From Deltaproteobacteria bacterium (lineage in GTDB: Bacteria > Acidobacteriota > Holophagae > Holophagales > Holophagaceae): 39,420 nt of DNA. Below are positions 1-39,420 of this stretch, piece after piece. The first letter of the stretch is position 1, and the number at the start of each line of letters is the position of its first letter. Both the position numbers and the translations under genes were made by a program. The notes beneath the pieces are model-generated. The model had not been told where the DNA came from. It searched no databases and saw only the letters and a list, made by a program, of their open reading frames with translations. The stretch spans positions 1 through 39,420 of the forward strand of contig JAIFMW010000078.1 of assembly GCA_020048105.1 (NCBI GenBank), written 5' to 3'.

Positions 1-388
1 AAAAATACTATCCATTCTGGATGAGCTGCAGGCTCTTTTGGTGGATTTAGACTTGGCATCGCACGCTTCTCGCGCCCGGAGTCTGCTGAGCCAATTGGCG
101 GCGGCGCTCAGTGTTCATCTCTATCTGGAGGATAAAGAACTCTATCTGGAGATCCTGAACGATCCGGACCCCGCGGTGCGCGCCAAGGCCAGCGCCTATT
201 TGGAGGAAGTGGGCGGTCTCATGGTGACCTTCAAGCTTTTTGTCGCCAAGTATCATTCCACGGAGCAAATTTTGGCTGTGCCGTTAACCTTTGTGCAGGA
301 CACCCAAGCTATCTTGCAGGCACTTTCGTGGCGCATCGCCGCTGAGGAAACGGATCTTTTTGTGATGCTGGAAGGCCTACCAATATGA
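1..388 (+). CDS. Hemerythrin-like (HHE-type) domain protein, 5' end truncated by window edge
   Basis: Frame stays open to position 2 (KILSILDELQALLVDLDLASHASRARSLLSQLAAALSVHLYLEDKELYLEIL...); helical, with His/Glu spacing resembling HHE domains. Overlaps next gene by 4 bp. Confidence 0.55.
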   Translation, partial: KILSILDELQALLVDLDLASHASRARSLLSQLAAALSVHLYLEDKELYLEILNDPDPAVRAKASAYLEEVGGLMVTFKLFVAKYHSTEQILAVPLTFVQDTQAILQALSWRIAAEETDLFVMLEGLPI

Positions 389-999
389 ATGATGGTGACG
401 AATCAACGGAGCTGGCGGAAGAACGACAGGCAACTCTGGCAATCTTCCGAATGCAGCAGCTGTGCGTCGATCCGGGTGAGCTTGCTCGGACGCTGCTCGT
501 TTTGGTTCGTCGCTATTCGGGTTGTGAGGCCGTGGCCATCCGTTTGCGACAAGGCCCAGATTTTCCCTATGCCGCTAGCCGTGGCTTTTCGGAGGAGTTC
601 CTGGCCGCCGAGAATCGCCTTTGTGCGAGGGATGAAGCCGGTTGCTTGCTGCGAGACGCCAAGGGCAATCCCTTGCTGGAATGTATGTGCGGGAACGTGC
701 TTGCGGGCAGAATCGATACCACGCTGCCCTTTTTTACGGATCGGAGTTTCTTCACCAACGGCACCATCGAATTATTCGCCTCGATCACCCCTGACCATTC
801 GCGAGAGCGTTCCCGCGATCGCTGCATGGCCGCAGGCTATGGGTCGATGGCGCTAATTCCCATTCGTCTGGATGAGCACGTTTTTGGCCTTTTCCAGTGC
901 AATGATCGGCGGCGCAACCGTTTCACCCCCGAAAGCATTGCCCTGCTGGAAGATCTAGCCGCCAGCGCCGCCCATCTGTTTCAGCTCGCCATGGTGTGA
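385..999 (+). CDS. GAF domain protein
   Basis: 204 aa ORF; GAF-like pattern CEAVAIRLRQGPDFPYAASRGFSEEFL...ECMCGNVLAGRID...GYGSMALIPIRLDEHVFGLFQCNDRRRNRFTPESIALLEDLA. Confidence 0.75.
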   Translation: MNDGDESTELAEERQATLAIFRMQQLCVDPGELARTLLVLVRRYSGCEAVAIRLRQGPDFPYAASRGFSEEFLAAENRLCARDEAGCLLRDAKGNPLLECMCGNVLAGRIDTTLPFFTDRSFFTNGTIELFASITPDHSRERSRDRCMAAGYGSMALIPIRLDEHVFGLFQCNDRRRNRFTPESIALLEDLAASAAHLFQLAMV

Positions 1000-1036
1000 G
1001 GGCAGTAGCCGATACGATCGGCGGCTGAAAAAAACG

Positions 1037-1162
1037 CTAAACCACGGAGACACGGAGAGCACAGAGACCTGAGAAATGAGAGGCGAAATCCATCAACTCT
1101 CCGTGCCCCCTGTGTCTCCGTGGTTCATCTTCGCTATTTTATTTACAACGGCATTATTTGGG
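1037..1162. repeat. Long palindromic intergenic element, copy A (ctaaaccacggagacacggag ... ctgtgtctccgtggttcatcttcg plus AT-rich tail)
   Basis: Inverted arms accacggagacacggagagcacagag / ctccgtgccccctgtgtctccgtggt; homologous over its length to the reverse complement of 34534-34667. Confidence 0.8.
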
Positions 1163-1407
1163 TTGAAGCCGTTTCAATCGCTGTCCCTCGCTGGTTCGCT
1201 TCTTCTCCCAATCAGCCTTAAAACCGCCCATATTCATGTCAAGGCTCCTTCGATCCGATGGGAAGGAGGTCAAAAGACTTTGGTTATGGCATTTCTTCGA
1301 ACTCATTGCCCAGCTCTAGTCTCCCTGAATTCCCCTTCAACCCTGTTGTTCTCGACGACCCAATTCCGCAACACCCCAAATGGGTGATACCACCGCGAGA
1401 ATTTTCC

Positions 1408-3696
1408 ATGGCCGCAGTATTTGCACGGCATTCCATCAAGGTCAAAGTGACCCTTGCCACGGTCGCGATCTTCTTGGTCGGCCTTTGGTCCCTGGCGCTC
1501 TATGCGAACCGCCTATTGCGCATGGATCTGCGCCGGTTACTCAGTGACCAGCAGGCTGCCTCTGTCTCCCTGGTGGCTGCCAACATCAATGCCCAGGTGC
1601 GGGAACGGCTCGATGCCCTGGAAAGCATTGCCATACAGGTTGGCCCGGTTCTGACTGGCCCGCCCGCGCGACTGCAGACCCTGTTGGAAGAACGGCCGAT
1701 TCTGCCGATTCTCTTTAACAGCGGCACCTTCATAACCGGGACGGAGGGCACAGCCATCGCCGCGATTCCCCGCTCCATGGGGCGGCAAGGCGTTAATTAC
1801 CTGGTTCGAGATGCCGTGGTCGCGGCACTGGCCGGGCAAGTATCCGTGGGTGGCCTTGCCATGGGCATTCGGGCCCAGGCTCCGATTTTCGTGATGGGCG
1901 TGCCTCTTCGCGACACAAGGGGAAAGATTATTGGTGCCTTGGCGGGGGTAACGAACTTGGCGCAGGCCAATTTTTTGGATGCCCTGACCCAGGGAGGCTA
2001 TGGGAAGACGGGTGGTTATCTTCTAGCCCTTCCCAAAAGCCGGGAGATCCTGACGGCCACCGACAAGCGCCGCATAATGGAAACCCTCCCCGCCCCCGGC
2101 GTTATTCCGGCCACGGATCGTTTTCTTCAGGGTTTTGAGGGTTCGGCTATTTTCATTAACCGGTTTGGCATCGAACGCTTAGCCTCGGCCAAAGGCATTC
2201 CGGCGGCAGGTTGGGTCTTGATCGCCGAACTGCCCACCGAAGAAGCCTTTGCTCCGCTGCAAAAACTGGAGCGGAGCCTCTGGCTTGCGACCCTTTTGCT
2301 GACCGGACTCGCCGGGGGCGTGACGTGGTGGGTCGTGAAACGCCAACTCGCACCCATGCTCGCGGCCGCCAAAGCCATGGCCGCCCTGGCCAGGGATGCT
2401 GAGGGCTGGCGGCCTCTACCCATTTCACATCCCGACGAAATCGGCGACATGGTGGGAGGCTTCAATTTTCTCTTGGATACCTTGGCCCAGCGACAGCACG
2501 CCTTGGCTGAAAGTGAGCAGAACTACCACCAGCTCCAGAAGGCGGAAAGTCTGGGCCGTATGGCTGGGTCCATTGCCCATCACTTCAATAACAAACTGCA
2601 AGCCGTGATCGGAAACCTGGAACTGATCAGTGAACTCCCTCAAGGGACGGACCCGGCCCCCTTTCTGGCCATGGCCAAGCAGGGCGCGGAGAAAGCGGCG
2701 GAAGTCAGTCGCTTGATGCTGACCTATCTCGGGCAAACCGCGCTGAAACGGGAGCCGTGCCGGCTGGCGGAACGCTGCCGGGCTGCCTTGCCACTGCTCC
2801 AGAACGCCCTGCCCAGCACCATCATCCTGGAGACCGAATTCCCCAGTCCCGGCCCCGTGGTGAGCGCCAATGCTGAGCAGCTACAGCAACTCCTGGCCAA
2901 CCTGCTGACCAACGCCGGAGAGGCCATGGCAGAGCGGGGGGGCGCCGTGCAGCTCAGGCTTTGGACCTGTTTGGCGCGTGAGCTACCCATGGCCGATCGC
3001 TTTCCCTACGGCTGGCAGCCGGATCAGATGGAGTATGCCTGTCTGGAAGTGGCTGATACGGGATGCGGAATTAACGGGGCGGATTTCGACAAGCTTTTCG
3101 ATCCTTTTTTCTCCACCAAATTCGTGGGACGCGGCTTGGGGCTGCCGGTGGTGCTGGGTATCGTGCAGGCCCACGGCGGCGCCATCGCGGTGACCAGTCA
3201 GCCGGGTCAGGGCAGTGCCTTCCGGGTCTACTTCCCAGTCGTGACCGAGGCCGTGCCGGAACTGCCAGAGCCACGTGTGCCAGGGCTCTCGCCGGATGGT
3301 GCCGCGCCCGAGGGCGAGGGCACGCTGTTGTTGGTGGATGATGATCCCATGCTGCTGGAGACAACCCGGGTCATGGTCGAGATGCTGGGTTTCACGGTGC
3401 TCACCGCGCACGATGGCGTAGCGGCCCTGGAGGTTTTCCAGCAGCATCGGGCTGAAATCCGTCTCGTGATCAGCGATCTGACCATGCCGCGCCTGGACGG
3501 GTGGGGCACCCTCGCGGCGCTGCGGCGCCTCGATCCCGACCTGCCCGTGATTCTGGCGAGTGGTCACGACAAGGCTCAGGTCTTAGCGGGAAATTTCCCC
3601 GATCGCCCCCAGGCCTTTTTGAGTAAACCCTTTGGTCTTGCGCAACTGCGAGAGGCCTTGGGGCAAGCCCTGAGGGGAGGCCCAAATGGTCTCTGA
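1408..3696 (+). CDS. Hybrid histidine kinase: periplasmic dCache-like sensor, TM, HAMP-like linker, HisKA/HATPase, C-terminal receiver
   Basis: N-terminal TM segment (VTLATVAIFLVGLWSLALYANRLL), H-box SIAHHFNNKLQAVIGNLEL, ATPase boxes LLTNAGEAM/DTGCGI/GRGLGLPVVLGIVQAHGG, receiver LLLVDDDPMLLE...VISDLTMPRLDGWG...SKPF. Start chosen at ATG 1408 within the longer ORF 1258-3696. Confidence 0.88.
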   Translation: MAAVFARHSIKVKVTLATVAIFLVGLWSLALYANRLLRMDLRRLLSDQQAASVSLVAANINAQVRERLDALESIAIQVGPVLTGPPARLQTLLEERPILPILFNSGTFITGTEGTAIAAIPRSMGRQGVNYLVRDAVVAALAGQVSVGGLAMGIRAQAPIFVMGVPLRDTRGKIIGALAGVTNLAQANFLDALTQGGYGKTGGYLLALPKSREILTATDKRRIMETLPAPGVIPATDRFLQGFEGSAIFINRFGIERLASAKGIPAAGWVLIAELPTEEAFAPLQKLERSLWLATLLLTGLAGGVTWWVVKRQLAPMLAAAKAMAALARDAEGWRPLPISHPDEIGDMVGGFNFLLDTLAQRQHALAESEQNYHQLQKAESLGRMAGSIAHHFNNKLQAVIGNLELISELPQGTDPAPFLAMAKQGAEKAAEVSRLMLTYLGQTALKREPCRLAERCRAALPLLQNALPSTIILETEFPSPGPVVSANAEQLQQLLANLLTNAGEAMAERGGAVQLRLWTCLARELPMADRFPYGWQPDQMEYACLEVADTGCGINGADFDKLFDPFFSTKFVGRGLGLPVVLGIVQAHGGAIAVTSQPGQGSAFRVYFPVVTEAVPELPEPRVPGLSPDGAAPEGEGTLLLVDDDPMLLETTRVMVEMLGFTVLTAHDGVAALEVFQQHRAEIRLVISDLTMPRLDGWGTLAALRRLDPDLPVILASGHDKAQVLAGNFPDRPQAFLSKPFGLAQLREALGQALRGGPNGL

Positions 3697-3717
3697 GCAA
3701 GGCGCAACGGCCGTTGG

Positions 3718-3771
3718 TCCGCGAATGAACGCGAATGCAAAATGCACAGACTGGGCTTATTCGCGGTTGAC
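3718..3771. repeat. Short inverted-repeat intergenic element (cgcgaatgaacgcgaat ... attcgcggtt)
   Basis: Arms tccgcgaatgaacgcgaat and ttattcgcggttga directly readable after the first kinase gene. Confidence 0.4.
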
Positions 3772-3873
3772 CTTTTTTTGGGGTTCCCGCAACAAGGCGA
3801 GGAACCTTGGTTTGATTGTCGAGCCCGAGTACTTATCCGATAACCGAGTCCGGGCTAGCCGTGAGATGCCAAC

Positions 3874-6690
3874 ATGATTGCCACCATTCTTGAATTGGCC
3901 TATAACCTCGCTCTTTTGGTGGCGCTCAGTGTGATTTCGGGTTTTATCCGCCAACGGCGTAGGCACCTAGCCTGGGGTCCGATTCTGCAAGGTTTGCTCT
4001 TCGGGGGTGCGGCGGTCATTGGCATGATGAAACCGCTGGTGTTAGGGCCAGGGCTCATTTTTGATGGTCGTTCGGTAATGCTGAGTCTTTGCGGGCTGTT
4101 CTTCGGGCCTGTGGCGGCGGGCGTGGCGGGTGGCCTGGCGCTGGTGTACCGGATCTATCTCGGAGGGCCCGGTGTCTACATGGGCGTGCTGGTCATCGCT
4201 TCCTCGGCCCTGCTGGGCCTGGCCTTTCATCAACGATGGATCTGCAAGGGCCAGTCGCCCACGGCTGGACGGCTCTGGTCGCTAGGCTTGCTCGTGCATA
4301 GCGTCATGCTCCTGTTGATGTTTACCCTGCCTGCCGGAACTGGGTTGGCCGTAATCAAGCGTTTGGGGCTGCCGATCCTCCTGGCCTATCCGCTGGTGAC
4401 GGTGGTGATTGGCAAGGTGCTTTCCTCCCAGGCCGCTGGCGTTCGCGCGGTGGAGGCGCTCAAGGAAAGCGAAGCAAAGCACCGCCTCCTCATCGAAAAC
4501 AGTCACGACATCATATACACCCTCAACATGGAAGGCGTCTTCACCTTTGTTTCACCGGCTTGGACCGTGCTCCTGGGGCATCCGATCGAACAGGTGAATG
4601 GACAGCCCTTCGAGCCCTTTGTTCATAAGGATGAGGTTGCGCTGTGCCAGGCCTGGCTGCAAAAGGTGATCGAAACGGGACAACGGCAAGAGGGCGTCGA
4701 ATACCGAGTGCGGCACCTGGATGGGGCCTGGAAGTGGCATACCTCGAGTGCGGTGCCGACCCGAAACGAACAGGGCTCGGTTACGGGTATCGAAGGCACG
4801 GCACGCGATATCACCGAGCGAAAAGCGGCAGAAGAAGCCTTGTGTGAGAAGAACGCCGAATTGGAGCGCTATTTCTCCTCGAGCCTGGATCTGCTGTGCA
4901 TCGCGGATACCGGCGGCCACTTTCTCCGGTTGAATCCCGAATGGGAAAAGGTTCTTGGGTACTCGCTTCAGGATCTTGAAGGGCGTTCGTTTCTTGAGTT
5001 GGTGCATCCCGAAGACATGGAAGGCACCCTTGCTGCCATGTCAAAACTCGATGCACAGGAGCAAGTGACAAGCTTTGAGAATCGATACCGCTGCAAAGAC
5101 GGTTCCTATCGATGGATTGAATGGCGGGCGCGGCCCCAAGGAAACCTGATCTACGCGGCGGCCACCGATATCACGGAGCGCAAACAGGCGAAACAGGCAC
5201 TGTATGAAAGCGAACGGAAATACCGAACCTTAATCGACCACCTTTCCGCAGGCATCGTGGTGCATGGTCCTGATACCGGCATCTTGATATCCAATGCGAT
5301 GGCGTCCATCCTTCTTGGGCTGACCGCCGAGCAGATGCAGGGGAAAACCGCCATGGATCCGCGCTGGTGCTTCCTGCGGGAAGATGGTTCGGCCATGCCG
5401 CTCTCGGATTACCCCGTCAATCGGGTGTTCGCATCGGGCGAGGGCTTCCAGAGTCAGGTTGTGGGGATCAGTTACCCGGAGCTTGCTGAACCGACCTGGG
5501 TGCTGTGCAATGCCTACCCCGTGAAGGATGCCAAGGGCCAGGTCGTGCAGGCGGTCATCACCTTTACCGATATCACCGATCGCAAAAAGGCCGAGGAAGC
5601 CCTCCAACACAGCGAACAGAAATTCCGCACCCTCTTCGAAAACCTGACGGAAGGCGTGGCCCTGCATGAACTCGTGACGGATTCAGCAGGTCAGACAATT
5701 GATTACCGTCTGCTGGCCGTGAATCCGGCCTACGAAACTCACACTGGCCTGGTCGCCGCCACCGCACCTGGCCTGCTCGGTACCGAGGTTTATGAGACCG
5801 AGCCACCACCCTATTTGAAGGAATACAGCCAGGTGGCTTTGGGTGGTGAGCCTTATGTCTTCGAGACCTTTTTCCCACCTCTCGAGAAACACTTCCGTAT
5901 CTCTGTGGTCTCGCCCAAAAAGGGTCAATTTGCCACGGTCTTCGAAGACATCACAGAGCGCAAGCGAAGCGAGGAGGAACTCAAGCAGAAGAATGCGGAG
6001 ATGGAGCGTTTCACTTACATGATCTCTCACGATCTCAAGAGTCCGCTGGTGACGGTGCGGACCTTCCTTGGCTACCTGGAACAGGATCTGGAACAAGGAA
6101 AGGCTGAGCGGGTGTCCAAGGATATGGACTTTATCCGCAGCGCCACGGGGAAGATGGGGCGCCTGCTGGAGGATTTGCTGGAAGTTTCCCGGGTGGGCCG
6201 AGTTGTGAATCCGCCCGTGCAAGTCAGCCTGCCGGATCTTATCGCGGATGCCCTGGCCGCCGTGGCGGGGTCGATCTCAAGCCGGGGCGTAGCGATTCAG
6301 GTAGCCGCCCCAGCCATCATGCTTTCCGGTGATCGACCTCGGCTGGAGGAAATCTGGCAAAACCTTGTGGAGAATGCCGTTAAGTACATGGGTGAGCAGC
6401 CTGCGCCTTGCATTGAACTGGGGGCCAAGGGCACTGGTGTCGACACGGTCTTTTACGTGAGTGATAACGGCATGGGCATCGACCCCAAGTTTCAGGACAG
6501 GGTGTTTGGCCTCTTCGAACAACTGGACGCTGCCAGCGAGGGTACGGGGCTTGGGCTGGCGCTGGTCAAGCGCATCGTGGAACTCAACGAGGGTCGAATC
6601 TGGCTCGAATCCGATGGCGTCGGTCGGGGCACCTGTTTTAGGTTTACCCTTCCCCTGGCGCTCAAGGGCCGGGCCAAGGAGAGGCGATGA
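3874..6690 (+). CDS. 5TMR-LYT-type membrane sensor multi-PAS histidine kinase (no receiver)
   Basis: N-terminal multi-TM region MIATILELAYNLALLVALSVISGFIRQRR...ILQGLLFGGAAVIGMMKPLVLGPGLIFDGRSVMLSLCGLFFGP; several PAS units ending DITERK; HisKA FTYMISHDLKSPLVTVRTFLGYLEQD; HATPase ENAVKY/DNGMGIDP/GTGLGLALVKRIVELNEGRIW. Confidence 0.9.
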   Translation: MIATILELAYNLALLVALSVISGFIRQRRRHLAWGPILQGLLFGGAAVIGMMKPLVLGPGLIFDGRSVMLSLCGLFFGPVAAGVAGGLALVYRIYLGGPGVYMGVLVIASSALLGLAFHQRWICKGQSPTAGRLWSLGLLVHSVMLLLMFTLPAGTGLAVIKRLGLPILLAYPLVTVVIGKVLSSQAAGVRAVEALKESEAKHRLLIENSHDIIYTLNMEGVFTFVSPAWTVLLGHPIEQVNGQPFEPFVHKDEVALCQAWLQKVIETGQRQEGVEYRVRHLDGAWKWHTSSAVPTRNEQGSVTGIEGTARDITERKAAEEALCEKNAELERYFSSSLDLLCIADTGGHFLRLNPEWEKVLGYSLQDLEGRSFLELVHPEDMEGTLAAMSKLDAQEQVTSFENRYRCKDGSYRWIEWRARPQGNLIYAAATDITERKQAKQALYESERKYRTLIDHLSAGIVVHGPDTGILISNAMASILLGLTAEQMQGKTAMDPRWCFLREDGSAMPLSDYPVNRVFASGEGFQSQVVGISYPELAEPTWVLCNAYPVKDAKGQVVQAVITFTDITDRKKAEEALQHSEQKFRTLFENLTEGVALHELVTDSAGQTIDYRLLAVNPAYETHTGLVAATAPGLLGTEVYETEPPPYLKEYSQVALGGEPYVFETFFPPLEKHFRISVVSPKKGQFATVFEDITERKRSEEELKQKNAEMERFTYMISHDLKSPLVTVRTFLGYLEQDLEQGKAERVSKDMDFIRSATGKMGRLLEDLLEVSRVGRVVNPPVQVSLPDLIADALAAVAGSISSRGVAIQVAAPAIMLSGDRPRLEEIWQNLVENAVKYMGEQPAPCIELGAKGTGVDTVFYVSDNGMGIDPKFQDRVFGLFEQLDAASEGTGLGLALVKRIVELNEGRIWLESDGVGRGTCFRFTLPLALKGRAKERR

Positions 6691-6851
6691 GCTTTTTGCA
6701 TCAATGCTTACCCAAAACCACATCCGCGAAAAAACGCGACGCCGAAAAACCTGCTGGCCCGAAAACCACGAACTGGCTTTTCCTTCCTCGCCGTGCCGCT
6801 TTCGCTCGCGGTGAACAACCTGATTTTCAGGCCTCGTTTTTGCTTTTTATC

Positions 6852-6884
6852 GGTGTCCATCGGTATTCATCGGTGGCAAATAGC
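6852..6884. repeat. Intergenic repeat fragment (tcggtgtccatcggtattcatcggtgg)
   Basis: Internal iteration of catcggt-type units; resembles repeat-arm sequences of the same general style as the other palindromic elements here. Confidence 0.3.
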
Positions 6885-7009
6885 TTTTTGTTTTTTGGTT
6901 CACAGGGCTCCGTGCTTGCGAACGAACACCAATGGGCAAAGAGGATGCTGGCTGCCTTCGCAGGCAGAGTTCCTTCAGGCCGGTTGTCAGCACCGACCCT
7001 AAAAAATAG

Positions 7010-7124
7010 TCACGCGGAGGCGCGGAGAACGCGGAGAAAAAGAGGTTCACGAAGAGAGACGGGCTTCGTTCCTGCTGCCGAGTTCCACGCAATTCCGCAA
7101 TGTCTTTCTCCGCGCCTCCGCGTG
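7010..7124. repeat. Long palindromic intergenic element (cacgcggaggcgcggag type)
   Basis: 20-bp perfect inverted arms tcacgcggaggcgcggagaa (7010-7029) / ttctccgcgcctccgcgtga (7105-7124). Confidence 0.85.
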
Positions 7125-7167
7125 AAAATCATTCTGCCTTCAAAAGCAACCCGCCAGGAGCTCAGTC

Positions 7168-7608
7168 ATGACCGGTGAACCCTTTCTGATTCTGCTCGTG
7201 GAAGATGACCCGGCCCATGCAGAGATCGTGCGGAGAAATCTGGAAGATGCCCGGGTTGCCAACCGTTTGGTGCATGTCAGCGATGGGCAGGCGGCCCTGG
7301 ATTATCTCTTTCGCCAGGGGGCCTACGCGGACCCTGAAATGTTCCCCCGCCCTGGCCTAGTGTTGCTCGATCTCCGGTTGCCCAAGGTGGATGGGCTCGA
7401 GGTGCTGAGGACCACCAAGGCCGATCCCAACCTGAATAACATTCCGATCGTAATCCTTACCACCTCCGCCTCCGAGAGCGATATGGCTCGGGCTTATGAA
7501 TGCCAGGCGAACAGCTACCTGGTGAAGCCGGTGGATCTGGCGGAGTTTAAGGCGATGATGGAAGCCTTCGGGTTCTATTGGCTGGCCTGGAACCAATACC
7601 CGTACTGA
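7168..7608 (+). CDS. Single-domain response regulator, Rcp1-like
   Basis: ILLVEDDPAHAEIVRRNLEDARVANRLVHVSDGQAALDYLFRQG...GLVLLDLRLPKVDGLEVLR...VILTTSASESD...SYLVKPVD. Confidence 0.9.
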   Translation: MTGEPFLILLVEDDPAHAEIVRRNLEDARVANRLVHVSDGQAALDYLFRQGAYADPEMFPRPGLVLLDLRLPKVDGLEVLRTTKADPNLNNIPIVILTTSASESDMARAYECQANSYLVKPVDLAEFKAMMEAFGFYWLAWNQYPY

Positions 7609-7624
7609 TCCACCCGAGGCCTCG

Positions 7625-10600
7625 ATGACCACCCAACCCACCCGCATTCTGATCATTGAAGATGAAATTGCCCACGCCGAGGCGATTGGCCGTTCGCTCG
7701 AATCGATCAGCAATGCCGAAGTCTGCCTACTGAGAACGTTGCAGGAATTTCGAGACCAGGCCGCGTCCTGGAAACCCGATATCGCCCTGATGGATCTGAA
7801 CCTTCCCGATGGTCGGGCCACCGAGGTTCTCCTGGATGCCGACGATACTCGCGCCTTCCCCATCGTTGTCCTGACCAGCTACGGCAGCGAAGCGGTGGCG
7901 GTGGAATCCCTGAAAGCTGGGGCTTGGGATTACCTGGTTAAATCGCCGGAGGCCTTCCGCGCACTGCCCAAAATTTTGGAACGGGTATTGCGCGAGTGGG
8001 GACTTCGCACGGAAGGGAAGCGGCTGCATCGGGAGTTGCAGGCGAGCGAGGCGAGCCTGCGGGCCATCACGGAAAGCAGCCTTGACGTCATCTATACCTT
8101 GGATGCCCAGGGCAACTTCCTCTTTATCTCCCCCGCCTGGGAGCGCTGTCTCGGGCATACCGTCGGCGAAGCTCTGGGCAAGCCCTTTGCTCCCTTCGTG
8201 CATCCTGAGGATCTCCAACTCTGTGTCGACTGCCTGGAGCGGGTATTGGCCACCGGGCAGAGCGAGACAAGCCCGGCCTTTCGGGTCCGACATGCCGATG
8301 GGTCTTGGCGTTGGTTCCAGGCGAACGCCAGTCGGATGACCACCCCAGACGGCGAATTTCGGTTTGTGGGGGTGGCCCACGACATCACCGATCGGAAGCA
8401 GCGGGAAGATGAACGTGAGGCGGCCCTGCTCTCCCTGCAGACCTTGGCATCGGTCGATCGCATTGTGCGCAAGGCTGGGGTAACGGGCCTCAGGTCCGTG
8501 AATGAGGAAATTCTGGAAGCCTTGCTTTCGATCTTTGGGTGCGACCGCGCTTGGTTGATTTTCCCTGCCGATCCTGAGGCGCCCGCCTATACGGTGCCCA
8601 TTGAGAGAACTCGGCCTGAATACCCTGGAGGCGGCGCCTCGGGGCAGCTCATTCCCATGTCCGATGCGGTGCGTGATCTCATTGAAACTGTAGTGGCCTC
8701 GGAGCATCCGGTTACTTATGGCCCTGGGCAGGACCATTCCATGCCACCAGACATTGCCGAGGGCTTTTCAGTCCAGTCCATGGTGATTCTGCCGGTTGTT
8801 CCCCAGCATGGGAAACCATGGCTGCTGGGGCTGCATCAGTGCTCGCATGCTCGTGCGTGGAGTGAACCCGAAAAGATGCTGTTCGCCCAAATCGGAACGC
8901 GAGTGACGGCTGGATTAAACGCTCTTCTCTTTCTGCAGGAGTTGGAGGAAAGCCAAGCGCAGACCGAAGCCAATCGCCACCTGCTGCGCCTGATGGCAGA
9001 TAACGTGCCGGATCTCATTTGGGCCAAGGATGTCGAAGGGCGTTACCTTTTCGTTAACCAGGCCATGAGCGACACCCTGTTGAAGGCCCGGGACACCGAT
9101 GAACCCGTGGGCAAGACCGATTTGTTTTTTGCCGAGCGCGAGCGAGCAGCCAACCCAGAACGCCAGGATTGGCACACCTTTGGGGAGCAGTGCCAGGGCA
9201 CGGATGCTCCAGTTCTTGCTTCGATGACTGGCCAGCGTTTCGATGAACTCGGGAATGTGCGGGGTGAGTTCCTGTTTCTCGATGTTTTCAAGGCCCCTTT
9301 CTTGGATGAGCAGAACCGATTGCTCGGCACCGTAGGCTCGGCTCGTGTGGTGACCCGGGAGAAACAGATCGAGGCGGAACTGCAGCGGCAAACGGATGTT
9401 CTGCGCCTAAGTGAGGCTCAAAACCAGGCGCTGATCGCGGCCATTCCAGATCTCATTTTTACGAACCGTCGAGATGGTGAGTTTCTGGCCGTCCAGGCTT
9501 CGGATCCAAGTTTGCTCCTTGTGCCCCAGGAGACCTTCCTCAACCATTGGCCGAAGGACATCTTGCCCATGCCGTTGGCAGAGCAATTCTTGGCAGCCTA
9601 CGAGAAGGCTCTGAATACGCACATGGTCCAGGAAATTGAGTATTCGATGCCCCTGGATTCAGGAGAGCACGACTTCGAAGCTCGCGTTTCGCCCTGCACC
9701 CAGGACACGGTCATTACCATCGTGCGCGATGTCACGGAACGAAATCGTGCGGCTTTGGCGCTGCAATCCTCGCGGGATCTCCTGGCCAAAGCCTTTGCAG
9801 TGAGCCCCGATGCCTTTGCAATTTCGAGCTTGGAGGATGGCGTCTACGTTGAAATCAACGAGGGCTTTACCAAGGTGACGGGATACACCAAGGAAGAGGT
9901 GGTGGGGCGCTCCTCCGTGGCTGACCTGAACCCCCTTTGGGCCGATGCGAACGATCGGAAACGCTTAGTTGCAGGCCTTAAGGAAAAGGGTGAAGTGCTT
10001 GATCTGGAGGCCTCTTTTTTGGCCAAGGACGGAACGCCGTTTTTTGGATTGATGTCTGCGAGATTATTCGAGATCAACGGCGCACAACATGTGCTTTCCA
10101 TCACCCGGGATATCACCGAGCGCAAACTCGCAGAAAATTTGCTGAGAGAGAGTGAAGAACGCTTTCGGGGATTGCTTGAGAGTGTTGATTTTGTCGGGGT
10201 CCAAGGCTATGACCAGAACGGTGTCACCCGCTACTGGAACAGGGCTTCCGAGCGACTCTACGGCTACACCTCGGAAGAGGCCGTGGGGCGAAACCTGCTG
10301 GATCTCATCATTCCTCCAGAAATGCGGGGGGAAGTCGAGCAGGCAGTTCAGAACATGTGGGAGACAGGGAAGAAGATTCCCTCCTCGGAGCTCTCGCTGC
10401 TTCGAAAGGATGGTTCGCGGGTGGACGTTTATTCAAGCCATGCCGTGGTGCATGTTCCTGGGCGTGAATCGGAATTATTCTGCCTGGACATCGATGTGAC
10501 CGAGCGGAAACGCTTGGAAGCTCAATTGCAGCAATCCCAAAAAATGGAAAGCCTAGGCACCCTGGCCGGAGGCGTGGCCCATGACATGAATAATGTGCTG

Positions 10601-11641
10601 GGCGCAATCCTTGGGCTGGCCTCGGCCAACCTAGCTGCCCAGCCTGCGGGCAGCCCCACCCGGCAGGCCTTGGAAACCATCATTCGGGCCACCGAGCGGG
10701 GCGGGAAGATGGTCAAGGGCCTCCTCAGCTTCGCGCGGCAGAATCCGGCGGAGAGTCGGGAACTGGATATGAATGCCCTGCTTCTCGATGAGGTGAGCCT
10801 GCTGGAGCGCACCACCTTGGCCAAGGTTCGCCTCCAGACTGACTTTGCACTGGATCTGCGGGCCATGCGTGGAGATGCCAGCGCCCTGAGCAACGCCATC
10901 ATGAACCTCTGCGTCAACGCCGTGGATGCCATGCCGGACCAAGGCACCCTGACCCTGCACACCCGCAATGTTGACAACGACTGGATCGAAGTAGTGGTCG
11001 AGGATTCTGGCATCGGGATGCCTGCCGACGTTTTGGAGAAGGCTTTGGATCCTTTCTTCACCACCAAGGAAGTTGGCAAGGGCACTGGGCTCGGCCTTTC
11101 CACCGTGTACAGCACCGTGAAGGCCCACCATGGGCAACTGGAAATCCAGAGTCAACCCGGCCAAGGCACTCGGGTGATGCTGCGTTTCCCGGCCATCGAG
11201 CTCGTGCCGCTGATCCCTGAAGCAACGGCAGCACCAAGGGGCCAAATCTCCAAATCGGCGCTCTCCGTGTTGGTGGTGGATGATGACGAACTTATTCAGA
11301 GTTCCATGCTGGCGATTCTGGAGGTGTTGGGCCACAGCGCCACGGGCGTTGACTGCGGTGAGGATGCCCTGGCCAAACTCGAAGCCGGTTTCCAACCCGA
11401 TGTCATCATCCTGGACATGAACATGCCCGGACTGGGCGGTGCGGGAACCCTGCCGCGCCTTCGCCTGCTAAGGCCCACCACTCCGGTGCTGCTGGCCACT
11501 GGCCGCGTGGATCAATTCGCCTCGGATCTTGCGGCGGCGCATCCCCATGTAACCCTGCTCTCCAAGCCCTTCAGCATGAAGGAACTGCAACATCACCTCG
11601 CTACATTTGCCAACGACCCTCCTTCTGAAACGAGTCGGTGA
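7625..11641 (+). CDS. Hybrid histidine kinase: REC-PAS-GAF-multiPAS-HisKA-HATPase-REC
   Basis: N-terminal receiver [20 protein letters not shown]...; PAS units with DITDRK/DVTERN/DITERK; H-box [48 protein letters not shown]-terminal receiver [13 protein letters not shown]...[11 protein letters not shown]. Confidence 0.92.
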
Positions 11642-14600
11642 AGATGAGCCTGCCTAGGGAAATGCTGCCCAGAGGGATGCGATTCCTTTTTGGCCTTCCC
11701 GTGCCTTGGCTAGTTGTCTTGCTCCTGGCAGCTACGGTGATGGTTCCTGCCTGGGGTGCTACGCCACGCAAGGTGCGGCTTCAGCTGCGGTGGCAACACC
11801 AGTTTCAATACGCAGGGTATTACGCTGCCCAGGCACAGGGGTATTACCAGGCAGCCGGATTAGAGGTGGAAATCCTCACCAGTCAAACCACCGAAGATCC
11901 CGTGCAACAGGTGGTGCAGGGTAAGGCCGACTTCGGTGTGGGTTCCACGGATCTGCTTTTGTTGCGGCAGCAAGGCGTGCCCGTGGTGGCACTGGCAGTG
12001 ATTTTTCAGCATTCCCCCATGGTGCTCTTGACCCGCAAAGAGAGCGGGACACAGAGTATCCATGATCTGGCCGGGCGAAAGATCATGCTGGAACCGGGCT
12101 CATTGGAACTGCTGGCGTACCTTCGGAAAGTTGGAATCCCTTCCGGAAAATTCACCCAGCTGCCCCATGGGTTTCATCCCAAAGATCTCCTGACGGGGGC
12201 GGTCGATGCCATGTCCGCCTATGTCACGGATGAACCCTTCGAGCTGGAATCGGCGGGCCAGGAATATGTGCTCCATTCGCCGCGCTCCGTGGGGATCGAT
12301 TTCTACGGTGAGAACCTCTTTACCACCGAGCGCCAACTTGAGCAAAACCCGGAAATGGTGAAGGCCTTCCGTGCTGCGAGCCTGCAGGGGTGGGAATACG
12401 CCATGCAGCATCCGGAAGAATTGGTGCAGTTGATCTACACCCGCTATTCCCAACGGCACAGCCTTGAACACCTGCGCTTCGAGGCCAGCCAGATGGTGCC
12501 CCTGCTGCAAGCCAACCTGGTGGGAATTGGGCACATGAATCCCGGTCGCTGGCGGCATATTGCCGACACCTACGCCGAACTCGGCATGATCAATTCGAAT
12601 TTCGATTTCACGGGTTTTCTCTACGATTCCAATCCTCCGCCCCGGAATCTGGGCTGGTTGTACCGTTTTTTCGGCCTAGCAATCGTGGTGACAGGCGCCG
12701 TTTTGGCATTGGTTGTCTACATCTACCGGATCAATGTGCGGCTTCGGCGAGAGGTCGCTGAGCGCTGGCAAGCCCTAGAATCTCTGCAGGCAAGTGAGGC
12801 GAAACACCGGGTCCTGTTTCATGATTCACCCGACGCCTATCTGATTCTTTCCGATGGCATTTTTGTGGAATGCAACCGGGCCACCGAGGTCATGCTGCGA
12901 GGTGATCGCGCGAATATCATCGGTCAGTCGCCAAATATGATTTCTCCGGAATTTCAGCCGGATGGTCGCAAATCATCCCAGGCGGCCGAGGAGCAAATGG
13001 CCAAGGCTCTGCGCAATGGGGCCAGCACTTTTGAGTGGGCGCATCGCAGGCTGGATGGGTCGGAATTTTTGGTGGAGGTTTCCATCGCATCAATGGTGTT
13101 CGAGGGAAAACCAGCCCTGTTTACCACTTGGCGTGACATTACGGAGCGCAAGCAGGCGGAGACAGCCCTGAGGCGGGGTGAAGAAAAATTTCGATTCTTG
13201 TTTGAATTGTCACCCGTGGGTTTGGCCATGGTCAGCCATTCAACGGGCGCATTCCTGGAAGTCAACGAGGCGCTCCTACGCCAAACCGGTTATACGCGCG
13301 ATGAATTCCTGAAGCTGGAATTCTGGGATATCACGCCGAGTGAATACGAGGACCAAGAACAAAAGCAGCTCCGCGACTTGAATGAAAAAGGGCACTTTGG
13401 ACCCAACGAAAAGGAATACATCCGCAAGGATGGTTCGCGCTATCCCATCCGAATCAGTGGCGCCATTTTTGTGGATGGTGCAGGCGAAAAGGTGGTTTGG
13501 GGCATCATCGAAGACATCACTGAAAGCAACCAGGCCGAAGCCGATAAGGCCCAACTCGAAACTCAGAACCATCAGCTCAAGAAGGCCGAGAGCCTGAGTC
13601 TCATGGCAGGTTCCATAGCTCATCACTTCAATAACAAGCTGCAAACGGTGATGGCGAATCTGGAAGTCGTGAGCGCGCTCCCCAAGGATGCTGACCCGAC
13701 CCGCTTCCTCGCCATGGCCAAGCAAGGCGCTGAGAAAGCTGCGGAAGTCAGCCGCTTGATGTTGACCTATCTCGGGCAAACCGCGCTCAAACGCGAACCG
13801 TGTCGGCTGGTCGAATGCTGCCAGGCCGCACTATCGCTGCTTCAGAACACCTTGCCTAGCAACGCCACCCTGGAAACGGAATTCCCAAGTTGCGGCCCCG
13901 TGGTGAGCGCCAATGCCGAGCAGCTTCAGCAGCTCCTGACCAATTTGCTGACTAATGCTGGAGAGGCTCTGGCTGAGGGCCCGGGCACTGTGCGGCTCCG
14001 CATCCGAACCTGTTTGGCGAGCGACATTGCCGTTGCCCATCGCTTCCCCTATGGGTGGCAGCCAGATCAGGCGGACTATGCCTGCCTGGAGGTGGCGGAT
14101 ACCGGATGTGGGATTGCCAAGGCGGATTTGGAAAAGCTTTTCGATCCCTTCTACTCCACCAAATTTGTCGGGCGGGGCCTTGGGCTTTCGGTGGTCCTTG
14201 GCATCGTGCAGGCTCATGGCGCAGCCATTACGGTGGCGAGTGAACTGGGGCATGGCAGCATTTTCCGGGTCTATTTCCCTGTCGTTGCCGAGGTGGTGCC
14301 GGACCTTCCTGAGTCCAGCGTTCCGGTGCTTTCATCGGAAATGGCCGCTATCGGTGGCACGGTATTGTTGGTGGATGATGATCCCTTGCTGCTGGACGCG
14401 ATGCGGGCATTGATCGAGTTGCTGGGCTTTAAGGTGCTTACCGCGCAGGATGGCGTGGTCGCCCTGGAGGTGTTCCAGCAGCACCGGGCCGAGATTTACC
14501 TAGTTATCACCGATCTGACGATGCCGCGCCTGGATGGATGGGGAACCTTGAAGGCATTGCGGCAGTTGGAGCCAAATCTGCCGGTGATCCTGGCGAGTGG

Positions 14601-14721
14601 CTATGACAAGGCCCAAGTCCTAGCGGGAAATCACCCCGATCGCCCGCAGGCCTTTTTAAGCAAACCCTTCGGCATGGCGCAACTGCAGGAGGCATTGAAC
14701 CAAGCCACGAAGGGACAGTGA
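11638..14721 (+). CDS. Hybrid histidine kinase with NMT1/THI5-like periplasmic binding sensor, TM, PAS, HisKA-HATPase-REC
   Basis: Signal-like N-terminus then RKVRLQLRWQHQFQYAGYYAAQAQGYYQAAGLEVEILTSQTTEDPVQQVVQGKADFGVGSTDLLLLRQQG (NMT1/THI5-like pattern); TM FGLAIVVTGAVLALVVYIYRI; two PAS; H-box SIAHHFNNKLQTVMANLEV; receiver VLLVDDDPLLLDA. Start GTG 11638 (4-bp overlap) or ATG 11644. Confidence 0.9.
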   Translation: MKMSLPREMLPRGMRFLFGLPVPWLVVLLLAATVMVPAWGATPRKVRLQLRWQHQFQYAGYYAAQAQGYYQAAGLEVEILTSQTTEDPVQQVVQGKADFGVGSTDLLLLRQQGVPVVALAVIFQHSPMVLLTRKESGTQSIHDLAGRKIMLEPGSLELLAYLRKVGIPSGKFTQLPHGFHPKDLLTGAVDAMSAYVTDEPFELESAGQEYVLHSPRSVGIDFYGENLFTTERQLEQNPEMVKAFRAASLQGWEYAMQHPEELVQLIYTRYSQRHSLEHLRFEASQMVPLLQANLVGIGHMNPGRWRHIADTYAELGMINSNFDFTGFLYDSNPPPRNLGWLYRFFGLAIVVTGAVLALVVYIYRINVRLRREVAERWQALESLQASEAKHRVLFHDSPDAYLILSDGIFVECNRATEVMLRGDRANIIGQSPNMISPEFQPDGRKSSQAAEEQMAKALRNGASTFEWAHRRLDGSEFLVEVSIASMVFEGKPALFTTWRDITERKQAETALRRGEEKFRFLFELSPVGLAMVSHSTGAFLEVNEALLRQTGYTRDEFLKLEFWDITPSEYEDQEQKQLRDLNEKGHFGPNEKEYIRKDGSRYPIRISGAIFVDGAGEKVVWGIIEDITESNQAEADKAQLETQNHQLKKAESLSLMAGSIAHHFNNKLQTVMANLEVVSALPKDADPTRFLAMAKQGAEKAAEVSRLMLTYLGQTALKREPCRLVECCQAALSLLQNTLPSNATLETEFPSCGPVVSANAEQLQQLLTNLLTNAGEALAEGPGTVRLRIRTCLASDIAVAHRFPYGWQPDQADYACLEVADTGCGIAKADLEKLFDPFYSTKFVGRGLGLSVVLGIVQAHGAAITVASELGHGSIFRVYFPVVAEVVPDLPESSVPVLSSEMAAIGGTVLLVDDDPLLLDAMRALIELLGFKVLTAQDGVVALEVFQQHRAEIYLVITDLTMPRLDGWGTLKALRQLEPNLPVILASGYDKAQVLAGNHPDRPQAFLSKPFGMAQLQEALNQATKGQ

Positions 14722-14783
14722 GCCAAGGACGATGGCGACTAAGCCGCGAAAAAATTCTTGGACAGAGAAAGAGAAAAGCCAGT

Positions 14784-14841
14784 AGAACCACGAAGACTCT
14801 GAACACAAGTGCACAAAACCATTTGCGTTCATCGCGGTTCA
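14784..14841. repeat. Degenerate intergenic inverted-repeat element (gaaccacgaaga ... cgttcatcgcggttc)
   Basis: Arms gaaccacgaagac and ttcatcgcggttc flanking a short spacer. Confidence 0.35.
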
Positions 14842-14937
14842 ATTTGTATTTATTGGTTCTCCTCGGATTTCTTGGGAAAACCCATCAGGGGCATGGATCC
14901 ATGCTGTTCCCCCTGTCTTGTACGGAAACTTAAAAAA

Positions 14938-14970
14938 TTTCACGCGGAGCACGCTGAGGACGCGGAGAAT
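14938..14970. repeat. Left arm of a palindromic element (ttcacgcggagcacgctgaggacgcggagaatg)
   Basis: Same class as arms at 7010 and 16856; imperfect partner tctgcctccttgcgtctcaggg at 15292-15313, continuing past the IS at 16756. Confidence 0.6.
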
Positions 14971-15029
14971 GAATGTATCCCGCACAGAATCCATTTCCCC
15001 GCGTGTGATTTCGTCCAAGGGAATTTCAT

Positions 15030-15318
15030 GGAACTCGATGACATCTCCGGCGTCATTATCGATTGTTTTGAATATGACGGCATCGTTTTCGAGGATGGTT
15101 TTCGGGCAGATCTTCTAGTTGCAGGCTGTGTCATTGTTGAGCTCAAATCCGTGGAGAAGCTTGCGCCTGTTCACAGCAAACAGCTCCTGACGAATCTGCG
15201 TCTCACGCACCTACAGGTTGGCTTGCTCCTCAACTTCGGCGCTACCACTCTCAAGGAAGGCCTCCATCGCATCGTCAACGACCTTCTGCCATCTGCCTCC
15301 TTGCGTCTCAGGGGATAG
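15030..15318 (+). pseudogene. Internally deleted GxxExxY-family (PDDEXK_3-like) protein remnant, 3' end altered by IS insertion
   Basis: MELDDISGVIIDCFEYDGIVFEDGFRADLLVAGCVIVELKSVEKLAPVHSKQLLTNLRLTHLQVGLLLNFGATTLKEGLHRIVN matches the GxxExxY family pattern, but the segment carrying the GxxExxY motif is missing between IIDC and YDGIVFEDGFRADLLV. Confidence 0.7.
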
Positions 15319-15359
15319 AGTCCCTGCAAGTGGTGTAAGAGCGATGGCCGCATAGGTTG

Positions 15360-15449
15360 GCCACCGGGTCCGTAAGGTGAGTTTGCCGCTTACCGACGGA
15401 GGGAGCCACCGGGTCCGTAAGGTGAGTTTGCCGCTTACCGACGGAGGGA
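15360..15449. repeat. 45-bp perfect tandem duplication just upstream of the transposase start
   Basis: gccaccgggtccgtaaggtgagtttgccgcttaccgacggaggga occurs twice back to back (15360-15404, 15405-15449). Confidence 0.95.
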
Positions 15450-15452
15450 CCG

Positions 15453-16545
15453 ATGGCCATGGATAGGGTGTCGGGGCTGGAAGCCCTGAGCAAGGTTTTG
15501 GAGGAAGGAAACAGTGATTTTCTGCGGAGGGTGCTGCTGATGGGGCTCCAGGCGGTGATGGAGTCGGACGTGTCCGGGCTCTGCCAGGCGGGGCCTGGAG
15601 AACGAACGCCCTCACGGGAGAACCATCGGAACGGCTACCGGGATCGGGAGTTGGAGAGCCGACTGGGCACCCTTCCACTGGCCATTCCGAAGTTGCGGCG
15701 TGGAAGCTACCTGCCAGACTTCCTGGAACCGCGGCGCCGTTGGGAACAGGCCTTCGTGAACGTGGCGGCAGAAGCCTACGTGGTGGGCGTGAGCACGCGG
15801 AAGGTCGAAGCGCTGGTGGAAGCTCTGGGTTGCCGAGGGATGTCAAAGTCGGAGGTTTCACGGTTGGCTCAGGAACTGGATGGCGAGGTGGAATCCTTTC
15901 GGAACCGCCCCCTGGAAGGGCCGTTCCGCTACTTGTGGCTGGACGCGCTGGCGGTCATGGTGGCCATGGCCGTGAATGCGGAGGGCAAGCGCGAGGTGCT
16001 GGGCCTGACGGTGGCCGAAGGCGAGATGGAGAGTGCCTGGTCGGCGTTCCTGGAAAGTCTGGTGCAGCGTGGCCTCGCAGGCGTGGATCTGGTCATCTCG
16101 GATGCTCACGCCGGGCTGAAAGCCGCTGTCAGGAAGGTGTTGAACGGGGTGACCTGGCAGCGATGCCGGGTTCACTTTATGAGAAACGCCGCCGTGCGTC
16201 TGCCCAAGGCTATTCAGGAGCAGATGCTGGATCGGCTCAAACGGGTGTTCCAAGCTCCAACCAAGGAGGAAGCCCAGGCGCTGATCGTAGCTCTGGCGCG
16301 AGATACCGAGCGCAAGTACCCCGGCTTTGCGACCCTGCTCGACGAAGCCGTGGAGGACGTCACCGCCTTCATGGACTTCCACGAATGTGCTGGAGCGAGA
16401 GAACCGGGAACTCCGCCGCCGTTCCGATGTGGTGGGCATCTTCCCCAATCGGGCCGCAGTTCTGCGCCTGCTCGGAAGCCTGCTGCTCGACCAACACGCC
16501 GAGTGGGTCAGCGCCCGCATCGCCTATACCCGGATGGATGCGTGA
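15453..16545 (+). pseudogene. IS256-family (Mutator-type) transposase, frameshifted by an internal deletion
   Basis: RENHRNGYRDRELESRLGTLPLAIPKLRRGSYLPDFLEPRRRWEQA...YLWLDALAVMV...VISDAHAGLKAAV..WQRCRVHFMRNAAVRLPK; after AFMDF the coding frame moves to +1 ([43 protein letters not shown]), with the usual short segment before HSTNPLERLN missing. Confidence 0.88.
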
Positions 16546-16855
16546 AAAGAATTGAGTTCGAGCGTCCCCCCTGAACCCGGCCATGGACGGTGCCGGAGCC
16601 ATGGACAACCTGCGGTTGCCCACAGCCCCTTGGAAAGCCCTACGGCCTTTCCACACCGCCCACAGCCTGACGATCAGCAACAGAACTTTGACAATCTTAC
16701 GGAATCGGCTGCGCCGACCTTCCTACACCACTTGACGGGACACAGGCTCTCAGGGTGAACCAGAATCAAGTCTGACCAAACGCGGCTTCAGGCAAAAACG
16801 AATCAACTTCGATCAACTACCCGTAATTAACGTCTCAACGGTTGTCGCCCAGCAT

Positions 16856-16889
16856 TCTTTTCTCCGCGCCCCCCGCGCCTCCGCGTGAA
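16856..16889. repeat. Solo arm of the cacgcggaggcgcgg palindrome class
   Basis: ttctccgcgccccccgcgcctccgcgtgaaat, matching the right arm at 7105-7126. Confidence 0.55.
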
Positions 16890-16992
16890 ATATCTTTCTT
16901 GCAGCTCAGGGGTGAGACCCGGGCAAATGAGGCTCAACGCTCGTCCACCGGCGAAATCTCCATGCCTGGAATGGTAGGGGAAGATATGTTGT

Positions 16993-17328
16993 TCACCGTC
17001 GCCAGATGTAGCGGTCGATACTTTCGGGCGCGAAGCCTACTTTGATCCAGAATTCCCGGGCGGTGTAGCGAACCCGATCGGCGATGAGGAAGGGGTATTG
17101 CTGTTTGAAGTGATCGATGACGGCTCGCGCATAGCCGTGTCCTTCGTATTCGGGGTAGATCATGATGGAAAAAACGGTGAATTGATCGTCCTCAATGCGG
17201 CAGCGGGATTTCCCTACTTGGGTTCCGGCCTGTTCGATATCGAACCAGTCGTAGTCACCCAGCGTCGGGGTGCGAGGTTGTTGAATCAGGGTAAGGTTGT
17301 GCCCAATCTCTACGGTCTCTGCGGTCAT
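16993..17328 (-). CDS. GNAT-family N-acetyltransferase-like protein
   Basis: From internal Met (MTAETVEIG...): VFSIMIYPEYEGHGYARAVIDHFKQQYPFLIADRVRYTAREFWIKVGFAPE, a GNAT acetyl-CoA-binding-like pattern; start overlaps the stop of the upstream deacetylase gene by 4 bp. Confidence 0.6.
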   Translation of the reverse strand: MTAETVEIGHNLTLIQQPRTPTLGDYDWFDIEQAGTQVGKSRCRIEDDQFTVFSIMIYPEYEGHGYARAVIDHFKQQYPFLIADRVRYTAREFWIKVGFAPESIDRYIWRR

Positions 17329-18080
17329 CCGGCGAACCCCTTGCAGAAGGCCCTGATATTGACGCCAAGGTCTTTTAAGTAGTAGCCGCCTTCCAAAACG
17401 GCAAAACGTCGACCGCGACACAGGCGCTCCGAAGCCCTGCGAATGAGGGTGCCGAGCCTTTCGAAATCCGCAGTGGCGAGTTTGTGGCCCACGTCGTGCA
17501 GGTAGGCGTCAAAGCCCGCGGAAACGGCGATGATATCCGTGGGCGGAAGGGCCACAAGGTGGGCTTCCACAAGTTCGAGGTATTCCTTGGCGGAAGCGGC
17601 AAACGGATTGAAGACCTCGGTCTGGGGCCAGGAAGCCAAGAGCTTGCGCGTGCCATCTCCGGTGTGGGCATCGATATCGATTACGAAGGCATTTTCGATT
17701 CGTTTTTCCGCGCGCAACACAAAAAGCGCCACGGCGATGTTATTGAAGGTGCAGTGACCCCAGGCCTCGCTTCGGGAGGCGTGGTGTCCCGGTGGCCGCA
17801 CGCAGGCAAAGGTGGGTTCTCCGCCATAGGACTGCTGGGCCGCCAGAATGGCGCCTCCCGCGGCTAGGCACGCCATGGAGAACCGGGGCGGATCCTGGGC
17901 GATCTGTTGCACGTAGACTGGGTCGTGGACCAGCGATAATTGCTCGTGAGTGGCTGCCACGGGGGCTAGATGAGTCCAGGCCTCAAGTCCGCTAACAGCA
18001 GCCTCCATGCGCCCTGGCATGGCTGCATTATCTTGGGCGTACCCGGAATCGCAAAAACGCCCATCGAAAACGATTTTCAT
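17325..18080 (-). CDS. Histone deacetylase-family (HDAC/AcuC/AphA superfamily) amidohydrolase
   Basis: CVRPPGHHASRSEAWGHCTFNNIAVA, FVIDIDAHTGDGT, IIAVSAGFDAYLHD, AVLEGGYYLKDLG are canonical HDAC-superfamily motifs. Confidence 0.9.
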   Translation of the reverse strand: MKIVFDGRFCDSGYAQDNAAMPGRMEAAVSGLEAWTHLAPVAATHEQLSLVHDPVYVQQIAQDPPRFSMACLAAGGAILAAQQSYGGEPTFACVRPPGHHASRSEAWGHCTFNNIAVALFVLRAEKRIENAFVIDIDAHTGDGTRKLLASWPQTEVFNPFAASAKEYLELVEAHLVALPPTDIIAVSAGFDAYLHDVGHKLATADFERLGTLIRRASERLCRGRRFAVLEGGYYLKDLGVNIRAFCKGFAG

Positions 18081-18087
18081 GGCGCCT

Positions 18088-18705
18088 TCAATCCTGAATT
18101 ACAGAATGGCGAACATTGCCGAGGCAGGTGCGAATGTAGCCGATGGGGTCTTGGGTGATGGGGTGACCATGACCGGGAAAAATGGTGCGGATCGCGAGGT
18201 GGGAAAGACGCTCCAACGTATCGACGTAGGCCTGGGAATAGGAGCCTTGATGATCGGTAATCCGATAAAGGGTATCGCCGGAAAACAGGGTGCCGGTTTC
18301 CGGCAGAAAGATGCAAATGGAGTCCTCGGAATGCCCCGGTGTATGCAGCAGAGTGGCCTGCTGATCGCCGACTTTGAGGGCCATGCCATCTCGGATTGTT
18401 TGGTGATTCCGACCCTGGGGAAACCAGGAATAGGTCCGTGGCTCGAACTGCTCGTCGATGCCCGGTAAGCCGCCGGAATGATCGAAATGACCGTGGGTGA
18501 GCAGGACTTGCTCCACGGCCTTTTTGCCAATGCCCTTGGGTTGCTGAGCCATTTTTTGAAGGAAAAAATGCAGATTGGCGGGATCGGTGCTTCCCGTATC
18601 AATGAGGGTGTTGCAGTCCGTGGGTGCATTGTTCTCGCCCAACACCCAATACACCGCGCAGGAGTAATCGGTGGGGTCATCGCGGTGGAGCGGGACAATA
18701 CGCAT
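18088..18705 (-). CDS. Metallo-beta-lactamase-fold hydrolase
   Basis: TLIDTGSTDPANLH...VLLTHGHFDHSGGLPG...LLHTPGHSEDSICIFLPETGTLFSGDTLY...IFPGHGHP: MBL metal-binding motifs. Confidence 0.92.
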   Translation of the reverse strand: MRIVPLHRDDPTDYSCAVYWVLGENNAPTDCNTLIDTGSTDPANLHFFLQKMAQQPKGIGKKAVEQVLLTHGHFDHSGGLPGIDEQFEPRTYSWFPQGRNHQTIRDGMALKVGDQQATLLHTPGHSEDSICIFLPETGTLFSGDTLYRITDHQGSYSQAYVDTLERLSHLAIRTIFPGHGHPITQDPIGYIRTCLGNVRHSVIQD

Positions 18706-18708
18706 GGC

Positions 18709-19323
18709 TCAAACAACCGGTTTCTGGAAGAGTGGGGTGCCCGGTTCCAACCGTTTGAATCGTTCCGCAAAGGCCGCAGGCATTGCCTGGGCGCCATCCA
18801 AGGCCAGGTACCCGCCAGGTACCAGCGACTGATGGAACATTTCCAGGACCTTGATCTGATTTTCCGGTGAGAAATGCATCAGCACATTTTTGCAAACGAT
18901 CAGGGATTGGCCGGTTTCAGGCGGTACCAGGGTCAGCAGATCGTGTTGAATGTAGCGAACCCGATCCCGAATTTCTTGGGTGAGTTCGAACACCTCAGGG
19001 TTTTCGGTGGCTTCGAAATAGAGGTCACGATGCTCCTGGGGCACCCAAAAAACATCGGTGCGACTGTAGCGGCCTTTGCGGATCTGCTCGGCGAACTGCG
19101 GAAAGCTGCTTTCTTCGTAGTCCGTGGCGAGAATATCGACGTTGCGAAAGGGGAAGGGCCGCAGCTTCGAGGCGAATAGGATGGCCAAGGTAAAGGGCTC
19201 TTCGCCCGTGGCACACCCCGCATCCCACACCCGAATCGACCGCCAGTGAGCCAGGGCAGGGATGGCGATTTCACCAATGGCATTCAGCGCATCGGTATCC
19301 CTGAAAAAGGAAGTGTAGGCCAT
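18709..19323 (-). CDS. CheR-type protein methyltransferase, catalytic domain only
   Basis: TSFFRDTDALNAIGE...IRVWDAGCATGEEPFTLAI...ILATDYEESSF...IVCKNVLMHFSPENQIKVLEMFHQSLVPGGYLALDG; begins at the TSFFRD segment with no N-terminal helical domain. Confidence 0.85.
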   Translation of the reverse strand: MAYTSFFRDTDALNAIGEIAIPALAHWRSIRVWDAGCATGEEPFTLAILFASKLRPFPFRNVDILATDYEESSFPQFAEQIRKGRYSRTDVFWVPQEHRDLYFEATENPEVFELTQEIRDRVRYIQHDLLTLVPPETGQSLIVCKNVLMHFSPENQIKVLEMFHQSLVPGGYLALDGAQAMPAAFAERFKRLEPGTPLFQKPVV

Positions 19324-19460
19324 GAGACAACTCGACTTTCCTGTGGTGGGAACGTTCCCCAGCTTTGATCATTCTGCGCTGATTGCCCGAATCTGCTCGT
19401 GGGCAATACAAGGTCAGAACGTTGGCCTGTTTTTCCCGACTCGCTCATTCGACGAAGTGT

Positions 19461-19844
19461 TCAGGCTTCCACTTGGGTCGCAGCGGTTAGCGCATCCAAG
19501 CGATTGTTGGCTTCTTCAAGACTCGCCGCTGTTTCAAATTCCCAACCGGTTTCATGGGAGAGACGCTCGAGTTGAAGACGACTTAAAGGAATTCGCACGA
19601 TTCGGATCACTGTACGGACGCCTTTGATCTTGGCTCCTGCCTGGGAGCGGGCTAGCTCCTTTAGGCCATCGGCATCGGTGGGATGCAAATTGGAAATGTC
19701 GTTGACAATATCAAAGCCCGCTTGCAATTCGGCGATACCGGCCATGAACGCCTTGGCGGCAGCCTGGCGTTCATCGGGTTCCAAGTGACCGGCGAGCGTT
19801 ATGTAAAGGCGATTTTTTTCTGTATCAGTTGTTACGGTGAACAT
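19461..19844 (-). CDS. STAS-like/SpoIIAA-like small protein
   Basis: MFTVTTDTEKNRLYITLAGHLEPDERQAAAKAFMAGIAELQAGFDIVNDISNLHPTDADGLKELARSQ; weak domain recognition. Confidence 0.55.
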   Translation of the reverse strand: MFTVTTDTEKNRLYITLAGHLEPDERQAAAKAFMAGIAELQAGFDIVNDISNLHPTDADGLKELARSQAGAKIKGVRTVIRIVRIPLSRLQLERLSHETGWEFETAASLEEANNRLDALTAATQVEA

Positions 19845-19988
19845 GCCTAGGCTCCGGGGCGAAAAGAGAGAAGTTTGGCTATTCTGGCCGAGTCCTAGAG
19901 GAAAACAAACAATGCGAATCTCATGACAACGGTGTCTAAATTAGCCCGATTGGAGTAGCCTTTCTAAACCTTTAGGGTGGTTTAACTG

Positions 19989-20645
19989 ATGCCTGATTTT
20001 GCCAAGACGAGTCCCGCCACTCCCAGCGATCTGGCCGCCCTGCGTCAGCGGATGGAATTACTGGATTTGGTGCTGCGAGAATCCACGGATCCGATTTTCA
20101 ATATCCTCGAAGATGGCACCTACCAATTCGTGAATCAGGCTTTTTCTAGGCCCTTCCAGCGCGAGCCCGAAGCCATTATTGGCCATAAAATCTGGGATAT
20201 TTTTTCCGCCGAAGAAGCCGAAAAGCGCATGACTGTTATTCGTACGGCATTTGCCACGCGGCAGGCAATCGTCTTCGAGGTCAGGGTTCCCACCGCCACC
20301 GGGGATTCGTTCTACCTCACTTCGGTGAAACCCATCCTGGAAGAAGGCGGGCGGGTTGCTTCAGTGGTCTGCATCTCCAAAGACATCACCGAACGCAAGC
20401 GGGTGGAACTGGAGCGGGAGGACCTCATCCAGAGCCTTCAAGCAGCCCTGCTCAAGGTTCGAACCCTTTCGGGCCTGCTGCCCATCTGCGCCCACTGCAA
20501 GAAAATTCGGGATGATGATGGTTACTGGACCCAGATCGAATGCTACATCCGCGAGCACTCTCAGGCGGAATTTACCCATGGAATTTGCCCGGATTGTAAG
20601 GAAACGTTCTTTCCCGCAGCCCACCAAACCATTCTGGAGGATTGA
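19989..20645 (+). CDS. PAS domain protein with C-terminal Cys-rich (CxxC...CxxC) tail
   Basis: PAS: LDLVLRESTDPIFNILEDGTYQFVNQAFSRPF...SKDITERK; tail LPICAHCKKIRDDDGYWTQIECYIREHSQAEFTHGICPDCKE. Confidence 0.85.
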   Translation: MPDFAKTSPATPSDLAALRQRMELLDLVLRESTDPIFNILEDGTYQFVNQAFSRPFQREPEAIIGHKIWDIFSAEEAEKRMTVIRTAFATRQAIVFEVRVPTATGDSFYLTSVKPILEEGGRVASVVCISKDITERKRVELEREDLIQSLQAALLKVRTLSGLLPICAHCKKIRDDDGYWTQIECYIREHSQAEFTHGICPDCKETFFPAAHQTILED

Positions 20646-20722
20646 GGGGTCACCGATATTCAAGCCCGGTGCGACTCGGGCCGATGCGTTCTCGTGAATA
20701 CGTCTGCCTTAAGGAATTCTCG

Positions 20723-21847
20723 ATGAGTCTCGATCCCCTTCGCGTCATGGTGGTGGATGACACCGTGACCTACCGGCGCATCCTCTCCGATGTCATCGAA
20801 GGGATGGGCGATGCCGAGGTTGTGGCCACCGCACCCCAGGGGCGTTTGGCGCTGGCGCGCCTCGAGCAGGGGCCCGTGGATCTGGTTCTGCTGGATCTGG
20901 AAATGCCCGAAATGGATGGGCTGGAGACCCTGGGGCATATCCGCAGGCTCTATCCGGAAACCTCGGTGGTGATGATCAGCGGCCAAAACGCTAGGGCAGC
21001 GGAAGCCACCATTCGGGCCCTGGAGCAGGGCGCCATCGATTTCATCCGCAAGCCCGAAGGCAATGATCCCGATGCCAGCCGCCAGGAACTGAAGGAAACC
21101 CTGAAACCCTTGTTGCGACATGTGCGCATGCGCCACAATCTCCGCGCCGAGGCCTCGACCCCTGCGGTCATCACCTCCAAACCAGTGGCGGTGCCCGTGC
21201 CGGTGGCGCCTCGGATCGTTTTGACCCCCCACGCTGCCCCCATGCCCGCTCGCTTTGAGGTGCTTGGGGTGGGTGTCTCCACCGGCGGTCCGAATGCGCT
21301 GGGAGATTTCATCCCGTCTCTCCCGGCCAATTTCCCCCTGCCCATCCTGCTGGTTCAACACATGCCTCCAGGCTTCACCGCTTCCCTCGCCGAGCACCTG
21401 GCCAAGCGCTCCGCGCTTCAGGTTTGCGAAGCCACCGAAGGCGAAACCATTCGTCCCGGCCGAGTTTATATCGCTCCTGGCGGTCGGCACATGGTGGTGC
21501 GGCGACGCCCTGCCAATGGTGCGGAACCCGAAGCTCTGATTGTTGGCCTAAATGAAAACCCCGCCGAGAACAGCTGTCGCCCTTCGGTGGATGTGCTCTT
21601 TCGCTCCATGGCTGCGCAGTACGATGGCGGCATCCTGGCGGTGATTATGACGGGCATGGGCAACGATGGTCGGGAAGGGGTGCGCGCCATGAAGCGAGGC
21701 GGCTGTCACTGCCTTTCCCAAAGCGCCGAAAGCTGTGTGGTCTATGGCATGCCACTGGCCGTGGACGAGGCCGGGCTTTCCGATGAGCGGGTTCCCTTGG
21801 CGGCCCTGGCCTACCGGGTGAATCAATTGGCAGCGCGGGGGCGATGA
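20723..21847 (+). CDS. cheB: Chemotaxis response regulator protein-glutamate methylesterase CheB
   Basis: Receiver RVMVVDDTVTYRRILSDVIEG...LLDLEMPEMDGLETL; methylesterase GVSTGGPNALGDFIPSLP...LVQHMPPGFTASLAEHLA...MTGMGNDGREGVRAMKRGG. Start ATG 20723. Confidence 0.95.
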   Translation: MSLDPLRVMVVDDTVTYRRILSDVIEGMGDAEVVATAPQGRLALARLEQGPVDLVLLDLEMPEMDGLETLGHIRRLYPETSVVMISGQNARAAEATIRALEQGAIDFIRKPEGNDPDASRQELKETLKPLLRHVRMRHNLRAEASTPAVITSKPVAVPVPVAPRIVLTPHAAPMPARFEVLGVGVSTGGPNALGDFIPSLPANFPLPILLVQHMPPGFTASLAEHLAKRSALQVCEATEGETIRPGRVYIAPGGRHMVVRRRPANGAEPEALIVGLNENPAENSCRPSVDVLFRSMAAQYDGGILAVIMTGMGNDGREGVRAMKRGGCHCLSQSAESCVVYGMPLAVDEAGLSDERVPLAALAYRVNQLAARGR

Positions 21848-21848
21848 C

Positions 21849-22697
21849 ATGGCGACTGAAACCATCCAGCCCGTTGAATTCAAGCTCATGCGCAGCTACA
21901 TCGAAAAAAATTGCGGCATTTTGCTGGGCGAAGAGAAGGCCTACCTGATTGAAACCCGGCTGGCAGGGTTGTTGGCGGAAACAGGCAGTGCGGACTATGC
22001 GGCCTTTTACCGCCTGGCTTCCACGGAAAGCGGCACGGCCTTGCGCGACAAGATCGTGGATGCCATGACCACGAATGAAACCCTCTGGTTTCGCGATGGG
22101 CACCCCTTTCAGATCCTGAAAAACGTGCTGTTGCCTGTGTACGCCGCGCAGTTGCTTTCCGGTCAGCGATTCCGCATCCGTATTTGGTCCGCGGCCAGTT
22201 CCACGGGGCAGGAGCCCTATTCCATCGCCATGACGATTCAGGAATATTGTCGGGAGCATCCAGGTGTGCGGCCCGATCAATTCGAGATCATCGCTTCGGA
22301 TATCTCGCCTTCGGCCTTATTCCTGGCCCGCGCCGCCCGATACGACGCTGCGGCCCTGGGGCGAGGCATGCCCGATGAATACCGCGCCCGGTATTTCAAG
22401 CAGGATGGCCAAGTGTGGGTATTGGAGGATGCCGTTAAAAAAATGGTCACCCTGCGCAAGTTCAATTTGCAGGATCCACTCGACCCCCTCGGGAACTTCG
22501 ATATCGTCTTCTGCCGCTACGTCACGATCTATTTTTCGGATGCCTTCAAGCGCCAGATCTTCGAGGGCATCGCGCGACTGACCTCCAAGGGCGGGTATTT
22601 TTTCACCAGCGCCGTTGAGAACCTTCAGAACTCCCCGGATCTCTTTGAACCCTTGTCGCATGGTTCGGGAACCTACTACCGCAGCCGGATTGACTAG
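21849..22697 (+). CDS. cheR: CheR chemotaxis protein methyltransferase (full length)
   Basis: EFKLMRSYIEKNCGILLGEEKAYLIETRL...TTNETLWFRDGHPFQILKNVLLP...IWSAASSTGQEPYSIAM...DIVFCRYVTIYFSDAFKRQIFEGIARLTSKGGYFF. Confidence 0.95.
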   Translation: MATETIQPVEFKLMRSYIEKNCGILLGEEKAYLIETRLAGLLAETGSADYAAFYRLASTESGTALRDKIVDAMTTNETLWFRDGHPFQILKNVLLPVYAAQLLSGQRFRIRIWSAASSTGQEPYSIAMTIQEYCREHPGVRPDQFEIIASDISPSALFLARAARYDAAALGRGMPDEYRARYFKQDGQVWVLEDAVKKMVTLRKFNLQDPLDPLGNFDIVFCRYVTIYFSDAFKRQIFEGIARLTSKGGYFFTSAVENLQNSPDLFEPLSHGSGTYYRSRID

Positions 22698-22706
22698 GGG
22701 AACGCC

Positions 22707-23087
22707 ATGGCCAATAAAATTTTGTCTGTTGATGATTCCGCGACCATGCGTCGGATCGTGAGTCGTGTGGTTGCCACTCTCGGAATGGAGATCGTCGAGG
22801 CTGCCAATGGTCTGGAAGCCATGGCTATTTTGGAAAAGGATTACCAGGATATTGCCCTGGTAGTGCTGGATGTGAACATGCCCGAAATGGACGGTAGCGA
22901 AACGCTGCTGGCCATTAAGAAGGATCCACGCTTTCAATCGCTCCCCGTCATGATGCTGACCACCGAATCGGAGCGGGCCCGCATTCTGGATTTCATTCAC
23001 AACGGCGCGGCCAATTACCTTGTGAAACCCTTCGCTCCCGATGATCTTGCGGCCAAAATAGCGGCCTGCCTTGGGGATTTCTTTTGA
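22707..23087 (+). CDS. cheY: CheY-like single-domain response regulator
   Basis: KILSVDDSATMRRIVSRVVATLGMEIVEAANGLEAMAIL...LVVLDVNMPEMDGSETLLAIK...MLTTESERARILDF..GAANYLVKPFAPDDLAAKI. Confidence 0.92.
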   Translation: MANKILSVDDSATMRRIVSRVVATLGMEIVEAANGLEAMAILEKDYQDIALVVLDVNMPEMDGSETLLAIKKDPRFQSLPVMMLTTESERARILDFIHNGAANYLVKPFAPDDLAAKIAACLGDFF

Positions 23088-23123
23088 TTCGGATCTTCGA
23101 CCATCATTGGATTAGGTGAATTC

Positions 23124-26100
23124 ATGAGCATTTCCACCGATCCCGATGCCCCAGAAGTTTCGAAGGAACCGTCTTCAGAGTGGGAGACTCGCTACTGGGA
23201 TCTGCTCAACGGAGTGCCCTATGGGGTTGTGTACCACGATGCCACTGGGGCGATTATTTCCGCCAACGCAGTGGCACAGAGAATACTTGGGCTGACCCTG
23301 GATCAGTTGCAAGGGCGAACCTCTATGGATCCATGTTGGCGGTCCATTCACGAAGATGGGTCGGTCTTCCCGGGTGATACCCACCCAGCTTCCGTTGCCC
23401 TTCGTACGGGGCAGGCGGTGAACGATGTTGTCATGGGAGTCTTCAACTCCGATGGGGGCGATCTACGATGGATCACCATTTCAGCCTTGCCGTTGTTTCA
23501 TTCCGATGAAATCCGCCCCCATCAAGTGCTGGTTTCGATTGTGGACATCACGGACCGGAAACGGGCGGAAGCGAGCTTGCACGAGGCGGAATGGAAGTTT
23601 CGGGCGCTTTTCGAGATGGGCCCTATTGGTGTGGCCTATCACCGCATGATCTATGACGATTCGGGCAAGCCGGTGGATTATGTGTTTCTGGACGCCAACC
23701 AAAAATATATCGATTTGACGGGTGTCGATCCGCGGGGAAGGACCGTTCTTCAGGCCTTTCCAGGGATCGAAAATGATCCCTTCGATTGGATCGGAACCTT
23801 TGGTCGAGTGGCCAGGACCGGGAAATCCATTCACTTCGAACAGCATCTGCAGGTCAATGATCGTTGGTATGACTGCGTGGGTTATCAATACGAACCCGAT
23901 CATTTTGTCGCAGCCTTTTTTGAAATAACGGAACGCAAGCGCATCGAAAATGCACTGCGGGAGGCGCATCAGTTCAACGCCAGCATTATTCATAGTGCGC
24001 AAGAAGGGGTCATCGTGTACGGCCCTGACCTGACCTACCTCGTTTGGAATCCATTCATGGAGGCCGTAAGCGGCGTTTCGGCGAAGGAGGTGCTGGGCAA
24101 GCACCCTCTTGAAGTATTTCCGTTTTTGGAGAAGGCCGGAGTCATGGATCGGTTGCGGAAGATCCTGGCTGGAGAAGAGGTTGGTACTTTGGATTTCCCC
24201 TATCACGTGCCCCAAACCGGTCGCTCGGGTTGGTCCTCGGATCGGAGTGCCCCGCTTCGCAACACCCAGGGCGAGATCATCGGGGTGATCGGGACTGTAA
24301 GTGACATCAGTGAACACAAGCGCAACGAAGAAGCCCTGCGGGCCAGCGAAGCTCGGTATCGCTCCATTCTGAACGCCTCACCCGATGCCATTGTCACTTC
24401 GGATCTTGGCGGCTTGGTACTGGGCGTTCCACCTCTGGCACTCAAGCTATTCCATGCCGAACATGAGGATCAGTTGTTGGGGCATTTGCTGACCGATTTT
24501 ATTGCCCCCGAAGATCGCGAGCGTGCCGCCAACAGGATTGGCTTGATGTTGCAGGGCGTTATGACCGGCCCAGGCGAATACCGAGCCTTGCGGGTGGATG
24601 GAACTACCTTTTTCATGGAAGCCAATGGCGAATTCGTTCGGGATGCCGAGGGTCATCCCACGAGCATCGTGTTTGTGCTTCGAGATATCACGGCCCATCG
24701 GCAGGCCCAAGATTCCTTGCGGGAATCCAACGAATTGCTCTCCCTCTTTGTGCACCATTCGCCGGTCTACGCCTATCTCAAGGAGGTGACACCTACCGAG
24801 AGTCGCGTGCTTCAGGCCAGCGAGAATTTTCAAGCCATGATCGGCATTCCTGGTTCGAAAATGGTGGGTAAGACCATGACCGAGTTATTTCCCGCTGAAC
24901 TCGCGGCCAAGATGGCTGCCGATGATTGGGACGTGGTTTCCAAGGGCATCGCGCTGGAATTTGAAGAGGCCCTAAACGAGCGCAACTACATCACCTTGAA
25001 ATATCCGATTCGGCAGGGACCGCGAACCCTGTTGGCAGGTTTCACCATCGATATCACCGCGCGCAAGCAGGCCGAAGAGCAGCAGCTTCATCTTCAAGCA
25101 CAGCTTCAGCAGGCCCAGAAAATGGAGAGCCTGGGCAGTTTGGCTGGCGGGGTGGCTCACGATATGAACAATGTGCTGGGAGCCATTTTGGGCTTGGCAT
25201 CGGTTCATCTGGAAATTCAACCTGCCAATAGTCCCGCCCACCGTGCCTTCGACACCATCAGCCAAGCCGCCATTCGGGGCGGGAAAATGGTTAAGAGTCT
25301 GTTGAATTTCGCGCGGCAAAGCCCAGGCGAAGAGCGCGAAGTGGATATGAATGAGATCCTGCGCGAAGAGGTTCGCCTACTGGAGCGCACGACTCTGGCC
25401 AAGATTCGGCTCGAGATGGATCTTGCCAGCAATTTGCGGCCCATGCTGGGGGATGCCGCCGCCCTGACGCATGCCTTCATGAACCTCTGTGTCAACGCCG
25501 TGGATGCCATGCCGAGTAGTGGAACCCTGACGCTGCGAACTCGGAATGTGGATAACGACTGGATCGAAGTGTTGGTGGAAGACACGGGCATTGGCATGAG
25601 CCCGCAGGTTCTGGAACGAGCAATGGATCCCTTCTACACAACGAAGGAGGTGGGCAAGGGCACCGGACTTGGGCTATCCATGGTCTACAGCGCCGTGAAA
25701 GCCCACCGAGGGCAAATGGAAATCCAAAGTCTGCCGGGCCATGGCACCAGCGTTCGAATGCGTTTTCCCGTTTGCGAAGCCAAGGTCACTGCCCCTCAAG
25801 GTTCTGTGGTCGAAGAGAAATCCGAGGCTGCGGGTAGGGGGTTGTGCGTTCTGTTCGTCGACGATGACCCGTTGATTCAGAGCTCCATGCACGCGATTCT
25901 GGAAGCCCTGGGTCACGAAGTTTCTGCTGCCTTTTGCGGTGAAGATGCACTGGCAAAGCTTGAAGCCGGTTACTGTCCGGATGTGGTGATTCTGGATATG
26001 AATATGCCGGGCTTGGGTGGCATCGGCACTCTGCCGCGCCTTCGCCAGTTGCGCCCCACCTTGCCGGTACTGCTGGCCACAGGGCGGGCCGATCAAGCGG

Positions 26101-26219
26101 CTATGGATCTCGCCGAGAAGCATCCTCTTGTCACTCTGATGACAAAGCCCTTTGGTATGAAGGAACTCCAAAAACAACTGACCTCGCTTATGGGGCCCCC
26201 GAATGGGGCCATCCCATGA
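23124..26219 (+). CDS. Multi-PAS hybrid histidine kinase with C-terminal receiver
   Basis: Repeated PAS units (DITDRK, EITERK, DISEHK, DITAHR, DITARK); H-box [50 protein letters not shown]; receiver VLFVDDDPLIQSSMHAIL...[11 protein letters not shown]. Confidence 0.93.
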   Translation: MSISTDPDAPEVSKEPSSEWETRYWDLLNGVPYGVVYHDATGAIISANAVAQRILGLTLDQLQGRTSMDPCWRSIHEDGSVFPGDTHPASVALRTGQAVNDVVMGVFNSDGGDLRWITISALPLFHSDEIRPHQVLVSIVDITDRKRAEASLHEAEWKFRALFEMGPIGVAYHRMIYDDSGKPVDYVFLDANQKYIDLTGVDPRGRTVLQAFPGIENDPFDWIGTFGRVARTGKSIHFEQHLQVNDRWYDCVGYQYEPDHFVAAFFEITERKRIENALREAHQFNASIIHSAQEGVIVYGPDLTYLVWNPFMEAVSGVSAKEVLGKHPLEVFPFLEKAGVMDRLRKILAGEEVGTLDFPYHVPQTGRSGWSSDRSAPLRNTQGEIIGVIGTVSDISEHKRNEEALRASEARYRSILNASPDAIVTSDLGGLVLGVPPLALKLFHAEHEDQLLGHLLTDFIAPEDRERAANRIGLMLQGVMTGPGEYRALRVDGTTFFMEANGEFVRDAEGHPTSIVFVLRDITAHRQAQDSLRESNELLSLFVHHSPVYAYLKEVTPTESRVLQASENFQAMIGIPGSKMVGKTMTELFPAELAAKMAADDWDVVSKGIALEFEEALNERNYITLKYPIRQGPRTLLAGFTIDITARKQAEEQQLHLQAQLQQAQKMESLGSLAGGVAHDMNNVLGAILGLASVHLEIQPANSPAHRAFDTISQAAIRGGKMVKSLLNFARQSPGEEREVDMNEILREEVRLLERTTLAKIRLEMDLASNLRPMLGDAAALTHAFMNLCVNAVDAMPSSGTLTLRTRNVDNDWIEVLVEDTGIGMSPQVLERAMDPFYTTKEVGKGTGLGLSMVYSAVKAHRGQMEIQSLPGHGTSVRMRFPVCEAKVTAPQGSVVEEKSEAAGRGLCVLFVDDDPLIQSSMHAILEALGHEVSAAFCGEDALAKLEAGYCPDVVILDMNMPGLGGIGTLPRLRQLRPTLPVLLATGRADQAAMDLAEKHPLVTLMTKPFGMKELQKQLTSLMGPPNGAIP

Positions 26220-29044
26220 TTTCCAATCTTGTCGAGCTGATGAACAATCTCGCCATTTTGGTGGCCCTCAGTCTTGTTTCAGGCTTCATCCGGCAGCGCC
26301 GTGACCTGAAAGTTTGGGGAAACATTCTGCAAGGGGTGCTCTTCGGGGGCGCTGCAATCCTTGGAATGCTGCGGCCTGTGGCCTGGGGCCCAGGGCTCAT
26401 CATGGACGGTCGTTCAGTGATGATCAGTCTTTGCGGTCTGTTTTTTGGCCCCATTGCTGGAACCCTTGCGGGTGGAATTACGCTTCTGTATCGAGTCTTT
26501 TTGGGTGGGCAGGGCGTGGCTCTGACCCTCTGGGGAATTCCCACTCAAGTCATCATGGGGATTGGCTTTTACTATTGGTGGACCCACAAGGGGAAGCCCC
26601 TGACAGCCCTGCGCTTGTATGGCTTTAGCGTGGCGATTCACTTGGTTTTTATTTCAATAATGGTTGCGGTGCTTGGCTTCGAGACCAGTCGGCGGTTTTT
26701 GATTCCGGTCCTGGTGGCCTATCCCTTGGTTGCTCTTTTGATCGGCAAGATTCTTTCCACTCAGGAGGTGGGGTTTCGTGCCGTGGAGTCCTTACGGAAT
26801 AACGAGAAACGCCTAGACGATATTTTGAATTCGGTGGATGCCTTGATCTACATCAAGGATGTTCAGGGCCGCTACACCTACGTGAATCGCAAGGTCTGCG
26901 AACTCTTTGGCCACACCGCCCACAACATTATTGGCAAGCGGGATGACGCCTTTTTCTCGGGCGGATCCCTGGCCGAAATTGTACAGAGCGATCGTCCTGT
27001 GATTGAACAAGGCGAGACGATCGCACGCGAGGAGATTGATCTAAGCGATGCCGATGGAAGATTGCACACCTTCTGGTCGGTGAAGATCCCGCTCAAGGAT
27101 GCAAGCGGGGCCGTCTGCGGACTCTGCGGTACGTCAACGGACATTACGGATCGGAAAGTGACTGAGGCGGCCCTTCGGGACAGCGAAGAACGCTACCGGC
27201 GCATTACGGAGGGCCTAACGGACTATCAGTACCGGGTGCGAGTTGAGCATGGGCAGGCCATGGAGACCACCCACGGGCCGGGTTGCGAAACTATCACCGG
27301 GTACTCGGCCCAGGACTTTGCCGACAATTCCTATCTCTGGTTCACGATGATCGCGCCGGAGGATCGCGATCAGGCTCGAGTTCTTGCGGCACAGAGGCTG
27401 AATGGGCAAGATTCCGACCCCTTCGAGCACCGCATTTACCGCAAGGACGGGGCCCTGCGCTGGGTGAGTGATACCTGCATTCTCCACAGGGACGGCGAGG
27501 GAAATCTACTGGCCTACGATGGTGTCGTCGAGGACATAACGGAACGCAAAGCCTCTGAGGAAGCGCTGCGGCAAAGCGAAGAGCGCTTTCATGGCTTGCT
27601 GCAAAGCGTGGACTTCGCGGCCGTCAAAAGCTATGCCCCCGATGGCACGACCTTATTTTGGAATAAGGCCTCCGAACGGCTCTTTGGATACTCCGCTGAG
27701 GAGGCCGTCGGCCGCAGCCTCCTCGACCTGATCATTCCGAAGGAAATGCAGGCCGACGTGAAACAGGCCATGCAGAAAATGTGGGAGACGGGCCAACCCA
27801 CTCCTGCCTCGGAGCTTTCACTCGTGCGCAAGGATGGATCCCGAATTGCGGTTTATTCGAGCCACGCCATTGTTCGGGTACCCGGGCGTGAGCCCGAGAT
27901 GTTCTGCATGGATATCGATCTCACGGATCGCAAGCGGCTCGAAGCACAGCTCCATCAATCCCAAAAAATGGAAAGCCTCGGCATCCTGGCCGGTGGCGTG
28001 GCGCACGATATGAACAATGTGCTTGCGGCTGTGCTTGGCTTGGCCTCTCTGCATCTGGATATTCAGCCACCCGAGAGTTCAGCGCGCCGGGCCTTTGCCA
28101 CCATCACCAAGGCTTGCGATCGAGGCGTGAGTTTGATTCAGAGCCTTCTCGGCTTTGCTCGCAAGGGTTTGGCCGAGGAGAAGGCCTTGGACATGAACAC
28201 CCTGATTCAGGATGAGGTGCGCCTTCTCGAGCGCACCACCCTTGCTCGCGTTCGCTTGGAAATGGATTTGGCAGCGGATCTTCGGCCCATACAAGGGGAT
28301 GCCAGCGCCCTCACTCACGTATTGATGAATCTGTGCGTCAATGCTGTGGATGCCATGGCCGTTAATGGCACGTTGACCCTGCGCACTCGCAATCTGGACG
28401 ACGATTGGATCGAGGTGCAAGTGGAGGATAACGGGTGCGGGATGTCGAAGGACGTCTTGGAGAAAGCCTTGAATCCCTTTTTCACTACAAAAGAACCCGG
28501 CAAGGGCACTGGACTCGGCCTATCCATCGCCCATAGCACCATTGCGGCGCATCACGGACGAATGGAAATTCAAAGTGAACTCGGTCGCGGCACAACGATA
28601 TCGCTGCGATTCCCGGCCTGTGATCCTGCAACCTTCGAAGCCGAAGTCGCGCCGTTGCATCGTGGTGAGATTTCTCAGGCGAGTCTGCGGGTTCTGCTCG
28701 TGGATGATGACGAACTGATTCAGGGCTCCATGCAAGCGATTCTGGAAACGCTCGGCCACACGGTGGAAATTGCTCCCAGCGGCGAGGCTGCCCTTGCCAA
28801 GCTTGAGGAGGGACTCGAGCCCGATGTGGTGATTCTGGACATGAACATGCCCGGGCTCGGCGGCGCTGGCACCCTGCCGTGTCTTCGGCGCGCGCGTCCT
28901 GCGCTACCGGTACTGCTTGCCACGGGACGAGCCGACCAAACGGCCCTGGACCTTGTGGCCGCTCACGCCATGGTCACCCTGATGCCCAAGCCCTTCGGCA
29001 TCAGGGAACTGCAAAGAAACTTGGAGTCTCTGCAGCCGCGGTAG
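26216..29044 (+). CDS. 5TMR-LYT-type membrane sensor multi-PAS hybrid histidine kinase with C-terminal receiver
   Basis: N-terminus MISNLVELMNNLAILVALSLVSGFIRQRRDLKVWGNILQGVLFGGAAILGMLRPVAWGPGLIMDGRSVMISLCGLFFGP, closely similar to 3874-6690; H-box [21 protein letters not shown]; receiver [19 protein letters not shown]. Overlaps previous gene 4 bp (ATGA). Confidence 0.93.
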   Translation: MISNLVELMNNLAILVALSLVSGFIRQRRDLKVWGNILQGVLFGGAAILGMLRPVAWGPGLIMDGRSVMISLCGLFFGPIAGTLAGGITLLYRVFLGGQGVALTLWGIPTQVIMGIGFYYWWTHKGKPLTALRLYGFSVAIHLVFISIMVAVLGFETSRRFLIPVLVAYPLVALLIGKILSTQEVGFRAVESLRNNEKRLDDILNSVDALIYIKDVQGRYTYVNRKVCELFGHTAHNIIGKRDDAFFSGGSLAEIVQSDRPVIEQGETIAREEIDLSDADGRLHTFWSVKIPLKDASGAVCGLCGTSTDITDRKVTEAALRDSEERYRRITEGLTDYQYRVRVEHGQAMETTHGPGCETITGYSAQDFADNSYLWFTMIAPEDRDQARVLAAQRLNGQDSDPFEHRIYRKDGALRWVSDTCILHRDGEGNLLAYDGVVEDITERKASEEALRQSEERFHGLLQSVDFAAVKSYAPDGTTLFWNKASERLFGYSAEEAVGRSLLDLIIPKEMQADVKQAMQKMWETGQPTPASELSLVRKDGSRIAVYSSHAIVRVPGREPEMFCMDIDLTDRKRLEAQLHQSQKMESLGILAGGVAHDMNNVLAAVLGLASLHLDIQPPESSARRAFATITKACDRGVSLIQSLLGFARKGLAEEKALDMNTLIQDEVRLLERTTLARVRLEMDLAADLRPIQGDASALTHVLMNLCVNAVDAMAVNGTLTLRTRNLDDDWIEVQVEDNGCGMSKDVLEKALNPFFTTKEPGKGTGLGLSIAHSTIAAHHGRMEIQSELGRGTTISLRFPACDPATFEAEVAPLHRGEISQASLRVLLVDDDELIQGSMQAILETLGHTVEIAPSGEAALAKLEEGLEPDVVILDMNMPGLGGAGTLPCLRRARPALPVLLATGRADQTALDLVAAHAMVTLMPKPFGIRELQRNLESLQPR

Positions 29045-29162
29045 CACCGATTGGCTTTCCGTTGAAATCCAGATTTTGCCTCATTCTTTTGGACGAAATG
29101 TGGCAGTCCTTGATGGCTGCGCCTATCTTAGGGTCAGGGATAGTCCCCGGGAGTCATCGCCC

Positions 29163-29540
29163 ATGGAAGCCTCCAATCAGCGAGAATTTACTCGGGTCCC
29201 CATTAATGTTCGGGCCGAAGTGAAGGGCGGGGGTTTTGATATCACCAGCTCGACCACCCAGAGCCTAAGCATGAAGGGCATGTTCGTGGCCTGCTCCGAG
29301 CAAGTCCCCGTGGGCACGGAATGTGAGATCACGCTGTTTTTGGGTGATGGCGATATTCAAATTCAGACCGAAGGGCCCGTGGTGCATTGCTATCCCGATG
29401 GCATCGCGCTGCAGTTCACCCGCGTTCTAGGCATTGAGAGTTTCGAGCATCTTCAGAAGCTGGTGCTCTACAACGCACCGAATCCCGATGAAATCGAAAA
29501 CGAGTTCAACACCTCCACGGGAATTCACCGCAAGGTCTAG
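29163..29540 (+). CDS. PilZ-like domain protein
   Basis: NQREFTRVPINVRAEVKGGGFDITSSTTQSLSMKGMFVACSEQVPVGTECEITLFLG: R-x5-R-like start plus S/N-x-S-x-x-G-like motif; start ATG 29163. Confidence 0.75.
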   Translation: MEASNQREFTRVPINVRAEVKGGGFDITSSTTQSLSMKGMFVACSEQVPVGTECEITLFLGDGDIQIQTEGPVVHCYPDGIALQFTRVLGIESFEHLQKLVLYNAPNPDEIENEFNTSTGIHRKV

Positions 29541-29780
29541 GCGCAGGCTCCTGGTCTTCCTTGAGTTTTTTCGTTATTGAATCTCGGCAATGCATCGCGC
29601 CGATGACCCTCCTTTGGCGCCTTTTTATGGGTGCGTGATTGGTGGGCTGGCGCGGGGCCCTAGGGTACAAGCGATTTCATCGTTGTATCTCGTTGTATAT
29701 AAAAATCACCAATCGATATATTCTTACAGGACTATCGATCCGGAGCGTTGCTTCCCGATCGAAATGAAGGAGATCCTGGC

Positions 29781-31796
29781 ATGGCCAAAAACATTTGTAC
29801 GCCTTTAGCTCTGATGCTTTCTGCCTGCCTGGCGCTGCATGCGGAGCCACCCCTCGGCGAACTCCCAACCCAAGGGCAACAGGACAAGGCAAAGGCAAAG
29901 GCCAAAGAAAAGACCAAGCCTGGGAGCTTCAAGCTGGGCGAGGTCACCGTGGTTGTTACGGGTAATCTGGAGGTGTTGGAGCAGGTCCACACCCGCGTGG
30001 ATGCCGAGACGATCAAGGCCTTCAATACCGATACTGTTAGTGCAGCCTTGGCTTTGCTGCCTGGGCTCTCGGTGTCCTCGAATCCCAAAGCCGAAACGGT
30101 GATTTACCTGCGGGGCCACGATTCCCGCCGGGTGCCGGTGTATCTGGATGGCATCCCTTGCTATGTGCCTTACGAAGGGCAGATGGATTTCGGGCGTTTC
30201 TCCACCTTCGATTTGGCGGAGATCCAGGTTGCAAAAGGCTTCAGCTCGGTATTGTTTGGGCCCAATACGCTGGGTGGGGCCATCAACCTCGTGACCCGAC
30301 GGCCTTCCACGACCTTTGAAGGAGATGTGCTCGGGGGTGTTTTCGACGGCAATGGCAAGAAGCTCGCTGCCAACGTGGGGAGCAATCTGGGCACGTTTTA
30401 CGTGCAGGCCGGGGCAAGCCTGCGGGATGCCGGGGATTTCCGCCTGTCCTCGAACTTCAAGCCCAACATCCGAGAAAATGGTGGGCGACGCGAGAACAGC
30501 TATTCCAAGGATTCCAAGGGCTCGGTGAAATTCGGTTTTACCCCCAATGCCACGGATGAATACGCGCTGGGTTTTGTGGCCCAGAAAGGTGAAAAGGGCC
30601 AACCTACTGCCACCGATCTGGCAACGCCGGCGCGGTACTGGCGCTGGCCTACGTGGGATAAGCAAAGTGCCTATTTTACGTCCAACACTTCCCTGGGAAC
30701 CCAGAGCTATGTGCGCTTGAGGGCCTACTTCGACAGCTACAAGAACACCCTGAACGCCTATACCAACGGCAGCTATACCACGCTGCAAACGACCGGTGGC
30801 ATGGCGCCCACGGGGATCAGCATCTACGACGATTTTACGCGAGGCGCGATTCTCGAATTTGGCACCACGGCCCTCAAGGGCAACAGTCTGCGCGCCGTAA
30901 TCCAAGCCAAGACCGATGTGCACCGCGAGGACAATGCCACCAATGCGTGGAAGGGCTACCGCGATGATCTGCGTTCCGTGGGCCTCGAGGACGCCATCAC
31001 TCTTTCGGAGAGCTTTGATCTTTCCCTAGGGTTGGGAATGGATCAGCAGCGCCCCGTGGAAACCGGCGCCTACCTCCGCACGCCCCCTAAGAACTGCTAC
31101 CAGGGCCAGCTGGGCGCCTTTTGGAAACTGGCCCCCACGCTCCAGGTCTATGGCACCGTGGCCCTAAAGGATCGCTTCCCGACCCTCAAGGATCGTTTCT
31201 CGCTGCGCTTTGCCACCTTTATTGAGAACCCTGAACTTAATCCCGAGAAATCCCTGAATCTGGATCTGGGCGTGAAGGCTAGCTTGGCCTCCTGGTTATC
31301 CCTGGAGGGCGCGCTCTTCCAAAGCGAAATCACGGATTTGATTCAGGAAGTTAAATTCGTGGCGGGCACTCGCTCTCAGATGCAAAACATCGGCAAGGTG
31401 CGCCACCGGGGTGTGGAACTCTCGGTGGGGTTGAAGCCCATCACCTGGGCCGAACTGGGTGTCAATTACACCTACCTGGATCGGGAAAACCTCAGCAATC
31501 CCGAAATCAAACTCACCAGCACCCCTCGCCAACGCGCCACGGGCTTCCTGCGATTCCTGCCCTCGGCCCAATGGCAGATTCAAGCCAGCGTGGAAAGCCA
31601 GGATCAGCTGTGGGATAGCAATACCGTGCGCCTGGGTGGCTACACGACAGCCAACCTGAGTGTGGCCTGGAAGCCCATCAAACCTCTCACCCTGGATGTG
31701 GGCTTCTCCAACATCCTGGACCGTGACTACCAGCAGGTGAGCGGCTATCCCTTGCCGGGCCGCACCTGGTTTGCCAACGCACGCTATCGCTTCTAG
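29781..31796 (+). CDS. TonB-dependent outer-membrane receptor
   Basis: TonB box-like EVTVVVTG; plug VSAALALLPGLSVSSNPKAETVIYLRGHDSRRVPVYLDGIP...FSSVLFGPNTLGGAINLVTRRP; C-terminal NILDRDYQQVSGYPLPGRTWFANARYRF. Confidence 0.95.
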   Translation: MAKNICTPLALMLSACLALHAEPPLGELPTQGQQDKAKAKAKEKTKPGSFKLGEVTVVVTGNLEVLEQVHTRVDAETIKAFNTDTVSAALALLPGLSVSSNPKAETVIYLRGHDSRRVPVYLDGIPCYVPYEGQMDFGRFSTFDLAEIQVAKGFSSVLFGPNTLGGAINLVTRRPSTTFEGDVLGGVFDGNGKKLAANVGSNLGTFYVQAGASLRDAGDFRLSSNFKPNIRENGGRRENSYSKDSKGSVKFGFTPNATDEYALGFVAQKGEKGQPTATDLATPARYWRWPTWDKQSAYFTSNTSLGTQSYVRLRAYFDSYKNTLNAYTNGSYTTLQTTGGMAPTGISIYDDFTRGAILEFGTTALKGNSLRAVIQAKTDVHREDNATNAWKGYRDDLRSVGLEDAITLSESFDLSLGLGMDQQRPVETGAYLRTPPKNCYQGQLGAFWKLAPTLQVYGTVALKDRFPTLKDRFSLRFATFIENPELNPEKSLNLDLGVKASLASWLSLEGALFQSEITDLIQEVKFVAGTRSQMQNIGKVRHRGVELSVGLKPITWAELGVNYTYLDRENLSNPEIKLTSTPRQRATGFLRFLPSAQWQIQASVESQDQLWDSNTVRLGGYTTANLSVAWKPIKPLTLDVGFSNILDRDYQQVSGYPLPGRTWFANARYRF

Positions 31797-31807
31797 GAGG
31801 CACCCTC

Positions 31808-32881
31808 ATGCTACGCACACTCGCTCTTTCGCTTTGCGCCCTCGGGCTTCTGGCAGTGGCGCCCGAGGCGCCCCAGCTCAAGGGTGCCTTGGCCAAACCC
31901 GGAAAATTGGATGCGACGACCCTCAAGGGCCTGCCCAAATACCGCCGCTTGGTGAAGGTCGCCACCCCAGATGGTCAGTACCGCTGTTCCATGGAAGTGG
32001 AAGGCTATGCCTTGCGGGATGTGCTGGATCGGCGGGTGATCAAAAAGCAGGATGATGGTTTTGATCGGCCCCTGGATCTCTTTATCACCGTGAAGGGGCG
32101 CAACGGTGAACAGGCCTTGTTCTCCCACGGCGAAACCTTCTTGGCCGGCGATGAAGGGGCGCTGCTCGTGGAAAAGGCACGCCTGATCCTGCCCCACCAT
32201 CACGATCCCCTGAAAGCCGGCACCAACGATCCCACCGTGCTGCTGAACGTGTCAGGGCGGCAAAAAAACAACCTAGCCGCGTGCGCTGGCTGCCACGAAG
32301 GGCCCAAACCCCCGGCCTTATCCTTACCCAAGGGCTGGTTGTTGGTGACACCCCAAGATGGCTTTGGGGGTCGCTTTGTGGAGGACATTGCCGAAATTAC
32401 CCTGCGCCAAGTGGGCACCACGGTAAAGGACACGCGATCCACCTCTAAGAACGCTTTCGTGGAAGCCCCGATGCTCGTGGGTCCAGGAGGGCAGGGGGCT
32501 CTTCTCAACGTCGAGCGATTCCAGCAACTGCCCCACTCCGCGTTGAAGGATGCCACCTTTGGTTTGGGCAAGGGATTCCATGGTCTAAATACCTGGGAGG
32601 GTGTGCCCCTGGAGGCCCTGATACGCTCCCTGTTGCCTCCCGGCACCGATCCCCGGAAAACCTATGTGGTCGTTACTTCGGAAGATGGCTACCGCGTGGT
32701 GTACTCCGGTAGCGAAGTCTTTGCCGCTGCCCCCGAAAAGGGCGTGCTGCTCGTGGAGCGCAAGAACGGCACCCTCTTGGGTAAAGGTTCGGGGCGCTAC
32801 ACCACGCTATCTCGCACCGATTTCTACATCGATCGCGATGTGCGGATGGTGAAGGAAATCCGGCTGGAAGTGCTGCGCTGA
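31808..32881 (+). CDS. Exported two-lobed molybdopterin-oxidoreductase-like protein with a CxxCH motif
   Basis: Signal peptide MLRTLALSLCALGLLAVAPEA; two internally similar lobes (LVKVATPDGQYRCSMEVEGYALRDVLD and GLNTWEGVPLEALIRSLLPPGTDPRKTYVVVTSEDGYRVVYSGSEVF) with LAACAGCHEG between them; assignment by pattern only. Confidence 0.5.
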   Translation: MLRTLALSLCALGLLAVAPEAPQLKGALAKPGKLDATTLKGLPKYRRLVKVATPDGQYRCSMEVEGYALRDVLDRRVIKKQDDGFDRPLDLFITVKGRNGEQALFSHGETFLAGDEGALLVEKARLILPHHHDPLKAGTNDPTVLLNVSGRQKNNLAACAGCHEGPKPPALSLPKGWLLVTPQDGFGGRFVEDIAEITLRQVGTTVKDTRSTSKNAFVEAPMLVGPGGQGALLNVERFQQLPHSALKDATFGLGKGFHGLNTWEGVPLEALIRSLLPPGTDPRKTYVVVTSEDGYRVVYSGSEVFAAAPEKGVLLVERKNGTLLGKGSGRYTTLSRTDFYIDRDVRMVKEIRLEVLR

Positions 32882-32928
32882 GGACTTGTGTTTGCGGGGA
32901 TCCGGCTTGGCCGGAAAACGGATCTGCT

Positions 32929-32954
32929 GCGAAGGCGCCAAGGGGCGCCTTCGC
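32929..32954. terminator. Possible terminator hairpin
   Basis: Perfect 11-bp stem gcgaaggcgcc-aagg-ggcgccttcgc, followed within ~10 nt by gtgtttcttcttttt. Confidence 0.45.
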
Positions 32955-33206
32955 GCCTTGGTGTTTCTTCTTTTTGATGGGACGCTAAAACGCGAATCAG
33001 GGTTAGTGGCCGGGCCCTTTGCATCCACAAATCTTTGCTGCGCCCGAAATGGGCCGAGTTGGTTTGTCCGTCCCTGGTTTCTCCAATGCTCCATTGGGCT
33101 ATGGCCCCTGGTTTTTCCTTGGTGCAGGGATTTCAGGATCTGGGAGACTGGATGGCCGCAAGGCTTCATCGAGCAGGCCTTCCTCGGCCCCACATCAGGA
33201 GTTCCC

Positions 33207-33734
33207 GTGAAAATCTCACTGCAGACTGCAACCTTAGTGACCGTGGCTCTCTTGGGCCTTTCCGCCTGCAAGAAGAACGATGAGAAGCCACTGACCATGC
33301 CGGGTGCGCCCATGCCCATGGATGCGACCCACGGCGTGACTCCGGGCGCGGGAATGGGCATGCCCAAAGCTGCCAAGAAGGAAACCCAGGTGGTGGTTCC
33401 CGAAGGGCTCAAGGGGAAATGGAAATCGATTCGAGTCGCCGTGGTGGATAAGGCCTCGAAGAAGGAAACGCTGCATGTGGTTCCCGTCGGCAAGGACTTT
33501 CTGCTTCCGGGCACAGGGCTGACGCTGCGGGCGGACAACTTGTTGCCTGATTTCAGCATGGGCGATGGCGTCATTTCCTCGAAGTCCGAGAAACTCGAAA
33601 ACCCCGCGGCCCAGGTGCGCATCACCGAGGGTGGGGAGGAGCGCTTCAAGGGTTGGATGTTCTCGAAATTCCCAGAGACCCATTCCTTTGACCACCCCAA
33701 GTTTGCTCTGAAGCTGGTGGAGTTCATTCCTTGA
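33207..33734 (+). CDS. DUF2155-type lipoprotein
   Basis: GTG start after aggag; lipobox VTVALLGLSACKK; VVPEGLKGKWKSIRVAVVDKASKKETLHVVPVGKDFLLPGTGLTLRADNLLPDFSMGDGVISS...FKGWMFSKFPETHSFDHPKFALKL. Confidence 0.75.
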   Translation: MKISLQTATLVTVALLGLSACKKNDEKPLTMPGAPMPMDATHGVTPGAGMGMPKAAKKETQVVVPEGLKGKWKSIRVAVVDKASKKETLHVVPVGKDFLLPGTGLTLRADNLLPDFSMGDGVISSKSEKLENPAAQVRITEGGEERFKGWMFSKFPETHSFDHPKFALKLVEFIP

Positions 33735-33742
33735 TCTTGGGT

Positions 33743-33760
33743 CTGTGACCATGTTCACTT
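33743..33760. promoter_or_regulatory. Candidate Rex operator upstream of rex
   Basis: ctGTGAccatgtTCACtt has the inverted-half-site spacing of TTGTGAA-N4-TTCACAA (10 of 14 specified positions by hand). Confidence 0.3.
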
Positions 33761-33857
33761 CCCCAGGGGAAGGGCTTGACCAAGTGGGAAGGCTAATCGA
33801 TAATTTTGTATCGAGATGAATTCCTCGATTCTCTCTTTCCCATCCCCGGAGGTCACC

Positions 33858-34532
33858 ATGCGAGCGGAGTCGGTTCCCGAACCTACCCTGCGACGCCTGC
33901 CTTCGTACTACCACTACCTGGTCCGACTTCGCGAGAAGGGCCAGGAGATGATCTCCGCCGCCCAGATTGGCGAGGATCTTGGGGTTCATCACACCCAAGT
34001 CCGCAAGGATCTGGCGGTGACTGGCAGCCAGGGCAAGCCTAAGGTGGGCCATCGGGTCGAAGAGCTGATCGTTTCCATCGAAAACTTTCTCAACTGGAAT
34101 AACGTCACCGACGCCTTTCTGGTTGGGGCGGGACATCTGGGCACCGCTTTGCTTGGCTATGCGGGTTTTGAGCGAGCAGGAGTGAAGATCGTGGCGGCCT
34201 TCGACGCCAATCCCAAGATGGTGGGAAAGAAGATCCAGGGTGTTTCGATTTTGCCCATGGAGAAATTCACCGATCTGGCTCGCCGCATGCACATCGGTAT
34301 CGGCATCCTAACCGTGCCCGCCGAGGTAGCCCAGGAAACCGCAGAAATGATGGTGGGATGCGGTGTTCAAGCAATCTGGAACTTCGCGCCCATCGTGCTG
34401 GATTTACCCCAGGGTGTGATTGTCGAGAATGTCGCGCTCTATTCCAGTCTCGGCGTGCTGTCCCGCAAGCTCTCGGTGCACCGGAAGGCTCTTTTGGCCA
34501 AGGCTTCTCCTGAGCCGGTGGCATCGGAATAA
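33858..34532 (+). CDS. rex: Redox-sensing transcriptional repressor Rex
   Basis: PEPTLRRLPSYYHYLVRLREKGQEMISAAQIGEDLGVHHTQVRKDLAVTG...GHRVEELI...AFLVGAGHLGTALLGYAGFERAGVKIVAAFDANPKMVGKKIQGVSILPM; start ATG 33858 preceded by ggaggt. Confidence 0.95.
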   Translation: MRAESVPEPTLRRLPSYYHYLVRLREKGQEMISAAQIGEDLGVHHTQVRKDLAVTGSQGKPKVGHRVEELIVSIENFLNWNNVTDAFLVGAGHLGTALLGYAGFERAGVKIVAAFDANPKMVGKKIQGVSILPMEKFTDLARRMHIGIGILTVPAEVAQETAEMMVGCGVQAIWNFAPIVLDLPQGVIVENVALYSSLGVLSRKLSVHRKALLAKASPEPVASE

Positions 34533-34533
34533 T

Positions 34534-34667
34534 CCCAAGTAATGCAGTTGAAAAAAAACCGAAGATGAACCACGGAGACACGGAGGGCATGGAGAAAGAT
34601 TTAGGCACGGACAATAAATAGATTTCACTTCTCACTTCTCTGTGATCTCCGTGTCTCCGTGGTTTAG
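34534..34667. repeat. Long palindromic intergenic element, copy B (inverted relative to copy A at 1037-1162)
   Basis: gaaccacggagacacggag ... ctccgtgtctccgtggttta; reverse complement shares arms, interior and outer AT-rich tail with copy A. Confidence 0.85.
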
Positions 34668-34835
34668 TTTGTTTTTACAGTCAGCATCAAACGCAAAATT
34701 CGGGACAATTGCCGCTTTTGTTTTGAGGTAATTCCTTCGTTTCTGTTTTCCCGGCAGCACGGCCTTCGGCCTGCCTTGCCAGCGATCGATCCCGTGATTC
34801 TCGAGTAGGCCTTCCTCCCGAAGGCCAGGACCAGG

Positions 34836-34856
34836 CTTGCCAAATCGGCAAGGAGG
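34836..34856 (+). promoter_or_regulatory. Possible Shine-Dalgarno-overlapping hairpin upstream of hydC
   Basis: cttgcc-aaatc-ggcaag stem whose 3' arm runs into the aaggagg before ATG 34864. Confidence 0.3.
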
Positions 34857-34863
34857 CAAACGC

Positions 34864-35370
34864 ATGCATACAGCTGAAACCGAAGCCCCGCTTATCTCGC
34901 GGCAGTTCACCTCGGTGCTCCGCATCCTGGAGTCCTATCATCACGATAGTTCCAAGCTGGTGCCGATCCTCCAGGCCGTGCAAGAGGAATACCGCTACCT
35001 GCCGGAAGAAGTCATGACGTTTGTGGCCACGGCGCTCGATATTTCACCGGCTCGAGTCTTTGGTGTGGCGACCTTCTACAGTCATTTCGCCCTGGAGCCC
35101 AAGGGCAAGTATGTGGTCCGCATCTGCGATGGCACGGCCTGTCACGTGAAGGGGAGCCAAGACATTGTGGATGTTCTGACGGAGCGTCTGAAGTTGCCCA
35201 AGGGCAAGAAGACCACGCCCGACATGCTCTTTACCTTGGAAACCGTGAGCTGCCTGGGTGCCTGCGGGTTGGCCCCGGCGGTGGTCATCAACGACGACGT
35301 GCATGGACAGATGAACGCCGAGCGCACCAAGGCTCTCATCGATCAGATCTGCGTGGAGGAAGGCCTGTGA
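34864..35370 (+). CDS. hydC: NuoE-like [2Fe-2S] subunit of NAD-linked [FeFe]-hydrogenase
   Basis: ESYHHDSSKLVPILQAVQEEYRYLPEEVMTFVATALDISPARVFGVATFYSHFALEPKGKYVVRICDGTACHVKGS...SCLGACGLAPAVVINDDVHGQ. Confidence 0.92.
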   Translation: MHTAETEAPLISRQFTSVLRILESYHHDSSKLVPILQAVQEEYRYLPEEVMTFVATALDISPARVFGVATFYSHFALEPKGKYVVRICDGTACHVKGSQDIVDVLTERLKLPKGKKTTPDMLFTLETVSCLGACGLAPAVVINDDVHGQMNAERTKALIDQICVEEGL

Positions 35371-37271
35371 ACGCCGTGATGGAAATGGACCTCGAAACCA
35401 CCACTCAGGATTATTTAGCCTCCGAGAAAACCTACACTCGACGCGTGGTGATCTGTGCGGGCACTGGCTGCATGGCCAACGGCGCCCTGAAAGTATTCAA
35501 GGCCCTGCACGAACAGGCGAAGGCTCTGGGCATCAGCCTTGAAATCGAACTGGATTACGAAGACACAAAAAGCAAAGACGGCCTGCTTACGAAGAGTGGC
35601 TGTCAGGGCTTCTGCCAGATGGGACCGCTGCTCTCCATCGAGCCCGATGGCATTCTTTACTGCTGCGTGAAACCCGCCGATGTGGCCGAAATTTTAGAGA
35701 CCACCTTCCAGAACGGGAAGCTCGTGGATCGGCTGCTCTACAGCGTTCCCGCCACGGGGCAGGTGTGCAAGGGGCATGGCGATATCCCCTTTTACACCCA
35801 GCAGCACCGCACGGTGCTTAAAGCCTGCGGCAGTTTAGATCCTGAAAATCTCCGCGAATACATTGCCCGTGGCGGCTACTTTGCTGCGCGTAAAGCGCTG
35901 ACCACCATGACCGATCAGGAAGTGTGTCAGGAGATCCTGGATGCGGGGCTGCGGGGCCGGGGCGGCGGTGGTTTCCCCACGGGTCGTAAATGGGAACTCA
36001 CGCGCATTCAGCCCAAAGGTAAAAAATTCGTTATCTGCAACGGCGATGAAGGCGATCCCGGTGCCTTCATGGATCGGTCGGTGATGGAAGGCAATCCCCA
36101 CGCCGTGCTGGAAGGCATGATGATCTGCGCCCGCGCCGTCGGTGCCGATGAAGGCTATGTCTACGTTCGCGCCGAATATCCCTTGGCCGTGGCCCGCGTG
36201 AAAAAAGCCGTTAAGGATGCGGAAGCGGTGGGCATTCTGGGCGACGATATTTTCGGCAGCGGTCAGAGTTTCCGCGTTCACGTCATGGAAGGCGCCGGCG
36301 CCTTCGTGTGCGGTGAAGAAACGGCGCTGATCGCGTCCATCGAAGGCAAGCGTGGAATGCCCATGCCCAAGCCGCCCTTTCCCGCACAATCGGGCCTCAA
36401 CGGCAAACCCACCGTCATCAATAACGTGGAAACCCTGGCTTCGGTGCCGCTCATTCTGTCCAATGGCGCCGCGTGGTACCGCAGCATGGGCACGGAAAAG
36501 AGCCCCGGCACCAAGACCTTCGCCCTCACCGGCCATGTGGCCAATACCGGACTCATCGAAGTTCCCTTTGGCGCTACGCTGCGCAAGATCGTGTTCGATA
36601 TCGGCGGCGGCGTGACCAAGAAGGGCGATGTCATCGATAACGACGCCTTCAAGGCCGTGCAGATTGGCGGTCCCAGTGGTGGGTGTCTCACCCGCGAACA
36701 TCTGGATCTGCCCATGGATTTCGACAGCCTCCTTAGCATTGGCGCCATGGTCGGTTCAGGTGGTTTGGTGGTGATGAACCAGGAGACCTGCATGGTGCAG
36801 GTGGCCAAGTTCTTCATGCAATTCACGCAGAACGAAAGCTGTGGCAAGTGCGTTCCCTGCCGCGAAGGCACGAAGCAGATGCTGGCCCTCCTCGACGACA
36901 TCACGGAAGGCAGGGCCACCGACGAAACCTTGCCCTTGCTCGAACAGTTGGCACGAAACGTCAAGATCGGCTCCCTCTGCGGCCTTGGGAAGACGGCCCC
37001 CAACCCCGTGCTTTCCACGCTGAAGAATTTCCGGGAAGAAATCGAAGCCCACGTTCATCGCAAGGTCTGCCCTGCTCGGGTGTGCAAAAGCTTGATGACG
37101 CCTGAAATCGATGCAGCACTTTGCAAAGGCTGCACGCTCTGCGCCAAGAAGTGCCCCGTGGGCGCCATCCATGGCGAGCGCAAGGTGGCTCACACGATCG
37201 ATGGCTTCGCCTGCATTCGCTGCGGCGCGTGTGTCGATGCCTGCAAGTTCAACGCGATTTCTGGGATTTGA
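35367..37271 (+). CDS. hydB: NuoF-like NAD/FMN subunit of [FeFe]-hydrogenase, with N-terminal [2Fe-2S] and C-terminal 2x[4Fe-4S] domains
   Basis: N-term VVICAGTGCMANGALKVFKAL; GLRGRGGGGFPTGRKWEL, CNGDEGDPGAFMDRSVMEGNPH, VYVRAEYPLA, GAGAFVCGEETALIASIEGKRGMP, ESCGKCVPCREGTKQM; C-term CKGCTLCAKKCPVGAI / CIRCGACVDACKFNAI. Confidence 0.95.
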   Translation: MNAVMEMDLETTTQDYLASEKTYTRRVVICAGTGCMANGALKVFKALHEQAKALGISLEIELDYEDTKSKDGLLTKSGCQGFCQMGPLLSIEPDGILYCCVKPADVAEILETTFQNGKLVDRLLYSVPATGQVCKGHGDIPFYTQQHRTVLKACGSLDPENLREYIARGGYFAARKALTTMTDQEVCQEILDAGLRGRGGGGFPTGRKWELTRIQPKGKKFVICNGDEGDPGAFMDRSVMEGNPHAVLEGMMICARAVGADEGYVYVRAEYPLAVARVKKAVKDAEAVGILGDDIFGSGQSFRVHVMEGAGAFVCGEETALIASIEGKRGMPMPKPPFPAQSGLNGKPTVINNVETLASVPLILSNGAAWYRSMGTEKSPGTKTFALTGHVANTGLIEVPFGATLRKIVFDIGGGVTKKGDVIDNDAFKAVQIGGPSGGCLTREHLDLPMDFDSLLSIGAMVGSGGLVVMNQETCMVQVAKFFMQFTQNESCGKCVPCREGTKQMLALLDDITEGRATDETLPLLEQLARNVKIGSLCGLGKTAPNPVLSTLKNFREEIEAHVHRKVCPARVCKSLMTPEIDAALCKGCTLCAKKCPVGAIHGERKVAHTIDGFACIRCGACVDACKFNAISGI

Positions 37272-37279
37272 AAAAAATT

Positions 37280-37445
37280 CACCACAGAGGATACAAAGGA
37301 CACAGAGAAGGAAAAAAGATGAAAAGAACAGACACAGAGGTGGAAAGAAAGGCACGAAGGTTGTCCCTTCCAAGGTTCATCCAGGTTGGCTTGGTATCTA
37401 GATCTGTGTCTTTCTTTGCTCTGTGTCCTTTGTGCCTCTGTGGTG
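37280..37445. repeat. Long palindromic element between hydB and hydA (caccacagagg..acaaaggacacagag type)
   Basis: Arms caccacagaggatacaaaggacacagag (37280-37307) and ctctgtgtcctttgtgcctctgtggtg (37419-37445) are near-perfect inverted repeats. Confidence 0.88.
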
Positions 37446-37474
37446 ACCCCATCTTTTAAAAACAAGGACGAACG

Positions 37475-39070
37475 ATGCCTAACGAGAAGACTCTGACCAT
37501 CGACGGTTTCCGCGTGGCGATTGATGCGGAAACGAATTTGCTCCAGGTGATCCGCAAGGCTCATATTGAGCTGCCAACCTTCTGCTACCACTCTGAACTC
37601 TCCGTGTACGGCGCATGTCGCCTCTGCATGGTGGAGATCGAAGGGCGCGGCCTGGTGACCTCTTGCACCACGACGCCTGAGCCTGGCATGAAGGTGAAGA
37701 CGCAGACTGCGGAAGTGCGCGAGCTGCGCAAGATGAATATCGAACTGCTGTTGGCCAGCGGCAATCACGATTGCCCCACCTGCGGCAAGAGCGGTTCCTG
37801 CAAGCTTCAGAGCCTGGCGGAGCGATTGGGTGTGGACAAGGTGCGCTTCACGGCGCCCGTGGAGCAAAAACCTCTCGACTTCACTAGCCCCAGCCTGGTG
37901 CGCGATCCCAACAAGTGCGTGCTGTGTGGCGACTGTGTGCGGTATTGCGCGGAAATTCAGGGCATCGGCGTGTTGGATTTCACCCATCGCGGCTCGCAGT
38001 CCACCGTGTCTCCGGCCTTCAATAAGGGCTTGGCAGAGGTCGATTGCGTGGCCTGCGGTCAATGCGCGGCCGTGTGTCCCGTGGGTGCGATTCTGGTGAA
38101 AACCGAAGTGGAGCGGGCCTACGCGGCCATTCAGGATCCCCGGAAAACCGTGGTTGTGCAGGTGGCTCCCGCCATTCGTGCCGCCATCGGCGAATCCTTT
38201 GGCGCGGTCAACGACACCTTCACCATGGGGCGCATTGTCTCGGCCCTGCGTCGCCTCGGCTTCGACAAGGTGTATGACACCTCCTTCAGTGCCGATCTAA
38301 CCATCTGGGAAGAGGCCACGGAGTTCGTGAACCGCAAGCAGAACGGTGGTGTTTTACCCCTCATCACCAGCTGTTGCCCGGCCTGGGTGAAAATGGCCGA
38401 GCATGATTTCCCCGAAGTGCTGGACAACATCTCGACCTGCCGCAGCCCCCAGCAGATGTTTGGTAGTCTGGCCAAGGATGTTTTGCCTAAGGAACTGGGC
38501 ATCGCCCGTGAAGACTTGGTTGTGGTGAGCATCATGCCCTGCACGGCCAAAAAATTCGAAGCGGCGCGCGACGAGTTCAAGGTGAACGGCAATCCCGATG
38601 TGGACCTGGTGCTCACCACGCAAGAGTTGGCTCGCATGATTCAGGACGCAGGCATTCAGTTTCCCGAACTCCCCGTGGATAGCCTGGATCAGCCCTTCGG
38701 CACCAAGACCGGGGCAGGTGTCATCTTCGCCAATTCTGGCGGTGTCACCGAGGCCGTGATCCGCTATGCGGCGGGCCGGTTAGGTGAAGAACATCCCGTG
38801 ATTGAGGAAGTCCGCGCCGAAAAGAACCGTCGCGAATTCACGGCGTCGACCCCCTTGGGTGATATCAAGATGGCCGTGGTTCAAGATGGCCGTGGTGCAC
38901 GGTCTGGCCAAGGCGAAGGAGCTAGTCCAGGAAATCAAAGCTGGCAAAAGCGATGTGGAGTTTGTGGAAATCATGGCCTGCCCCGGTGGATGCATCGGCG
39001 GCGCCGGTCAGCCTGTCACGCATTCCGCTCAGACCCGGCGACGTCGTGCTCAGGTCATTCGCGATGTTGA
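37475..39070 (+). CDS. hydA: [FeFe]-hydrogenase catalytic subunit HydA; ORF truncated by frameshift at ~38881-38896
   Basis: NuoG-like N-terminus (LPTFCYHSELSVYGACRLCMVEIEGRG, CPTCGKSGSCKLQ, ferredoxin clusters CVLCGDCVRYC / CVACGQCAAVCP), H-cluster motifs ITSCCPAWVK and IMPCTAKKFE; last ~60 residues of the ORF are out-of-frame sequence. Confidence 0.92.
   Translation: MPNEKTLTIDGFRVAIDAETNLLQVIRKAHIELPTFCYHSELSVYGACRLCMVEIEGRGLVTSCTTTPEPGMKVKTQTAEVRELRKMNIELLLASGNHDCPTCGKSGSCKLQSLAERLGVDKVRFTAPVEQKPLDFTSPSLVRDPNKCVLCGDCVRYCAEIQGIGVLDFTHRGSQSTVSPAFNKGLAEVDCVACGQCAAVCPVGAILVKTEVERAYAAIQDPRKTVVVQVAPAIRAAIGESFGAVNDTFTMGRIVSALRRLGFDKVYDTSFSADLTIWEEATEFVNRKQNGGVLPLITSCCPAWVKMAEHDFPEVLDNISTCRSPQQMFGSLAKDVLPKELGIAREDLVVVSIMPCTAKKFEAARDEFKVNGNPDVDLVLTTQELARMIQDAGIQFPELPVDSLDQPFGTKTGAGVIFANSGGVTEAVIRYAAGRLGEEHPVIEEVRAEKNRREFTASTPLGDIKMAVVQDGRGARSGQGEGASPGNQSWQKRCGVCGNHGLPRWMHRRRRSACHAFRSDPATSCSGHSRC
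38865..38896. repeat. Perfect 16-bp tandem duplication (tcaagatggccgtggt x2) inside hydA
   Basis: 38865-38880 and 38881-38896 are identical; deleting one copy restores DIKMAVVHGLAKAKELVQEIKAGKSDVEFVEIMACPGGCIGGAGQP. Confidence 0.97.
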
Positions 39071-39420
39071 CACCACTCACGACGTGCATTGCTCGCAGCA
39101 GAACCACGTCATCAAGGAACTGTATAAGGAGCAACTCGGGGAGCCCAATGGTCCCGAGGCCCATCGCCTGTTGCACACGCACTACCACAGCCGCAAACGC
39201 ATCGAAGGCGCGGGTATCGCCCTTTCCGAGTTCACTGGCGAGGCCAAGATTCCTGTCAGTGTCTGCATCGGCACCGCCTGCCATTTGCGAGGTGCTCAGG
39301 ATCTTCTCAAGCAGGTGCTCAAGCACGTAGATGATGCGGATCTGAGCGAACACTTCGATATCAAGGCGACCTTCTGCATGGAAAACTGTGATCGCGGCCC
39401 GTCGGTTCGGGTGAACGGCC
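38897..39420 (+). pseudogene. hydA: Out-of-frame 3' part of hydA: H-cluster L3 motif plus thioredoxin-like [2Fe-2S] domain, running off the window
   Basis: Frame starting at 38898: HGLAKAKELVQEIKAGKSDVEFVEIMACPGGCIGGAGQPVTHSAQTRRRRAQVIRDVD...ISVCIGTACHLRGAQDLL-like (VSVCIGTACHLRGAQDLLKQVLKHV...FCMENCDRGPSVRVNG), no stop to window end. Confidence 0.9.

Follow-up and report, generated by a model that had tools for sequence, protein, structure and literature searches.

Chemoreceptor adaptation is generally taught as the work of two opposing enzymes, CheR, which methylates, and CheB, which demethylates. What, then, is to be made of a chemosensory locus that encodes both of these and also a second CheR-type methyltransferase, in tandem with a hydrolase, a deacetylase and an acetyltransferase? 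The locus lies in a 39,420-nucleotide stretch of Holophagaceae DNA (contig JAIFMW010000078.1), the whole of which is referred to here as the window. The ORF list and the sequence place four consecutive genes on the minus strand, encoding a short CheR-type SAM methyltransferase (18709..19323, 204 aa), a metallo-β-lactamase (MBL)-fold metallohydrolase (18088..18705, 205 aa), a compact class II HDAC-like deacetylase (17325..18080, 251 aa) and a minimal GNAT acetyltransferase (16993..17328, 111 aa). The first two junctions are gaps of 3 and 7 bp, respectively, and the third is a 4-bp ATGA overlap between the deacetylase and acetyltransferase genes. An earlier note on this DNA had described a compact minus-strand operon with this spacing, and its coordinates were reproduced exactly.

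The CheR-type protein of the cassette matches PF01739 at 8e-36 and consists of the SAM domain only. Pfam returned no match in it to the all-α N-terminal domain CheR_N (PF03705), which is also without a match in the CheR of locus L181, and none to TPR. All 14 cassette homologues that were aligned start at an FFRD motif, and the catalytic residues and SAM domain are kept across phyla. The hydrolase (PF00753, Lactamase_B, 1.3e-23) carries a full dinuclear metal-ligand set, residues H71, H73, D75, H76, H125, D144 and H179 being invariant in an alignment of 18 homologues, each of which has the metal motif HxHxDH. Two further genes were seen at other loci. One, in L110, encodes another MBL paralogue and lies immediately past the cassette on the other strand (4765-5352, minus strand); the other encodes an extra methyltransferase-like protein of ~208 aa with a weak Methyltransf_25 match (L077:2157-2783, also L074, L080, L083, L102, L104 and L106). 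The latter, which usually occupies the interval between CheR and MBL, is found in cassettes of ANME-type archaea and in one locus each of the Planctomycetota and the deltaproteobacteria.

The deacetylase matches PF00850 (Hist_deacetyl) at 7.3e-35, and its catalytic residues, comprising the His pair H99 and H100, D135, the Asp-His-Asp zinc ligands (D137, H139 and D191) and the Tyr Y233, are invariant among 44 aligned homologues. Where the DxHH motif normally has its second His, most of these sequences have Thr instead. The AlphaFold model of the window protein (pLDDT 96.3) has a TM score (TMq) of 0.88 to 5ji5 and of 0.81-0.88 to structures of HDAC4, HDAC6 and HDAH; among solved structures, the closest are class II HDACs and the bacterial HDAH, and the protein is ~50-120 residues shorter than most of these structural relatives. 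The acetyltransferase scores 26.2 bits (1.1e-5) against Acetyltransf_7, just under the cut-off of 27, and its homologues in L064 and L181 exceed the cut-off for Acetyltransf_1. Its AlphaFold model (pLDDT 94.8) has a GNAT fold, with 119 matches in the PDB at E <= 0.001 and GNAT enzymes among the best of these. Judged from their sequences, the enzymes of the cassette look catalytic rather than vestigial.

A scan with the HDAC alignment, covering one genome per prokaryote species, retained 80 loci, of which 62 belong to the compact subfamily and 18 encode ordinary HDACs at ~30% identity; neighborhood profile searches covered these loci, the window and the sister locus L034. The same tiny GNAT lies downstream of the deacetylase in 52 of the 59 compact-subfamily loci with room for it, and the complete order CheR-MBL-HDAC-GNAT is present in 15 loci outside the Holophagaceae, distributed over the Spirochaetota, Desulfobacterota, others labeled Deltaproteobacteria, Methanosarcinales including ANME-2, Latescibacterota and Planctomycetota. 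Within the Holophagaceae the cassette GNAT is found in 14 of 77 genomes, and in the loci first looked at from four other genomes the order is complete, a fifth being cut by a contig end. The earlier note had named a lack of gene-order conservation outside this strain as the finding that would count against it; the search was run, and the order is conserved both in the family and beyond. In profile searches of the 18 ordinary HDAC loci, which served as controls, cassette-type GNAT or CheR was absent from every one, and this, together with conservation across phyla, rules out chance clustering. Many of the cassette loci come from MAG contigs; single contigs 2.6-5.2 Mb long (G024, G515, G534 and others) carry the cassette GNAT too, so a binning artifact is not the explanation. 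Viral carriage was considered and rejected, no relative having been found in viral_contigs, as was plasmid carriage, for which the 84 matching records all fell below 60% identity (27-36% among the matches listed) and correspond to ordinary HDACs. A role in anti-phage defense was likewise set aside, the sole PADLOC match being a weak one of CheR to mads_2 at 21 bits.

The tree of deacetylases resolves the compact subfamily as a clade with 100/100 support, separate from the ordinary HDACs, and with a midpoint root the members that lack a GNAT are mostly its earliest branches. Pairwise distances among the four protein families correlate (r 0.81-0.97), likewise when the Holophagaceae are left out, from which it follows that the four genes have traveled together. 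The tree can be read as a single assembly of the cassette followed by loss of CheR and MBL in the Betaproteobacteria and Ignavibacteria. The early-branching compact HDACs L088, L093, L095-L097, L099, L105 and L107, one of them labeled Helarchaeota, have neither a GNAT nor a constant neighbor.

The divergent chemosensory neighbor of the cassette in the window is a CheB methylesterase (20642..21847, plus strand; CheB_methylest 2.8e-62, with Response_reg), and beyond this on the same strand lie a canonical CheR complete with N-terminal domain (21849..22697; PF01739 2.4e-45, PF03705 8.9e-9) and a CheY-type receiver (22707..23087) that is 81-90% identical to the cassette-side CheY of L031, L033 and L034. 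CheB divergently adjoins the cassette in L058 and L060 too and is also present in L034, where CheA, CheW and a poly-HAMP receptor are encoded in addition to CheB, CheR and CheY. The genome from which the window comes encodes CheA, a CheW-like protein and two HAMP_2 receptors on its contig 202. In Desulfobacula (L064) the two sets of genes run together in the order receptor-CheR-MBL-HDAC-GNAT-CheR-CheD-CheY-CheX-CheB-CheA. Frequent neighbors of the cassette in general are CheA, CheW, CheB, CheD, CheX, CheY and receptors built of tandem HAMP_2 units, and a Che marker is present in 23 of the 41 loci with at least 9 kb of sequence. The chemosensory setting that the earlier note had pointed out recurs across phyla, and the linkage is frequent, not universal: no Che gene was found within ~10 kb of the HDAC-GNAT pairs L059, L062, L071, L079, L098 and L109. 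Since such pairs exist, the acetyl pair may have wider uses.

The receptors themselves are of a defined kind. Of the 33 loci with any MCP, 32 encode a receptor containing HAMP_2 units, the exception being L077 (seven examples were checked against Pfam). In L100 and L075 the cassette has other MCP matches at a distance shorter than, or about equal to, that of the HAMP_2 receptor. At the level of genomes, and uncorrected for phylogeny, HAMP_2 is found in 11 of 14 Holophagaceae with the cassette GNAT versus 12 of 63 without it, and in 18 of 22 Methanosarcinia with it versus 21 of 216 without. A HAMP_2 match is absent from three cassette-bearing Holophagaceae and four archaeal genomes, which are fragmented assemblies. 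Among the bacterial receptors linked to the cassette, 14 are complete, and 12 of these end in a pentapeptide tail of the CheR type (aromatic-x-x-aromatic), versus ~10% of chemoreceptors in general (PMC7390727); the two receptors of the window genome lack this tail. No Lys or Glu within the HAMP_2 units separates cassette-bearing from cassette-free genomes. As a separate observation, the receptors of methanogen clusters with writers only (L181-L190) mostly end in E-H-x-L-V, unlike the cassette-free poly-HAMP receptors of the same class, and this tail is possibly a docking motif.

Partial cassettes indicate which components belong together. A search with the GNAT profile, independent of the presence of an HDAC, sampled three further groups beyond the Holophagaceae and recovered the acetyltransferase in 12 of 291 genomes of the class to which L064 belongs, in 22 of 238 Methanosarcinia and in 2 of 349 genomes of a betaproteobacterial order. 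Eleven methanosarcinial loci carry CheR and GNAT with neither HDAC nor MBL, in the order receptor-CheW-CheR-GNAT in ten of them; in the other, L195, CheW and the receptor are further away. Among desulfobacterial loci, L154 and L160 have CheR-GNAT and L156-L158 have CheR-MBL-GNAT. In 60 loci with enough flanking sequence, all recovered via HDAC or GNAT so that the counts are biased, MBL is accompanied by CheR in 27 of 28 cases, CheR occurs without MBL in 13, and HDAC occurs without GNAT in seven, six of them early-branching and one (L089) within the main clade. Because MBL is rarely found without CheR, and HDAC rarely without GNAT, this nested presence fits an arrangement in which MBL would be the eraser for CheR and HDAC the eraser for GNAT.

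The reading that we favor, tentatively and with a little less than even confidence, is that the cassette is an accessory module that writes and erases carboxyl-methyl and acetyl marks on poly-HAMP chemoreceptor complexes. The short CheR would add carboxyl-methyl groups from SAM, and the GNAT acetyl groups from acetyl-CoA, to the complex of receptor and CheW; the HDAC-like enzyme would strip the acetyl groups, and the MBL hydrolase would cleave the methyl ester (or some different ester, or a thioester). The two marks might then set the sensitivity of the array and would also report the supply of SAM and acetyl-CoA. The genetic linkage, the intact active sites of HDAC, MBL and CheR, the GNAT fold, the association with chemosensory genes and poly-HAMP receptors and the existence of writers-only forms are observed; the identity of the substrates, the pairing of MBL, as a methylesterase, with CheR, and the effect on signaling are what we infer. 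A point against a methylesterase role for MBL is that the established methylesterase, CheB, is often encoded as well, so that there is no obvious need of a second esterase. A more ambitious form of the proposal would give poly-HAMP arrays a second adaptation code, made of acetyl groups, and a second methylation pair with an MBL methylesterase unrelated to CheB, spanning bacteria and archaea and coupling sensory gain to acetyl-CoA and SAM; this we regard as rather unlikely. The writer/eraser pair for acetylation suggested by the earlier note is made plausible by the conserved HDAC-GNAT unit, the chemistry itself being inferred; the thioesterase-like activity that the same note gave the hydrolase is no more than putative.

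The marks need not fall on receptors. The acetyl pair could instead target a response regulator, CheY or another receiver, with CheR and MBL acting separately on receptors: a CheY is encoded close to the cassette in the window and in L058, L060, L064 and L102, and in E. coli the deacetylation of CheY by CobB changes chemotaxis (PMC2883070). That precedent shares with our proposal the control of chemotaxis proteins by acetylation, but CobB is an NAD-dependent sirtuin encoded elsewhere, whereas the eraser considered here is HDAC-like and stands in an operon with its writer. The writers-only methanosarcinial loci gave no match to CheY across 13 kb, and it is the receptor, not CheY, that is the constant neighbor, so that we consider a response regulator an improbable target. 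Nor need the substrates be proteins, and to the idea that the enzymes synthesize and degrade a small acylated compound (a polyamine, a lactone or some other signal) sensed by the poly-HAMP receptor we give the same low weight. The MBL, HDAC and GNAT folds each include enzymes of small molecules, the models nearest to the window hydrolase are glyoxalase II and lactonase, and SpeG polyamine acetyltransferases are among the fold matches of the GNAT model in the PDB. The polyamine deacetylase HDAC10 has an acidic gatekeeper residue after an Asp zinc ligand, however, and this position is a gap in the HMMER alignment of the window deacetylase to HDAC6; moreover, nothing biosynthetic is common to the loci, and the CheR and CheW of the minimal unit point to proteins.

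Could the cassette proteins be enzyme-derived sensors or scaffolds that modify nothing? A model for this is ODP, a diiron oxygen sensor of spirochete (Treponema) chemotaxis that also has an MBL fold and also belongs to a chemosensory operon, and the window hydrolase matches the Pfam ODP family weakly, at 21.7 bits against a cut-off of 27.2. The motif of flavodiiron and ODP proteins is HxExD, in place of which all 18 of the MBL homologues have HxHxDH, and we accordingly reject an identity of the hydrolase as an ODP-type diiron sensor. With the catalytic residues of HDAC and CheR conserved as well, a purely sensory or structural role for the cassette is very unlikely. Scarcely more probable, in our estimation, is a general protein-acetylation pair of the AcuA/AcuC kind that merely happens to lie near chemosensory genes. 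AcuA and AcuC reversibly acetylate acetyl-CoA synthetase and resemble the pair described here in that a GNAT serves as writer and is encoded with a metal-dependent eraser of the HDAC type, and the HDAC-GNAT pairs with no Che gene nearby would suit such a role; set against it are the Che markers in over half of the loci with sufficient sequence and the common occurrence of CheR-GNAT without HDAC. The likeness to AcuA/AcuC drawn in the earlier note is one of composition only; the cassette deacetylase is compact and, among solved structures, closest to class II HDACs and HDAH, its context is chemosensory, and no acs-like gene stood out in the ORF list of the window.

Among the known systems close to the module that we propose is CheR/CheB/CheD adaptation itself, in which a CheR SAM methyltransferase is likewise encoded in chemosensory clusters, often beside receptors with pentapeptide tails. 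The cassette differs in that its CheR lacks the N-terminal domain and is additional to a canonical CheR and CheB, and in that it brings an MBL hydrolase, an HDAC and a GNAT. The CheR-TPR proteins of alternative chemosensory pathways (PMC3447774) are similarly non-canonical CheR proteins in specialized chemosensory clusters, but the cassette CheR has no TPR match, and the main text of that paper makes no mention of a deacetylase, acetyltransferase or hydrolase. A literature search that covered few subscription papers found none linking a deacetylase and an acetyltransferase to a CheR/MBL chemosensory operon, and the four-gene cassette is apparently undescribed. With its two added enzyme pairs beside a defined class of receptor, the cassette would extend the picture of adaptation to two chemical marks, and poly-HAMP receptors would have a regulatory partner specific to them. 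Its frequent place next to chemosensory genes suggests that in some microbes acetylation, besides methylation, tunes the chemoreceptors. HDAC-type deacetylation of signaling proteins could also be tested in such dedicated systems, bacterial as well as archaeal, with a short list of candidate substrates.

Several other genes of the window deserve a brief mention. Just downstream of the GNAT gene is a Mutator/IS256-type transposase (15453-16574, plus strand), the Pfam match of which ends at profile position 326 of 379, so that it looks truncated or frameshifted at its end. Further along, a gene at 11638-14721 (plus strand) encodes a 1027-aa fusion in which an NMT1/THI5-like periplasmic-binding-protein domain is joined to PAS, histidine kinase and receiver domains, and two large proteins (3874-6690 and 26216-29044, plus strand) whose N-terminal membrane segments closely resemble each other are seemingly paralogous sensors flanking the cassette. 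Toward its C terminus, the PAS protein encoded at 19989-20645 (plus strand) is rich in Cys (CAHCKK...CPDC), and this stretch could bind metal. Finally, three genes at 34837-39070 (plus strand) resemble, by eye, those for NuoE-, NuoF- and ferredoxin/NuoG-type subunits and perhaps constitute a hydrogenase or dehydrogenase operon.
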